A stretch of 64,000 nt of DNA from Lysobacter oculi (GTDB lineage: Bacteria; Pseudomonadota; Gammaproteobacteria; Xanthomonadales; Xanthomonadaceae): contig NZ_CP029556.1 of NCBI RefSeq assembly GCF_003293695.1, forward strand, positions 2,366,001-2,430,000, read 5' to 3'. Below the pieces are notes generated by a model. That model made no database searches and was not told the DNA's origin. It saw nothing but the letters and a program-made list of their open reading frames with translations. Positions 1 through 64,000 of the stretch are shown here, in pieces. The stretch's first letter is position 1. Each line of letters begins with the position of its first letter. The position numbers and the translations under genes were made by a program.

Positions 1-792
1 TCGCGCGACGTGGTCGAGCAGCACTTCGCCACCTCGAAGGACGGCACCAAGGTTCCGTACTTCATCGTCCACCGCAAGGACATGAAGCTCGACGGCAGCA
101 CGCCGACCCTGCTGTACGGCTATGGCGGCTTCGAGATCTCGCTGACGCCGGGCTATTCCGGCGGCATCGGCAAGGGCTGGCTGGAGAAGGGCGGCGCCTA
201 CGTGGTCGCCAACATCCGCGGTGGTGGCGAATACGGCCCGCGCTGGCACCAGGCCGCGCTCAAGCAGAACCGCCACAAGGCCTACGAGGACTTCGCCGCG
301 GTCGCGCAGGATCTGGTCGCCCGCAAGATCACCACGGCCAAGCGCCTCGGCATCCAGGGCGGCAGCAACGGCGGCCTGCTGATGGGCAACATGCTGACGC
401 AGTACCCGGAGCTGTTCGGCGCGGTGGTGGTGCAGGTGCCGCTGCTCGACATGAAGCGCTACAGCCACCTGCTGGCCGGCGCCTCGTGGATGGCGGAATA
501 CGGCAACCCGGACAAGCCGGAGGAGTGGGCCTTCATCCGGACGTTCTCGCCCTACCACCTGTTCGATGCGTCGAAGCAGTACCCGCCGACGCTCTTCACC
601 ACCTCGACCCGCGATGACCGCGTCCACCCGGGCCATGCGCGCAAGATGATGGCGAAGATGGAAGCCGCCGGTAAGGACGTCCTCTATTACGAGAACATCG
701 AAGGCGGTCACGGCGGCGCGGCCAACAACGCGCAGCGCGCCCACATGACCGCGCTGGCCTACACCTTCCTCTGGAACGAACTCAACAAGTGA
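1..792 (+). CDS. S9 family prolyl oligopeptidase, 3' part only
   Basis: This is the C-terminal 263 residues of a serine peptidase of the prolyl oligopeptidase (S9) family; the 5' part lies outside the window and the frame is open from base 1. The alpha/beta-hydrolase catalytic domain is visible: nucleophile Ser in GGSNGG (about bases 358-375), Asp in RDDRVHPGH (about 610-635) and His in EGGHGG near the end. The glycine-rich GYGGFEISL segment near the start is typical of S9A enzymes. The family cleaves short peptides after proline. A second S9 enzyme follows 55 bases downstream on the same strand, separated by a hairpin. Confidence 0.9.
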   Translation, partial: SRDVVEQHFATSKDGTKVPYFIVHRKDMKLDGSTPTLLYGYGGFEISLTPGYSGGIGKGWLEKGGAYVVANIRGGGEYGPRWHQAALKQNRHKAYEDFAAVAQDLVARKITTAKRLGIQGGSNGGLLMGNMLTQYPELFGAVVVQVPLLDMKRYSHLLAGASWMAEYGNPDKPEEWAFIRTFSPYHLFDASKQYPPTLFTTSTRDDRVHPGHARKMMAKMEAAGKDVLYYENIEGGHGGAANNAQRAHMTALAYTFLWNELNK

Positions 793-800
793 CCCTGCAG

Positions 801-823
801 CGCCCCGCTCCGGCGGGGCGTTT
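801..823 (+). terminator. Rho-independent terminator after S9 peptidase
   Basis: A perfect 8-bp stem (cgccccgc / gcggggcg) with a TCCG loop is followed by TTT, just after the stop codon of the first peptidase. The T-run is short, so termination may be partial. Confidence 0.6.
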
Positions 824-847
824 GCATTCAGCCGCTGGAGACCGCAT

Positions 848-3034
848 ATGAATCCCAATCCCTTCGCCGTCGCGCTCGCGCTCGCCATGACCCTGACCAA
901 CGCCCAGGCCGCCCAGACACCCACCCCGCCCGACGTGGCCAAGAAGCCGCATGTCGTCAAGGCCCCGCACGGCGCCGAGCGCAACGACGAGTACTACTGG
1001 CTGCGCGACGACAAGCGCGAGGACAAGGCGATGCTCGACTACCTGAAAGCCGAGAACGCCTACGCCGATGCCTACATGGCACCGCTCAAGCCGCTGGAAG
1101 ACCGGATCTACAACGAGATCGTCGCGCGCATCAAGCAGGACGACAGCTCGGTGCCGTACCGCGACCGCGGCTGGTGGTACTACTCGCGCTTCGAGCAGGG
1201 CAAGGACTACCCGATCCACGCGCGCCGCAAGGATGGCGCGGGCGTCGATGCGGTGGCGATCCAGGCCGCCAACAACGCCGGTGATTTCAAGGGCGAGGAC
1301 GTGCTGTTCGACGTCAACGCGATGGCCGCCGGCAAGGACTACTACGCCATCAGCGGCCGCAGCGTCAGCCAGGACAACAACTGGGTGGTCTATGGCGATG
1401 ACACCAACGGCCGCCGCCAGTACACGCTGCACGTCAAGAACCTGAAGACCGGCGAGACGCTGCCGGAGGCGATCCCCGGCACCGCCGGCTACGGCGTCTG
1501 GGCCGACGACAACAAGACCTTCTTCTACATCGAGAACGACCCCAAGACCCTGCTGACCAAGCGGGTGAAGAAGCACGTGGTCGGCACCGACCCCAAGGAC
1601 GACCCGGTGGTGTACGAGGAGAAGGACGACACCTTCTACATGGGCCTCGGCCGTACCCGCGACGACAAGTACATCACCATCGTGCTCGACAGCACGGTGT
1701 CGAACGAGCAGTGGTACACGCCGGCCGCCGCGCCGGGCGGATTCAAGCTGCTGGCCAAGCGCGAGCGCGACCTTGAATACGATGCCGACCACTTCGGCGG
1801 GCGCTGGGTCATCCGCACCAACGCCGACAAGGCGACCAACTTCAAGATCGTCACCGCGCCGACCGATGCCGCCTCGCGCACCGAATGGAAGGACTGGATC
1901 GCGCACGACCCGCAGGTGTTCATCGAAGGCATCGAGCTGTTCGACGGCTTCAGCGCGGTGGCCGAGCGTTCCGGTGGCCTGGAGCGTGTGCGCATCCTGC
2001 GCGACGGCGCCAGGGACGAATACGTCAAGGCCGACGAGACCGCGTATTCGATGGGCCTCGATGTCAACGCGGAGGCCGACACCGATTGGCTGCGCTACAG
2101 CTACACCTCGCTGGCCACGCCGGGCACCACCTACGAGCTCAACGTGAAGACCGGCGAACGCCGCCAGCTCAAGCAGCAGCCGGTGCCGGGCTACGACCCG
2201 TCCAGGTACACCACCGAGCGCGTCTGGGTGCCGGCGCGTGACGGCAAGACCAAAGTCCCGGTGTCGCTGGTCTACCGCAAGGACTTCAAGCGCGACGGCA
2301 AGGCCGCCCTGCTGCAGTACGGCTACGGCAGCTATGGCGCGTCAATGGATCCGGGCTTCAGCACCACCGTGGTGAGCCTGCTCGACCGCGGCATGGTCTA
2401 TGCGCTGGCGCACATCCGTGGCGGCCAGGAAATGGGCCGCGCCTGGTACGAAGACGGCAAGATGTTCCACAAGAAGAACACCTTCACCGACTTCATCGAC
2501 GTCACCCGCTGGCTGGTGGAGAACAAGTACGCCGCCAAGGACCGCGTCGCCGCGATGGGCGGCAGCGCCGGCGGCCTGCTGATGGGCGCGGTCACCAACA
2601 TGGCGCCGCAGGACTACCGCGTGATCATTTCGCAGGTGCCGTTCGTGGACGTGGTGACGACGATGCTCGACGCCAGCATCCCGCTCACCACCGGCGAATA
2701 CGACGAGTGGGGCAACCCGGAAACCAGCAAGGAAAGCTACGAGTACATGCTCAGCTATTCCCCCTACGACAACCTGAAGAAGCAGGCCTACCCGGCGATG
2801 TTCGTCGGCACCGGCCTGTGGGATTCGCAGGTGCAGTACTGGGAACCGGCCAAGTACGTCGCCCGCCTGCGCGACCTCGACACCTCGTCGAACCCGGTGC
2901 TGTTCCGCACCAACATGGAAGCCGGCCACGGCGGCAAGTCCGGCCGCTTCCGCCGCTACCGCGAGAACGCCGAGATGTACGCGTTCATGCTCGACCAGCT
3001 CGGGGCCGCAGGCGCGGATGCCCGCACCCCCTGA
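848..3034 (+). CDS. ptrB: Oligopeptidase B-like S9 peptidase, exported
   Basis: This 728-residue S9 peptidase is closest in architecture to oligopeptidase B, which cleaves peptides after Arg or Lys. Residues 1-22 form a signal peptide ending at about AQA/AQ, so a periplasmic location is likely; the E. coli enzyme is cytosolic. The N-terminal segment HGAERNDEYYWLRDD is characteristic of the family, the middle is the beta-propeller, and the catalytic domain carries GGSAGG (Ser) and EAGHGG (His). The ATG start is the one that preserves the signal peptide. Its last 17 bases overlap the next gene. It is paralogous to the S9 peptidase upstream. Confidence 0.88.
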   Translation: MNPNPFAVALALAMTLTNAQAAQTPTPPDVAKKPHVVKAPHGAERNDEYYWLRDDKREDKAMLDYLKAENAYADAYMAPLKPLEDRIYNEIVARIKQDDSSVPYRDRGWWYYSRFEQGKDYPIHARRKDGAGVDAVAIQAANNAGDFKGEDVLFDVNAMAAGKDYYAISGRSVSQDNNWVVYGDDTNGRRQYTLHVKNLKTGETLPEAIPGTAGYGVWADDNKTFFYIENDPKTLLTKRVKKHVVGTDPKDDPVVYEEKDDTFYMGLGRTRDDKYITIVLDSTVSNEQWYTPAAAPGGFKLLAKRERDLEYDADHFGGRWVIRTNADKATNFKIVTAPTDAASRTEWKDWIAHDPQVFIEGIELFDGFSAVAERSGGLERVRILRDGARDEYVKADETAYSMGLDVNAEADTDWLRYSYTSLATPGTTYELNVKTGERRQLKQQPVPGYDPSRYTTERVWVPARDGKTKVPVSLVYRKDFKRDGKAALLQYGYGSYGASMDPGFSTTVVSLLDRGMVYALAHIRGGQEMGRAWYEDGKMFHKKNTFTDFIDVTRWLVENKYAAKDRVAAMGGSAGGLLMGAVTNMAPQDYRVIISQVPFVDVVTTMLDASIPLTTGEYDEWGNPETSKESYEYMLSYSPYDNLKKQAYPAMFVGTGLWDSQVQYWEPAKYVARLRDLDTSSNPVLFRTNMEAGHGGKSGRFRRYRENAEMYAFMLDQLGAAGADARTP

Positions 3035-3446
3035 TCCCGCGCCGGAGGCCACCCCGCCGACCCCGCCTTCGCGCGGGGTCGTGCGTTGGGGCTGGTGGCT
3101 GCTGGCCTATGTGAGCCTCGCGCTCGGGCTCATCGGCATCGTGCTGCCGGGCCTGCCCACGGTGCCGTTCGTGCTGCTCTCGGCGTTCGCGGCGGCGCGC
3201 GGTTCCACCCGCCTGCATGCCTGGCTGCTGGCGCATCGCCAGTTCGGCCCGATGATCCGCGACTGGCAGGCGAATGGCGCGGTCAGCCGTCGCGCCAAGA
3301 AACTGGCCATCACGATGATGGCGCTCTCGGCCATCGTGATGCTGCTGTTCATGCCGAACCGCTGGCTGGCCGTGCCCGGCATCGCGGTGATGGCGATCGT
3401 CGGCAACTGGCTGTGGCACCGCCCGGAACCCCGCGGCGACGCCTGA
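3018..3446 (+). CDS. DUF454 (YbaN-like) inner-membrane protein
   Basis: A 142-residue membrane protein of the DUF454/YbaN family, whose function is not known. A proline-rich N-terminus of about 20 residues is followed by a hydrophobic segment with GLIGIVLPGLPTVPFVLLSA, the family signature, and by two more hydrophobic stretches near the C-terminus. The ATG overlaps the end of the preceding peptidase by 17 bases, which suggests translational coupling. The family is usually about 125 residues, so the first 15-20 residues could be non-native and a later start is possible. Confidence 0.8.
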   Translation: MPAPPDPAPEATPPTPPSRGVVRWGWWLLAYVSLALGLIGIVLPGLPTVPFVLLSAFAAARGSTRLHAWLLAHRQFGPMIRDWQANGAVSRRAKKLAITMMALSAIVMLLFMPNRWLAVPGIAVMAIVGNWLWHRPEPRGDA

Positions 3447-3486
3447 ACCGCGGGCGCCCGCACTCCCGCCTGCCGCCGGGCCGCGC

Positions 3487-3492
3487 TACCAT
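3487..3492 (+). promoter_or_regulatory. Possible -10 (TACCAT) of lptM, leaderless
   Basis: TACCAT ends exactly 6 bases before the lptM ATG at 3499, which would place the transcription start at or next to the ATG. There is no ribosome site and no clear -35. The same spacing recurs at rsmC, bioD and copL. Confidence 0.3.
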
Positions 3493-3498
3493 CGACCC

Positions 3499-3708
3499 AT
3501 GAATATCCCCCGTCTCGCTGTCGCCGCCGCCTGCCTGATCGCGCTCGCCGCCTGCGGCAACAAGGGCCCGCTGGTCCTCCCGCAGAAGCCGCAGCCGGTC
3601 GTGACCGACCTGCCGGTGCTGCCTGCCACCGAACCCGCCGAAACCGTGCCGGCCGACCCGGTGCCGCCCGCCGAGCCCAAAGAGGCCGGCGACGGCACGC
3701 CGCGCTGA
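3499..3708 (+). CDS. lptM: LptM-like small outer-membrane lipoprotein
   Basis: A 69-residue lipoprotein. The signal peptide ends in the lipobox LAAC, followed by GNKGPLVLP, the hallmark of LptM (formerly YifL), which helps LptD/LptE mature at the outer membrane. The rest is a proline/glutamate-rich tail. It lies 3 bases before dapF, the usual position for this gene in gammaproteobacteria. No Shine-Dalgarno sequence is evident; a possible -10 six bases upstream suggests a leaderless message. Confidence 0.85.
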   Translation: MNIPRLAVAAACLIALAACGNKGPLVLPQKPQPVVTDLPVLPATEPAETVPADPVPPAEPKEAGDGTPR

Positions 3709-3711
3709 TCG

Positions 3712-4563
3712 ATGCGCTTCACCAAGATGCACGGCGCGGGCAACGACTTCGTCGTGCTCGACCTGCGCGATGGCACGCCACCGCCCGATGCCGCGCATTT
3801 CCGCCTGCTCGGTGACCGCCATTTCGGCGTCGGCTGCGACCAGATCCTGACCATCGAGCCGCCGCACGGCCGCGAGGCGCACGCGCGTTATGGCATCTGG
3901 AACAGCGATGGCAGCGCCGCCGGACAGTGCGGCAACGGTGCGCGTTGCGTCGCCGCGTGGCTGGCCCGCGAGGATACGATCGAAGACGCGTCGTTCGTCC
4001 TTGAATCGCCGGCCGGCCTGCATGTCGTCCAACGCGTCGGCGCCGAGCGCTGGCGCGTCGGCATGGGCGTGCCGCGCTTCGCGCCCGTGCAGATTCCGCT
4101 CGCCGGTTTCGATGCCGCGCAGGATGCGTACGAGGTCGATGTCGAAGGCGAGCGCATCGCCTTCGGCGCCGCCTCCATGGGTAACCCGCACGCGCTCATC
4201 GAAGTGGACGATGTCGATGCGGCGCCGGCCGCGCGCATCGGGCCCGCGCTGCAGGCCAGCCGCCACTTCCCGGATTCGGTCAACGTCGGTTTCACTGAAG
4301 TCACATCGCGCGACCACATCCGCCTGCGCGTGTTCGAGCGCGGCGCCGGCGAGACGCTCGCCTGCGGCAGCGGGGCCTGCGCCGCCGCGGCCATCCTCAT
4401 GAAACGCGGCCGCATCGACCGCCGCGCCACCGTCTCGCTGCCGGGCGGCGACCTGCTCATCGAGTGGCCGGACGATGCCGCCGGCATCGACATGACCGGC
4501 CCGGCCACCTTCGTCTTCGACGGCGTCCTCGACGCCGCATCCACTGGAACCGCATTCGCATGA
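3712..4563 (+). CDS. dapF: Diaminopimelate epimerase
   Basis: DapF converts LL- to meso-diaminopimelate for lysine and peptidoglycan synthesis in the cytoplasm. The protein has 283 residues, the usual length. Both catalytic cysteines are present: Cys73 in GQCGNGARC and Cys218 in ACGSGACA. The N-terminus [15 protein letters not shown] is canonical. Its stop codon overlaps the start of the DUF484 gene in an ATGA arrangement, so the two are probably co-translated. The order lptM-dapF-DUF484-xerC is conserved in Xanthomonadaceae. Confidence 0.97.
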
Positions 4564-5249
4564 ACGACACCGAGGAAAAACTGGGCGCCCACGAAGTCGC
4601 GGCCTGGCTGCGCCGGCATCCCGCCTTCCTGAAGCAGTTCCCCGACCTGTCGCTGACGCTCGTCGTGCCGCGCGAGGACGGTCCCGCCGCCTCGCTCGCC
4701 AGCTACCAGCTGGACGTGCTGCGCGACAAGAACCGCGAGTTGAACCGCCGCCTGCATGAGCTGTTCCGCAACGCGCAGGAGAACGAGCGGCTGGCCGTGC
4801 GCACCCACCAGCTGACGCTGGCGCTGATGCAGCAGAACACCGCCGCCGACACCGTGCGCGCGATGGCCGCCGCGCTGACCGAGGAATTCCAGGGCGACCT
4901 GGTGCGGGTGGTGATGTTCCGCGCCATCGACAACCTGGAGTGGAGCGACTGGCTGCGCGTGCTGCCGGAAACCGACCGCGCGCTGGAACCGTTCCGCGAT
5001 GCGCTGGGCGATGCCGATCCGCTGTGTGGCCGCCTGAACCCCGACAAGAACGCGCTGCTCTACGGCCCGCGCGTGGAGGAAGTGCAGTCGAGCGCGCTGC
5101 TGGCGCTGCCGGGCGTGGGCCTGGTCGCCATCGGCAGCCGCGACGCCAACCGCTTCTTCCCGGGCATGGGCACGCTGTTCCTGCGGATGATGGGTGAAGC
5201 CTTCACCACCGCGCTGGCCCGTTTCCGCCCGGCCGCCAGCGACGGCTGA
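4560..5249 (+). CDS. DUF484 family protein
   Basis: A 229-residue cytoplasmic protein of the DUF484 family, GAF-like in its C-terminal half, of unknown biochemical role and almost always between dapF and xerC. It begins [17 protein letters not shown], with the HPAFL segment typical of the family. A charged coiled-coil-like stretch (about residues 55-80) links to the GAF-like half. The frame is open further upstream, but the ATG overlapping the dapF stop is chosen because it gives the family N-terminus. Confidence 0.88.
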
Positions 5250-5256
5250 TGATGCG

Positions 5257-6156
5257 ATGAGCCGCGCCGTCGCCGCCTTCCTCGACCACCTCGCGGTGGA
5301 ACGGCGGATGTCGGCGAACACGCTGGACGCCTACCGCCGCGACCTCGACGCGCTGGTGCAGTGGAGCGCCGCCGAAGCGCACGGGGATGTCGAAGCGCTC
5401 GACAGCGAGCGGCTGCGTGCCTTCATCGCCACCGAGCATCGACGCGGGCTTTCGCCCAAGTCGCTGCAGCGCCGGTTGTCGGCCTGCCGCGGCTTCTACG
5501 GCTGGCTGCTGAAACACGGGCGCATCGCCGCCAATCCCGTCGCCACGGTCCGGGCACCGAAATCCGCGCGCAAGCTGCCGCAGGTATTGGATGTCGATGA
5601 GGCGGTGCAGCTGGTCGAGCTGCCCACCGACGCGCCGCTCGGCCTGCGCGACCGCGCCATCCTGGAACTCTTCTATTCCTCCGGCCTGCGCCTGTCGGAA
5701 CTGTGCGCGTTGCGCTGGCACGCGCTCGACCTGCGCGAAGGGCTGGTCCACGTGCTCGGCAAGGGCGGCAAGGAACGGCTGGTGCCGGTCGGCTCGCATG
5801 CCTGCCGCGCGCTGGCCGACTGGCGCGCGGAATCCGCCGGCCAGGATGAGGCGCCGGTGTTTCCCGGTCGCGGTGGCGCCAAGCCGATCAGCCCGCGCGC
5901 GGTGCAATTGCGGCTCCGGCAACTCGCGCAGCGGCAGGGCATCTTCAAGCGCGTGCATCCGCATCTGCTGAGGCACAGCTTCGCCACCCATGTGCTGGAA
6001 TCCTCCGGCGACCTGCGCGGCGTGCAGGAGCTGCTCGGCCACGCCGACATCGCCACCACCCAGATCTATACGCATCTGGATTTCCAGCATCTCGCCAAGG
6101 TCTATGACGGCGCCCATCCGCGTGCGCGGCGCAAGCGGGGCAAGGACGAGGCTTGA
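5257..6156 (+). CDS. xerC: Tyrosine recombinase XerC
   Basis: XerC, with XerD, resolves chromosome dimers at dif. The protein has 299 residues, the standard size. An N-terminal SAM-like core-binding domain (about 1-95) precedes the catalytic domain with the full set: Arg145, Lys169, His236, Arg239, His262 and nucleophile Tyr271 (in TTQIYTHLD). The start is the ATG 7 bases after the DUF484 stop; the frame is open further upstream but that region belongs to DUF484. It is a useful local reference for the divergent recombinases of the island at 40-51 kb. Confidence 0.96.
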   Translation: MSRAVAAFLDHLAVERRMSANTLDAYRRDLDALVQWSAAEAHGDVEALDSERLRAFIATEHRRGLSPKSLQRRLSACRGFYGWLLKHGRIAANPVATVRAPKSARKLPQVLDVDEAVQLVELPTDAPLGLRDRAILELFYSSGLRLSELCALRWHALDLREGLVHVLGKGGKERLVPVGSHACRALADWRAESAGQDEAPVFPGRGGAKPISPRAVQLRLRQLAQRQGIFKRVHPHLLRHSFATHVLESSGDLRGVQELLGHADIATTQIYTHLDFQHLAKVYDGAHPRARRKRGKDEA

Positions 6157-6192
6157 CCGCCGTCAATGCGGCGCGCGCGGGCGCGACCGACG

Positions 6193-6450
6193 ATGCGGGG
6201 CATGGTCGAGACCATCGAAGCGTGGAAGTGCGTCGGGTGCGGTCGGCTGCAGGCCGAGCGTCCGTGCATCGGCGTGTGCACCGACAAGCGCGTCGAACTG
6301 GTCGAAGCCGCCGACTACGCCGAGCTGGCGTGGCGCGTGCAGGAGTTGGAAGCCGCGTTGGCGCTGATCGCGCGCGTCACCCCGAAGCCCGAAGCGCTCG
6401 AAGCCAGCTGGCTGGCCCTGCAGGCGCGCGCCCGCGCGTTGCTGGACTAG
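6193..6450 (+). CDS. Small cysteine-motif protein, unknown
   Basis: An acidic protein of about 85 residues (82 if it starts at the ATG at 6202). Near its N-terminus is a C-x2-C...C-x3-C pattern (KCVGC, then RPCIGVC) that could bind zinc or iron. The rest is helical (WRVQELEAALALIARV). It ends 4 bases before the hemerythrin gene, so they probably form one unit. I do not recognise the family. By context a role in iron or redox sensing is possible but unproven. Confidence 0.6.
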   Translation: MRGMVETIEAWKCVGCGRLQAERPCIGVCTDKRVELVEAADYAELAWRVQELEAALALIARVTPKPEALEASWLALQARARALLD

Positions 6451-6454
6451 ACCG

Positions 6455-6853
6455 ATGCCGCGACTTGGGGAAATCCGTGAACTGGCGCGCGAACACCATG
6501 GCGCGCTGATCCTCGCGCGTGACCTCGGGCGGCTGGCCGACGATGCCGGCGATGAGGTGCTGGCGGCGATGAACGCGCGCATCGCCCGCTACTGGAAAGA
6601 CGACATGGCGGCGCACTTCCGCCACGAGGAAGCGATCCTGCTGCGGCTGCCCGGTGTGCTGCCCGCAGAGAAGGCGATGACATTGCTGGACGACCATCAC
6701 GCGCTGGCGGCGTTGTGCGTGCGGGCGGCGGCCAACGATCTGCGCCTCGCCTCGCTGCGCAGCTTCGGCGAACGGCTGGCCGCGCATGTGCGCTTCGAGG
6801 AACGCGCGTGCTTCGACGCGCTGCAGGACGCGCTCGAAGCCACATCGCAATGA
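6455..6853 (+). CDS. Hemerythrin-domain protein
   Basis: A 132-residue single-domain hemerythrin-like protein, expected to hold a non-heme di-iron site that binds O2 or NO. Candidate ligands are spaced as in the family: HH in REHHGA near the N-terminus, H and E in HFRHEEAI, HH in DDHHAL, and H and E in AHVRFEERAC. No signal peptide or membrane segment is seen, so it should be cytoplasmic. It sits directly after the small cysteine-motif gene and is convergent with the exported protein downstream, with a hairpin between. Confidence 0.8.
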   Translation: MPRLGEIRELAREHHGALILARDLGRLADDAGDEVLAAMNARIARYWKDDMAAHFRHEEAILLRLPGVLPAEKAMTLLDDHHALAALCVRAAANDLRLASLRSFGERLAAHVRFEERACFDALQDALEATSQ

Positions 6854-6857
6854 AATA

Positions 6858-6873
6858 CGGGGCCGAAGCCCCG
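6858..6873. terminator. Bidirectional hairpin between convergent genes
   Basis: A perfect 6-bp stem (cggggc / gccccg) with a CGAA tetraloop lies between the convergent hemerythrin and exported-protein genes. There is no strong T-run on either side. Confidence 0.5.
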
Positions 6874-6883
6874 CATGACCGTC

Positions 6884-7324
6884 TTACTCGCCGGCCTTGG
6901 TGATGATGAAGCTGCCGAAGGACACGCCGAGCGTGCGGCCGGTGCCCTTGCCGGCCAGTGCCAGCGAGATGGAACCCTTGGTCACCACCTGCGCCTTGCT
7001 GGCCGCGCCGCCGCCGGCATTGGCTTCGGCCGTGGCGTAGCCGCCGATCAGGTCGTTGATGTCGAGCACCGGCGAGAACTTGCCGATGCCGTCGACGATC
7101 TTGGAGCTGCCGAAGGTCAGGCCGCCGCCCTTGGACTCGATGTTGACCTTCATCGACTTGCCGTTGTCGCAGCTGATCACGCCGTCGCCGGTGGAGCGCT
7201 TGTAGAACGCGCCGCCGCCTTGCATGTTGTATTTCAGCGTGCAGCGGACTTCCTTGGCCTGCGCGGCGGGCGCGAGGAGCAGGGCGGTGGCGACCGCGGC
7301 GGAAACCATCAGGGCGTGGCGCAT
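6884..7324 (-). CDS. Exported protein of unknown function
   Basis: A 146-residue protein with a clear signal peptide ending AQA/KEV, so periplasmic or outer-membrane associated. The mature part has two cysteines (VRCTLKY and ISCDNGK) that could form a disulfide, followed by glycine-rich, beta-prone sequence. I do not recognise a named domain, though similar proteins are common among Xanthomonadaceae. It is convergent with the hemerythrin gene and lies 34 bases downstream of the DUF3297 gene on the same strand. Confidence 0.75.
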   Translation of the reverse strand: MRHALMVSAAVATALLLAPAAQAKEVRCTLKYNMQGGGAFYKRSTGDGVISCDNGKSMKVNIESKGGGLTFGSSKIVDGIGKFSPVLDINDLIGGYATAEANAGGGAASKAQVVTKGSISLALAGKGTGRTLGVSFGSFIITKAGE

Positions 7325-7358
7325 CGGGTGGTCCTCGTGTCGGGGGTGGGAAGCGGGA

Positions 7359-7595
7359 TCAGGTGCGGAAGTAGGGTTCGACCGTGCCCTTGACCTTCAT
7401 CGTCATCGGCTGGCCGCGGCGGTCGAGCGCGCGGCCGGCGGCCACCCGCACCCAGCCTTCGCTGACGCAGTATTCCTCGACGTTCTGCCGTTCCTCGCCG
7501 TTGAAGCGGATGCCGATGCCGCGTTCGAGCAGGGCGGCGTCGTAGAACTTGCTGCGGGGATCGTTGCAGAGGCGGTCGGGGGGCGTGTCGGACAT
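7359..7595 (-). CDS. DUF3297 family protein
   Basis: A 78-residue cytoplasmic protein that begins MSDTPPDRLCNDPRSKFYD and contains GIGIRFNGEERQNVEEYCV, the signature of the DUF3297 family, whose function is unknown. The frame is open upstream for another 35 codons, but this ATG gives the family N-terminus. It is in the same direction as, and probably co-transcribed with, the exported protein gene downstream. Confidence 0.8.
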   Translation of the reverse strand: MSDTPPDRLCNDPRSKFYDAALLERGIGIRFNGEERQNVEEYCVSEGWVRVAAGRALDRRGQPMTMKVKGTVEPYFRT

Positions 7596-7732
7596 GTCGA
7601 TCAGATGTGTGCGGACTGAACCACAAGGATAAGGCCTGCCATGTCGCGATGGCCAAACAGGCGGGCTCTGGCATGATTTCATGTCGATGCGGCGGAGCAT
7701 CCGCCAGCATGGCCATTCATCGAGGATCCCCC

Positions 7733-8941
7733 GTGCCCCGTTCCCCCGTATTCCTTGCCGCCACCGCCTTTTCCCTGATCATCGCCCTGCCGCTGCATGC
7801 GCAGGTCGCGCCCACCCAGCCGGTGCAGGCCGAGCCGATGCCCGCGCAGCAGCCGGTTCAGTCGCCGACGCCGCCTTCGCAGGAACAGCCGCCGGTCGAT
7901 GCGCAAACCCCGCCGCAGACGCCGCCGGACCCGGTTTCGACGCAGGCGCCGCCCGCGCCGCCATCCAAGCCCACCGAAGAGATGGTGCCGGTCCAGGACG
8001 AGAAGCCGCTGCCGACCGCCGCCGAACAACCACCGTCCGCGCCCGCCGAGCCGTTGCCGCCGCCGACCGGTCCGGTCAAGCCAGACCTGCGCAATGACCG
8101 CACCGGTTTCGTCGGCCTGCTGCGCGCGCAGATCCTGATGGACCGCAGCTGGATCTCGCCGGGCGAGGTCGATGGCCGCGGCGGCACCAACACCACCCGC
8201 GCGATCGGCGGCTTCCAGCGCATTGCCGGCCTGCCGGTCACCGGCCGGCTGGATGACGCCACCTGGCAGGCGCTGGAGCAGCGCGGTCCGGCGCTGGTCA
8301 AGTACACGCTGACCGCCGCCGACGTGGCCGGCCCGTTCCGCCCGATGCCCGGCACGATGTACGGCAAGGCCAAGTTGCCGGCGCTGTCCTACAGCAGCAT
8401 CGGCGAGGCGCTGGGCGAACGCTTCCACATCCGTCCCGCCGCGCTGGAACAGCTCAACCCGGGCAAGGACCTGGGCGTGGCCGGCACCGAGATCATCGTG
8501 CCCAACGTGCGCGACATCCCGCGCCTGCCGCAGGCGACCCGCATCGTGGTCTCCGAGGCCGCCAAGCTGCTCATGCTGATCAACCCGGAAGGCAAGGTCT
8601 ACGCGCAGTTCCCGGTGACCACCGGCAGCGAGCGCGACCCGTTGCCGATCGGCCAGTGGGAGCTGCGCAGCGTCGCCAAGAACCCGCACTACAACTACAA
8701 CCCCAAGCTGTTCAAGGGCGCCAAGCCCGGCCCGCTGGCCACCTTGCCGCCGGGCCCGAACAGCCCGGTCGGAGTGATGTGGATGGGGCTGTCGAAGCCG
8801 CATTACGGCATCCACGGCACGCCCGAACCCGGCAGCATCAGCAAGACCCAGTCCAACGGCTGCATCCGTATGACCAACTGGTCGGTGCTGCAGGTGTCGG
8901 AAGCGGTGAGCCGCGGCACGCCGGTCACGCTGATTCCCTGA
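7733..8941 (+). CDS. L,D-transpeptidase with peptidoglycan-binding domain
   Basis: A periplasmic YkuD-family L,D-transpeptidase (about 402 residues) that would make 3-3 peptidoglycan cross-links or anchor proteins to the wall. From the N-terminus: signal peptide ending LHAQ, a long Pro/Ala/Gln-rich linker (about 20-110), a peptidoglycan-binding-like domain, and the catalytic domain with HGTPEPGSISKTQSNGCIRM, where Cys is the nucleophile. I chose the GTG start at 7733 because AGGAT lies just upstream; the in-frame ATG at 7709 is the alternative. It is followed 22 bases later by an M23 peptidase. Confidence 0.87.
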   Translation: MPRSPVFLAATAFSLIIALPLHAQVAPTQPVQAEPMPAQQPVQSPTPPSQEQPPVDAQTPPQTPPDPVSTQAPPAPPSKPTEEMVPVQDEKPLPTAAEQPPSAPAEPLPPPTGPVKPDLRNDRTGFVGLLRAQILMDRSWISPGEVDGRGGTNTTRAIGGFQRIAGLPVTGRLDDATWQALEQRGPALVKYTLTAADVAGPFRPMPGTMYGKAKLPALSYSSIGEALGERFHIRPAALEQLNPGKDLGVAGTEIIVPNVRDIPRLPQATRIVVSEAAKLLMLINPEGKVYAQFPVTTGSERDPLPIGQWELRSVAKNPHYNYNPKLFKGAKPGPLATLPPGPNSPVGVMWMGLSKPHYGIHGTPEPGSISKTQSNGCIRMTNWSVLQVSEAVSRGTPVTLIP

Positions 8942-8963
8942 TCCCCCTGCATGGAGCGATGCC

Positions 8964-9737
8964 ATGAGTGAAGAGAACCGCAGCCCGCCCGTCCCCGAAG
9001 CGCCCGAACCGCGCGTGATCGAACGCCGCGTGGTGGAGCGTCGCGGGGCCGGCCTGTTCCGGCAGTTCCTGCTCTTCCTCGTCGGCCTGCTGGTCGGTGC
9101 CAATGGCGTCTATTACTGGATGCAGCGCGATGCCGCCCGCAGCACCGCTGCGGCATCCACGCCCGTCGCCACCTTGCCGGCGCCGAACGCCACGCCTGCA
9201 TCGCCCACGCCATCGAACGCCGCGCCGGCGACGATCGTGGTGGATCCGCACGGCAGCGAGCCGCCAATAGGCACCGCGCCGCCGCTGCCCGCGCCGGTCG
9301 CCGCGCCTTCGGGCCTGGTGATCCCGGTGCAGGGCATCGCCGCCACCCAGCTCATCGACACCTTCACCCAGGCACGCGGTGAAAACCGCGTCCATGACGC
9401 CATCGACATCATGGCCCCGCACGGCACGCCGGTGCTGGCGGTCGCCGATGGCAGCGTCGCCAAGCTGTTCGAAAGCAAGGCCGGCGGCACCACGCTCTAC
9501 CAGTTCGACCCGAGCGGCCGCTACGTCTATTACTACGCGCACCTGCAGGGCTACGCGCCGGGCGTGGTGGAAGGCAAGGCGCTGAAGCAGGGCGAAGTCA
9601 TCGCCTATGTCGGCAGCACCGGCAACGCCAACCCGGAAGGCCCGCACCTGCACTTCGCCATCGGCGCGCTCACGCCGGAAAAGAAGTGGTGGGACTACAC
9701 CGCCATCAACCCGTACCCGCTGCTCTCGGGGCGCTGA
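8964..9737 (+). CDS. M23 family (LytM-type) metallopeptidase, membrane-anchored
   Basis: A 257-residue protein: a short cytoplasmic segment with repeated Glu/Arg (VIERRVVERR), one transmembrane helix (about 37-55), a Pro/Ala/Thr-rich linker, and a C-terminal LytM domain. The zinc motif parts HDAID and HLHFAI are both present, so it could be active as a peptidoglycan endopeptidase. The position after an L,D-transpeptidase suggests a joint role in wall remodelling. Confidence 0.85.
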   Translation: MSEENRSPPVPEAPEPRVIERRVVERRGAGLFRQFLLFLVGLLVGANGVYYWMQRDAARSTAAASTPVATLPAPNATPASPTPSNAAPATIVVDPHGSEPPIGTAPPLPAPVAAPSGLVIPVQGIAATQLIDTFTQARGENRVHDAIDIMAPHGTPVLAVADGSVAKLFESKAGGTTLYQFDPSGRYVYYYAHLQGYAPGVVEGKALKQGEVIAYVGSTGNANPEGPHLHFAIGALTPEKKWWDYTAINPYPLLSGR

Positions 9738-9760
9738 GCCGGTTGCACGCCGGGCAGCCG

Positions 9761-9766
9761 TAAAAT
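9761..9766 (+). promoter_or_regulatory. Possible -10 (TAAAAT) of rsmC, leaderless
   Basis: TAAAAT ends 6 bases before the rsmC ATG at 9773. No ribosome site fits in that space and the -35 is not obvious. Similar TAAAAT boxes precede glmU (27568-27573) and glmS (29014-29019), though farther from their start codons. Confidence 0.35.
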
Positions 9767-9772
9767 CGCGGC

Positions 9773-10819
9773 ATGAAAACCGATGCCGCGCTCGATGCGC
9801 TCCTGCTGCCCTTCGCCCAACGCCTGTTGAAGGCCGAACCCGGTGCGTTGTTCCTGCGCGCCCGCGAAGGGGCTGCCCTGCATGCGCTCGGCCTGCGCGG
9901 CAAGTTGACCTGCGTGCAGCCGTTCAAGCCCTGGGCCGATGCGGTGCAACGCGCGGGTTTCGATGTCGCCTCGGAGCCGCCGGCGGGCACGTTCCCGCAG
10001 GCGTGGCTGCTGCCGCCCCGCCAGCGCGAGGAGGCGCGGGCGCTGATCGCCGCCGCGTTCGATGCCTGCGCACCGGGCGGCACCGTCATCGCCAGCGTGC
10101 CCAACGACGAGGGCGCGAAGGCGCTGGAAGGCGACTTCCGCAAACTGGCCGGCGCGCTCGACGGCGCGCTCAGCAAATTCCATTGCCGGGTGTTCTGGGC
10201 GAAGCACGACGACGTCCGCATCGACGCATCGCTGCTCGCGCAATGGCGCGATGCCGATGCGCCGCGCCGCATCCTGGATGGCCGTTTCACCAGCCGCCCC
10301 GGCGTGTTCGCGTGGAACCGCGTGGATGCCGGCTCCGCCCTGCTGGCGCAGCATCTGCCTGCCCAGTTGCACGGACGCGCCGCCGATCTCGGTGCCGGCT
10401 GGGGCTTCCTGTCCGATGCCTTGCTGACCAAGAACCCCGGCATCACCGCGCTCGACCTGTTCGAAGCCGACCATCGCGCGCTCGAACTGGCGCGCGGCAA
10501 CCTGGCCGCGCATGGCGAAAAATGTGCCATCGGTTGCCATTGGCATGATGTCGCCGAAGGCCTGCCCGCGGGTCCCAAGCGCGATGTCATCGTCAGCAAC
10601 CCGCCGTTCCACGACACCGGCAAGTCCACCCGCCATGCGCTCGGCCAGCGCTTCCTTGAAGTCGCGGCGGACGCGCTCGCGTCGACCGGCGCGTTCTGGA
10701 TGGTCGCCAACGCCCACCTGCCGTACGAGGCGATGCTGGGCGAACGCTTCGCGCAGGTCCGCGTGGTCGCCAACGCCGGCGGCTACAAGGTGATCGAAGC
10801 CCGCGAGCCGCGCCGATGA
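9773..10819 (+). CDS. rsmC: 16S rRNA (guanine-N2) methyltransferase RsmC-like
   Basis: A 348-residue class I SAM-dependent methyltransferase with the two-domain layout of RsmC, which methylates G1207 of 16S rRNA. The C-terminal domain has the SAM loop ADLGAGWGFLSDALL and the catalytic VIVSNPPFHDTGKST, the NPPF motif of N2-guanine enzymes. The N-terminal half is a degenerate methyltransferase-like domain, as in RsmC. It overlaps the start of the pseudouridine synthase gene by 4 bases, forming a small 16S rRNA modification operon. Confidence 0.85.
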   Translation: MKTDAALDALLLPFAQRLLKAEPGALFLRAREGAALHALGLRGKLTCVQPFKPWADAVQRAGFDVASEPPAGTFPQAWLLPPRQREEARALIAAAFDACAPGGTVIASVPNDEGAKALEGDFRKLAGALDGALSKFHCRVFWAKHDDVRIDASLLAQWRDADAPRRILDGRFTSRPGVFAWNRVDAGSALLAQHLPAQLHGRAADLGAGWGFLSDALLTKNPGITALDLFEADHRALELARGNLAAHGEKCAIGCHWHDVAEGLPAGPKRDVIVSNPPFHDTGKSTRHALGQRFLEVAADALASTGAFWMVANAHLPYEAMLGERFAQVRVVANAGGYKVIEAREPRR

Positions 10820-11526
10820 GCGGCAAGGTCAAGCTGCTGCGCTACCTCGCCAACCTCGGCTACGGCAGCCGCCGCGAAGTGCTGGGCCTGCTCGGCGAAG
10901 GCCGCGTCACCGATGCGGCGGGCGAGCCGTTGTATGGCGATGATGTCCGCGCCCACGGCGACATCCGCATCGACGGTGCGCCGCTGGATGCCGCGCCCGG
11001 ACTGCTGCTGATGCTCAACAAGCCGGCCGGCGTCACCTGTTCGGCGAAGGATCAGGGCCGTCTCGTCTACGACCTGTTGCCGAAGCGTTTCCGCCTGCGT
11101 GATCCCGTCGTTTCGCCGGTGGGCCGGCTCGACCGCGACACCTCCGGCCTGCTGCTGTTCACCGACGACGGCCAGTTGCTCCATCGCATCATCTCGCCCA
11201 AATCGAAATTGCCGAAGGTGTATCTCGCTGATCTCGCCAACGATTTGCGCGGTGATGAAGGCGCGCGCTTCGCCAGCGGCACGCTGATGCTGGAGAGCGA
11301 GCAGACGCCGCTGCTGCCGGCGGAATTCGAAGTGCTGGGCCCACGTCGTGCGCGCCTGACCCTGCACGAGGGTCGCTACCACCAGGTGCGGCGGATGTTC
11401 GCGGCGGTCGGCAACCATGTCGAGGCGCTGCATCGCGAGCGCGTCGGCGGGCTGGAACTGGATGGCCTGCCGGAAGGCGAGTGGCGGCTGCTGGATGACG
11501 CCGATCGCGCGCGGCTGTTCGGCTGA
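10816..11526 (+). CDS. rsuA: 16S rRNA pseudouridine synthase, RsuA family
   Basis: A 236-residue pseudouridine synthase of the RsuA/RluE group. An S4-like domain at the N-terminus (LLRYLANLGYGSRREV) is followed by the catalytic domain with the Asp in GRLDRDTSGLLLF and the family motif GRYHQVRRMF. RsuA makes pseudouridine 516 in 16S rRNA; the local pairing with rsmC agrees with a 16S target, but other members of the group act on 23S rRNA. It overlaps rsmC by 4 bases. Confidence 0.85.
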   Translation: MSGKVKLLRYLANLGYGSRREVLGLLGEGRVTDAAGEPLYGDDVRAHGDIRIDGAPLDAAPGLLLMLNKPAGVTCSAKDQGRLVYDLLPKRFRLRDPVVSPVGRLDRDTSGLLLFTDDGQLLHRIISPKSKLPKVYLADLANDLRGDEGARFASGTLMLESEQTPLLPAEFEVLGPRRARLTLHEGRYHQVRRMFAAVGNHVEALHRERVGGLELDGLPEGEWRLLDDADRARLFG

Positions 11527-11541
11527 GTCGCGCTTCGCTGT

Positions 11542-12093
11542 TCAGTCGTCGGCGAGCAGCTTGCGGTAGCCGTCGTTGCCGAGCGTTTCCATCGCCGCGA
11601 TGTTGCGCTCGATGATCGCGTCCGGTTCGGGATAAGCAGCCACCGCGCGGTCCAGGCTGTCTTCGCGCAGCAGGTGCAGGATCGGCCACGGCGCACGGTT
11701 GGTGTTGTTGCCGGGCTCGTCGTAGCCGGTGTCGGCGAACTGGTAGTGCGGGTGGAAGCTGGCGACCTGCAGCACGCCGTCCAGTTCCAGCGCTTCGATG
11801 AGCGCATCGGCCTCGTCGAGGAAATCGTTGTAGTCGAGGAAGTCGCCGAGTACCGAAGGCAGCACCAGCAGGGTGGTGTCGGTGAGTTCGGGCGCGGTGT
11901 CGCGCAGATGCAGCATCTCCTCGCCCAGTTCTTCGCGCAGGTCGTCGGTGTTGTCGGCATCGCTGATGACGATGCGCACCTGGTTGCGCACGTAGACCGA
12001 CTTGGCGAACGGGCACAGGTTCATGCCGATGACGGCGCGTTCCAGCCAACGGCGGATGTCGGCTTCGATGGCGGGTTTGTCGATGTCGTTCAT
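11542..12093 (-). CDS. DUF1415 family protein
   Basis: A 183-residue cytoplasmic protein of the DUF1415 family, found mainly in gamma- and betaproteobacteria; function unknown. The conserved start IRRWLERAVIGMNLCPFAK and the FHPHYQFADT segment are visible. It is convergent with rsuA, 15 bases apart. Between it and yajQ lies the large inverted repeat at 12129-12240. Confidence 0.83.
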   Translation of the reverse strand: MNDIDKPAIEADIRRWLERAVIGMNLCPFAKSVYVRNQVRIVISDADNTDDLREELGEEMLHLRDTAPELTDTTLLVLPSVLGDFLDYNDFLDEADALIEALELDGVLQVASFHPHYQFADTGYDEPGNNTNRAPWPILHLLREDSLDRAVAAYPEPDAIIERNIAAMETLGNDGYRKLLADD

Positions 12094-12128
12094 GCCGGTC
12101 TCATGCTGCTATGTGGGAGTTGCGATGA

Positions 12129-12240
12129 CGCGAAGGGACAGGCCATCGCCATCCCGGCACGCCGCAAGTACGTCCATGTAGGCTCATACGCGGCATCCAT
12201 GCCGCGTAAGGCCGGGATCACGATGGCCTGTCCCTTCGCG
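12129..12240. repeat. Long inverted repeat with internal palindrome (REP/MITE-like)
   Basis: The arms 12129-12158 and 12211-12240 match in inverted orientation at 28 of 30 positions. The 52-base middle holds a second perfect palindrome at 12188-12207 (acgcggcat / atgccgcgt, 2-base centre). The middle contains tacgtccatgtaggctcat, a motif I have seen repeated between genes in Xanthomonas and Stenotrophomonas. No protein is encoded. It is probably a REP/MITE-type element, which may also act as a terminator between DUF1415 and yajQ. Confidence 0.6.
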
Positions 12241-12315
12241 GGGGACGTGCGATGCGGCTGTGGCCGAAGTCCAGGCTGCCCGTCTCTTCGCCATCACGTG
12301 CGATGTCGCGTCGCC

Positions 12316-12798
12316 TCAATCCCTGAAATTGTCGAACTGCAGCGGCAGGTCGAAGGTCTTGCCACGCAGCAGCGCGATGGCCGCCTGCAGGTCGTCGCGC
12401 TTCTTGCCGGTGACGCGCAGCTTGTCGCCGTTGATCTGGCTCTCCACCTTCAACTTGGCGGCCTTCAACTCGTTCTGGATCTTCTTCGCCAGCTCGCGCT
12501 CGATGCCCTGCTTGACCGTGATCTTCTGCCGGGCGCCGGCCACGTTGGTCTCGATGTCGCCGGCTTCCGTGCAGCGCGGCTCGATCTTCCGCGCGATCAG
12601 CCGCGCATCCAGGATGTCGCGCAGCTGCTGCAGCTGGAACTCGCTCGGCGCGTGCAGCGACAGCACCGATTCCTCGCGGCTGATGCCGGCATCCACGCCC
12701 TTGAAATCGAAACGGGTGCCCAGCTCGCGGTTGGCCTGGTCAACGGCATTGGTGAGTTCGTGGGTATCCACTTCGGACACGATGTCGAAGGAGGGCAT
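12316..12798 (-). CDS. yajQ: YajQ family cyclic-di-GMP/nucleotide-binding protein
   Basis: A 160-residue cytoplasmic protein of the YajQ (DUF520) family. It begins MPSFDIVSEVDTHELTNAVD and includes FDFKGVDAGI, both hallmarks. The Xanthomonas homologue has been described as a cyclic-di-GMP-responsive transcription co-factor linked to virulence; other members bind tRNA or nucleotides. The frame stays open far upstream, but that extension is the antisense of the neighbouring transporter and is not coding. It is divergent from the EamA gene. Confidence 0.92.
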   Translation of the reverse strand: MPSFDIVSEVDTHELTNAVDQANRELGTRFDFKGVDAGISREESVLSLHAPSEFQLQQLRDILDARLIARKIEPRCTEAGDIETNVAGARQKITVKQGIERELAKKIQNELKAAKLKVESQINGDKLRVTGKKRDDLQAAIALLRGKTFDLPLQFDNFRD

Positions 12799-12891
12799 GG
12801 CGATCACGCGGATGTCGAGGGGCAGGCAGGATAGCCCACGGCCCGCGCCCATGCCGGTGATAGCCTGTGGCGCCCGACGCCCTGCATCGCC

Positions 12892-13773
12892 ATGGCCCCG
12901 AGCACCCGCGCCACCTGGTTGATGCTGATCGCGGTGGCGGCCTTCGCCGGCATGGATGCCTCGCTCAAGCTGCTGGCCGCGCACTACCCGCCGCTGCAGG
13001 TCGGTGCGCTGCGCGGGTTCGCCTCGCTGCCCTTCGTGCTGGCGTGGGCGCTGGCGACCGGCGGCTGGGCCTCGCTCAGACCGGTGCGCATCGGCCTGCA
13101 CGTGCTGCGCGGGGTATTGGGCATCGCGATGATGGTCGGCTTCGTCTACGGCATCGCGCGGCTGCCGCTGTCCACGGCCTATGCCATCACCTTCATCGCG
13201 CCCCTGCTGGTCACGCTGCTGGCGGTGCCGTTCCTGGGCGAACACGTCGGCCCGCGCCGGCTCGCCGCCGTGGTGGTGGGGTTGCTCGGCGTGCTGGTGA
13301 TCCTGCGGCCGGGCGGTGGCGTGTTGTCGGCGGCGGGGCTGGCGGTGGTCGGCGCGGCGGTCTGCTACGCCATCGGTGCGATCACCGTGCGGATGCTGAC
13401 CCGCACCGACAGCACCCAGGCGATGGTGGTGTGGATGCTGGGTCTGCTCGGTGCCGGCGCGGGCCTGCTGGCGTGGCCCGGCTGGGTGCCGCTGCGGGCT
13501 TCGGACCTCGGCATCGTGGTGCTGGTCGGCGGCTTCGGCGCGTTGGCCCAGGTGCTGCTGACCGAAGCCTTCCGGCTGGGCCAGGCTTCGCGCATCGCGC
13601 CACTGGAATACACCGCGCTGCTGTGGTCGCTCGGCATCGATCTGGCGCTGTGGGGCGTGCTGCCGGATGCGATGAGCTGGCTGGGCGCGGCGATCATCGT
13701 CGGCAGCGGCCTCTACCTGCTGTGGCGCGAGCGCGATCCGGCGCTGGGGCATGATGTCGCCGTGCCGCCCTGA
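12892..13773 (+). CDS. EamA/DMT family transporter
   Basis: A 293-residue inner-membrane protein with about ten hydrophobic helices in two EamA repeats (about 10-140 and 150-285), typical of drug/metabolite transporters. The first repeat ends in AYAITFIAPLLVTLLAVPFLGE and the second in YTALLWSLGIDLALWG, the family pattern. Substrate cannot be predicted. It starts 94 bases from the divergent yajQ start and is followed 12 bases later by a small membrane-protein gene. Confidence 0.85.
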   Translation: MAPSTRATWLMLIAVAAFAGMDASLKLLAAHYPPLQVGALRGFASLPFVLAWALATGGWASLRPVRIGLHVLRGVLGIAMMVGFVYGIARLPLSTAYAITFIAPLLVTLLAVPFLGEHVGPRRLAAVVVGLLGVLVILRPGGGVLSAAGLAVVGAAVCYAIGAITVRMLTRTDSTQAMVVWMLGLLGAGAGLLAWPGWVPLRASDLGIVVLVGGFGALAQVLLTEAFRLGQASRIAPLEYTALLWSLGIDLALWGVLPDAMSWLGAAIIVGSGLYLLWRERDPALGHDVAVPP

Positions 13774-13785
13774 CCCGAACCGTCG

Positions 13786-14331
13786 ATGCCGCTGCTGTTC
13801 CTCCTCCCGCTGCTGATCCTTGCCGTGGTGGTGCTGTGGGCGCTGCTGCTGCCGCTGTCGCTGATCCAGCGCTACCGCTTCGGGCGCAAGCGCCGCCGCG
13901 TGGTGGGTTGGGTGACCTCGGCCAATGCGTGGCTGGTGCTGGTGTCGGTGGCGGCGTTCTTTTTGAGCGCGTGGATGGCGACGCGCTGGCTGCCGCAGGC
14001 CTTGACCATGGCCGGGCTCGGGTTCGCCGCCGGCATCGCGCTGGGCATCATCAACCTGCTGATCAGCAAGCGTGATGTGGAAGCCGGCCAGTTCCATGTC
14101 ACGCCGAACGCCGTCCTTGTGCTGGGCCTGACCTTGCTGGTGGCCGGGCGCATCGTGCTCGGGTTCTGGCAGCTGGCCGAACACGGCTTCCAGCTGCATC
14201 CACTGCAGCGCGAGGAGGCGTGGTTCCTGCGTCCGGACAGCCTGTTCTCGTTGGGCGGCCTGTTGCTCGGGCATTACTTCGCCTGGTGCTGGGGATTGCG
14301 TGGCCGGTTGAAGCGGCTGCCGCGCGGCTGA
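13786..14331 (+). CDS. Integral membrane protein, unknown
   Basis: A 181-residue protein with about five hydrophobic segments: the N-terminus (LLFLLPLLILAVVVLWALLL), SANAWLVLVSVAAFFL, AGLGFAAGIALGIINLLI, VLVLGLTLLVAGRIVLG and a last one near LFSLGGLLLGHYF. A basic loop (YRFGRKRRRVVGW) follows the first helix, so the N-terminus is probably outside. I do not recognise the family with confidence. It is probably co-transcribed with the EamA gene. Confidence 0.7.
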   Translation: MPLLFLLPLLILAVVVLWALLLPLSLIQRYRFGRKRRRVVGWVTSANAWLVLVSVAAFFLSAWMATRWLPQALTMAGLGFAAGIALGIINLLISKRDVEAGQFHVTPNAVLVLGLTLLVAGRIVLGFWQLAEHGFQLHPLQREEAWFLRPDSLFSLGGLLLGHYFAWCWGLRGRLKRLPRG

Positions 14332-14387
14332 GCGGAGCCGCCTCGCTGCGGATCCGGCATCCCCAAAGATCCGACATCCGCAAAAGA

Positions 14388-14409
14388 GAACGGGCCCGAA
14401 GGCCCGTTC
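14388..14409. terminator. Bidirectional hairpin downstream of ompW
   Basis: A perfect 9-bp stem (gaacgggcc / ggcccgttc) with a CGAA tetraloop lies between the convergent membrane-protein and ompW genes. Confidence 0.6.
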
Positions 14410-14433
14410 CCGACGCGCGAGGATGCGGCGCGA

Positions 14434-15096
14434 TCAGAAGCGCGCACCCATGCCCACGCCGACCACCCACGGGTCGAGCTGGGCTTCGCCGACCTTCTGG
14501 CCGCCGCGGGTGACGTCCGACTTGCCCTTCAGGTAACGGGCTTCGGCGCGGGTGAACCAGCGCTCGTTGATGTTGAAGTCGGCGCCCACCGTGCCCATCG
14601 CGCCCTTCGGCGTGCTCATGCCGATGTGCTGGCCGGCGGCGTCCTTCTCGTCGCTGATGTTGGCTTCGTAATAGCCCAGGCCGACGTACGGGCGGATCGC
14701 CTGGCCGCTCTGGCCGAAGTGGTACTGGCCGCTGACGCCGTAGGGCTGCGCCTTGACTTGGCCGCCGACGCCCGGGCCGACGATCTTGTGCTCGGACTTG
14801 TCGACCGCGCCCCAGGCTTCGACCGCGATGTTGTCGGTCACATGCCAGGCGGCGGAGACGGCCGGCATGCTGCCGCCCTTCAGGCCGCGCTTGGGGTCGT
14901 CGCTGAAGGCGTCGCCCTTGGGCTTGACGATGTTGTAGGTGCCGGCCACCGAGAAGCGCTTGTGGTCCGACGGCGTGGTGGTGGCGTCGGTGGTGGTGAC
15001 CGTGCCGCCGCTGGAGGTGTCGGCGTCCTGCGCGAAGGCGGCGGGGCTGACCAGCAGGGCGGCGGCAATGGCGAGGCTCAGGGAGCGAAACTTCAT
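14434..15096 (-). CDS. ompW: OmpW family outer-membrane protein
   Basis: A 220-residue outer-membrane beta-barrel of the OmpW family. The signal peptide ends AFAQ; a short Thr/Ser/Asp-rich segment precedes the barrel. The family features YNIVKPKGDAF near the start, GLGYY in the middle and a C-terminal Phe (VGVGMGARF), the sorting signal for the BAM machinery, are visible. OmpW proteins form narrow hydrophobic channels. A GGAGATC ribosome site lies just upstream of the ATG. Confidence 0.88.
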   Translation of the reverse strand: MKFRSLSLAIAAALLVSPAAFAQDADTSSGGTVTTTDATTTPSDHKRFSVAGTYNIVKPKGDAFSDDPKRGLKGGSMPAVSAAWHVTDNIAVEAWGAVDKSEHKIVGPGVGGQVKAQPYGVSGQYHFGQSGQAIRPYVGLGYYEANISDEKDAAGQHIGMSTPKGAMGTVGADFNINERWFTRAEARYLKGKSDVTRGGQKVGEAQLDPWVVGVGMGARF

Positions 15097-15338
15097 GGGG
15101 GATCTCCTTTATCGGTTTTCTGTTGCCCGCGGAGTGGGCGGTTCGCACCCTATCGGCGCGGGGATGAACGTCCGCTGGGTCGGGGGTGGCACGGGCGGGG
15201 TGGGGTTCAGCGGCGTCGTCGCGCCGTGAAATATCAGCCGGATGAAATCCCCGGGACGTCCAACATTCGCCCCCGTGTATTTGTTCGCGCCCGGTTTATC
15301 CGGCCACAATAGGGTTCGACACACCCCCTGGAGCGGTC

Positions 15339-16778
15339 ATGGCGGAACTGAAGGAAGCACGCGTCCCCGACATCGGCGGTCATGGCGATGTCCCGGTGAT
15401 CGAGCTGCTGGTGAAGCCCGGCGACACGGTCAGCAAGGACCAGGGCCTGATCACGCTGGAATCCGACAAGGCCACCATGGAAGTGCCGGCCCCGTTCGCC
15501 GGCGTCATCCGGGAATTGAAGGTGAAGCTCGGCGACACCCTCTCCGAAGGCGATGTGGTGGCGATGATCGAAGCCGAAGCCGGCGGCGCCGCCGAAGCCG
15601 CCCCGCCGCGTGCCGAACCCGAAGCCGCCAAGGCCGAAACCCCGGCCAGCGAGACCGGCGCCAAGGTCGAGCCGGTCGCGGTCTCCGCCACCCCCGACAA
15701 GCTGACCCAGGCCTCCATCGCCACCAGCGAGGCGCGCGAGGCGGTCGATGAACTCACCGCGCGCCGTTCCGCCCGTGGCGAGTCCGCGGACCTGGCCGAA
15801 GTCGAACCGGGCCGCCCGGCCGTGCGTTTCGAAGCCGATGCCGTGCTGCCCGACAAGGTGCCCTACGCCAGCCCGGCGGTGCGCCTGTTCGCCCGCGAGC
15901 TGGGTGTGGACCTGGCGCAGGTGGCCGGCAGCGCCGACAAGGGCCGCATCACCCGCGAGGACGTGCAGAAGTTCGTGAAGTCGGCGCTGGAAGGCGGCGT
16001 GCGCCCGGCGACGGCCGGCGTGGTCGCCGGCGGCGGCGGGCTCAACCTGCTGCCGTGGCCGAAGGTGGACTTCGCCAAGTTCGGCGAGATCGAGGTCAAG
16101 CCGCTGCCGCGCATCAAGAAGATTTCCGGCGCCAACCTCGCCCGCAACTGGGCGATGATCCCGCACGTCACCCAGTTCGACAGCGCCGACATCACCGACC
16201 TGGAAGCCCTGCGCGTCCAGCTCAACAAGGAAAACGAGAAGGCGGGCATCAAGCTGACCATGCTCGCCTTCCTGATGAAGGCGGTGGTCTCGCTGCTCAG
16301 GCAGTACCCGGAGTTCAACGCCTCGCTCGACGAGAGCGGCGACAACCTCACCCTCAAGAAGTACTTCCACATCGGCTTCGCCGCCGACACGCCCAACGGG
16401 CTGGTGGTGCCGGTGGTGCGCGACTGCGACAAGAAGGGCGTCATCCAGATCGCGCAGGAGACTTCGGAACTGGCGAAGAAGGCGCGCGACGGCAAGCTCG
16501 GCCCGGCCGACATGCAGGGCGGCTGTTTCAGCATCAGCTCGCTGGGCGGTATCGGCGGCACCGCCTTCACCCCGATCGTCAACGCGCCGGAAGTCGCCAT
16601 CCTCGGCGTGTCCAAGTCGTCGATGCAGCCGGTCTGGAACGGCAGCGCCTTCGAGCCGCGCATGATGCTGCCGCTGTCGCTGTCCTACGACCACCGGGTG
16701 ATCGATGGCGCGGCGGCGGCCCGCTTCACCGCGGCGCTGGCGCAGCTGTTGGCCGACATGCGCCGGGTCCTGCTCTGA
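15339..16778 (+). CDS. aceF: Pyruvate dehydrogenase E2 (dihydrolipoyl acetyltransferase)
   Basis: A 479-residue E2 component that transfers the acetyl group from lipoyl-lysine to CoA. One lipoyl domain (1-80; lipoylated Lys44 in ESDKATMEVPAP), an Ala/Glu/Pro-rich linker, the peripheral subunit-binding domain (around VPYASPAVRLFARELGVD), a second linker, and the catalytic domain with DHRVIDGAAAARF (His and Asp of the active site) near the C-terminus. Its lipoyl domain closely matches that of lpdA downstream. An MscS gene lies between the two, and no E1 gene is in this window. Confidence 0.95.
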   Translation: MAELKEARVPDIGGHGDVPVIELLVKPGDTVSKDQGLITLESDKATMEVPAPFAGVIRELKVKLGDTLSEGDVVAMIEAEAGGAAEAAPPRAEPEAAKAETPASETGAKVEPVAVSATPDKLTQASIATSEAREAVDELTARRSARGESADLAEVEPGRPAVRFEADAVLPDKVPYASPAVRLFARELGVDLAQVAGSADKGRITREDVQKFVKSALEGGVRPATAGVVAGGGGLNLLPWPKVDFAKFGEIEVKPLPRIKKISGANLARNWAMIPHVTQFDSADITDLEALRVQLNKENEKAGIKLTMLAFLMKAVVSLLRQYPEFNASLDESGDNLTLKKYFHIGFAADTPNGLVVPVVRDCDKKGVIQIAQETSELAKKARDGKLGPADMQGGCFSISSLGGIGGTAFTPIVNAPEVAILGVSKSSMQPVWNGSAFEPRMMLPLSLSYDHRVIDGAAAARFTAALAQLLADMRRVLL

Positions 16779-16785
16779 GCAGGGC

Positions 16786-17955
16786 ATGAGCTGGCAGCCG
16801 CAGATCGGCGAAAAGATCGAGCGCGCCACCGAGCGCGCCCGCGACGTGGCCGGCAACGCCGGCGACCGCGCGCTGGCCGACCTGCAACCGCTGCTGTCCA
16901 CCCGCCTGGTCGATGCCGGCGGCTTCTCGGTGACGGTGGGCGGCCTGGTCGGTGCGCTGCTCGCCCTGCTCGGCGCGCTGCTGGTCTCTAACCTGCTGCG
17001 CGCCGCCATCAACCGCTACGGCGAGCGCGATGCCACGCGCAACCAGGCGGCGTTGTACACGCTCTCGCGCATCCTCCATTACGTGCTGCTGGCGGTCGGC
17101 GTGATGCTGGCGCTCGATTCGCTGGGCCTGCCGCTCAGCAAGTTCGGGTTCTTCGCCGGCGCACTCGGCGTGGGCCTCGGCTTCGGCCTGCAGCAGATCT
17201 TCAGCAACTTCGTCTCCGGGCTGATCCTGCTGTTCGACCGTTCGCTGAAAGTCGGCGACTTCGTCCAGCTCGACGACAACGTGCGCGGCGTGGTCAAGGC
17301 GATCAACATCCGCGCCACCCGCATCACCACCAACGACAACATCGACATCCTCGTGCCGAACTCCGAGTTCGTCAGCGGGCGCGTCACCAACTGGACCTAC
17401 CGCTCGGTCAACCGCCGCATCCGCGTGCCGTTCGGCGTGGCCTACGGCGTGGACAAGGAACTGGTGAAGAAGGCGGCGCTGGAAGCCGCGGCGCAGGTGC
17501 CCTTCACCCTGAGCATGGAAGGCGAGAAGGCGCCGCAGGTGTGGCTGGTCGGTTTCGGCGAGAACTCGGTGGAGTTCATGCTCGCCGTGTGGCTGACCGA
17601 AGCCGCCGCGCGCCGCAACGTGGCCGTGCGCGCCGCCTACCTGTGGGAGCTCGACACCGTGTTCAAGCAGCACGGCATCGAGCTGCCGCTGCCGCAGCGT
17701 GATCTGCACATCCGCGGCCTGTTCGGTCTTGAAGGCGAGGCCGCGCTGCTGGCATTGCGTGGTCAGGACCCGGCGGCGGCATCGACACCGTCGATGGAAG
17801 CCGAACACGCCACCCACACCCGGCTCGACGAAGCCGAACGCGCGCGGCTGGCGCGCAACGACGCGCAGGTGGATGCCGAGCGCGAAATCCGCAAGGACAT
17901 CGAGGCGCAGGACGCCGACCCACCCCAACGGAGCAGGACCGATGGCAACGATTGA
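16786..17955 (+). CDS. MscS family mechanosensitive channel
   Basis: A 389-residue inner-membrane channel of the MscS family. An N-terminal amphipathic stretch is followed by about three membrane helices; the pore-lining third helix is LGVGLGFGLQQIFSNFVSGL, and the beta domain follows (GDFVQLDDNVRGVVKAINIR). The C-terminal 60 residues are charged and probably extend beyond the usual vestibule. The ATG 7 bases after aceF is chosen; upstream frame belongs to aceF. It overlaps lpdA by 14 bases, so all three genes are probably one operon. Confidence 0.9.
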   Translation: MSWQPQIGEKIERATERARDVAGNAGDRALADLQPLLSTRLVDAGGFSVTVGGLVGALLALLGALLVSNLLRAAINRYGERDATRNQAALYTLSRILHYVLLAVGVMLALDSLGLPLSKFGFFAGALGVGLGFGLQQIFSNFVSGLILLFDRSLKVGDFVQLDDNVRGVVKAINIRATRITTNDNIDILVPNSEFVSGRVTNWTYRSVNRRIRVPFGVAYGVDKELVKKAALEAAAQVPFTLSMEGEKAPQVWLVGFGENSVEFMLAVWLTEAAARRNVAVRAAYLWELDTVFKQHGIELPLPQRDLHIRGLFGLEGEAALLALRGQDPAAASTPSMEAEHATHTRLDEAERARLARNDAQVDAEREIRKDIEAQDADPPQRSRTDGND

Positions 17956-19750
17956 AGTGAAAGTCCCCGATATCGGCGGTCACGGCGATGTGCCGGTGAT
18001 CGAGGTGCTGGTGAAGCCGGGCGACACCGTCGCCAAGGACCAGGGCCTGGTCACGCTGGAGTCCGACAAGGCGACGATGGAAGTGCCGTCGAGCGTGGCG
18101 GGCACGATCCGCGAATTGAAGGTGAAGCTCGGCGACAAATTGTCCGAAGGCGATGTGGTGGCGGTGATCGAAGCGGAGGGCGCTGCGGATGCGGCAAGCG
18201 CAACGGCGAAGGCCGAGGCTGCGCCGAACCCCGAAGCCGCAGCGGCCAGCAAGTCCGATGCGAAGACGGTCAGCGAGCCTGCCAAGCCCGCCGCAGCCGC
18301 CGCCAAGCCCGCCCCCGCGAGCGGCCAACCCGCCGACATCGAATGCCGGATGGTGGTGATCGGTGCCGGCCCCGGCGGCTACACCGCCGCCTTCCGCGCC
18401 GCCGACCTCGGCCTGGATACCGTATTGGTCGAGCGCTATCCGTCGCTCGGCGGTGTCTGCCTCAACGTCGGCTGCATTCCGTCGAAGGCGCTGCTGCATG
18501 CGGCGGAAGTGATCGATGCCGCCGCGCATGCCTCGGACTTCGGCGTCGATTTCGCCAAGCCCAGGATCGACATCGACAAGCTGCGTGGCTACAAGGACAA
18601 GGTCGTCGGCCAGCTGACCAAGGGCCTGGCCGGCATGGCCAAGCAACGCAAGGTGCGGGTCGTGCAGGGCACGGCCGCGTTCGCATCGCCCAATGAACTG
18701 CTGGTCACCGGCGAGGACGGCAAGACCCAGCGGCTCGCGTTCGTGAACTGCATCATCGCCGCCGGCTCGCAGCCGGTGAAGCTGCCGGGTTTCCCCTGGG
18801 ACGACCCGCGCGTGATGGATTCCACCGGCGCGCTCGAACTGGCCGACGTGCCGAAGCAACTGCTGGTGGTCGGCGGCGGCATCATCGGGCTGGAGATGGC
18901 CACGGTCTATCGCGGCCTCGGCAGCGAAGTGACGGTGGTGGAACTCGCGCCGCAGCTCATTCCCGGTGCCGATGCCGATCTGGTCAAGCCGCTCGCCGCG
19001 CGCCTGAAGGTGCAGGGCGTGGCCGTCCACCTCAAGACCAAGGTGGTGGAGGCGAAGGCCGGCAAGAAGGGCATCGAATGCGTGTTCGAAGGCGAGAGCA
19101 TTCCCGACGCGAAGATGTTCGACCGCGTGCTGGTCGCGGTCGGCCGCAGCGCCAACGGTGGCACGCTCGATGCCGGCAAGGCGGGCGTCACCGTCGGCGA
19201 ACGCGGGCTGATCCCGGTCGATGCGCAGATGCGCACCAACGTGCCGCACATCTTCGCCATCGGTGACCTGGTTGGCCAGCCGATGCTGGCGCACAAGGCC
19301 ACGCACGAAGGCAAGCTCGCGGCGGAAGTCGCGGCCGGCGAGAAGAAGGAGTGGGTCGCACGTGTGATCCCGAGCGTCGCCTACACCGATCCGGAAATCG
19401 CCTGGGTGGGCGTGAGCGAAAGCGAGGCGAAGGAGAAGGGCTTGAAGATCGGCGTCGGCAAGTTCCCGTGGGCGGCGTCGGGCCGCGCGATCGGGCTGGG
19501 CCGCACCGAAGGCTTCACCAAGCTGGTGTTCGACGAAGCCACCCATCGCGTCATCGGCGGCGGCATCGTCGGCCCGCATGCCGGCGAGTTGATCAGCGAA
19601 GTGGCGTTGGCCATCGAGATGGGCTGCGAGGCGGCCGACATCGGCCACACCATCCACCCGCATCCAACGCTGGGCGAATCGGTCGGCATGGCGGCGGAAG
19701 TCTATGAAGGCACCATCACCGACCTCTACCTGCCGAAGAAGGGCAAGTAG
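17942..19750 (+). CDS. lpdA: Dihydrolipoamide dehydrogenase (E3) with N-terminal lipoyl domain
   Basis: A 602-residue E3 that reoxidises dihydrolipoyl groups with FAD and NAD. Unusually for the enzyme class, but as in several proteobacteria, it starts with a lipoyl domain (1-80; Lys43 in ESDKATMEVPSS) and an Ala/Pro/Lys linker to about 130. The FAD motif GAGPGGYTAAFRAADLG, the redox disulfide GGVCLNVGCIPSK and the C-terminal HPHPT with catalytic His are all present. The ATG at 17942 lies inside the end of the MscS gene. Confidence 0.95.
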   Translation: MATIEVKVPDIGGHGDVPVIEVLVKPGDTVAKDQGLVTLESDKATMEVPSSVAGTIRELKVKLGDKLSEGDVVAVIEAEGAADAASATAKAEAAPNPEAAAASKSDAKTVSEPAKPAAAAAKPAPASGQPADIECRMVVIGAGPGGYTAAFRAADLGLDTVLVERYPSLGGVCLNVGCIPSKALLHAAEVIDAAAHASDFGVDFAKPRIDIDKLRGYKDKVVGQLTKGLAGMAKQRKVRVVQGTAAFASPNELLVTGEDGKTQRLAFVNCIIAAGSQPVKLPGFPWDDPRVMDSTGALELADVPKQLLVVGGGIIGLEMATVYRGLGSEVTVVELAPQLIPGADADLVKPLAARLKVQGVAVHLKTKVVEAKAGKKGIECVFEGESIPDAKMFDRVLVAVGRSANGGTLDAGKAGVTVGERGLIPVDAQMRTNVPHIFAIGDLVGQPMLAHKATHEGKLAAEVAAGEKKEWVARVIPSVAYTDPEIAWVGVSESEAKEKGLKIGVGKFPWAASGRAIGLGRTEGFTKLVFDEATHRVIGGGIVGPHAGELISEVALAIEMGCEAADIGHTIHPHPTLGESVGMAAEVYEGTITDLYLPKKGK

Positions 19751-19820
19751 CCGCCCGATGCGGTGATCCGGGCAGGTCGCGGATGCCCCGCGGCCCGCCT
19801 GAAGCTGAATGCCCGGAAAG

Positions 19821-19850
19821 TTGCCCGGCATTTTTCACGCCTGCTATACT
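19821..19850 (+). promoter_or_regulatory. Probable sigma-70 promoter of the atp operon
   Basis: TTGCCC (19821-19826) and TATACT (19845-19850) are separated by 18 bases, between lpdA and atpI. This is the best promoter-like sequence ahead of the ATP synthase genes. Confidence 0.5.
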
Positions 19851-20267
19851 TTTGCGGCTTCACGGGGCCGGTTTCGGCCTTGGCACCCCTCGCAGGAACC
19901 CCCGTCGTGTCCCATCCGGTCTCATCGAGCCGAATCCGTGCACGGCGGGCGTTGGTCTGGCAGATGGCGGCGACCTTGATGGTCGCGCTGGCTTGGCTGG
20001 CGGTTCCGGCGGGTGGCACGCGCGCTGCCCTGGCGGCACTCGCGGGCGGGACGGTCATCGTCCTGTCCGGGTGGCTGGCGCTGGTGGTGGCCCTAGGCGG
20101 CGGCATCGGCGGGGCTTCGGCCGCGATGGGCCGGCTGCTGGCGGGCCTGGTGCTGAAGTGGGGCGTGGTGGCGCTGGGGCTGCTGGCCGTGGTCGGGATA
20201 TTCCGGCTGACGCCGCTGCCGGTGGTCACCGCCGTGGTGGCGACGGTGTTGGCATACATCGCCGCAA

Positions 20268-21477
<1,210 letters not shown>

Positions 21478-21576
21478 TCATCGCGATGACCGTCGGCGCG
21501 CGCGGGTGACCGCGCCGCCGGCACACGCCGCGGCGGATGTCCGTCGCGACGACCCGAAAACTGTCGAGGACCCGTC

Positions 21577-22047
21577 ATGAATCTCAACATGACTTTCTTC
21601 GGTCAGATGCTCTCCTTCGCGATCCTCGTCTGGTTCACGATGAAGTTCATCTGGCCGCCGCTCAATGCGGCGTTGGAAGAGCGCCAGAAGAAGATCGCCG
21701 AAGGCCTGGCCGCGGCGGACAACAGCCAGAAGGCGCTCGCCGAGGCGGAAGCCCGTGCGAACGAGGATCTCAAGGCCGCGCGCAGCAAGGCCAACGAGAT
21801 CATCGAGCAGGCCCACCAGCGTGCCAACCAGATCGTCGAGGCCGCGCGCCACGAGGCGATCGAGGAAGGCGTGCGCCAGAAGGCCATCGTCGAAGCCGAC
21901 ATCGCCGCCAGCGCCAACCGTGCCCGCGAGGACCTGCGCAAGCAGGTGTCGCAGCTGGCCGTGACCGGCGCCGAGAAGCTGATCCGCCGCGAGATCGACC
22001 CGGCCGCCCACAAGGCGCTGCTGGACGAACTGGCTGCCGAGATCTGA
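21577..22047 (+). CDS. atpF: ATP synthase Fo subunit b
   Basis: A 156-residue peripheral-stalk subunit, standard length. One N-terminal membrane helix (about 5-25, [20 protein letters not shown]) is followed by a long charged coiled coil (about 30-140) that dimerises and reaches F1. It ends 1 base before atpH. Confidence 0.95.
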
Positions 22048-22048
22048 C

Positions 22049-22576
22049 ATGAGCCAGACGCTGACGCTCGCCCGCCCCTACGCCCGCGCCGCCTACCAGG
22101 CCGCGCGCGAGACCGGCACCACGACCGCCTGGTCGGAGGCCCTGGCCTTCGCCGCGCGCGTCGCCGCCGATCCGCGCGTCGACACCCTGCTGGGCGATCC
22201 GCGCCTGTCGCGCGCCGACGCCGTCGCCCTGCTGTCGCCGACCGGTGCCAGCGAAGGCGTGGGCGGCTTCCTCGGCCTGCTGGCGCAGAACGGCCGCATG
22301 AAGCTGCTGCCGGAAATCGCCGGGCTGTTCGAGCAGTTCCGCGCCGAGGCCGAGAAGATCGTGCGGGCGAAGATCACCTCCGCCGCGCCGATGACCCAGG
22401 CCGAAGTCGACACGCTGGTGTCGGCGCTCAAGCGCCGCTTCGGCCGCGAGGTCGAGGTGGAGTCGAGCATCGACGAATCGCTGATCGGCGGCGCGGTGAT
22501 CGATGCCGGCGAAGTGGTCATCGACGGCTCGGTCAAGGGCAAGCTCGCGCGCCTGTCGGCCGCACTGACGCAGTAA
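22049..22576 (+). CDS. atpH: ATP synthase F1 subunit delta
   Basis: A 175-residue delta subunit linking the b stalk to the top of F1. The N-terminus [15 protein letters not shown] and the C-terminal [26 protein letters not shown] motif are characteristic. It follows atpF after a single base, and is 85 bases ahead of atpA. Confidence 0.95.
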
Positions 22577-22661
22577 TCCGCATGGCCGCGCCGGCAACGG
22601 CACGGTCGAAAAACAGTTGAAACCGCGATCCGCACCGGCGGCCCGCACTGAGGAAACCAAC

Positions 22662-24212
<1,551 letters not shown>

Positions 24213-24275
24213 CAGCGGCGACATCCGCGCGGGTTTGATGCCCGCGCGAATCGGCACCCAGCAGACGAGACGAGC

Positions 24276-25142
24276 ATGGCAGGCGGACGCGAAATCAAAT
24301 CCAAGATCAAGTCGGTGCAGAACACCCGCAAGGTGACGCGCGCACTCGAAATGGTCTCGGCATCGAAAATCCGCAAGGCGCAGGAACGCATGAAGGCCTC
24401 GCGCCCGTATGCGCGCGCGATGAAGCAGCTGATCGGCCACGTGGCGCAGGCCAACGGCACCGATTACGTGCATCCGTGGATGGTCGAGCGCACCGACGTC
24501 AAGCGCGTCGGTTACATCGTGGTCTCCTCCGACCGCGGTCTGGCCGGCGGCCTCAACAACAACCTGTTCCGCAAGCTGCTGGGCGAGATCCGCCGCTGGA
24601 ACGAGCAGGGCGTCGAGGTTGACATCGTCACCATCGGCCAGAAGGCGTCGGTGTTCTTCCGCCGCATCAAGGTCAACATGCTGGCCTCGGTCACCCACCT
24701 CGGCGACCAGCCGCACGTGGAACAGCTGATCGGCGTCATCAAGGTGATGCTGGATGCGTTCGATGCGGCCAACGTCGACCGCGTGATCCTCTGCTACAAC
24801 GACTTCGTCAACACCATGACCCAGCGCGCGGCGTTCGACCAGCTGCTGCCGCTGCCGCCGGCCGATGCCAACGTCGGCCGCCACAGCTGGGACTACATCT
24901 ACGAACCCGATGCGCAGACGGTGCTCGACCACCTGATGACGCGCTACGTGGAGTCGCTGGTGTACCAGGCGGTGATGGAGAACGTCGCTTCCGAACACGC
25001 TGCCCGCATGGTGGCGATGAAGGCGGCGAGCGACAACGCGACCAAGCTGATCGGCACCCTGAACCTGGTCTACAACAAGGCCCGCCAGGCGGCGATCACG
25101 CAAGAAATTTCTGAAATCGTGGGCGGCGCGGCGGCGGTCTGA
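24276..25142 (+). CDS. atpG: ATP synthase F1 subunit gamma
   Basis: The 288-residue central-stalk subunit. The N-terminal [20 protein letters not shown] and the C-terminal [20 protein letters not shown], the two strands of the rotating coiled coil, are conserved. Confidence 0.97.
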
Positions 25143-26612
<1,470 letters not shown>

Positions 26613-26637
26613 TCGCCGCGACCTGACGGAGAATACG

Positions 26638-27063
26638 ATGGCCAACACCATCCGCTGCGAAATCGTGAGCGCCGAAGCGCAGATCTACTCGGGCGAGGCC
26701 ACCCTGGTCGTGGCCACCGGCGAGATCGGCGAGCTCGGCATCGCGCCCAAGCACGCGCCGCTGATCACCCGCCTGAAGCCGGGCAAGGTGGTGGTGACCA
26801 CGCCGGAAGGCGAGCACCTCGACTTCGCCATTTCCGGCGGCATGCTGGAAGTGCAACCTGATGTCGTGACCGTGCTGGCGGATACCGCCGTGCGCGCGCA
26901 GGACATCGACGAGGCCGCCGTGCGCACCGCCAAGGAAGAGGCCGAGCGCATCCTGGCCGGTCGTGGCGAGGCGATCGAAGTCGCCGAGGCGCAGAAGCGC
27001 CTGGCCGAGATCAGCGCCCAGCTGGCCGCGCTGGAACGCCTGCGCAAGAACCTGAAGCACTGA
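26638..27063 (+). CDS. atpC: ATP synthase F1 subunit epsilon
   Basis: A 141-residue epsilon subunit with the N-terminal beta-sandwich ([17 protein letters not shown]) and the C-terminal two-helix inhibitory domain. It is the last gene of the operon and is followed by a strong terminator. Confidence 0.95.
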
Positions 27064-27089
27064 CGCGACGGATCATCGTCGTGATGGAG

Positions 27090-27115
27090 AAAGCCGGCCC
27101 CGTGCCGGCTTTTTT
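27090..27115. terminator. Terminator of the atp operon
   Basis: A perfect 9-bp stem (aaagccggc / gccggcttt) with a 5-base loop is followed by a T-run. Its T-tract reaches the stop codon (27115-27117) of the convergent gtrA gene, so it probably also serves that gene. Confidence 0.9.
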
Positions 27116-27513
27116 CATGCCCCGGCGGCGGGCTTGTTGTAGACCCAGTGCCGTGACAGCACGAAGCCGAGCAGGCCGGAGGTGATGTCGGCCAAGGGCT
27201 TGAGCAGCTGGGCCATGCGCAGGCCGAAGTGGGCGTCGATGGCGTGGACGATCCAGGTGTTGAGCACGGTCAGCGCCAGCCACATCAGCACGAAGCGCAC
27301 GAACGCGCGACGGCCCACGTGGGTGTCGTCGCCGGCGAAGGTCCATTTGCCGTTGAGCCAGAAACCGAGCGCCGCGCCGAAGATCCGGCCGATGACGTTG
27401 GCCGGCGCGACCGGCATCACCCATTCGCTCAGCGCCAGCATCAGGCCGTATTCGACCACCCACTGCAGCAGGCCGATGGCCGTGTATCCCCCGAGGTGTC
27501 TGCGCAGGCTCAT
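27115..27513 (-). CDS. GtrA family membrane protein
   Basis: A 132-residue protein with four membrane helices, of the GtrA family (flippase-like proteins that move lipid-linked sugars, or partners of glycosyltransferases). The pattern LGFWLNGKWTF followed by RRAFVRFVLMW, and the C-terminal LLGFVLSRHWVY, fit the family. The same frame continues open to beyond 30.8 kb, but that is only the antisense of glmU and glmS. It starts 87 bases from the divergent glmU. Confidence 0.85.
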   Translation of the reverse strand: MSLRRHLGGYTAIGLLQWVVEYGLMLALSEWVMPVAPANVIGRIFGAALGFWLNGKWTFAGDDTHVGRRAFVRFVLMWLALTVLNTWIVHAIDAHFGLRMAQLLKPLADITSGLLGFVLSRHWVYNKPAAGA

Positions 27514-27600
27514 CGATGTTCCGGGGGTGGGTGTCCGTGGGCTGCCGCATGGTAGCAACCGCTCCCGTAAAATCGCCGCAAACCACCGGATGTCACCCGC

Positions 27601-28971
27601 ATGGCCGAAGCCCCGCTGCACGTCGTGATCCTCGCCGCCGGCGAAGGCAAACGCATGAAGTCCCGCACGCCGAAGGTGCTGCAGAAGATCGCCGGGCGGC
27701 CGATGCTGGCGCATGTGGTCGATGCGGCCCGCGCGCTTGCGCCGGCCGGCATCCACATCGTCTACGGCCACGGCGGCGACCAGGTGCGCGAGGCCTTCGC
27801 GGCGGCGCCCGATATCCAGTGGGCCGAGCAGCGCGAACGGCTCGGCACCGGCCACGCGGTGCAGCAGGTCATCGACCAGATCCCCGATGGCGCGCGCGTG
27901 CTGGTGCTCTACGGCGACGTGCCGCTGATCACGCCGGAGACTCTGCGTGCATTGCTGGCGAAGGGCGGCCGCCTGGCGGTGCTGGTGGCCGAACTCGACA
28001 ACCCGACCGGCTACGGCCGCATCGTCCGTGATGCCGAGGGCAATGTCGGCGCGATTGTCGAGGAAAAGGATGCGGATGCCGAGCAGAAGCGCATCCACAC
28101 CATCAACACCGGCATCCTGGCCGCCGATGGCAATGCGCTGAAGGGCTGGCTGGCCAACCTGTCGAATTCGAACGCGCAGGGCGAGTACTACCTGACCGAT
28201 GTGTTCGCACGTGCGGCCGGAGAATACAGCGCCGCCGAAATGGTGCATGTGGCCGATGCGATGGAAACCGAGGGCGCCAACGATCCGTGGCAGCTGTCGC
28301 AGCTGGAGCGTGCGTTCCAGCGTCGCGAGGTGAAGGCGCTGTGCGCGCAGGGCATCCGTTTCGCCGACACCGCGCGCATCGACGTGCGTGGCACGGTGCG
28401 GGCCGAAGGCAATGTCGAGGTGGATGTCGATGTGGTCTTCGAAGGCGAGGTGGTGCTGGGCGAGGGCGTGAAGATCGGTCCGTTCTGCCGGCTGAAGGAT
28501 GTGGTGCTCGGCCCCGGCACCGAAGTCCGGGCGCATTGCGACCTGGAAGGCGCACGCACCGAAGGTGCGGTGACGGTCGGGCCGTTCGCGCGGCTGCGCC
28601 CGGGCGCGGTGCTGGCCGATGGCGTGCACGTCGGCAACTTCGTCGAGATCAAGAAATCGGTGCTGGGCGTGGGCAGCAAGGCCAACCACCTGAGCTACAT
28701 CGGCGATGCCGAGGTCGGCGCGGGCGTGAACATCGGCGCCGGCACCATCACCTGCAACTACGACGGCGTGAACAAGGCGAAGACGACCATCGCCGATGGC
28801 GCCTTCATCGGCTCCAACAGCGCCCTGGTCGCGCCGGTGCGGATCGGTGCGGGCGCGACGATCGGCGCTGGTTCCGTCATCACCAAGGATGCGCCGGACG
28901 ACGCGCTGACCGTGGCCCGTGGCCGCCAGCAGACGCTCGAAGGCTGGCAGCGGCCGGTGAAGAGGGGCTGA
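27601..28971 (+). CDS. glmU: Bifunctional GlcNAc-1-P uridyltransferase / GlcN-1-P acetyltransferase
   Basis: A 456-residue GlmU, which makes UDP-GlcNAc for peptidoglycan and LPS. The N-terminal pyrophosphorylase domain carries [15 protein letters not shown]; the C-terminal left-handed beta helix contains repeated hexapeptides and the [11 protein letters not shown] acetyltransferase region. Length is standard. It precedes glmS, which supplies its precursor pathway, as in E. coli where both follow the atp operon. A TAAAAT box at 27568-27573 could be its -10. Confidence 0.97.
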
Positions 28972-29046
28972 GCCGCCGCCTCCCACGCACGCGCCCGTGC
29001 CGTCGCCGGACGCTAAAATGCCGGCACTTTCCAGAAGGATGTGCCC

Positions 29047-30876
29047 ATGTGCGGAATCGTCGGTGCCATTGCCGGGCGTGATGTGGTCCCCGTGCTGGTG
29101 GAGGGCCTGAAGCGGCTCGAATACCGCGGCTACGACTCCTCCGGCATCGCGGTGGTGGAAGACCAGGATGTGCGCCGCGTGCGCCGCACCGGGCGCGTGA
29201 GCGAGATGGAAGCCGCCGCGCAGGCGGAGCACTTCGACGCCCCGCTCGGTATCGGTCATACGCGCTGGGCCACCCACGGCGGCGTGACCGAAAGCAACGC
29301 GCATCCGCACATCAGCGCCGGCGTGGCGCTGGTGCACAACGGCATCATCGAGAACCACGAGGAACAGCGCGAGCGGCTGAAGGCGCTGGGCTATGTGTTC
29401 GAGTCGCAGACCGATACGGAAGTCATCGCCCACCTCATCCACCACCACCTGAAAGACGGAAACGACCTGCTGCACGCGCTGCAGAAGTCGGTGGCCGAGC
29501 TGCATGGGGCCTATGCGCTGGCGGTGATCAGCCGCAAGGAACCTGACCGCATGGTGGTGGCGCGGATGGGTTGCCCGCTGCTGGTCGGTGTGGGCGAGGG
29601 CGAGAACTTCGTCGCTTCCGACGTGTCGGCGATCGTGTCGGAGACGCGCAAGGTGATCTTCCTGGAGGAAGGTGACACCGCCGACATCAGCCGCGACGCG
29701 GTGCAGGTTTTCGATGCATCGGGCGCGGCGGTGCAGCGCGACATCCACATGTCCGATGTTTCGTTGGCCTCGCTGGAGCTGGGCCCGTACCGCCACTTCA
29801 TGCAGAAGGAAATCCACGAGCAGCCGCGTGCGCTGGCCGACACGCTGGAAGGCGTGACCGACCTCGGCCGCTTCGACACCCAGCTGTTCGGGGAGGATGC
29901 GGCGGGCGTGCTGGACGGCATCGACTCGGTGCAGATCCTCGCCTGCGGCACCAGCTATTACGCCGGCTTGGTCGCGCGTTACTGGCTGGAGGACATCGCC
30001 GGGATTCCGTGCAGCGTCGACATCGCCAGCGAGTACCGCTACCGCAAGGTGGTGGCGAATCCGCGCCAGCTGGTCGTCACCATTTCGCAGTCGGGCGAAA
30101 CGCTCGACACCATGGAGGCGCTGAAGTACGCCAAAGCGCAGGGCCAGGACCGCACGTTGTCGATCTGCAACGTGCCGGAAAGCGCGATCCCGCGTGCCAG
30201 CAGGCTGGTCTTCCTGACCCGTGCCGGTGCCGAGATCGGCGTCGCTTCGACCAAGGCCTTCACCACCCAGCTGGCGGCGTTGTTCATCCTGACCGGCACG
30301 CTGGCCAAGCTGCGCGGGCAGCTGGACGAGGCGCAGGAAGCGGCCTTGATCGAAGCCCTGCGCCACCTGCCGGGCAGCGTGCAGCACGCGCTCAACCTGG
30401 AGCCGCAGGTCGCGGCCTGGAGCGAGCGCTTCGCGCCGAAGCAGCACGCGCTGTTCCTGGGCCGTGGCGTGCATTACCCGATCGCGCTGGAAGGCGCGTT
30501 GAAGCTGAAAGAGATCAGCTACATCCATGCCGAGGCCTATCCGGCCGGCGAACTCAAGCACGGGCCGCTGGCGCTGGTGGACAGCGACATGCCGGTGGTG
30601 GTGATCGCGCCGAACGACAGCCTGCTGGAGAAGGTGAAGTCCAACATCCAGGAAGTGCGCGCGCGCGGCGGCGAGATGTTCGTCTTCGCCGATGCCGACA
30701 GCAATTTCAGCGAGTCCGAGGGCGTGCATGTGATCCGCACCCCGCGCCATGTCGGCGTGCTGTCGCCGATCGTCCACGCGATTCCGGTGCAGATGCTCGC
30801 CTATCATGCGGCGCTTGCACGCGGCACCGACGTGGACAAGCCGCGCAATCTGGCGAAATCCGTCACGGTGGAGTGA
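29047..30876 (+). CDS. glmS: Glucosamine-fructose-6-phosphate aminotransferase
   Basis: A 609-residue GlmS that makes glucosamine-6-phosphate from fructose-6-phosphate and glutamine. After loss of Met the N-terminal nucleophile is Cys in MCGIVGA. The glutaminase domain spans about 1-240 and two SIS domains follow ([18 protein letters not shown]). The ATG at 29047 is preferred over the in-frame GTG at 29041 because the catalytic Cys must be residue 2; AGAAGGA lies upstream. No glmS-ribozyme-like leader fits in the 75-base gap after glmU. Confidence 0.97.
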
Positions 30877-30890
30877 GCGGGACGTGGTTC

Positions 30891-30912
30891 GCCTCGCACT
30901 GCAGGGCGAGGC
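30891..30912. terminator. Hairpin between convergent glmS and sensor kinase
   Basis: A perfect 7-bp stem (gcctcgc / gcgaggc) with an 8-base loop lies just after the glmS stop, but has no T-run. Possible terminator only. Confidence 0.35.
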
Positions 30913-30927
30913 CGCGCGCCAATCCGG

Positions 30928-32235
30928 TCAGCGCGCGTCCATCTCTTCGGGCGCGTCCAGCCGCAGCGTCGTGGTGGTGCCTTGCCCGTGGTCGGAGTGG
31001 ATGTCGAGCGACCAGCGCAGGTGTTCGCACAGCCGCGCGATGAGGTCGAGGCCGATGCCGCCGCCGCCACGGTCGCCACCGCCGCGCGCGATCCGCGCAT
31101 AGGCGGCGCTCACTTCCTCCGGTGTCATGCCGTGGCCGGGGTCGTCGATCACCACCGTCGCCGGTGCTTGAAGCTTCACCACGATCTCGCCGCGGTCGCT
31201 GTGTTCGATGGCATTGCGCAGCAGGTTGCCGAGCGCCGCGCGCAGGATCTGCACCGGCGCGATGACCTGCACCGGGGCATCCGCGTCGATGCGGAAGTCG
31301 AGATCCTTGTGTTCGGCGAGATGGCGATGGTCCTCGACGATGCCCTGCAGCAGCGCAGCGAGATCGACCGGCTCACTCGCCCGATGCAGGCGGGCCGGAT
31401 CACGCGCCAACACCAGCAGCAGCGAGAGCAGCTCCTGCAGGTCGCGGGTGGTGGTGCGGATGCGCTCAAGCCGCGTGCGCACCGATGCGGGCGTGTCCGC
31501 GTCGAGCATCGCCAGATCGGTGGCGCTGGCGATCACCGTGACCGGCGTGCGCAGTTCGTGGCTGGCCATGTCGATGAACAGCCGTTCGCGCTCGACGAAA
31601 CGGTCGTTGCGCGCAAGGTAGTGGTTGAGCGCATCGCCGATGACCTCGATCTCGGCCGAGGCGTCCTTCGACACCTCGATGCGTTGGCCCGGGCGGTCCG
31701 GCCGCAGCTGGCCGATCTGCCCGGCCATGCGCGAGAGCGGCGTGATCAGGCGGTCCGCCGCCCAGAACGCCAGCAGCCCCATCACCAGGAACAGGGTCAG
31801 CGCGGAACCGATCACGGTCAGCGCCATGTCATGCTCGCGTTCTTCCAGATCGGTGATGTCGAGAGTGAGCACCTGGCGCGTCGCGCCTTCGCCACGCACC
31901 AGCACGATGCGTTCCTGGCCATCGACCATCACATCGTCGTGGATGCCGGGCGGCAGATGCGACAACGCGGCAGGCATCGTGCGCGGCGCCCGGTACAGCG
32001 CCATGTCGTGCGTGTCGGTCCAGCGGAAGCCGGGATCGCGGGCGATGCGCTCATCGAGATGGTCCAGCTCGTTGTTGAGCAGGGTGTCCCAGACCAATCG
32101 CTCCGCGCGTTCGTTGAAGACCAGGCCCTGCACCGCCACGGCGACGCTCAAGGCCGCGACATAGACCAGCAGGCCCAGCATCAAGCGGCGGCGCAGGCTC
32201 GGGCGCTTGCCGTGCGGGTCATTCATCGGTGTCAC
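30928..32235 (-). CDS. Sensor histidine kinase of a two-component system
   Basis: A 435-residue inner-membrane kinase. Two membrane helices (about 17-40 and 137-160) flank a sensor domain of about 95 periplasmic residues; a HAMP-like linker follows (FWAADRLITPLSRMAG). The phosphoacceptor is His226 in DMASHELRTPVTVI; N-box and G-box motifs (LRNAIEHSDRGEI; DDPGHGMTPEEV; GGGIGLDLIARL) complete the ATPase. It overlaps the response-regulator gene by 17 bases. Divergent lipid A-modification genes suggest a PmrB-like role, which is an inference. Confidence 0.9.
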   Translation of the reverse strand: MTPMNDPHGKRPSLRRRLMLGLLVYVAALSVAVAVQGLVFNERAERLVWDTLLNNELDHLDERIARDPGFRWTDTHDMALYRAPRTMPAALSHLPPGIHDDVMVDGQERIVLVRGEGATRQVLTLDITDLEEREHDMALTVIGSALTLFLVMGLLAFWAADRLITPLSRMAGQIGQLRPDRPGQRIEVSKDASAEIEVIGDALNHYLARNDRFVERERLFIDMASHELRTPVTVIASATDLAMLDADTPASVRTRLERIRTTTRDLQELLSLLLVLARDPARLHRASEPVDLAALLQGIVEDHRHLAEHKDLDFRIDADAPVQVIAPVQILRAALGNLLRNAIEHSDRGEIVVKLQAPATVVIDDPGHGMTPEEVSAAYARIARGGGDRGGGGIGLDLIARLCEHLRWSLDIHSDHGQGTTTTLRLDAPEEMDAR

Positions 32236-32914
32236 CTTCGGCGATGCGGTAGCCGGTGCGGGCCACGGTATGGATCAGCCGGGTCGGGAAGGGCACGTCC
32301 ACGCTGCGGCGCAGTTCGTAGACATGCGAGCGCAGCAGGTCGGCATCGGGCGTGTCGTCGCCCCAGAGCGCGTCTTCCAGCCATGCCCGCGTGACCACGC
32401 CGGGACTGGCGCGCATCAACACTTCAAGGATCTTGCGACCGGCGGGATACAGATGCAGCGGCTGGCCGCCTCGGGTGGCTTCCAGCGTCTGCAGGTTGAG
32501 CACCAGGTCGCCGACCTGCAGCACCCTGCGCCGGCCCTGGCCGCTTGAACGCGCCACCAGCGATTGCAGCCGCAGCGACAGTTCCTCCAGATCGAAGGGC
32601 TTGGCGAGGTAGTCATCGGCGCCCGCACGCAGGCCGGCGATGCGGTCCGGCACTTCCTCGCGCGCGGTCAGCATCAACACCGGCACATCGTGGCCATCGG
32701 CGCGGAGTTGCGTCAGCACCGCATGGCCATCCATGCGCGGCAGGCCCCAGTCCAGCACCACCACGTCATAGGGCTGGGTGCGTGCGAGATGCAGGCCGGT
32801 CGGTCCGTCCGGGGCGACATCCACGGCATGCCCAGCCCGCTCGAAATGTTCGAACAGATGGGCCACCAGATTGCGGTTGTCCTCCACCAGCAGCACGCGC
32901 ATCGCATCGTCCAC
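32219..32914 (-). CDS. OmpR family response regulator
   Basis: A 231-residue response regulator: receiver domain with phosphoacceptor Asp55 (VVVLDWGLP) and Lys105 (LAKPF), then a winged-helix DNA-binding domain (about 130-227). A shorter start MRVLLVEDN at 32902 is possible. It is encoded first and is co-translated with the kinase. It stands divergent, 140 bases away, from a PAP2 phosphatase and an eptA homologue, the usual target genes of PmrA-type regulators. Confidence 0.92.
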   Translation of the reverse strand: MDDAMRVLLVEDNRNLVAHLFEHFERAGHAVDVAPDGPTGLHLARTQPYDVVVLDWGLPRMDGHAVLTQLRADGHDVPVLMLTAREEVPDRIAGLRAGADDYLAKPFDLEELSLRLQSLVARSSGQGRRRVLQVGDLVLNLQTLEATRGGQPLHLYPAGRKILEVLMRASPGVVTRAWLEDALWGDDTPDADLLRSHVYELRRSVDVPFPTRLIHTVARTGYRIAEGDTDE

Positions 32915-33054
32915 AGGGCATATGCGGCAAGCGTACCGGCTGGATGCGGCGCTGTCCGCGCGGGTGGATTTAACGAGGTGCGAATACGGTTCCGACCGTT
33001 CTCCGACGAAGCGCTGACGACGATGGCCTTCCGTCCAGCCACCGGAATGCCGCG

Positions 33055-33822
33055 TTGTCCTTCGTTCCCGCCATCACCCTGCCGCTGCGTTTCCGCTTGC
33101 CCGCCGACGCACGCTTCCGCATCACCCATCTGGCGCTGCCGCTCGGTGTGTTGGCGCTCCTGATCACCGCGGTGAATCTGGGGGGATGGGATGGCGAGTG
33201 GGCGGATCGTCTGTATGCATGGCAGGGCCACCGTTGGGCGTTGCGCGATGCCTTCCTCACCGAAACGATGGCGCATCGCGCCGGTCACGCGCTCAGCGTA
33301 CTGGGCTGGTGCGCGGTGGCTGTGGCGTGGATGGTGTCGATGCGGCGCGAGGGGCTGCACGCATGGCGCAAACCGCTCGCCTATCTGTTGCTGAGCGTGC
33401 TGGTGGCGACGACGCTGGTCGGTTTCACCAAGCACTGGACCAATATGGATTGCCCATGGGACCTGGCGCGTTATGGCGGCACGCGGCCTTTCATCGGCTT
33501 GCTGGGCACGCGCCCCGTGGGCCTCGGGCGTGGCATCTGTTTTCCGGCCGGGCATGCCAGCAGCGGCTATGCGTGGATGGCGCTGTATTACCTTCTTGCG
33601 GTGCTGCGGCCACGCTGGCGCTGGACGGGGCTGGGCGTGGGGCTCGGCATTGGGCTGCTGTTCGGCATCTCCCAGCAACTGCGCGGCGCGCACTTCCTCT
33701 CGCATGACCTGTGGACGCTGATGATCTGCTGGACCGTCGCCACGCTGCTGTTCAAGGCCTTCTGGCCCGTCGCTATCCTGTACCGATCGACAGGGGTGGA
33801 ACCGGTGGGAGCGCGCGCTTGA
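33055..33822 (+). CDS. PAP2 family membrane phosphatase
   Basis: A 255-residue membrane protein of the PAP2 superfamily with about six helices. The three-part active site is visible: KHWTNMDCPWDL, PAGHASSGYA (catalytic His) and GAHFLSHDLW. The third gene neighbour is an EptA-like transferase, so it may act on lipid A or undecaprenyl pyrophosphate phosphates, as LpxT/LpxE-type enzymes do. No in-frame ATG fits; TTG at 33055 is the most likely start. It ends 8 bases before eptA. Confidence 0.85.
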   Translation: MSFVPAITLPLRFRLPADARFRITHLALPLGVLALLITAVNLGGWDGEWADRLYAWQGHRWALRDAFLTETMAHRAGHALSVLGWCAVAVAWMVSMRREGLHAWRKPLAYLLLSVLVATTLVGFTKHWTNMDCPWDLARYGGTRPFIGLLGTRPVGLGRGICFPAGHASSGYAWMALYYLLAVLRPRWRWTGLGVGLGIGLLFGISQQLRGAHFLSHDLWTLMICWTVATLLFKAFWPVAILYRSTGVEPVGARA

Positions 33823-33830
33823 AATCCGTC

Positions 33831-35498
33831 ATGGAACAAACGCCGTCTGTGCGCGGGCGCGGCATGATCGGCCGCTGGCAGCCCAGCCAGGAAATGCTGG
33901 CGCTGCTCGCGTCGCTGTTCTTCTCGATCACCGCCAACAGCACGTTCTTCCACGTCGCCACCTCGACCGGCGCGTTCAAGGGCGCGGCGGGGATCGGGCT
34001 GGCGGCGAGCCTGTTCATCGCCATCACCGCGCTCCACGCCTTTCTGCTCCTGCTGCTGTTCAACCGCTGGACCACCAAGCCGGTACTGATCCTGCTGCTG
34101 CTGGTCACCGCCGCGGCTGCGCACTTCATGCGTGCGTACACGATCTATCTCGACCCGGACATGATCCGCAACATCCTGCACACCGACCGCAAGGAGTCGC
34201 GCGAGTTGATGTCGCTCGCGTTGCTGCCTTCGCTGTTCGCCTTCGGCGTGCTGCCGTCGCTGCTGGTCTGGCGCATGCGAATCCGCGAGCGCACGTTGGC
34301 GCGTGCCACGGGCATCCGCGTTGCCTGGCTGCTGGCCAGCGTGCTGGTGGCGGCGCTGGCGATCTTCGCCTCGTTCCAGGCGACTTCATCGTTGATGCGC
34401 AATCACCGCGAGCTGCGCTATCTGGTCGCGCCGGGCAACTATCTGGTCTCGCTGGGGCGCGTGCTCACCGATGGCGGCAATGTCACGGCGAAAGCGAAAC
34501 AGCCGGTCGGCCTGCATGCGACCGTCGCGCCGCGTGCCGGGGACAGCAAGCCGCGCCTGCTGGTCATCGTGGTCGGCGAGACCGTGCGTGCGCAGAACTG
34601 GGGGCTCAACGGCTATGTGCGGCAGACCACGCCGCAGCTGGCGGGTGTGGCGGATCTGGTGAACTTCGGCGATGTCACCGCCTGCGGTTCTTCCACCGAA
34701 GTCTCGCTGCCCTGCATGTTCTCGCCCTACGGCCGCCACGATTACGACGCCAAGCGCATCAAGGGCAGCCAGTCACTGCTCAACGTGCTCGACCATGCCG
34801 GCATCGGCGTGCTCTGGCGCGACAACCAGAGCGGCTGCAAGGGCGTGTGCGATGGCCTGCCGTTCCAGAGCTTCCAGAACACCACGCAGGCGAAGGCCTG
34901 CTCCGACGAAGGTTGCCTGGACGACGTGATGCTCGACGGCCTTGAAGCCGAAGTGGCGAAACATGCCGGCGACCAGGTCATCGTGCTGCACCAGCTGGGC
35001 AACCACGGGCCGGCCTATTTCAAGCGCTATCCGCCGTCGCTGGCGAAATTCCAGCCCGAATGCCGCTCGATGGAGCTGCGTGACTGCAGCGCGCAGCAGA
35101 TCGTCAACGCCTACGACAACGCCATCCTCCACACCGATGCCTTCCTTGCCGAGGCCATCGCGATGCTGGCGAAGATGGACGACCGCGACACCGCGCTGCT
35201 GTATGTCTCTGACCACGGCGAATCGCTGGGCGAAGACGGCCTGTTCCTGCACGGCGTGCCGTATGCCATCGCACCGAAGACCCAGCTCAAGGTGCCGATG
35301 GTGATGTGGTTTTCGCCGGGCATGCGCACCGATCGCGGCATCGACCTCGCCTGCGTGCGGCAGGCGGCCACGCGCCCGGCGAGCCACGACAACCTCTTCC
35401 ATTCCGTGCTTGGATTGATGCAGGTGCGGACGGAGGAATACCGCGCCGACCTCGACCTGCTCAAGGGCTGCGAATCGGCGACGGCAGCGAAGAACTAG
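33831..35498 (+). CDS. eptA: Phosphoethanolamine transferase, EptA/MCR type
   Basis: A 555-residue inner-membrane enzyme that adds phosphoethanolamine to lipid A; this lowers surface charge and protects against polymyxins. Five N-terminal helices (to about residue 185) are followed by a periplasmic sulfatase-like domain. Metal and active-site elements: Glu250 in VVGETVRAQNWG, the nucleophile Thr289 in ACGSSTEVSLPCMFS, and YVSDHGESLGE near the C-terminus. Multiple cysteines match the disulfides of the family. The ATG at 33831 is chosen over longer frames that overlap the PAP2 gene. Confidence 0.92.
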   Translation: MEQTPSVRGRGMIGRWQPSQEMLALLASLFFSITANSTFFHVATSTGAFKGAAGIGLAASLFIAITALHAFLLLLLFNRWTTKPVLILLLLVTAAAAHFMRAYTIYLDPDMIRNILHTDRKESRELMSLALLPSLFAFGVLPSLLVWRMRIRERTLARATGIRVAWLLASVLVAALAIFASFQATSSLMRNHRELRYLVAPGNYLVSLGRVLTDGGNVTAKAKQPVGLHATVAPRAGDSKPRLLVIVVGETVRAQNWGLNGYVRQTTPQLAGVADLVNFGDVTACGSSTEVSLPCMFSPYGRHDYDAKRIKGSQSLLNVLDHAGIGVLWRDNQSGCKGVCDGLPFQSFQNTTQAKACSDEGCLDDVMLDGLEAEVAKHAGDQVIVLHQLGNHGPAYFKRYPPSLAKFQPECRSMELRDCSAQQIVNAYDNAILHTDAFLAEAIAMLAKMDDRDTALLYVSDHGESLGEDGLFLHGVPYAIAPKTQLKVPMVMWFSPGMRTDRGIDLACVRQAATRPASHDNLFHSVLGLMQVRTEEYRADLDLLKGCESATAAKN

Positions 35499-35534
35499 CG
35501 CATCGACTTCCGGGGCGGCATCGCGCCCAACCCC

Positions 35535-36521
35535 TCAGCTGGTGATCACCTGCGTCAGCGCCGTCCAGCTCGGCGGCGCCGGCCATGCGGGCGATTGATG
35601 CCCGGCGCTGACCCGGTGCAGGTCGTGGCGGTCGAGCTGCGGCGCCAGCGCGACCAGCAGTTCCACCGTGGCATCGCGCAGCACGCGTTCGCGAGGCAGC
35701 ACCGCCCAGGCGATGCATTCGGGGATCGCGTCGGGCGCGGGCATCGCCACCAGATCCGCATCCTGCACCGGGCTCACCGCCATCTCCGCCAGCAAGCCGA
35801 CACCAAGTCCCGCCCGCACATAGGTCTTGATCAGGTCGGCGTCGCGGGCGGTCATCGCCAGATGCGGCTCCAGCCCGGCCCCGGCGAAGGCGCGACGCAA
35901 CGACGAGTCCGCCTGGTTCGATGATTCGTAGCTCACCAGCGACAGCGCGGCCAGTTCGGCCAGCGTGGGCGTGCGCGTGCCGGCGGCCAGCGGATGCGCG
36001 GCCGGCACCAGCACCTGCCGGCGCCAGCGGAACAGCGGCACCGCGACGCCATCGGCGGGCGGCGCACCGGCGGTGCTGACCAGCGCGACATCGGCCTCGC
36101 CACGCGCCAGCTCCGCCAGCACATCGGCATCGGCGCTCGGCTGGATGCGCAGGCCCAGCTGCGGATAGGCCTGATGCACCCGCGCAATGGCAGGCGGCAG
36201 CACGAACCGCGCCTGCGTGTGGGTGGTGGCGATGCTCAGCTGGCCGTGGCCGTCGCCGCGTTCATTGGCCGCCAGGCTGCGGATGTTGGCGGCTTCCGCC
36301 AGCAGGCGGCGCGCGTGCGCCAGCACCTGTTCGCCGGCCGGGGTCGGTTCGGCCAGCGCCTTGCCGCGCCGCGCGAACAGCAGGAAGCCCAGTTCGTCCT
36401 CCAGCTGCTTGAGCTGCCGCGACAGGCCCGGCTGGGTGGCATGCACCAGCGCCGCCGCACGGGTGATGTTGGACCCGGCATCGGCGATGGCGACGAGGTA
36501 ACGCAGCTGGGTCAGGGTCAT
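35535..36521 (-). CDS. CysB-like LysR regulator
   Basis: A 328-residue LysR-type regulator. The N-terminal helix-turn-helix (MTLTQLRYLVAIADAGSNIT...HATQPGLSRQLKQLEDELG) closely follows CysB/Cbl, including the SNIT insertion, and the length matches CysB. CysB activates sulfate-assimilation and cysteine-synthesis genes in response to N- or O-acetylserine. It is divergent from cysK, which fits autoregulation plus control of cysK from the shared 246-base intergenic region. Confidence 0.87.
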   Translation of the reverse strand: MTLTQLRYLVAIADAGSNITRAAALVHATQPGLSRQLKQLEDELGFLLFARRGKALAEPTPAGEQVLAHARRLLAEAANIRSLAANERGDGHGQLSIATTHTQARFVLPPAIARVHQAYPQLGLRIQPSADADVLAELARGEADVALVSTAGAPPADGVAVPLFRWRRQVLVPAAHPLAAGTRTPTLAELAALSLVSYESSNQADSSLRRAFAGAGLEPHLAMTARDADLIKTYVRAGLGVGLLAEMAVSPVQDADLVAMPAPDAIPECIAWAVLPRERVLRDATVELLVALAPQLDRHDLHRVSAGHQSPAWPAPPSWTALTQVITS

Positions 36522-36767
36522 GGCGATGCGGCTTCGGGGCAGGATGACGCGGGTCAGGGAATAGCCGGAGCGAATCCATCCGCCGCCTGATATGCCGATT
36601 GATTATATGGAGGATGCGCCTGCGCATTTCCGCGCCACCGCATCGTTGGCTAGCGTGAGGGCATCGGCTTGTGCGCCTTCACCGGCGCGAAGCACGGGCG
36701 CCCGGACAGTGGACCGCCCGGCGCCACGCCGAAGCCGCTTCCCCACCTCCCCACGAGCACAGCCGCC
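36522..36767. promoter_or_regulatory. Divergent control region of cysB-like gene and cysK
   Basis: This 246-base gap holds no gene. Bases 36586-36612 are conspicuously AT-rich (tgccgattgattatatgg inside it) in a very GC-rich setting and are the best place for promoters and CysB binding. No exact operator can be assigned. Confidence 0.4.
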
Positions 36768-37727
36768 ATGTCCCTCCACGACAGCATCACCGACACCATC
36801 GGCCGCACGCCCATCGTGCGCCTCCACCGCCTCGCGCCCGCGCACGTCGCGCTGTACACGAAGGTCGAATCCTTCAATCCCGGCGGTTCGGTCAAGGACC
36901 GGCTGGCGCTGGCCATCGTGCTGGACGCCGAGCGCAAGGGCCTGCTGAAGCCCGGCCAGACCATCGTAGAGGCCACCTCCGGCAACACCGGCGTCGCGCT
37001 GGCGATGGTCGCCGCCGCGCGTGGCTACCCCTTCGTCGCGATCATGACCGAGACCTTCTCCATCGAGCGCCGCAAGCTGATGCGCGCGTACGGCGCGAAA
37101 GTCATCCTGACGCCGGCCGCCGAGCGCGGCACCGGCATGGTCCGCAAGGCCAAGGAACTGGCCGACAAACACGGCTGGTTCCTGGCCCGCCAGTTCGAGA
37201 ACGAGGCCAATCCCGCCTACCACCGCCAGACCACCGGCCCGGAAATCCTGCTCGACTTCGCCGGCCAGCGGCTCGACTACTTCGTCAGCGGCTGGGGCAC
37301 CGGCGGCACGCTCACCGGCGCCGGCGAGGTGCTTAAGCTGGCCCGCCCGGACATCCGCATCATCGCCTCCGAGCCGGAAGGCGCGCAGCTGCTCGGCGGC
37401 AAGGACTGGCAGCCGCACAAGATCCAGGGCTGGACGCCGGACTTCGTGCCCGCCGTGCTCAACCGCGACGTGGTCGATGACATCGTCCCGGTCGATGACG
37501 TGCTGGCCCGCGACACCGCGCGCCGGCTGGCGGCGGAGGAGGGCATCTTTGCCGGGCTGTCGTCGGGCGCGACCATCGCCGCCGCGTTGAAGGTGGCCGA
37601 AGACGCGCCGGAAGGTTCGGTGCTGCTGGCGATGCTGCCCGACACCGGCGAGCGCTACCTCTCGACCTTCCTGTTCGAAGGCGTCAACGAAGGTTCCGAC
37701 GACGCCTGGCTGGAATCGCTGGGTTGA
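36768..37727 (+). CDS. cysK: Cysteine synthase (O-acetylserine sulfhydrylase)
   Basis: A 319-residue PLP enzyme that makes cysteine from O-acetylserine and sulfide. The PLP lysine is Lys43 in NPGGSVKDRLA, followed by the substrate loop TSGNTG and the phosphate-binding GTGGT (in SGWGTGGTLTG). The start is the ATG giving MSLHDSITDTIGRTP, which is the family N-terminus. Divergent from a CysB-like regulator. Confidence 0.94.
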   Translation: MSLHDSITDTIGRTPIVRLHRLAPAHVALYTKVESFNPGGSVKDRLALAIVLDAERKGLLKPGQTIVEATSGNTGVALAMVAAARGYPFVAIMTETFSIERRKLMRAYGAKVILTPAAERGTGMVRKAKELADKHGWFLARQFENEANPAYHRQTTGPEILLDFAGQRLDYFVSGWGTGGTLTGAGEVLKLARPDIRIIASEPEGAQLLGGKDWQPHKIQGWTPDFVPAVLNRDVVDDIVPVDDVLARDTARRLAAEEGIFAGLSSGATIAAALKVAEDAPEGSVLLAMLPDTGERYLSTFLFEGVNEGSDDAWLESLG

Positions 37728-37769
37728 TGTCGAAGTAGAACCGGACGCGGGCCGCCGTCGCGCGGCCCG

Positions 37770-38252
37770 TCAGTCGGTGGCGTCGAGCCAGGCCCGGGCG
37801 ATGGCTTCCAGCCCGCGCTGGTCGTCTTCGTCGAAGCGCGCCGGCAGCGGGCTGTCGATGTCGAGCACGCCGATCAATGCGCCATCGCGCAGCAGCGGGA
37901 TCACGATCTCCGAGCGCGACGCCGAATCGCAAGCGATATGGCCGGGGAATGCATGCACATCCTCCACCCGCTGCGTTTCGCGGGTCCGCGCCGCGGCGCC
38001 GCAGACGCCCTTGTCGAGCGGGATGCGCACGCAGGCCGGCAGGCCCTGGAACGGGCCGACCACCAGCTCGGTGCCGTCATACAGATAGAAGCCGGCCCAG
38101 TTGAGATCGGGCAGGGCGTTGAACAGCAGCGCGGACAGGTTGGCCGCGTTGGCGATGCGGTCGCGCTCGCCGTGCAGCAGGCCTTCGACCTGCGACAACA
38201 GCTGCGCGTATTGCTCCGGCTTGTCGCCGCTCAGGGTGCTTGAAGTGAACAT
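37770..38252 (-). CDS. msrC: Free methionine-R-sulfoxide reductase
   Basis: A 160-residue GAF-domain enzyme (fRMsr) that reduces free methionine-(R)-sulfoxide. The three redox cysteines are in place: Cys74 (LPACVRI), Cys84 (KGVCGAA) and Cys108 (HIACDSAS), corresponding to Cys84, 94 and 118 of E. coli MsrC. Cytoplasmic. It is convergent with cysK and divergent from bioD. Confidence 0.92.
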   Translation of the reverse strand: MFTSSTLSGDKPEQYAQLLSQVEGLLHGERDRIANAANLSALLFNALPDLNWAGFYLYDGTELVVGPFQGLPACVRIPLDKGVCGAAARTRETQRVEDVHAFPGHIACDSASRSEIVIPLLRDGALIGVLDIDSPLPARFDEDDQRGLEAIARAWLDATD

Positions 38253-38274
38253 GCCACCAGTCTACGCGGACGGC

Positions 38275-38280
38275 GATAAT
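38275..38280 (+). promoter_or_regulatory. Possible -10 (GATAAT) of bioD, leaderless
   Basis: GATAAT ends 6 bases before the ATG of bioD at 38287, the same spacing as at lptM, rsmC and copL. No ribosome site is present. Confidence 0.35.
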
Positions 38281-38286
38281 GCGGCG

Positions 38287-38920
38287 ATGCAGCCAGCCTT
38301 CGCCGACCTCTACATCACCGGCACCGATACCGAGATCGGCAAGACCTTCGTCACCTGCGCCTTGCTGCGCGAAGCACGCAATGCAGGCCGCCGCATCATC
38401 GGCATGAAGCCGGTCGCCAGCGGCTGCACCGAATCCGCGGACGGCTGGCGCAGCGAAGACACGCTCGCCCATATCGACGCCGACGGCATTGACAGCGCCG
38501 CGTATGCCGACCGCAATCCCTACGCGCTGCCGCTGCCGGTCGCCCCGGAAATCGCCGCCCGAGGCCGGTGTCGAAATCGACCTGACCCGCATCAGCCGCG
38601 CCCATGCACGCCTGCGTGCCGGCCATGAAGGCGTGCTGGTGGAAGGCGTCGGCGGCTGGCTGTCGCCGGTCACCGAGACCCTCGAACAGGCCGACATCGC
38701 CCGCGCGCTCGGCCTGCCGGTGCTGATGGTGGTGGGGATGCGGCTGGGCTGCGTGCACCAGGCCCGCGCCACCCAGGCCGCGATCCGCGCCGACGGCTGC
38801 GACTTCACCGGCTGGATCGCCAACCCGGTCGATATCGACATGGCCCGCTACGGCGACAACCTCGCCATCCTCGAACGCGTGCTGGGGATGCCGCCGCTGC
38901 GGGTGATGGCGCGCGGCTGA
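38287..38920 (+). pseudogene. bioD: Dethiobiotin synthetase, broken by a 1-base frameshift
   Basis: BioD makes dethiobiotin in biotin synthesis. The first part (about 92 residues, MQPAFADLYITGTDTEIGKT with its P-loop) runs to LPVAPEIAAR. The second half (EAGVEIDLTRISRAHARLRAG to the end) continues in the next frame. The two join if one base is restored near 38558-38562, in the run ccgcccgagg, where Arg-Glu-Ala would be expected. All downstream motifs (VEGVGGWLSPV) are intact, so this is either a very recent mutation or a sequencing error in a C-run. Confidence 0.85.
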
Positions 38921-38950
38921 GCCCCCGCCGCTTCCGCATCGCCCACAAAA

Positions 38951-38978
38951 AAAACCGGCAGCCGAAGCTGCCGGTTTT
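38951..38978. terminator. Bidirectional terminator between bioD and phasin
   Basis: A perfect 12-bp stem (aaaaccggcagc / gctgccggtttt) with a CGAA tetraloop, flanked by an A-run on the left and T-run on the right, serves both convergent genes. Confidence 0.9.
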
Positions 38979-39007
38979 CCTCTGAGATCCTGGAGGGGAT
39001 CAGTCGA

Positions 39008-39412
39008 TCAACGCGCGGCCTTCTTGGCGGCGGTCTTCACGACCTTCTCCGCCTGGGCCTGAGCCTTGGCGGCGACCTGCTCCATCTCGCCCTTGGCGAT
39101 CTGGGCGATGGTCTCGTTGGTCTTGAGGGTGCGGTCGTAGATTTCCTGACCGGCGGCGATGGCGCGCTCGGCGTTCTCGCGGGCGATCTGGATGCCGGCC
39201 GGGACCACGTCGCGCAGACCGTTGACGTCACGGGCCTCGGTCAGCTGGTTCCAGTACGCGAAGGTCGCGCCGGCGTTCTGCTCAAGCGTGGCGATCTGCA
39301 GGCCGAACACCTGCTCCACGTTCTCGATGGCCAGACGGTTGATACGGGCCGCAGTCTCAGCGAACTGGCGCGTAGCGGCGGCAAACTGCTCATTGAACTG
39401 CTGCTGGTACAT
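39008..39412 (-). CDS. Phasin family protein
   Basis: A 134-residue phasin-like protein, mostly amphipathic helix, with the family start MYQQQFNEQFAAATRQFAETA and a C-terminal Ala/Lys-rich tail resembling histone-like ends (KVVKTAAKKAAR). Phasins coat polyhydroxyalkanoate granules. No PHA synthase is present in this window, so the role here is inferred. The ATG at 39412 has GAGGA upstream. A good promoter and two TGC-N3-GCA motifs lie ahead. Confidence 0.8.
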   Translation of the reverse strand: MYQQQFNEQFAAATRQFAETAARINRLAIENVEQVFGLQIATLEQNAGATFAYWNQLTEARDVNGLRDVVPAGIQIARENAERAIAAGQEIYDRTLKTNETIAQIAKGEMEQVAAKAQAQAEKVVKTAAKKAAR

Positions 39413-39460
39413 GGTCGATTCCTCGAAATGGGTATGACACAAGCCGGCTCATCCGGTTTG

Positions 39461-39501
39461 TGCAATGCAGCATAACACGATTCTTGTGCGATGCAACAAT
39501 C
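39461..39501 (-). promoter_or_regulatory. Phasin promoter with two TGC-N3-GCA motifs
   Basis: On the minus strand TTGCAT and TATGCT, 16 bases apart, form a sigma-70-like promoter. Two TGC-N3-GCA motifs (39461-39469 and 39487-39495) lie 26 bases apart. They resemble the TGC/GCA-type operators reported for the PHA repressor PhaR, which is an inference here. Confidence 0.4.
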
Positions 39502-39529
39502 CAGTTCGGATCGTTTCCGTATGTTCAGT

Positions 39530-39904
39530 TCAGGCGGCCGGACCGGCGCCGGGCCCGGTGTAACGGCAGCCGGAAGTGCAGGTCTCGTGCACCACCACCG
39601 CCGACAGCAGCGGCACGTCGGGCTTGAGCTTCGCCCAGATCCACTCGGCCAGGCGTTCGCTGGTGGGGTTGTCCAGGCCGGGGATGTCGTTGAGGTAGTG
39701 GTGGTCCAGCTGGTCATAGAGCGGCTTGAACGCCGCCTTGAGATCGGCGAAATCCATCACCCAGCCCATCCGCGGGTCCAGCGGGCCGCTGACATGCAGC
39801 TCCACCCGGAACGAATGCCCGTGTAGGCGCGCGCATTTGTGGCCTTCCGGCACGTTCGGCAGCCGGTGCGCGGCTTCCAGGGTGAAGACCTTGAAGATGT
39901 CCAT
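39530..39904 (-). CDS. queD: 6-carboxytetrahydropterin synthase QueD
   Basis: A 124-residue enzyme that makes 6-carboxy-5,6,7,8-tetrahydropterin for queuosine (tRNA modification). Zinc ligands His13, His28 and His30 (in AAHRLPN and LHGHSF) and catalytic Cys24 (GHKCARL) are all present; the C-terminal E in VVHETCTSG binds substrate. ATG 39904 gives the family start [15 protein letters not shown]; an upstream in-frame start at 39937 is less likely. Confidence 0.92.
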
Positions 39905-39961
39905 GGGGAGGGGGCTCCGGTGGGCGTGGCGGACCACGGCGTAGCGCTATGTGGCCACAAA

Positions 39962-39983
39962 AAACCCCGCGCGGGCGGGGTTT
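39962..39983 (-). terminator. Terminator downstream of the tRNA-Met locus
   Basis: A perfect 9-bp stem (aaaccccgc / gcggggttt) with a 4-base loop. Read on the minus strand it ends in a T-run, as expected for the terminator of the tRNA gene at 39999-40059. Confidence 0.75.
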
Positions 39984-39998
39984 GATGCATCGATGCGA

Positions 39999-40059
39999 TG
40001 GTGGCTATGGGTGGACTCCATTATGAGTGACGTGCTCTAACCGGCTGAGCTACATAGCC
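39999..40059 (-). pseudogene. tRNA-Met(CAT) remnant, missing about 16 internal bases
   Basis: On the minus strand this reads as a tRNA with acceptor GGCTATG pairing with CATAGCC, D arm GCTC...GAGC, anticodon stem 5' strand CGTCA, loop CTCATAA (anticodon CAT) and an encoded ACCA end. After TG of the anticodon stem it jumps to GAGTCCACC, the last part of the T arm. The rest of the anticodon stem, the variable loop and the 5' strand of the T stem are absent: 61 bases instead of 77. It cannot fold as a tRNA. It sits at the edge of the foreign block, so loss may be tied to integration. Confidence 0.75.
40014..40027. repeat. 14-bp direct repeat, copy 1 (possible att core)
   Basis: The sequence gactccattatgag covers the anticodon loop and the deletion joint of the tRNA-Met remnant. 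An identical copy lies 69 bases to the right. Tyrosine recombinases commonly use tRNA anticodon or T-arm sequences as attachment cores. Confidence 0.55.
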
Positions 40060-40082
40060 AGAATTCCAAATTGTACTGCGGT

Positions 40083-40096
40083 GACTCCATTATGAG
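40083..40096. repeat. 14-bp direct repeat, copy 2 (possible att core)
   Basis: Second exact copy of gactccattatgag, outside the tRNA and on the island side. The bases flanking it differ from copy 1. Confidence 0.55.
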
Positions 40097-40346
40097 CCCG
40101 TGACAGCTGAAATACGCCAAAAGCCACCAATCTACCTAAGCCGGTAAACCTAGCGCGCCTTCCTGGCACTTAGATCTAGAAAAAATCCCTTAGAACAAGC
40201 CTATTTATCGAATTTCAGTTGTTTTACATACAACTCTGGCAAAACTGGATGAAATGCGATTGAGGGTGACTGAGCTAGATTGAATTTGTAAATCGACTGT
40301 CACGTCCACTTGCGGCGCTTGTGACCCTAGCACTACCTTCGGGCAC
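40097..40346. other. AT-rich intergenic region at the island start
   Basis: No gene is seen in the about 250 bases before the giant recombinase gene. Base composition is clearly more AT-rich than in the core genome to the left. It should contain the promoter and probably integrase-binding sites, but no repeat or promoter stands out. Confidence 0.5.
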
Positions 40347-43300
40347 ATGGACGGAAGCATACCGAACAAGGACATCTTCTTCGCACTAGATCGGGCGACC
40401 ATTCCGGAGGCGTGGCGGCCCGATCTTAGCCGTACTCTTCTCGAGATCGGGGCGGCCATCAGGCCTCTTGATCGACCTATCCTCGCGCCCCTGATTGCCA
40501 AGCTCGCCCTGCACGCCCAGGAACTCAAGGCGCATGCGTCGATGAACGCGCCGGTCGAGTCTCCGAATCAGATCCACAGGCATCACCCGGGCAGCGCGAC
40601 GTTGTTCAGGTATCTACATGGCCGATCTGCAGGCCTGGAACAACTGACCAGCATCGGCCTTTGTGCCCTCCTGGAGGCAAGCGAACCGGACAGGGGTCCC
40701 CCTATGCGGTTGCTGTCGACCATACGCGGCGCCCTAGACACACCCAATTCACCCTTGTCAGGCGCGCTGGGCGCCGTCTCCTCAATCCCCGAACTTGTCC
40801 GGCTCGTTGAGACCGACGAGGCCATCAGAAAGGCGCTTCCCCCTCACTTCATTCAGCAGTGGGACTCCTGGCTGCGTCCTACCTTGGCCCGGTGGATGCT
40901 GGCGGACCCCGACCGCGTGCGACGGGCGCTGGAGCCTCAAGCCCTTGCCACCCAGCTGGAAGATCCGACGCTGCTTGTCTCGATTGAGACGGGCGACCTT
41001 GAGGGCGGCACCGCCTTGTCGTGCCTTGGCGTTCCCGCGACAGTACCTGAGGCGGCAGTGACGACCACGAGTCGAGCGGGCCGTGCCGCTTCCGACCGTT
41101 TGGAACGAGAAAGTGCTGGCGATCTGATGGCTCCCCCCGAGCTGCGGCTTCCCAGGCCTGTGGATGAACGGCTATGTCATGAGGCAATCCGTCGCGCGGA
41201 AAAGGGGCCTGGTGAGGATCTGGCCGGCCGCGAGCCCTTTGCCGCCCTGACGCTGCTCCTGGCCGGCGCCGTCCGGGAGATCGACCTGCGCGACATCATC
41301 TGGGGTGGAGAGGACGCCGCGCGCCCATACGCGATCGACCCCCACGAGCCGGTGCTCTACAGGCGCCTCAAACGCCCCGCCAATGCCGTCATCCCCCCGA
41401 AAGGCATAGGTGAATGGTTGCAACCGTGCACCGAAGTGATGGCGTGGCCATTGCCCCACTCGTTGCATGCCACGCTACTCGCGCTCGCGGATGGGGAAGC
41501 CGTTAGTGGCCAACCGGTCCTACCTTTGCTCGCCGCATCACCGGCACCGCCCTATCGGATGCGGGACGTGATCGCCCAAGTACTCCCTGAGGCCAACGTG
41601 GGGGCATTGGCACCGCGTCTTGCGCTGGCCTCTGAAATTGCCGCGGTATTGGGCACCGAAATGGCCCAGCTCGCGATGGCGGACACCTTCGGCATGTCGT
41701 CGATCCCTGCCTACTACTCGGCCATGCCTGAAACTGAGCTGGCGACCTACATTGCCGGGATCCAGTCCCGCCGTTTTGGTGAGCTCATCACCGTGATCCC
41801 TGGACGGGACGCCTACATGGGATCACGGCTGGTCCTGACCGATTCCGCCGCCAAGGTGTGGCCCAAGAACCTCCGGGAGGCGATGAAGCAGGCGTCACAC
41901 CAGCCTTGTGCCTGGCTGGCGGAATGGATCGCCCACCGAGATCACCTGGTCGCTGCGCTTTGCGCCATCACGGGACACCGTCCCGAAGATGCATTGGGAC
42001 GGATTTTCTTGTGGGACGTCATCCCTGAGTACGGGTTGATCATCCTGCAGGACAAGCAGGTGGATGCGCTGCGTGCCACCCGCATCGCGGCCACTGGCCG
42101 TCTGTGGTTGTCGGATTTTCGCCGTTACCTCGATCGCCTGATCGAAATCGCGGCACAGCATGGAGGCGAACCCGCAGGCGAGCTGGCCACCGCGATTCTT
42201 CGAGGTGAACAAGCCTTGTTTAGCGTGCCAGCACCAGATGGCACGGTCGCTCCTATGACAGCCACCCGCCTCCGCGAAGGCATGCCTCCCGAACTGCAGT
42301 CCGTCGACAACTTCTTCCGCCATCGGTTGAACCAACACCTACTGGCGATTCGGGTCGATCCGGAACTACGGCATGGCCAGCTTGGCTGGGTGGTGTCCGC
42401 AGCGCACCTCCATGCGGATCTCTCGCCGCGCGCACCGGTCGATCTGGGGCGCGAGCTTGAATCGGCCATTGACGAGCTGCTGGTCAAGGACGGCTGGTAC
42501 CTACCCTCGGCGCGGAAGACACGCTGGACATGGGATGGCATTCCCATGCCGCAACCCAAGGATTGGGACGCCGTATTCTCATCGCACAAGCGCCAGCACG
42601 AGGAAGCACTGAAACGGCTCCGACTGCAGCTCCGCGATCGCTGGAAAGAATGCGAGAGTTCGGTCCTGGCTCGGTTGGCGGAGGCCTTTCAGGAGTTCAG
42701 CCCGCTCCTACGCGTCGATGTCGAGAACAAGCGCCTCGACAAGATCGACGGTATCGAAGGCCCCGTCGAGCTCGGGCCCGATCACCACGCACTGATCTGC
42801 GATCGGGTGCGGCTGGGAGATCTTGATCCTTCCAGTGGACTGGAAGCGGCCACAGCCAGGATCCTGCTTTACCGTCTTGTGCGTCGCGCTCGGGAGCGCG
42901 GGGTCGTCCAAGGCCCTATTCCCGGGCGTCCCTACCTGAGTGTGACAGCCGACCCTTCGCCCTTCGTACCCGGTTTGGGTCTGGCGGTTCGGCACGCGCA
43001 CGCGCTACGACAGGGGCTCGAGGCCAGGGCCAGCATGGGCTACGTGCGGGACCAAGGGCAATTGACCGTCTGGTCCGTCTTGGCGTTTTCGATGTACAGG
43101 CGGTTGTCTTGGGCACAGGCGGCGACGCATGCCGCTCGCACGGCCATGCGTGCCGAGGCGCGTGGACACGTTATTCGCGTCAATGCGCGAGTGGATGGCG
43201 CTGATTTCCACATGGTGTTCAGCGGCGTGCCGGCGACCTTGATCTCAAAAAGAAAACGCCACGCACCCACCTCCCCAGCACCTTCCCTAGAAGCTTTGGA

Positions 43301-44975
43301 AGACTGGGCCATCTCGCACCTCTCCCACGACATTGCTTGGGGTGGACGATCCGTTGCCGCCACCAGAATTGAAGGCGCCCTCATGGCGGCTGCCTGCATC
43401 GAACTGTCCGGGATCGAGCGTCTGCTTCTGCAAGCGGGAACGCAAACAGCAGCCGAAACCCCCGTTCGCAACATCGCCCGCGATGACAACTGGCCTGTCC
43501 ACACGGCCAACAACACCCAAAAGGAAAAGGACGCCAGCGGCACGGAACCGCCCTTGGAGGATCAAGCGGCAGCCAAGCTTTCCAGGCCGAATCAAAGGCA
43601 AAACTATGACCGCTTCATTGGCCTGCTGAACAAGCGCAAGCTCGGACGCCTCAAGGCAACCAAAGCCAGCAAGCCAGAACAGGCGTCCGATGGCACCCAT
43701 GGTTGGCGTCGCCGGCTTCGGGTGGAGCTTGAAAAGCTCCATGGTGAGGTCAGCCAGGATCTCAACCTCGTGCTGTTAATCCGCTATGTACTGGATCACC
43801 TTCGCTACGGCAGTGAGGACGGTAATCGCCTATCTCAGCACTCGTTGCGTCGCGAGGTCTCCCAGATCGGTTGGACGCTGCTCGACCTTCTTGGGGATCG
43901 CGAACTCGTCAGCCTATCTGCGGAGGAGCTTCACCGCCTCTACAGGGAAGTTCTGCTTTCCAAGACCAGCAAGGGCAGGCCGTACGCGTTCGAGGAATTG
44001 CTGCGCCTTCATCGTTACCTGATGCGGGTACATGCACGACCCGTCGTGGACATGACTGAACTGGCTGTCATTGCCGGATCGCGGGCACTGGGCATCCACC
44101 CGGCGTTGTTGACGCTTGCCGAGCGTCAGTCGGTCTTGGAGGAGCTGCAGGCCGACCACGCGCGCGAAGCGCAACGAATTGATGCAGGCCCTGACTTCCT
44201 GCGGATTGCGCAGTTGCGGGTCATCTTGTTCTTGATCCTGGAGGCATCGGGCATTCGACCGGGTTCAGCGTACGGACTTACTTTGGGCGACGTCCTGCTT
44301 TTCGGAGACGCAGGGGATTATGTCCATATCCGCTTGGGGGACTACGCTGAGTCCAAGACCGCCACCTCGCGGGGCTTTGTCTCCCTCACCAGCGAACTCT
44401 GGACGAAGCACCGACATCAAATCCAGCAGTGGATCGATGAGCAGCGAATCCTCGATCCAAGCGGGTGGCGAGATCTGCCACTGTTCGCAATGAAGGCGGG
44501 CGGAAAGACGCGGATACACGACCACCATCTCACCAGTCGCATCAATGCACTGCTGAAGTGGGCAACGGGAGACCGAGACGCCAGCTGCTATTGGCTGCGC
44601 AAGACCCGGATCTCAGAGCGCTACCAGGCCATTGCATCCCTGGATGCGGCCACGGCGCGCGATATCTATGGCGCGATGATGGCGTCTGGGCATGCTGTGA
44701 TCCAAATTCCCGTGGAACGCTACGTCAATGACCCATGCAGTCTTTTGATCGTGAATCTTCGGACCGGTTCTGAAGCGCCACGGTCCGCGCTACTGGCCAT
44801 GTCAGGTCTGGAGTCAGGACCACTGGACGTCGCGTGGACTCGAGCGGGGCGCGATGGGCCGACCAGGATGCGCACGGTGCTCGATCGCATGGATGCGGAA
44901 ATTTCCGCCGTGCCAGCCGAGGTCCGCACGCCACCGCCGGCGCTTCGCCGCTTCAAGCCCTTCCTGCCCTGTTGA
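40347..44975 (+). CDS. Giant protein with two tyrosine-recombinase domains
   Basis: A 1,542-residue protein. Residues about 1280-1465 form a tyrosine-recombinase catalytic domain: Arg1304 (EASGIRPGSAYGLTLGDV), Lys1337 (AESKTATSRG), Arg1418 (YWLRKTR, with Tyr at the usual His position), His1449 (MASGHA) and candidate nucleophile Tyr1459 (PVERYVN). Residues about 515-700 repeat the fold in worn form: Arg545 (ITGHRPEDALG), Arg658 (NFFRHRL) and Trp681 (QLGWV), but no Tyr at the expected place. The first 500 and middle 550 residues match no family I know. The last Cys and the stop codon come from the IS21 end at 44970, so the native C-terminus is probably lost. The ATG is the first in the frame. 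Confidence 0.8.
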   Translation: MDGSIPNKDIFFALDRATIPEAWRPDLSRTLLEIGAAIRPLDRPILAPLIAKLALHAQELKAHASMNAPVESPNQIHRHHPGSATLFRYLHGRSAGLEQLTSIGLCALLEASEPDRGPPMRLLSTIRGALDTPNSPLSGALGAVSSIPELVRLVETDEAIRKALPPHFIQQWDSWLRPTLARWMLADPDRVRRALEPQALATQLEDPTLLVSIETGDLEGGTALSCLGVPATVPEAAVTTTSRAGRAASDRLERESAGDLMAPPELRLPRPVDERLCHEAIRRAEKGPGEDLAGREPFAALTLLLAGAVREIDLRDIIWGGEDAARPYAIDPHEPVLYRRLKRPANAVIPPKGIGEWLQPCTEVMAWPLPHSLHATLLALADGEAVSGQPVLPLLAASPAPPYRMRDVIAQVLPEANVGALAPRLALASEIAAVLGTEMAQLAMADTFGMSSIPAYYSAMPETELATYIAGIQSRRFGELITVIPGRDAYMGSRLVLTDSAAKVWPKNLREAMKQASHQPCAWLAEWIAHRDHLVAALCAITGHRPEDALGRIFLWDVIPEYGLIILQDKQVDALRATRIAATGRLWLSDFRRYLDRLIEIAAQHGGEPAGELATAILRGEQALFSVPAPDGTVAPMTATRLREGMPPELQSVDNFFRHRLNQHLLAIRVDPELRHGQLGWVVSAAHLHADLSPRAPVDLGRELESAIDELLVKDGWYLPSARKTRWTWDGIPMPQPKDWDAVFSSHKRQHEEALKRLRLQLRDRWKECESSVLARLAEAFQEFSPLLRVDVENKRLDKIDGIEGPVELGPDHHALICDRVRLGDLDPSSGLEAATARILLYRLVRRARERGVVQGPIPGRPYLSVTADPSPFVPGLGLAVRHAHALRQGLEARASMGYVRDQGQLTVWSVLAFSMYRRLSWAQAATHAARTAMRAEARGHVIRVNARVDGADFHMVFSGVPATLISKRKRHAPTSPAPSLEALEDWAISHLSHDIAWGGRSVAATRIEGALMAAACIELSGIERLLLQAGTQTAAETPVRNIARDDNWPVHTANNTQKEKDASGTEPPLEDQAAAKLSRPNQRQNYDRFIGLLNKRKLGRLKATKASKPEQASDGTHGWRRRLRVELEKLHGEVSQDLNLVLLIRYVLDHLRYGSEDGNRLSQHSLRREVSQIGWTLLDLLGDRELVSLSAEELHRLYREVLLSKTSKGRPYAFEELLRLHRYLMRVHARPVVDMTELAVIAGSRALGIHPALLTLAERQSVLEELQADHAREAQRIDAGPDFLRIAQLRVILFLILEASGIRPGSAYGLTLGDVLLFGDAGDYVHIRLGDYAESKTATSRGFVSLTSELWTKHRHQIQQWIDEQRILDPSGWRDLPLFAMKAGGKTRIHDHHLTSRINALLKWATGDRDASCYWLRKTRISERYQAIASLDAATARDIYGAMMASGHAVIQIPVERYVNDPCSLLIVNLRTGSEAPRSALLAMSGLESGPLDVAWTRAGRDGPTRMRTVLDRMDAEISAVPAEVRTPPPALRRFKPFLPC

Positions 44976-45043
44976 TTTCCACGCAAAACTGAGCCGGGAT
45001 TTCCATCCAAAATTGAGCCACCCGGTTGCGGGGTGAGCTTAGC

Positions 45044-45817
45044 TCAGGGATGCGGTTGAGTGGTGGCGGACTCCTTGTTGACGGCGGTGGTGTGGTGCCG
45101 GAAGCGGTAGCTGTCGTTGCCGGTCTCGATGATGTGGCAGCGGTGCGTGAGGCGGTCGAGCAAGGCCGTGGTCATCTTGGCGTCGCCGAAGACGTTGGCC
45201 CACTCGGCGAAGCTGAGGTTGGTGGTGATGGCGAGACTGGTGTGTTCGTAGAGCTTGCCGATCAGGTGGAACAACAAGGCGCCACCGGCTTGCGAGAACG
45301 GCAGGTAGCCCAGTTCATCGAGGATGACCAGATCGGCGCCGATCAAGCGGTCGGCCAGCTGGCCCTGTTTGCCGGCGGCCTTCTCCAGTTCCAGTGTGTT
45401 GACCAGCTCAATGGTCGAGAAGAAGCGCACGCGACGCTGCTGGTGCTGCACGGCCTGCACGCCGAGGGCGGTGGCCAGGTGAGTCTTTCCGGTGCCGGGA
45501 CCACCGACGAAGACCAGGTTCTGGCGTGCGTCCATGAAGTGCCCGCCATGCAGTTGCCGTAGCAGCGGTTCATCGACGGCACTTTGGCCGAAGTCGAAGG
45601 TGCTCAGGTCGCGGTAGTGCGGGAAGCGGGCCGCCTTGAGCTGGTACTGGATGGAGCGCACTTCCCGTTCGGCAACCTCGGCCTTGAGCAGGGCGTCCAT
45701 CAGCGGCAAGGCATCGCGGCAGGCCGGGCTGCCTTGCTCGACCAGTTCCTGCAACGCCTGCGACATGCCGTGCAGGCGCAGGTGCTTGAGCGTGGACAAC
45801 AGGCCATCAGGCTGCAT
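45044..45817 (-). CDS. istB: IS21 helper ATPase IstB
   Basis: A 257-residue AAA+ ATPase that helps the IS21 transposase choose a target. P-loop [11 protein letters not shown] and Walker [11 protein letters not shown] are intact; the C-terminal [13 protein letters not shown] is the family sensor region. It overlaps the end of istA by 11 bases. Confidence 0.95.
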
Positions 45818-47333
45818 GGCGTGCCCTCCGCAAGTGGTCGTAGCGGGCCATGTCGGCCACCGGCTCGACCTGCAAGGCCAGCGTCGGTGGCGTACTGACC
45901 GGCGCCGGCGGCGCTTCCCCAAGCAGGCGGCTGAGCACGTTGAGGATGTGCTGCTTGTTGGCCGCGCCACTCTCCAGCGCCAGTTCCACCGCGGTGAGCA
46001 CGGCCTGCTCGTCGTGGCGCAGGACCAGGGCAAGGATCTCGACCATCTCCTTGTCGCCGCCGGGGCGCTGCAGCAACTGCTGTTGCAGGGTGCGGAAGCC
46101 GTCCGGCAGTTCCAGGAAGGGCGCGCCGTTGCGCAACGCACCCGGCTTGCGCTGGGCCACGCTCAGGTAGTGCCGCCAGTCGTAGAGCGTGCGGCCACCG
46201 TCGTGGGAGCGGTGGATGCAGCGGACATGCTCGGCAATCTTCTGGCCTTCGGCCACGAACACCACGCGCGCCGGATACAGGCGCACGCTGACCGTGCGCC
46301 CGGCGAAGCTGGCCGGCACGCTGTAGCGGTTGCGCTCCACGTGGACCAGGCAGGTCGGCGTGACCCGCTTGGTCTGTTCGACGAAGCCGTCGAACGGCAC
46401 CGGCACCGGCATCAATGCCGGCAGTTCGTCCTGCAGGACCTCGGCGATCCTGCGGGGCCGCTGCTCCGGATGGGGCAGTGCCTGCCACAGCGCCTTGCAG
46501 CGCTCCTCCAGCCAGGCGTTGAGTTCGTCCAGGTGCTTGAAGTGCTGCGGCACGGCGGGCCAGACGCGCCGGCGTGCGTCCTGCACGTTCTTCTCGATCT
46601 GTCCCTTCTCCCAGCCGGAGGCCGGGTTGCAGAACTCCGCCTCGAACAGGAAGTGGCTGACCATGGCTGAGAACCTGGCATTGACGCTGCGCCGCTTGCC
46701 GGCATGGACCTTGTCCACCGCCGTCTTCATGTTGTCGTAGATGCCCCGCCGCGGCACGCCACCGAACACGGCAAAGGCGTGGTTGTGGGCATCGAACAGC
46801 ATCTCGTGGGTCTGCTTCCAGTAGGCGCGCAGCAGGAATGCCCGACTGTGGCTGAGCTTGAACTGCGCGACCTGCAGCTTCACCTTCTCGCCGCCAATGC
46901 GCACCCAGTCCTCGCTCCAGTCGAACTGGAACGCCTCGCCCGGCGCGAAGACCAGCGGTACGAAGGCCTTGCGGGGTGCAGTGAGCAGGCGTTCGTGCTC
47001 GGCGCGGTGCCAGTCGCGGGCGAAGGCCGCCACGCGGTTGTAGGAGCCCGGATAGCCCACCGCCACCAGCCGAACGTGCATCTCGCGCACGCTCATCTTC
47101 TGCTTGCGCGGAGCCGACTGGCTGCGCCACAGCATCGCCCGCAGTTGCTCGGCGTACGGGTCTAGCTGGCTCGGGGTCTGACGCGGGGGATACTTCGGCT
47201 CGACCTCGCCGCTGGCGAGGTACTTGGTGATGGTGTTGCGCGAGAGCTTGGTGCGACGGGATATCTCCCGGATCGGCATCTTCTCGCGGAAATGCCAGCG
47301 GCGGATGAGGCTCAGAACGTCCATCTTGATCAC
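45807..47333 (-). CDS. istA: IS21 transposase IstA
   Basis: A 508-residue DDE transposase. The N-terminal helix-turn-helix ([19 protein letters not shown]) is followed by the catalytic core with Asp in FQFDWSEDW, Asp in [10 protein letters not shown] and Glu in [11 protein letters not shown]. Complete and apparently functional. A start 9 bases later (MDVLS) is possible. Confidence 0.95.
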
Positions 47334-47456
47334 TCCTGGTGGCTCCGGTCAGGGCAGACCGGAAGGCTAGGAGGTGGCTCAAGATTGGACGGAAATCCGC
47401 TGGGTTAGTGGCTCAGTTCTGGATGAAACTCAACAGATGTTTCCTTTGGAGCGCTC

Positions 47457-50297
47457 GTGGCGCGGCAGTTATTACCCGCCAGATGCTGGGCTCAGAACTC
47501 ACCACTTGCAATCCAGGCTGCAATGCAATGCAATGCAATGCTGCAACACAATTGCACGGTGCGTCTGTTGGCCATCCCCAAGTTCAAAGTTCAAGGTGTG
47601 GAGCGGTCCGACTCCGCGGTCGCTCGCGAGCTCCACAAGCGCGGCGGCTTCGCTGGACTTTCAGAGCGCTCACTCGCTGTCTATCTGGGTGAACTGCGGC
47701 GTGGGAAGCTGCGATGGTGGCAAACACGACGCGCGCAGTTGCAGGAGGTGGTCGAGCTCACGGGATTTGAACTGGCGGACTTAGGGTTCAGTAACGCATC
47801 GCCCCCGCAGGCATATGCGTTTTCGACCTTCCCGGCATTGAGGCCCATCGACCTGATTCACGAGTCACTGCCCTACGTTTACGAGGACGTTGAACTGCGA
47901 AAGGACTGGGGATTCAAAACAGACCTCTGGCTGGCTCCAGACTCTCGGCACCCCTTAAACCGACCTTCGCCCGGCCTCTACTGGCTGCAGATTCCGCAGG
48001 GCCATGGGTTGGATCTACTTTGGCAGCAGCTAGTGGCACGAGGTCATGCGCAATGCGTCGAACTGCCCGCCTTAGGCGGAACTCTGCCGCAGCAGGCCAG
48101 CGACAAGCTCATGATCTTGCGCGTCGCCAGCCCACTGGAAGTGGACAAAAACAGCCGGGGCAATATCACACCGCCAACGTCACCTGTATTGGTTCTATCG
48201 CGACATCCACCGCCGACCATCACAGAGCCTGACGGCCACCAACCCGGTATCTGGCATCGCGAAATGCTTGGCCTGTCACGCCCCATCGTTTCCGGCGGCA
48301 TGCGGCGCGAGCTTTGTGTTGATTGGCAGGATCGCCTGGTGGCGTGGGCCATCGCTCGCCTTGATGGGAACGAATCGCTTCTCTCGATAACAGACGTCCA
48401 GCGCTGGATTGACAGCCTGCTCCCATACCGCAGCGTCGTATCGACGCCCGATGAGCTGATCGCACTCTGCGGCGTCCTCCATCAAAGCGGCCATCTGCAT
48501 CGCGCGTCTTCCAGAGGGGCCTCGTTGTTCCACGCATGCATGGGCAATCAGGACAACGCTAGGCGTTTGGCGAAGCTGATCAAGCATCGTTATTTGCGCG
48601 GCTCGGCGCCTTGGGATGAGGCACTCTCGCCCGGCCAGTGGGCGCAGCACCTGCAGCCCGGCATGGAAGACGCAGCCAGCATTGCCTCACTGGTCACGTC
48701 CGTTGTCGAGGAAAAATCAGTCGCCCGGCGACGACAGGCTCAGGCGAAGCTGCTGACGTCGACCGCGGAGTCGGTGTTGTCGGAACTCACTGGTAATTTC
48801 GGCCTCATCCGGCACGAGGATGGTTGCTACCACATGCAGCTCCCCTTCCTTGCCAACGGATTGGCTGGAGACGAGGTTTTTGCGTTGGTCAAGGACGGCC
48901 AAGTCGACGCATGGTCACGCCTTTATCTCGACCCGAGCCGACGCGTCGTCGTTGAGATGGCGCTGTGGCGCCTTTCTTTAGGAGAGTTGCTGTATGCCAC
49001 CGAACAGGCGCTCACGTGTGCGAGGCCGAACCTCGTCCAGATGGCAGCTGAAGAGGCGCTGTTCTGGAGCATCGGACTCAAACTCGCCCAGCCCCAAGCC
49101 TCCATTGCGGCGTCAGAGCAAGGCATCCTGCAGACCCTGGCGGGCCGGATAGTCCACCGGATCGCGATAACGTCGCCAAAGCCGGTAACACGCGACCTCC
49201 AAACGCCAGCCGAGGCCTTGGCCTGGGTTGCGGTTTGCTGGCACTGGTCGGTCAACGTGAATTTTCCCCAGACCATACCCCAGCCCCCCGATCTCGCATG
49301 GCTGTTCCCCGGTTGGGCCACTCGAGAGCATCTGGTCGACTATTTGCCGGAACAACTGCCCTACGAGTCATCCCAAGTGCTCGCGGATTCAAGTGAACGG
49401 GCAGGGCGAGGGGCTTGGACGACCTGGTGGCCAGCCGCACGACGTATCGCAGATGATCTGTCAGCGCCCCCGTCAGAACCACCTGATGCGCTGGCGCCAG
49501 CGCTCGTGCTTTCGTGCCTTCGCCATGGATGGCCCATCAATCCATACTGGGTCAGAGTTATGGGTACATCGTACGCACTGACATCGTTCGCGCGCCAGTC
49601 TGTCGCTGAATTTGACCCGCCAGCCAAGGAACGCCTCTTTAAGGCGATGCTGACCGCGATGGATCCGAAGTCTGGCACCCAGTTGGTAACCGGCGACCCG
49701 AAACTCGAAGCTGTACGACAGAAGTGGCGAGCTATGGAGCTTCCAAAGTCGTGGCTGGCTCAAGACTTAATCGTGAGTTTGGATTCACGGTCGGTAGTCA
49801 ACGCTACGGGACCAGGTCTATTTGACTATCTGATGATATGTCTAGACTCGCCGGGCGCAGCCGTCATTCGCGGGTTGGCGCAAAGCATCCCACTTCAACG
49901 GGGCTGGGGCAAAGCCTTCCGGATACTTCTTCCGGCCCTGCGCCAGGAGTCTTGGACAACTGTTTTGGAGTGGATCAATCACGATCCGGGCTGCGATATC
50001 GCCGCGTGGCTATGGAAAGAAGATGCGCTCAAAACCATTGAGCTGCTCAAGCAGACATCGCAACTCCATGGATTTGCAACCTATTCGCTTATGACGGCGA
50101 CCCCTGACCAATATGTACCTGACGTTGCAGAAATCCTCTCGGATACGCAGTGTCCGGCACTGCGCGACGGTCGCGCTGCGTGGGCTCTAGACCGATTGCC
50201 ACATCACGGCTTGAAGCTTGAAAAGCTCATAAATGAGCTGAGTCACGAGGAATGGAATCCTCGCGCAAGTGATCACAGCCAGCCGGCAGAAGCTTGA
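47457..50297 (+). CDS. Large protein of unknown family (946 aa)
   Basis: An ORF of 946 residues just right of the IS21 element. I do not recognise the family and see no Walker A motif, signal peptide, membrane segment or nuclease motif. Residues about 50-105 (VARELHKRGGFAGLSERSLAVYL...LTGFELADLGF) look helix-turn-helix-like; the rest is rich in Leu, Trp and Ala and predicted helical, as in repeat scaffolds. GGAG precedes the GTG at 47457; ATGs at 47523 and 47538 are alternatives, and the N-terminus may be altered by the IS. Codon use is less GC-rich than the core genes. The flanking recombinase genes suggest it belongs to a mobile element. Confidence 0.7.
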   Translation: MARQLLPARCWAQNSPLAIQAAMQCNAMLQHNCTVRLLAIPKFKVQGVERSDSAVARELHKRGGFAGLSERSLAVYLGELRRGKLRWWQTRRAQLQEVVELTGFELADLGFSNASPPQAYAFSTFPALRPIDLIHESLPYVYEDVELRKDWGFKTDLWLAPDSRHPLNRPSPGLYWLQIPQGHGLDLLWQQLVARGHAQCVELPALGGTLPQQASDKLMILRVASPLEVDKNSRGNITPPTSPVLVLSRHPPPTITEPDGHQPGIWHREMLGLSRPIVSGGMRRELCVDWQDRLVAWAIARLDGNESLLSITDVQRWIDSLLPYRSVVSTPDELIALCGVLHQSGHLHRASSRGASLFHACMGNQDNARRLAKLIKHRYLRGSAPWDEALSPGQWAQHLQPGMEDAASIASLVTSVVEEKSVARRRQAQAKLLTSTAESVLSELTGNFGLIRHEDGCYHMQLPFLANGLAGDEVFALVKDGQVDAWSRLYLDPSRRVVVEMALWRLSLGELLYATEQALTCARPNLVQMAAEEALFWSIGLKLAQPQASIAASEQGILQTLAGRIVHRIAITSPKPVTRDLQTPAEALAWVAVCWHWSVNVNFPQTIPQPPDLAWLFPGWATREHLVDYLPEQLPYESSQVLADSSERAGRGAWTTWWPAARRIADDLSAPPSEPPDALAPALVLSCLRHGWPINPYWVRVMGTSYALTSFARQSVAEFDPPAKERLFKAMLTAMDPKSGTQLVTGDPKLEAVRQKWRAMELPKSWLAQDLIVSLDSRSVVNATGPGLFDYLMICLDSPGAAVIRGLAQSIPLQRGWGKAFRILLPALRQESWTTVLEWINHDPGCDIAAWLWKEDALKTIELLKQTSQLHGFATYSLMTATPDQYVPDVAEILSDTQCPALRDGRAAWALDRLPHHGLKLEKLINELSHEEWNPRASDHSQPAEA
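47519..47538 (+). repeat. Pentanucleotide repeat (TGCAA)4
   Basis: Four perfect TGCAA units, then TGC and one more unit, lie in the first 30 codons of the 946-residue gene. Unit changes would shift the frame for upstream starts. Confidence 0.7.
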
Positions 50298-50514
50298 GAC
50301 CAGACTATGGAAGGTGATTCGGCCGTTTCTCGGCGCATCGTCTTCCACCATGCGTAAGCGGGGCAAGTGCCGCCCTGACACTGAGGTCCACACGTTCCAA
50401 GTAGTGGTGCCGACACTCAAGCCTACATGCCTCGTCCTGGTTAGGGCTGACGACTCCGCATAGCCGAACGTCCGCTTTGGGTCGCATCACGTCGGACTTC
50501 CAAGATCGGTAGAA

Positions 50515-50549
50515 CCATGACCACCCCTTTCAACAGGAGGTGGTCATGG
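50515..50549 (+). promoter_or_regulatory. Hairpin covering ribosome site and start of the small integrase
   Basis: A perfect 11-bp inverted repeat (ccatgaccacc at 50515-50525; ggtggtcatgg at 50539-50549) with a 13-base loop. The 3' arm contains the ATG (50546) and half of the AGGAGG site (50535-50540), so folding would block translation. A short reading frame of about 26 codons starts within the 5' arm (ATG 50517) and overlaps the integrase start. Confidence 0.6.
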
Positions 50550-51169
50550 CAATTCTTCACACACTTGAGTCCCACGAGCCCTGGAACAAGGGAAAGCTGA
50601 TCGGCCAGAAGGCGCGACTCAGGCTGAAAGACATCTGGGCGATTCGGATCAGGCTTCAACTTGGCCACAAGGTACGTGATCTTGCACTCTTCAATCTGGC
50701 GATTGATTCCAAGCTCCGCGCTTGCGATCTGGTGAAGCTGCGGGTATCGGATGTTTCCCATAGCGGACAGATGGCATCCCGCGCCATCGTGATGCAGCGA
50801 AAGACGCGCCGACCAGTCCAGTTCGAAATCACCGAGATGAGCAGGGACGCGCTGCAGGCATGGACTCGGACGGCTGGTCTCCGAGGCTCTGACCTTGTCT
50901 TCCCGAGTCGATCGGGCCACTCCCCGCATCTATCCACTCGGCAGTACGCCAGAATCGTCCACCGCTGGGTGCGGGAAATCGGCTTGGATAGTTCCTGCTA
51001 TGGGACTCACACCATGCGACGCACCAAGGCCGCTCTGATCTACCGCCGAACGAAGAACCTTAGAGCGGTGCAACTACTCTTGGGTCACAGCAAGCTTGAG
51101 AGCACCGTGCGGTACTTGGGGATCGAAGTCGACGACGCCCTGGAGATATCGGAACAAACCGAATCCTGA
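50546..51169 (+). CDS. Short tyrosine recombinase
   Basis: A 207-residue site-specific recombinase, near the catalytic domain alone: the full set Arg58, Lys86, His155, Arg158, His181 and nucleophile Tyr190 is present, but the usual N-terminal core-binding domain is nearly missing (about 25 residues before the fold). Similar short integrases often lie in metal-resistance islands. The ATG has a perfect AGGAGG 5 bases upstream. It follows the 946-residue gene by 248 bases and precedes copL. Confidence 0.88.
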   Translation: MAILHTLESHEPWNKGKLIGQKARLRLKDIWAIRIRLQLGHKVRDLALFNLAIDSKLRACDLVKLRVSDVSHSGQMASRAIVMQRKTRRPVQFEITEMSRDALQAWTRTAGLRGSDLVFPSRSGHSPHLSTRQYARIVHRWVREIGLDSSCYGTHTMRRTKAALIYRRTKNLRAVQLLLGHSKLESTVRYLGIEVDDALEISEQTES

Positions 51170-51303
51170 TTGGTCGCGCTCGCCAATCGGAATCCGAAAT
51201 CGACGAAGCAGGCACGCGGGACCTAGTGACTCACTTCTTATTTCACCAAAACCTTCCTGAGAACAGCCAACCATTCTTTCACACGCCAACGCAATTCTTG
51301 TCC

Positions 51304-51309
51304 TAAGAT
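51304..51309 (+). promoter_or_regulatory. Possible -10 (TAAGAT) of copL, leaderless
   Basis: TAAGAT ends 6 bases before the copL ATG at 51316. No ribosome site and no convincing -35 are seen. Confidence 0.35.
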
Positions 51310-51315
51310 CCGCCC

Positions 51316-51735
51316 ATGCCGCGCCTAGCTATCCGCCTGCTCTTGGTCCTATGCCTGATCCTTAACGGAATGGGCAACGCCATGGCTGCGGTCGCAATGC
51401 CGTTCATGGCGGCCATGCCTCACGAAGCACTTCTGGTAACGACCGATGCCGAGGCTCTGCCTGGCACGGCTTCATGCGGGCACGACGAAAGCGCGGCAAC
51501 TGCGGGAGAGCAGGCCCCGACGTCCACTCCGCCCGCAGGTCACCCAGCCGACTGTGACAAGGACTGTTGTGCAAAGGGTACGTGTGCTTGTGCATGCGTG
51601 AACTTGGCACAAGCCGCCATCCTTGACGTGGTGATGCCCGCTGCGTCACCGAGCCGCACCCCCATGGGGGCATTCGTCGCCTTGGGCCATTCGTCCCAAG
51701 TCCCGCTCAATCTTATTCGACCTCCCATCGGCTAA
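51316..51735 (+). CDS. copL: CopL family metal-binding regulatory protein
   Basis: A 139-residue exported Cys/His protein of the CopL family, required in Xanthomonas for copper-induced expression of copAB. A signal peptide (about 1-25) is followed by an acidic region and the cluster CDKDCCAKGTCACAC, a likely Cu(I) site; the C-terminus ends in the family RPPIG. It is the first gene of the copLAB operon, 100 bases before copA. Confidence 0.85.
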   Translation: MPRLAIRLLLVLCLILNGMGNAMAAVAMPFMAAMPHEALLVTTDAEALPGTASCGHDESAATAGEQAPTSTPPAGHPADCDKDCCAKGTCACACVNLAQAAILDVVMPAASPSRTPMGAFVALGHSSQVPLNLIRPPIG

Positions 51736-51744
51736 GTGACCTCA

Positions 51745-51758
51745 GGCGCTTCGGCGCC
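51745..51758 (+). promoter_or_regulatory. UUCG hairpin between copL and copA
   Basis: A perfect 5-bp stem (ggcgc / gcgcc) closed by the extra-stable TTCG tetraloop lies 10 bases after copL. It has no T-run and may pause or stabilise RNA. Confidence 0.4.
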
Positions 51759-51835
51759 GCTTCCCGTGCATGCGAGATATGCCATGCCGGATCTGCCTTG
51801 CATGCAAGGCCGTCACCGAACCATGTGGAGCTGTC

Positions 51836-53737
51836 ATGTCATTCAAATCAACCGGCGTGCCGCAAGGCATCGCCATGCCGTCGCGGCGACGTTTCGTTCA
51901 GGGCCTGGCCGCGGGCGGCGCTGTTGCCGGCTTGGGCCTGTGGCCGCGCGCAAGCTGGGCACAAACGGCGCACGCGATGCCGACCCTGCGCGGGACGGAG
52001 TTCGACCTCAGCATCGGTGAAACCCTGGTCAACTACACCGGCAGCACCCGCCCCGCGGTCACCATCAATGGAACCGTGCCCGGCCCACTGCTGCGCTGGA
52101 AACAGGGCACGACGGTTACCCTGCGCGTGCGCAATGAGCTGCCACGCGGCTCCATCCACGGCCCTGACACCTCGATCCACTGGCACGGCATATTGCTGCC
52201 GGCGAACATGGACGGCGTGCCCGGCATGAGCTTTGACGGCATCCGCCCGGGGGAGAGCTACCTCTATCGGTTCGACGTCAAACAAGCTGGCACTTACTGG
52301 TACCACAGCCATTCCGGGTTCCAGGAACAGGGCGGCATGTACGGGCCGCTGGTGATCGACCCCGATGGACCTGACCCCATCGCCAGCGACCGCGATTACG
52401 TGGTGATGCTGTCCGACTGGACCGATATGAACCCCGCCAAGCTGTTCGCGCGGCTCAAGAAAATGGCCAGCCACGACAACGTCTACCAGCGCACCGTCGG
52501 CGATTTCATGCGCGATGCGGAGCGCAACGGCCTGCCCGCCACCATCGCCGACCGCAAGATGTGGGGGCAGATGCGCATGACCCCGACCGACTTGTCCGAC
52601 GTCAACGGGCAGACCTACACCTACCTGCTCAACGGCACCACCGCGCTGGGCAACTGGACCGGCGTGTTCGCCCCCGGCGACAAGGTGCGGCTGCGCCTGA
52701 TCAACGGCTCGGCGATGACCTACTTCGACGTGCGCATCCCCGGGCTGAAGCTGACCGTGGTGGCCGCCGATGGCCAGCCGGTGCATCCGGTGACGGTGGA
52801 CGAGTTGCGCATCGCGGCGGCGGAAACCTTTGATGTCATCGTGCAGCCAAGTGGGCAGGACGCTTACACCCTCTTCGCCCAGGACAGCGCGCGCACAGGC
52901 TACGTCAGCGGCACCCTGGCGGTGCGCGAAGGCCTGCGCGCGCCGATTCCGCCGCTGGACCCGCGCCCGATCATCAGCATGGCGGACATGGGGCATGGCG
53001 ATATGCACGCGGGCCACGACATGAGTGCGATGGAGAACCCACAGCCCGCTACCGCCTCGGACCCGCATGCGGGTCACGCCATGCCCGGCACCAACCCGTC
53101 CGCACCGATCGGCGCCGATCCGCATGCAGGCCACGACATGTCGGCAAATGCGGGCGCGATGGCTGGCATGGACCATGGCAACGCTGCGATGTCGGACATG
53201 GGAGGCGGAGGGATGCAGGCCCACCCCGCCAGCGAAACCAACAACCCGCTGGTGGACATGCAGACTATGGCACCCACGCCGAAGCTGGATGATCCCGGCA
53301 TCGGCCTGCGCAACAACGGCCGCCGCGTCCTGACCTACGCGGATCTCAGAAGCACGTTCGCCGATCCCGACGGACGGGACCCGGGACGCACGGTTGAGCT
53401 GCACCTGACCGGGCACATGGAGAAGTTCACGTGGTCCTTCGACGGGCTGAAGTTCGCCCAGGCGCAGCCGCTGCGGATGACCTACGGCGAGCGCCTGCGC
53501 ATCGTGCTGGTCAACGACACCATGATGAGCCACCCAATCCACCTGCACGGGATGTGGAGCGACGTGGAGGACGCCGACGGCAACTTCCAGGTGCGCAAGC
53601 ACACAGTGGACATGCCGCCCGGCAGCAAGCGCAGCTACCGCGTGCGCGCCGACGCGCTGGGTCGCTGGGCCTATCACTGCCACCTGTTCTTCCACATGGA
53701 ATCCGGCATGTTCCGGGAAGTGCGGGTGGAGGAATGA
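51836..53737 (+). CDS. copA: Copper-resistance multicopper oxidase CopA
   Basis: A 633-residue periplasmic multicopper oxidase that oxidises Cu(I) to Cu(II). A Tat signal (SRRRFVQGLAAGG) is followed by three cupredoxin domains. Copper ligand motifs: IHWHG, WYHSHSG, HPIHLHG and YHCHLFFHMESGM. Residues about 380-465 form a Met/His-rich insert (MGHGDMHAGHDM and repeats) that binds extra copper. An in-frame ATG at 51770 would add a Cys-rich extension (PCRICLACKAVTEPC); the ATG at 51836 with GGAG upstream fits the Tat signal better. It overlaps copB by 4 bases. Confidence 0.95.
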   Translation: MSFKSTGVPQGIAMPSRRRFVQGLAAGGAVAGLGLWPRASWAQTAHAMPTLRGTEFDLSIGETLVNYTGSTRPAVTINGTVPGPLLRWKQGTTVTLRVRNELPRGSIHGPDTSIHWHGILLPANMDGVPGMSFDGIRPGESYLYRFDVKQAGTYWYHSHSGFQEQGGMYGPLVIDPDGPDPIASDRDYVVMLSDWTDMNPAKLFARLKKMASHDNVYQRTVGDFMRDAERNGLPATIADRKMWGQMRMTPTDLSDVNGQTYTYLLNGTTALGNWTGVFAPGDKVRLRLINGSAMTYFDVRIPGLKLTVVAADGQPVHPVTVDELRIAAAETFDVIVQPSGQDAYTLFAQDSARTGYVSGTLAVREGLRAPIPPLDPRPIISMADMGHGDMHAGHDMSAMENPQPATASDPHAGHAMPGTNPSAPIGADPHAGHDMSANAGAMAGMDHGNAAMSDMGGGGMQAHPASETNNPLVDMQTMAPTPKLDDPGIGLRNNGRRVLTYADLRSTFADPDGRDPGRTVELHLTGHMEKFTWSFDGLKFAQAQPLRMTYGERLRIVLVNDTMMSHPIHLHGMWSDVEDADGNFQVRKHTVDMPPGSKRSYRVRADALGRWAYHCHLFFHMESGMFREVRVEE

Positions 53738-54933
53738 ACGCCGTGCGCCTGATTTTTCCGATTGCCATCGCGCTCGGGCTGTCTGTCCCATTGCCGGCGC
53801 GCGCACAGCACCAAGGACACGTGATGCCGCCGCCTACCCCTGCGGCGCCCGTCGCCAAGAAGAAGCCGCCTGCGAAAGCAGTGGCAAAGCCTGCCGCGAA
53901 ACCCGCGGTCAAGGCACCGGCGAAGACGGCCACCAAAGCGCCCGCGCCCAAGCGGCCCACGACTAAGGCCACCACGCCGCCCAAGCCGCCGACGCGCGAA
54001 ACCGCCTCACCCGCGGCAACACCTGCCGAGGAGGATCACTCCACGATGGATCATTCGCAGATGCAGGGGATGGACCATTCCACGATGGACCACTCGCAGA
54101 TGCAGGGCATGGACCACTCGAAGATGGACCAACCGCAAAATCAGGAGATGGACCATTCCACGATGGACCACTCGCAGATGCAGGGCATGGACCACTCGAC
54201 GATGGATCACACGGGACCGCCGCAGGTCACCCCGGTTCCGTCCGTGACCCAGGCTGATCGCGACGCCGCGTTCCCCGACGTGCATGCCCATCACCTGCAC
54301 GGCACAAGCGTTCAGAGCTATTGGTTGCTTGATCGACTGGAAGTCTCCGATGCGGATAACGGAACTGCGCTGGGATGGGAGGCGATGGCGTGGGTGGGAG
54401 GCGACGTCCAGCGGATCTGGCTGCGTAGCGAGGGCGAAGCGGTAGACGGCCGCATCGAGCACGGGGACATGGAAGTTCTATACGGCCGCAGCGTGCGGCC
54501 GTGGTGGGACGTTCTGGCGGGCGTGCGCCAAGATGTGGGCGATGGGCCATCGCGAACATGGGGAGCGTTCGGCATGCAGGGCCTCTCGCCGTACAAGTTC
54601 GAGGTAGCGGCCACTGCCTATATCGGCCAGGGCGGACGCACGGCGCTGCGAGCCGAGGCCGAATACGACACGTTGTTGACCAATCGCCTGATCCTGCAGT
54701 GGCGGACGGAGGCGAACGCCTATGGCAAGGCAGACCCGCTGGCGGGTATCGGCTCCGGACTGTCGACCGTCGAGTTCGGCGCCCGCCTGCGCTACGAGGT
54801 CACCCGCCAGTTCGCGCCCTACTTCGGCGTAGAACACGACCGCGCCTTCGGCAACACCGCCGACCTGCGCCGCAACGCGGGACATGACGCGGGCGACACC
54901 CGTGTGGTGGCCGGCGTGCGCGTGTGGTTTTGA
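53734..54933 (+). CDS. copB: Copper-resistance outer-membrane protein CopB
   Basis: A 399-residue CopB. Signal peptide ending ARAQ, a Lys/Ala/Pro-rich segment (about 35-95), a Met/His region with seven MDHS units (about 103-160, a tandem repeat in the DNA at about 54043-54210), then a beta-barrel of about 200 residues ending in Phe (VRVWF). It is thought to bind copper at, or move it across, the outer membrane. Starts in an ATGA overlap with copA. Confidence 0.93.
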   Translation: MNAVRLIFPIAIALGLSVPLPARAQHQGHVMPPPTPAAPVAKKKPPAKAVAKPAAKPAVKAPAKTATKAPAPKRPTTKATTPPKPPTRETASPAATPAEEDHSTMDHSQMQGMDHSTMDHSQMQGMDHSKMDQPQNQEMDHSTMDHSQMQGMDHSTMDHTGPPQVTPVPSVTQADRDAAFPDVHAHHLHGTSVQSYWLLDRLEVSDADNGTALGWEAMAWVGGDVQRIWLRSEGEAVDGRIEHGDMEVLYGRSVRPWWDVLAGVRQDVGDGPSRTWGAFGMQGLSPYKFEVAATAYIGQGGRTALRAEAEYDTLLTNRLILQWRTEANAYGKADPLAGIGSGLSTVEFGARLRYEVTRQFAPYFGVEHDRAFGNTADLRRNAGHDAGDTRVVAGVRVWF

Positions 54934-54945
54934 GGAGGAACTGAC

Positions 54946-55728
54946 ATGCCATTCGTTACACGCAAGACCCTCCTCGTCCTCGGCGGGCTATCCGCCGCCG
55001 CGGTGTTCGCCGCGGGCGGGTTCGTCTGGTCGGGGGTCTACAACATCGCGGCCGACGACCTGCACACCCGCCCGGTCTATGCGCTGATGGATACGATGCG
55101 TGAGCGATCGATCGCGGTCCGCGCGAACAAGCTGCATCCGCCACCCAACCTAGATGACCCGGCGCTAATCCGCCAGGGTGCGGGCAACTACAACGCCATG
55201 TGCATGAGCTGCCACTTGGCTCCGGGGATGGCCGAAACCGAGCTGAGCAAGGGCCTGTATCCCGCCCCGCCCAACCTGAGCAAGCAAACCGTGGACGCGG
55301 CCTCGGCGTTCTGGGTGATCAAGCACGGCATCAAGGCCTCCGGCATGCCGGCCTGGGGCCGGAGCATGCAGGACGACTACATCTGGAACATGGTCGCGTT
55401 CCTGCAACAGTTGCCCGGGATGGATGCAGCCCGTTACCGGGCGCTGGTGGCCAGCAGCGGCGGTCATGACCACGGTGGCGGCGAGACCAAGCCTCACGGT
55501 CACGCCGAGGGCGTTTCGGATGATCACGACGCTCCGGAAACGGCGATGGATGTGCATGCCGGCATGGACATGAGCGACGACCAGCCCGCAGCCGCCGAGC
55601 CATCGCCGAACGCAGCGCCGGAGTCGGTCGAACACCGGCATGCGGACGGCACGGTCGAGTCGCATCCGGCGCCACCCACGCAACCGCCACCGGCGAAGGC
55701 CGCCGATGGCCACGATCACCAACACTGA
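54946..55728 (+). CDS. Class I cytochrome c with His/Asp-rich tail
   Basis: A 260-residue protein: N-terminal signal-anchor (about 7-30), a single cytochrome c domain with CMSCH (86-90) and a likely Met axial ligand in KASGMPAWG, then a disordered tail of about 100 residues rich in His, Asp and Pro (HDHGGGETKPHGHAEG; ending DGHDHQH) that should bind metal. It lies 12 bases after copB and is likely in the same operon. It may pass electrons from CopA-linked copper oxidation; this is inference. Confidence 0.85.
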   Translation: MPFVTRKTLLVLGGLSAAAVFAAGGFVWSGVYNIAADDLHTRPVYALMDTMRERSIAVRANKLHPPPNLDDPALIRQGAGNYNAMCMSCHLAPGMAETELSKGLYPAPPNLSKQTVDAASAFWVIKHGIKASGMPAWGRSMQDDYIWNMVAFLQQLPGMDAARYRALVASSGGHDHGGGETKPHGHAEGVSDDHDAPETAMDVHAGMDMSDDQPAAAEPSPNAAPESVEHRHADGTVESHPAPPTQPPPAKAADGHDHQH

Positions 55729-55747
55729 ACCCAACGGAGTCAAACCC

Positions 55748-56275
55748 ATGAAATCGATCGTGACTTTCCTGCTTGCCGCCTTCGCCCTTGGCGGCGTGAT
55801 GGACACCAGTGCCCAGACCAAGCCAGCCGCCTCGGCGCACGCCGCGCATGCACAGCCCATGGCAACCGAACCCGCGCTGGACATTTCCGCCACTGCCAGC
55901 CCGGCCGTGGCGATAGCGGAGCATTTCGGCACAGCACTGGCTGCCGGCGACCTCAAAACGGTGGAAGCCTTGCTGGCCCCTGAGGTGTTGATCCTTGAGA
56001 CCGGCGGGGCGGAGCGCAGCCGCGCCGAATACATGAGCCACCACGCGATCAGCGATGCGAAGTTCCTCAAGGGCAGCCATCACCAGCTCAAGCGACGTAT
56101 CGCGCGCAGCGCGGGCGACCTGGCCTGGATTGGCAGCGAGAGCGAGCTCCACGCCAGCAAGGACGGCAAGCCGGTGACCCTGCTCAGCACCGAGACGATG
56201 GTGCTCAGGAAGACCGGCGCCGACTGGCGCATCGTCCACATCCACTGGTCGTCGCGACCCAAGAAAGCCAAGTGA
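55748..56275 (+). CDS. Exported NTF2-like (SnoaL/DUF4440) protein
   Basis: A 175-residue periplasmic protein. Signal peptide to about TSAQ; an Ala/His-rich linker; then an NTF2-like fold (AIAEHFGTALAAGDLKTVEALLAPEVLIL...WRIVHIHWSS). Similar proteins occur in copper-resistance operons of this family; biochemical role unknown. It starts 19 bases after the cytochrome gene. Confidence 0.75.
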   Translation: MKSIVTFLLAAFALGGVMDTSAQTKPAASAHAAHAQPMATEPALDISATASPAVAIAEHFGTALAAGDLKTVEALLAPEVLILETGGAERSRAEYMSHHAISDAKFLKGSHHQLKRRIARSAGDLAWIGSESELHASKDGKPVTLLSTETMVLRKTGADWRIVHIHWSSRPKKAK

Positions 56276-56285
56276 GGCATAACTG

Positions 56286-56849
56286 ATGAACGTCAAAATC
56301 CTGCTGTTTGCTGCGACCGCGATGTGCTCCCTCACGACCATGACGGCGTGCGCCCGCGCGCCCGAAGCTGCCGGCAGCAATACAGACAACGTCGCCCGCC
56401 CCACCGCCCAAGAACCGCCTGCAATCGCGCGCTCCCCGGCAGCCGCGCCTGCGTTACAACAAGCCGACACGGACGCGCCACGCATGGTCGTCCACAAGAG
56501 CGCGAGTTGCGGGTGTTGCGGCCTGTGGGTGGATCACATGCGCGCCGCCGGGTTCGCGGTGGAAGTGCGCAATACGGACGACCTCAATCCGCTCAAGGAA
56601 CGGGTTGGAGTGCCCTACGGCAAAGGCTCCTGCCACACCGCCGAGGTGAATGGCTATTTCGTCGAGGGCCATGTGCCGGCCGCGGACGTCAAGCGATTGA
56701 TCGCGGAAAAGCCCGATGCCAAGGGCCTGGTGCTACCGGGGATGCCGGCCGGTTCGCCAGGTATGGAGTTACCTGATGGAACGACTGAGACCTACATGGT
56801 CGAACTGGTCAATCAGGACGGGTCGGTCACCGAATTTGCACGCCACTAA
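56286..56849 (+). CDS. DUF411 metal-binding lipoprotein
   Basis: A 187-residue exported protein; LTTMTAC at the end of the signal looks like a lipobox, so it is probably a lipoprotein. The C-terminal DUF411 domain has CGCCGLW (thioredoxin-like CxCC) and GSCHTAEVNGYFVEGHVPA, both typical of copper-linked DUF411 proteins. It lies 10 bases after the NTF2-like gene. Confidence 0.82.
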   Translation: MNVKILLFAATAMCSLTTMTACARAPEAAGSNTDNVARPTAQEPPAIARSPAAAPALQQADTDAPRMVVHKSASCGCCGLWVDHMRAAGFAVEVRNTDDLNPLKERVGVPYGKGSCHTAEVNGYFVEGHVPAADVKRLIAEKPDAKGLVLPGMPAGSPGMELPDGTTETYMVELVNQDGSVTEFARH

Positions 56850-56931
56850 GGGCATATTTTATTGGGGACACCGCGGCGGTGACGTGGGGGCGACCGCCAA
56901 CCCAACCTCTCTCACTGAATGGAGCCAAGCC

Positions 56932-57261
56932 ATGAGCCATCATCTGACCCAAGCCATCCGCGACTGCATCGCGGCCTGCAACGACTGCGCCACCGAATGC
57001 GGCAATTGCTTCAACCACATGGTCGGCAAGGGCAGCACGAACGACTGTCCCGCTTGCTGCATCGAATGCGCTGCGATCTGCCGCCTGTGCGCCGATGCGA
57101 TGGCGCGGAACAGCCCCTTCCATAAGGAATTGTGCGCCCTGTGCGCAAAGATCTGCGAATGGTGCGCGGAACAATGCGCCGCGCACGACATGGAGCATTG
57201 CCAGAAGTGCGCCGAAGCATGTCGCCGCTGCGCGGAAGCATGCCGGGCGATGGCTGCGTAA
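56932..57261 (+). CDS. Four-helix copper-storage protein (Csp/DUF326)
   Basis: A 109-residue protein with 21 cysteines, mostly as C-x2/3-C along four helices, as in the Csp copper-storage proteins, where the Cys-lined core of a helical bundle holds many Cu(I) ions. No signal peptide is seen, so it resembles the cytosolic Csp3 group. His residues at the N-terminus (MSHHL) may add sites. The ATG lies within a longer open frame and has GGAG 10 bases upstream. Confidence 0.85.
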   Translation: MSHHLTQAIRDCIAACNDCATECGNCFNHMVGKGSTNDCPACCIECAAICRLCADAMARNSPFHKELCALCAKICEWCAEQCAAHDMEHCQKCAEACRRCAEACRAMAA

Positions 57262-57267
57262 CAGGTC

Positions 57268-57303
57268 ATGTGCGTCCCTGCCGGAGCGGGCAGGGACGCA
57301 CAT
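57268..57303. terminator. 15-bp perfect hairpin between convergent genes
   Basis: A perfect 15-bp inverted repeat (57268-57282 and 57289-57303) with a 6-base loop lies between the copper-storage and DUF305 genes. There is no T-run, but the stem is very stable. Confidence 0.6.
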
Positions 57304-57316
57304 CGACGTCGCCGCC

Positions 57317-57721
57317 TTACTTGGTATAAGGAGCTAGTTGCTTGATTTCCTCTTGCTGCTCCGCCTTCATCCTGGCAGCCATCGCCTTTAACTCGGCGTT
57401 ACTTCCCGACTTGAGCATCACATCGGCCATGTCGATCGCCATCTGGTGATGGACGGTCATCATCGCCGCGAAATCCTTGTCGACATCTCCGGACATCGGC
57501 ATGGGCGACTTCGAGCCCTCGGTCATGATCCGATGCAATTCCATCGAGCCGGCGCTGTGCCCAGGCATCCCATGATCCGCTCGCATGGCCGCCGGTTGCA
57601 TTGCCGAGCTGTCTGTTTCTTGCGCGGTCTTCGCATCTTCCGCGCAAGCGCCAACGGCGAGGGCCAAACCTGCGCCCAGAAACATCGGCAGCGCAAAAGC
57701 AAAAGGATTCTTCATCTTCAT
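57317..57721 (-). CDS. DUF305 family exported protein
   Basis: A 134-residue protein with a signal peptide (lipobox-like VGAC) and a DUF305 domain (MELHRIMTEGSK; FAAMMTVHHQMAIDMADVML). DUF305 proteins are frequent in copper loci; the Met/His motifs suggest metal binding. The ATG at 57721 has AGGA upstream; an earlier in-frame ATG at 57736 is possible. It is divergent from the MerR gene. Confidence 0.8.
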   Translation of the reverse strand: MKMKNPFAFALPMFLGAGLALAVGACAEDAKTAQETDSSAMQPAAMRADHGMPGHSAGSMELHRIMTEGSKSPMPMSGDVDKDFAAMMTVHHQMAIDMADVMLKSGSNAELKAMAARMKAEQQEEIKQLAPYTK

Positions 57722-57844
57722 CGAGGTGTTCCTCATGGATCCGCTTGCTGGATGCCGAGCGGTACTGCGTCATCGCACGGCGCGCATGCTCGGTCTGTGA
57801 AGCTGTTCCATCTGACCCAATTGAATGTGCCTCGCCTCCAACGC

Positions 57845-57876
57845 TTGACTCTGGACCATGGTGCAGGGTGCAAAGT
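57845..57876 (+). promoter_or_regulatory. MerR-type promoter/operator of the regulator-ATPase operon
   Basis: TTGACT (57845-57850) is followed by a 19-bp spacer, as MerR promoters have. A 22-bp imperfect palindrome (57848-57869, arms actctggacca and tggtgcagggt, 9 of 11 matching) fills it. The -10 region (gcaaagt) is weak, as expected of a metal-dependent promoter. Confidence 0.65.
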
Positions 57877-57908
57877 CCCGCTCACCGGCACATTCCAAAG
57901 GTGACCCA

Positions 57909-58307
57909 ATGAAGATCGGCGAACTGGCAAAGCGGGCCGAGGTGCCCATCGATACGGTGCGCTACTACGAACGCGAAGGCTTGATTCCGCCGCCCGTGCG
58001 GCGGGCTTCTGGATACCGCGATTACCTGGATGCGGACGTGGACCGCTTGCGATTCATGCGACGTGCCAAGGGGCTTGGATTCACCCTGCAAGAGATCCGC
58101 GACCTGCTGAGCCTGACCGCACTGGCCGAAGACGACATGTCTGCGCTCAATGCACGCGCTCAGGCCAAGCTGCAAGACGTGGAAGGCAGGATCCAGTCCC
58201 TCATCCGCGTGCGCGATGCGCTGCAGGGCCTTGTAACAGCATGTCCGGGGCACGGCGCACTGAATCGCTGCCCGATCCTGGCTGCGCTGTCGGAGGACCA
58301 CGCATGA
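57909..58307 (+). CDS. CueR-like MerR regulator
   Basis: A 132-residue MerR-family activator. Winged-helix domain ([26 protein letters not shown]), dimer helix, and metal loop with Cys112 and Cys121 ([14 protein letters not shown]). There is no Cys near position 77 (Met77-Ser78), the pattern of sensors for monovalent Cu(I)/Ag(I). It overlaps the ATPase gene by 4 bases, so it probably activates its own operon from the promoter at 57845. Confidence 0.88.
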
Positions 58308-60754
58308 GCACCCATGACCACGCTGGTAGCGGCTGCTGCAGCGCAGGCGGCAAGCCGTCACTCGCTGAGACCACGGCGCGCGATCCGGTCTGCGGCATGA
58401 CCGTCGACCCGTCCACTGCCAAGGGTGGCTCGGCAACCCATGCCGGCCTTGCATATCACTTCTGCAGCAACGGTTGCCGCGAAAAGTTCGTTGCCAACCC
58501 CCAGCACTACCTTGATCAGGTCTCAGCGCAACAAACCGCCCCAGCGGCGCTATCCATGCACGCGACTGCTGCCCCAGCCGGCGCAATCTACACCTGCCCA
58601 ATGCACCCTGAGATCCGCCAGCAGGGCCCCGGCACCTGCCCACTCTGCGGGATGGCGCTAGAGCCGGAGATGCCCAGCCTGGACGAGGAGGAGAACTCGG
58701 AACTACGCGATTTCAGCCGTCGCTTCTGGTGGACCTTGCCGCTAAGCGTGGTCGTCCTGCTGCTTGCGATGTTCGGGCACTCCCTGCCCGCGCTGCCGAC
58801 CACCACCCGCACCTGGATCGAACTGGTGCTGACCACGCCTGTGGTGCTGTGGGCCGGCTGGCCGTTCTTCGTGCGCTGCGTGCAGTCCATCCGCAACCGC
58901 AGCCCGAACATGTGGACGCTGATCGGCATCGGCGTGGCGGCGGCGTTCGGCTACAGCGTGGTCGCGACGGTCGCCCCGGGCCTGTTTCCCGATTCATTCC
59001 GCGACCACGGCCGGGTCGGGGTCTATTTCGAGGCCGCCGCGGTGATCGTCTCGCTCACCCTGCTCGGCCAGTTGCTGGAGCTCCGCGCCCGATCCAAGAC
59101 CAGCGCCGCGATCAAGGCGCTGCTGGGGTTGGCACCGAAGACCGCGCGCCGGGTCAGGGACGATGGCAGCGAGGAGGACATCCCGCTGGACCACGTCCAT
59201 GTCGGCCACCTCCTGCGCGTCCGCCCGGGCGAAAAGGTGCCGGTCGACGGCATCGTGGTCGAGGGCCGTTCCAGCGTCGATGAGTCGATGCTCACCGGCG
59301 AAGCGATGCCCGTCGGCAAGGGCGAGGGAGACGCGGTCATCGGTGCCACCCAGAACGGCACCGGCGCCCTGCTGATCAGGGCCGAGCAGGTGGGCTCGGC
59401 AACAGTGCTTGCGCGCATCGTGCAACTGGTGGCGCAGGCGCAGCGCTCGCGGGCGCCGATGCAGCGCATGGCCGACAAGGTTGCGTATTGGTTCGTGCTG
59501 GCGGTGCTGGCGGCGTCGGTGGCGACCTTCTTCGCGTGGGGCCTATGGGGGCCGCAACCTTCTTGGACGTGGGCGGTGCTCAACGCCGTGTCGGTGCTGA
59601 TCATCGCCTGCCCCTGCGCATTGGGCCTGGCCACACCGATGTCGATCATGGTCGCCACCGGCCGCGCCGCGCAGGCCGGTGTGTTGTTCCGCGATGCGGA
59701 GGCGATCGAACGCTTCCGCACCCTCGATACCCTGGTAGTGGACAAGACCGGCACACTCACCGAGGGCAAACCGAGCTTCCGCACAGTCATCGGTGCAGGC
59801 GGAACCACCGCTGCCGACGTGCTGCGCCTGGCGGCGAGCCTGGACAAAGGCAGCGAACATCCGCTGGCCGAATCCATCGTTGCCGAAGCCCGCGGACGCG
59901 CCATGGACCTGTCGTCCGTGCAGGACTTCGATTCGGTGACCGGATCGGGCGTGCGCGGCACGGTCGAGGGACGCGCGCTGGTGCTTGGCAACCGGGCCTT
60001 GATGGACGCCAATAACATCGACGTGGCTTCCCTCGCCACAGAGGCCGAGGGCCTGCGCGCCGATGGTGCCAGCGTCATGTTCCTTGCGGGCGACGGCCGC
60101 TTGTTGGGGCTGCTGGCGGTAGCTGATCCAATCAAGTCCTCCGCCAAACCCACGATCGCCGCATTGCAGGCCAGCGGCCTTCGAGTGGTGATGGCGACGG
60201 GTGATGGCGCGACGACCGCGCAGGCCGTGGCGCGCACGCTCGGCATTGATGAGGTCCACGGCGAGGTGCGTCCGGAAGACAAGGCCGCGTTGGTCAAGCG
60301 GCTGCAGGCCCAGGGACGCAAGGTCGCGATGGCTGGCGACGGCATCAACGATGCTCCTGCGCTGGCCAGCGCCGATGTGGGCATCGCCATGGGCACCGGC
60401 ACCGACGTCGCCATGTCCAGCGCCCAGGTCACCCTGGTCAAGGGCGATCTGCGCGGCATCCTCCGCGCCCGCGCGCTGTCCGATGCCACGGTCCGCAACA
60501 TGCGCCAGAACCTGGCCTTCGCCTTTCTCTACAACGCCATTGGCGTGCCCATCGCAGCCGGAGTGCTATACCCGGTGTTCGGCCTGTTGCTCAGCCCAAT
60601 GATCGCCGCCCTGGCGATGAGCCTGAGCTCGGTATCGGTCGTCGGCAACGCGCTGCGGCTTGCCAAGACCCGACTTCCAGAAGACGCCTCCCCCCGAGAG
60701 CCCGGGACCAGCGCCGTACCCCCACAGGCTCGTTCCACAGGAGTTCCAACATGA
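58304..60754 (+). CDS. Cu(I)-exporting P1B-type ATPase
   Basis: An 816-residue ATPase that exports Cu(I) across the inner membrane. From the N-terminus: Cys/His-rich start, a YHS domain (about 27-72, DPVCGMTV), a heavy-metal-binding domain (96-122, YTCPMHPEI...CPLCGM) in place of the usual HMA domain, eight helices, actuator TGE (331-333), CPC (436-438) and phosphorylated Asp480 (DKTGT). Copper-type signatures are clear: N-x6-YN-x4-P in helix 7 and [15 protein letters not shown] in helix 8. Starts in an ATGA overlap with the MerR gene. Confidence 0.95.
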
Positions 60755-61257
60755 GTACCAAAACCACATTCGCCCTTGCGGTCACCCTGTTGCTGGCATC
60801 CAACGTGCACGCTGGTCCTCAGGACGCGACCAAGCCGATGGATCACAGCAAGATGAAGATGGACCACGCCGACATGAAGATGCCCACGACGCCCGAAGCA
60901 CGGGCGAAGATGGCGAACACCATGTTCGACAAGATCGATGCGAACAAGAACGGCAGCCTCAGCCGCGCTGAATTTGTCGAGCACCACCGGACCATGTCGA
61001 TGGAGCATGGTGGGATGCACATGAACCACCATGACAAGGATGGAAAGAAGCATCAGGGCGCGAACCATCACGCCTTGGATCACGCAGCGCACGCACCATC
61101 GTCGGGCGTCACCTTCGCCAAGCTGGATGGCAACAAGGACGGCAAGCTCTCCAAGGCGGAAATGGCCAAGCATCCAATGGCTGCCCATTTCCCCATGATG
61201 GATACCGACAAGAACGGCTTCCTGAGCCCCACGGAAGCAGCCGCCCACGGTCTGTAA
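60751..61257 (+). CDS. Met/His-rich EF-hand protein
   Basis: A 168-residue exported protein: signal peptide to about VHA/G; Met/His-rich segment ([15 protein letters not shown]); three EF-hand calcium loops ([37 protein letters not shown]); and a His/Met-rich linker between the first and second. It could bind both calcium and copper in the periplasm. Overlaps the ATPase gene by 4 bases. Confidence 0.82.
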
Positions 61258-61271
61258 CGTCTGCACACATA

Positions 61272-61296
61272 GCGGGCGGTGCCCGGCACCGCCCGC
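61272..61296 (+). terminator. GC-rich hairpin after the EF-hand gene
   Basis: A perfect 11-bp stem (gcgggcggtgc / gcaccgcccgc) with a 3-base loop. No T-run; the next gene's ribosome site starts 9 bases later, so partial termination or RNA stabilisation is likely. Confidence 0.5.
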
Positions 61297-61314
61297 CTCA
61301 CATCAGGAGGCTCC

Positions 61315-61830
61315 ATGGAAAAGCAAACGTCTAAGAATGCAGGGCACGTCGACCATGGCGCCGCTGCCACGCCGATGGCGCATGGCTCTGGCGATGGTCA
61401 CTACAGCCGCTTCGCATGGATGCTGGCGCTGTCGTTCGTCGCGATGTACGTGCTGATGTACGCCATGGTCGACCGACTCGGCAACGCGGTTCCCAACATC
61501 AACCAGTTCTACATGGCTGGGCTGATGACAGCACCAATGGCCATACTCGAGATTGCGCTGATGGGGCGTATGTACCCAGATAAGCGCAAGAACATCACGA
61601 TAGTTTTGTTGGGTGCAGTCGTTCTGGCAGCTTGCTGGTTTGGCATTCGTGCCCAAGCTGGGGTCGGAGACCGTCAGTTCCTCAAATCGATGATCCCTCA
61701 CCACGCCGGCGCCATTCTCATGTGCGAACAAGCGTCGCTCACCAAGCCTGACGTGAGGGCCCTGTGCGAGGGCATAGTCAAGGCACAGGAAGAAGAGATC
61801 GCTCGCATGAGGGCATTGCTTGCCCGATAG
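61315..61830 (+). CDS. DUF305 domain membrane protein
   Basis: A 171-residue protein: His-containing N-terminus, three membrane helices (about 35-55, 65-85 and 95-112), and a short DUF305-type C-terminal part (FLKSMIPHHAGAILMCEQASL). The MIPHH motif suggests metal binding on the periplasmic side. ATG has CAGGAGG upstream. Confidence 0.8.
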   Translation: MEKQTSKNAGHVDHGAAATPMAHGSGDGHYSRFAWMLALSFVAMYVLMYAMVDRLGNAVPNINQFYMAGLMTAPMAILEIALMGRMYPDKRKNITIVLLGAVVLAACWFGIRAQAGVGDRQFLKSMIPHHAGAILMCEQASLTKPDVRALCEGIVKAQEEEIARMRALLAR

Positions 61831-61835
61831 ATCTG

Positions 61836-61851
61836 GCCCGCTAAAGCGGGC
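61836..61851 (+). terminator. Possible terminator after the second DUF305 gene
   Basis: A 6-bp stem (gcccgc / gcgggc) with a TAAA loop lies 6 bases after the stop codon. No T-run. Confidence 0.4.
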
Positions 61852-61917
61852 TGGCCTGCAGTCGCTCGGCATTGGATTGAAACCCGATGGGACTTGGAGA
61901 GTCGCTTGCCACCGTGC

Positions 61918-63533
61918 GTCCGCTATCGGCCGAGGCTGTGTGAAAAGCCCGCCTCCACTGGCATGATCTGAGCACCGGCTGATGGGTGCTCTGCATGAAG
62001 CGATTCGTGGATGGCGTTGATCGTTCCCAAGGGCTTCTGCTCCCTGATCGGCTGGAAGACTTCGTCCATGAGGACAACCCCGTTCGGGTGGTTGATGCCT
62101 TTGTGGAAGCACTCGATCTGAGCGAACTTGGCTTCGAGGCCGCCAATCGCGTGGCCGGTGGCCGTCCTGCGTATCACCCCGCGGTGCTGCTCAAGATCTA
62201 CATCTATGGCTACCTCAACCGCATCCAGTCCAGCCGTCGCCTGGAGCGGGAGGCGCAACGGAATCTGGAGCTGATCTGGCTGACCGGACGACTGGCACCG
62301 GACTTCAAGACCATCGCCGACTTCCGCAAGGACAACGGCGCTGCAATCACGGCCGTGTGCAGCCGGTTCGTTGCGCTGTGCCGGAGCATGAAGGTCTTCT
62401 CGCATGCCATCGTCGCGATCGATGGCAGCAAGCTCAAAGCGGTGAACAGCCGGGACCGCAACTTCACCGTTGGTAAGGTCAGAGGACGCCGGCAGCAGTT
62501 GGAGGAGAGCGTTGCGCGATACCTCGCCGAACTGGACCGAGCGGACCGCGACCCTGCCTTGCTGCCGGAGGGGCGTGCACCACATCTGAAGGACAAGCTG
62601 GCGAAGCTGCGCGCGCAGATGGAGAAGCTTGATGCCATCGAAAAGCAGCTTGAGGCCGCACCAGATCACCAGATCTCGCTGACGGACCCGGACGCAAGAT
62701 CAATGACGTCAAGCGGTCGGGGCACAGGCACGGTTGGCTACAACGTCCAGGCGGTGGTCGACGCCAAGCATCATCTGATCGTCGCTCATGACGTGACGAA
62801 CGACGGCCACGACCGCGCGCAGCTCTCGCGCATGGCAACGAAGGCCAGGGAAGCCCTTGGCACCGAACGTATGACGGCGCTGGCAGATCGTGGCTACTTC
62901 AATGCACCGGAGATCCTGGCGTGCGAGGAGGCAGGCGTCATTCCGTTGGTGCCCAAGCCGCTCACGTCGAACAGCAAGGCCGAAGGCCGGTTCGACAAGC
63001 GGGACTTCATTTACGACGAAGCCGCGGATGAGTACGAATGTCCAGCAGGCGAAAGGGCGATCCATCGCTTCACGGCCGAAGAAAAGGGCCTGACCCTGCA
63101 CAAGTATTGGTCATCCGCCTGCCCCCGCTGCCCGATGCGGATGAAATGCACGACCGCGAGCTATAGACGAATCACCCGCTGGGAGCACGAACACGTGCTC
63201 GAGCGAATGCAGATGCTGCTGGATGCAAGGCCACAAGCTGCAGTGGTGCGAAGACAGACGGTGGAGCATGTCTTCGGCACGCTCAAATCATGGCTTGGCA
63301 CTACGCCATTGCTGACCAAGACCCTTCCAAAGGTAAGAAGCGAGGTCAGCTTGGCGGTGTTGGCCTACAACATGAAACGGATGATCAAGATCGTGGGTAC
63401 TCAAGGCATGGTGCGGGCCATCGCGGCCTGAGCATCACGTTCTTTTGCTGCACGCTGGTTGCTCGAACTGGCCACGTCGGTGTCGTGAGTCCTGTTCCAA
63501 CGCGTTTTTACACAGCCTCGGCCAGAAGCGGAC
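61918..63533. mobile_element. IS1182 family insertion sequence
   Basis: A 1,616-bp element with one transposase gene. Inverted repeats start gtccgct at each end and share ggccgaggctgtgt; they match at 25 of 29 positions. No clear target duplication can be assigned. It marks the right limit of the copper cluster. Confidence 0.8.
61995..63431 (+). CDS. IS1182 family transposase
   Basis: A 478-residue DDE transposase. The N-terminal half has GRPAYHPAVLLKIYIYGYLNRI; catalytic residues lie in VAIDGSKLKAV (Asp), TALADRGYFNAPE (Asp) and RRQTVEHVFGTLKSWLG (Glu). Cys cluster SACPRCPMRMKC is typical of the family. ATG at 61995 chosen over a GTG 9 bases earlier. Intact. Confidence 0.93.
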   Translation: MKRFVDGVDRSQGLLLPDRLEDFVHEDNPVRVVDAFVEALDLSELGFEAANRVAGGRPAYHPAVLLKIYIYGYLNRIQSSRRLEREAQRNLELIWLTGRLAPDFKTIADFRKDNGAAITAVCSRFVALCRSMKVFSHAIVAIDGSKLKAVNSRDRNFTVGKVRGRRQQLEESVARYLAELDRADRDPALLPEGRAPHLKDKLAKLRAQMEKLDAIEKQLEAAPDHQISLTDPDARSMTSSGRGTGTVGYNVQAVVDAKHHLIVAHDVTNDGHDRAQLSRMATKAREALGTERMTALADRGYFNAPEILACEEAGVIPLVPKPLTSNSKAEGRFDKRDFIYDEAADEYECPAGERAIHRFTAEEKGLTLHKYWSSACPRCPMRMKCTTASYRRITRWEHEHVLERMQMLLDARPQAAVVRRQTVEHVFGTLKSWLGTTPLLTKTLPKVRSEVSLAVLAYNMKRMIKIVGTQGMVRAIAA

Positions 63534-63546
63534 ATCGCACATTGCG

Positions 63547-63948
63547 TTACATACTGGATGTGTCGGCCTTCAAAGCACCAAGAATGCTGCAGCTTGCACG
63601 CTCCCGCCCGCTGCAGCTTTCGATCGTGCGCTGAAGCTCGCGTTCCATGCGCTGCAAATCGGCGAGACGCCGTTGGATATCCACGAGATGGATCCGTGCC
63701 AAGCGATCCACATCGCTGCATGAAAGCTGGGATTCCTCCGCTAGCCGCAGCAGGCTCTTCAACTCTTCGAGGCTGAAGCCGAGCGCACGGCCGCGCGTTA
63801 TGAAGCGGAGGCGATCAATGTCGGCGTCGCGATATTGCCGATACCCGCTCGCCGTTCGGTCGGGTGCGGTCATCAGGCCGATCCGCTCGTAGTAGCGGAT
63901 TGTTTCGATGTGGCAGCCGCTGGAGGCGGACACTTCCCCGATCTTCAT
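63547..63948 (-). CDS. MerR family regulator, divalent-metal type
   Basis: A 133-residue MerR regulator with winged helix MKIGEVSASSGCHIETIRYYERIGL and three ligand cysteines: Cys77 (QLSCSDVDRL), Cys112 and Cys120 (ESCSGRERASCSIL). The three-Cys set is that of sensors for divalent ions (Hg, Pb, Cd or Zn), unlike the CueR-like protein at 57.9 kb. It is divergent from an operon that starts beyond the window. Confidence 0.87.
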   Translation of the reverse strand: MKIGEVSASSGCHIETIRYYERIGLMTAPDRTASGYRQYRDADIDRLRFITRGRALGFSLEELKSLLRLAEESQLSCSDVDRLARIHLVDIQRRLADLQRMERELQRTIESCSGRERASCSILGALKADTSSM

Positions 63949-63950
63949 GG

Positions 63951-63989
63951 TTGACCCTGTAGTGGCTACGGACTTTAGTATGTAGTCCG
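63951..63989 (+). promoter_or_regulatory. MerR-type promoter pointing out of the window
   Basis: TTGACC (63951-63956), a 19-bp spacer, and TAGTAT (63976-63981). The spacer holds ctgtag-tgg-ctacgg, a MerR/PbrR-like dyad. A second perfect inverted repeat (cggact at 63969-63974 and agtccg at 63984-63989) straddles the -10. Confidence 0.75.
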
Positions 63990-64000
63990 AGCCAACCCCG

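Follow-up and report, generated by a model that had tools for sequence, protein, structure and literature searches.

What is encoded by one open reading frame (ORF) of more than 1,500 codons that lies beside a damaged tRNA gene? This question is raised by a stretch of 64,000 nucleotides from the genome of Lysobacter oculi, referred to here as the window. An ORF of 1,542 residues runs from 40347 to 44975 on its forward strand; the coordinates, the open frame and the ATG start given in an earlier note on this DNA were confirmed. That note described a fusion of two tyrosine recombinase domains and proposed that the protein is the integrase of an inserted element. From the comparisons below, the ORF is probably a C-terminally truncated representative of a protein family without a name in the libraries searched, in which one chain acts as a tyrosine recombinase and inserts islands into tRNA genes at the anticodon loop. 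Its relatives are mostly found beside tRNA genes that are broken at the anticodon by islands, which makes an overlooked kind of integrase the most likely identity.

The ORF is homologous over nearly its full length to proteins of 1,723–1,751 residues, with 37–40% identity. The full-length close relatives, called window-type proteins in what follows, have 1,711–1,893 residues, and the closest of them extend about 170–190 residues beyond the end of the window protein. At this point an IS21-family element is present on the reverse strand (44970–47435, with istA at 45807–47333 and istB at 45044–46141). The final codon of the ORF, TGT, and its stop, TGA, are the first bases of this element, which starts at 44970, so that the window protein is devoid of the C-terminal tail. 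A second, inverted copy with 99.96% identity is located at G000:C1:2446008-2448474, G000 being the window genome, and no obvious target duplication flanks the element in the window. Searches of the island and of the window genome did not recover the missing tail, a result that is weak because the tail is poorly conserved. As a consequence of the truncation, the window's own copy of the giant gene may be inactive.

The protein escapes the usual searches. Only chance-level matches were obtained for it in Pfam, NCBIfam and PADLOC, and matches to ribosomal protein S3 (E 0.13 and 0.25) and to ZorG (E 0.016) were dismissed as such. Searches of PHROGs (E up to 10), of the PDB by single sequence, and of phage and plasmid records were negative. 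Six one-chain proteins that were scanned gave nothing above the Pfam or NCBIfam cut-offs, and relaxing the threshold to E 1 to 10 brought up no match to PF00589; in three whole genomes, PF00589 (up to E 10) misses the giants. In searches of the open-access literature, no title or abstract among those listed describes the family. None of the libraries searched contains the architecture; the chemistry and the type of element are of known kinds.

Relatives are scattered. In the family to which the window genome belongs, 7 of 198 genomes match at E ≤ 0.001 and 12 of 198 at E ≤ 10, the best match covering residues 102–1538 with 37% identity; for the class this is 2 of 369 genomes and, in a profile search, for the phylum 8 of 398 (own genome included each time). 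A pattern scan of named genomes yielded 10 loci, i.e., in Dyella solisilvae, a Dokdonella MAG, four Arenimonas, two Pseudoxanthomonas, a Lysobacteraceae MAG and a MAG labelled Alphaproteobacteria. An earlier pattern scan of genome contigs and one of viral contigs gave no relative. As L017/L027, L018/L034 and L019/L033 are the same contigs, each pair was counted once among the 15 window-type loci, and the scoring of catalytic columns holds only L027, L033 and L034 of them; L118 and L120 were not scored. The proteins of L031 and L032 are near-identical and both are in the catalytic-column set. L023 is cut by a contig end and is absent from the alignments.

To assign domains, a family alignment of 13 sequences was split into A (residues 255–482, positions 41109–41792), B (486–735, 41802–42551), a middle region (775–1060, 42669–43526) and C (1090–1482, 43614–44792), all on the forward strand. 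For hhalign, 23 recombinases taken from three genomes were aligned as the reference; of these, L107–L109 are PF00589 matches below the cut-off. By this profile comparison, B and C can firmly be classified as tyrosine recombinase domains. Domain C is matched with probability 97 (E 1.7e-11, 195 columns; 95 and 94 with half-sets of the reference) and domain B with probability 96 (E 8e-9, 154 columns; 93 and 89 with half-sets). Among the six PDB sequences matched by B, the top three are the XerC-like 4a8e (E 3.8e-4), XerD (0.044) and XerH (0.12); for C, the Int protein (6en0/6emy, E 0.05 and 0.18) takes the second and third place of five, behind a ribosomal protein (0.013). Domain A reaches probability 85 (E 6.5e-6, 170 columns), which falls to 11 and 51 with half-sets, and its PDB comparison gives no recombinase but six unrelated chains at E 0.023–0.091. 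It is probably a tyrosine recombinase domain as well, making three in the chain. In these alignments, R424, R658 and R1418 occupy the column of the second catalytic Arg, whose nucleophile counterpart is the column of Y457 and Y1459. As a control, 480 column shuffles all scored below 20 except two outliers (131 over 5 columns and 133 over 36); 160 further shuffles had maxima of 131 and 133, and the reversed middle region scored 24. The outliers of 131–133 are taken for numerical artefacts. A fourth recombinase domain at residues 775–1060 was rejected, with an hhalign probability of 0.5 and one designed protein but no recombinase from the PDB; this middle region has no assigned fold. Both domains named in the earlier note were thus recovered by hhalign, with a Tyr in the C-terminal one only, and the probable third, with R424 and Y457, had been overlooked. 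Of the more than 1,000 residues that it could not match to anything, about 228 constitute domain A.

The catalytic residues are distributed unequally over the three domains. The set R-K-H-R-H/W-Y is present in C, with a Tyr at the first His position, and in neither A nor B alone. In C, the positions previously given for Arg1304, Lys1337, Arg1418, His1449 and Tyr1459, and for Tyr1415 at the His of the HxxR box, are correct; most distant relatives have His at 1415. R1304, K1337 and R1418 are each found in 23/23 sequences and Y1459 in 22/22, His1449 being present in 20 of 22 (Gln in L020 and L028). Domain B has Arg545, Arg658, His659 and Trp681 and no Tyr, in agreement with what had been noted of Arg545, Arg658 and Trp681. 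The qualification "worn" holds for the missing Tyr of window-type proteins and not for the rest of the site: including Lys570, which had been overlooked, R545, K570, R658 and a His or Trp at 681 are conserved in all 23 covered sequences, so B is not simply decaying. None of the 14 window-type proteins has a Tyr at +7 to +12 from position 681, and 3 of 10 distant ones do (at +11 in L111 and L112, at +8 in L115), when 24 rows are counted and five secondary stretches of L024, L025, L110 (two) and L111 are excluded; in four Arenimonas proteins, a Tyr stands at +14. The Tyr in these few distant proteins may indicate that B was formerly self-sufficient. In domain A, Y457 is invariant (16/16) and R424 nearly so (16/17, with Glu in L020, which also has Glu at 1415), and an Arg at 310 is found in 5 of 16 sequences only. 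Judged by these residues, window-type B is a retained R-K-R-H/W pocket without nucleophile and A a nucleophile with little of the pocket.

Distant relatives exist in one-gene and two-gene forms. In five loci from other proteobacterial genomes (L111, L112, L114, L116 and L117), A-B and C are encoded by adjacent overlapping ORFs, of 794 and 1,104 codons in L112. L110 and L113 are single chains, and L115 has B and C joined in a frame that begins within B. Domain A is recognized (E < 0.05) in L112, L113 and L117 and not in the other five of L110–L117. PF00589 misses the giants yet finds the C proteins of four two-gene relatives in 4/4 cases (E 1.5e-4 to 4.9e-12), 3/4 being over the cut-off. The C protein of L112 has matches in 223 plasmid records, 218 of which are from Acinetobacter, and none in phage records; on one Acinetobacter plasmid, the two genes are annotated as 'hypothetical protein' and 'site-specific integrase' and are preceded by a 149-aa hypothetical protein. 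On plasmid pTol5 (L118, 2142–8917), genes for 149, 837 and 1,271 residues stand in a row, the last annotated as site-specific integrase. In trees from which L031 was left out, one change explains the fused and split forms for domain C (support 76/84); the B tree suggests two, though one is also possible. The one-gene and two-gene forms offer a natural series for studying how elements with several recombinases evolve and why defective partners persist.

The association with tRNA genes is found in most close relatives. Of the 15 window-type loci, 9 have on the opposite strand, at most 1 kb upstream of the giant gene, the 3′ half of a tRNA gene that is split at or close to the anticodon, with intact T-loop and anticodon; the same holds for 2 of the 6 distant loci examined. 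By chance, about 0.28 matches would be expected in the 20.5 kb examined (11 background matches in 801,283 strand-bases). Remnants with internal deletions, judged by eye, were seen in five more (the window, L017, L023, L026 and L029; that of L023 resembles Arg-TCG, also by eye), and L018 has none. Whether the neighbour is always tRNA-Met, as the earlier note asked, can be answered in the negative: the nine loci include Met-CAT (2), Arg-CCG (5, of which two are the near-identical Pseudoxanthomonas genes) and Arg-ACG (2), and two of the six distant loci examined have a split Val-GAC or Arg-CCG gene, the other four being without a tRNA remnant within 1 kb. By eye, deletions in the displaced 3′ half of the tRNA often fall in the interval between anticodon and T-arm and not at the acceptor end (the window, L017, L019, L021, L023, L026, L028 and L029), a pattern that perhaps reflects ascertainment bias, as fragments deleted at the far end are harder to see. 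A very divergent giant (L020, 8108–13243), deviating at 424, 1415 and 1449, adjoins an Arg-CCG remnant in a congener (G444) whose genome also has an empty tRNA-Met site.

Both island ends were examined in three genomes only. In Dyella, the tRNA-Met 3′ half is present at both ends of an island of 67,247 bp, as a direct repeat of 46 bp; one end holds the restored tRNA and the host promoter side, and the giant gene begins 248 bp inside the other. The island of MAG G949 has cores at 63,399 and 102,127 and the giant gene start at 101,880, i.e., 247 bp by subtraction. With 251 bp in the window, the distance from core to start codon is 247–251 bp in three genomes. In the window genome, in G949 and on a Dokdonella contig, a 31-nt linker stands between the host 5′ half and a second, complete tRNA-Met, core plus linker being 40 nt in all three; in Dokdonella the giant gene is on a separate contig, and its link to this left end is only inferred. 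Other PF00589 recombinases (up to E 10) number one in the G949 island and one in the Dyella island, at a distance of 18 kb or more from both ends (G949 81,926, a 503-aa frame; Dyella 787,851, a 455-aa frame). Direct-repeat ends, restored and displaced tRNA parts, an empty site and an integrase gene beside the attachment site are all features of tRNA-targeted islands, and all were found. The island neighbourhoods of L077, L080 and L025 contain, by eye, apparent type I restriction-modification and other defence genes.

In the window itself, the tRNA gene is damaged, as had been noted. ARAGORN finds no tRNA, and Infernal reports a remnant at 40002–40059 on the reverse strand with 31 bits. The full tRNA-Met remnant (39999–40059, reverse strand) combines the 5′ half with the terminal portion of the 3′ half and lacks 16 nt relative to a congener. 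It contains the outer copy (40014–40027, reverse strand) of a 14-bp repeat, whose inner copy, CTCATAATGGAGTC, is located at 40083–40096 on the reverse strand, its first base, 40096, lying 251 bp away from the ATG; the window genome has no copy besides these two, even when 1 mismatch is allowed. The inner core is taken as the true end of the element because the 251-bp spacing matches that of the other islands. The 69 bp between inner and outer core, comprising linker and tRNA 5′ half, would then be the left end of an earlier, similar element, implying tandem insertion. A distance of 120 kb separates the tRNA parts in the window genome, where the 5′ half (2526322–2526362) is next to rppH and the remnant next to queD. 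Five congener stretches were examined for the empty site. G444 has rppH, an intact tRNA-Met and queD adjacent to each other, and rppH likewise adjoins tRNA-Met in G547; in G412, G531 and G514, neither rppH nor the tRNA pattern is present within the stretch. By ARAGORN, tRNA-Met adjoins queD in 7 of 11 congener loci. The split tRNAs of relatives, the Dyella direct repeats and this empty site make the proposed integrase role of the giant protein likely.

Alternative explanations were weighed. One is that the giant protein is mere cargo or an accessory, and that the island in the window was moved by a P4-type integrase of 417 residues encoded at the island's other end, where it adjoins the complete tRNA-Met (G000:C1:2526214-2526290). 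At 2448599, 15 bp that match the tRNA 3′ end may be the other terminus of that P4-type element, which would then be a nested insertion of 78 kb. However, a giant gene adjoins a split tRNA in most window-type relatives, the spacing from core to start codon is nearly constant over three genomes, and tblastn (E 0.01) found no match to the P4-type integrase in the island stretches of G949 and Dyella; this explanation is improbable. A chance long frame or a chimera resulting from insertion-sequence activity, of which the earlier note had named the chimera as an outcome that would overturn its reading, could be suspected from the IS21 element that abuts the ORF and gives its stop. It retains virtually no credibility, as the alignments with relatives extend over almost all of the window protein (36.9% identity over 1,475 residues, 40% over 1,567) with the same order of parts over the full length: the element cut the 3′ end and did not create the fusion.

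When the giant is taken as the integrase, it would bind the element core and the DNA of the tRNA anticodon arm, and domain C would cleave and religate by the usual tyrosine mechanism. A and B would occupy the remaining positions in the synapse, one chain thus doing the job that several proteins share in GInts, SEs and RITs. The far end of the island would restore the tRNA, with a 3′ half as in Dyella or with a complete second tRNA-Met behind the 31-nt linker. In Flp, the tyrosine is supplied from a neighbour. By analogy, A and B could form a composite active site, with Tyr457 of A inserted in the R545-K570-R658-H/W681 pocket of B and with C as a second, complete site, a reading that we consider rather unlikely. 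If true, the two active sites that serve one attachment site would reside in a single chain, and the synapse would need two chains instead of four, as a covalently linked analogue of the XerC/XerD pair. The chances are about even, if anything slightly lower, that only C is catalytic, that A and B are DNA-binding or architectural domains of recombinase fold, and that four C domains from four chains build an ordinary synapse. The scarcity of Arg310 in A and the consistent lack of a Tyr at +7 to +12 in window-type B point in this direction, and the Tyr at +8 or +11 in three distant B domains fits a stepwise loss of activity. There are also precedents: GinC is essential without the first Arg (PMC5385486), and Tfp is without the RHRY motif (PMC10214605). 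On the other hand, it is hard to explain without a role in chemistry why the Arg, Lys, Arg and His/Trp of B and Tyr457 of A are invariant in the sequences covered. A pocket without nucleophile next to a nucleophile without most of its pocket allows cleavage in cis and in trans to be tested in one protein.

The proposed integrase role of the giant protein invites comparison with known systems. GmtY is the recombinase of a gammaproteobacterial mobile element, the Gamma-Mobile-Trio. Its model NF040693 (NCBIfam, 441 positions) matches no giant gene in the six genomes searched, so that this candidate was rejected; the giants in G000, G790 and G672 are unmatched, and the C protein of the two-gene form in G935 reaches only E 0.17. 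Classical tRNA-targeting islands usually encode one ordinary integrase of about 400 residues, whereas the giant exceeds 1,500 residues and is missed by integrase models. The likeness to these islands is in the split tRNA that is restored by the island and the fragment displaced to the other end (Islander, PMC4383910). GInts, described by Bardaji et al. 2017 (PMC5385486), have ginABCD, with three separate recombinase genes and GinD, and imperfect repeats of 10–17 nt. They resemble the giant's islands in that three components of tyrosine recombinase type, including a defective one, stand at a single end of a site-specific island with variable cargo; they differ in that the giant holds its domains in a single chain from one gene and targets tRNA genes. 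Strand-biased circularizing elements (SE) have four genes, intA-tfp-intB-srap, and a 6-bp footprint; in them (PMC10214605), two catalytic recombinases are combined with a recombinase-fold protein without catalytic motif, as in the giant, but the described gene layout sets SEs apart. The word tRNA is absent from the GInt and SE texts (PMC5385486, PMC10214605). RIT elements (recombinase in trio) also bring three tyrosine recombinases together, yet as three genes, of 315–410 aa in the archetype and all with the catalytic Tyr (PMC8138268, PMC10214605), while the giant is one gene and window-type B has no Tyr in 14 of 14 proteins.

Since the one-chain giants escape the common integrase models, their islands are probably under-counted. 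Further features lie beyond the IS21 element of the window. This element is followed by an ORF of 946 residues (47457–50297, start codon uncertain), for which comparison with Pfam, NCBIfam and PADLOC gave nothing at E ≤ 1, and by a tyrosine recombinase of 209 residues (50540–51169; PF00589, E 4.7e-20), to which frames at G000:C1:2489789-2490241 (with one stop) and G949:C11:2285 are similar. An apparent copper-resistance module, of which we take the genes to encode a multicopper oxidase and a P-type ATPase, is present by eye in two opposite copies in the 120-kb region, at 51770–61260 in the window and at G000:C1:2480585-2487679.
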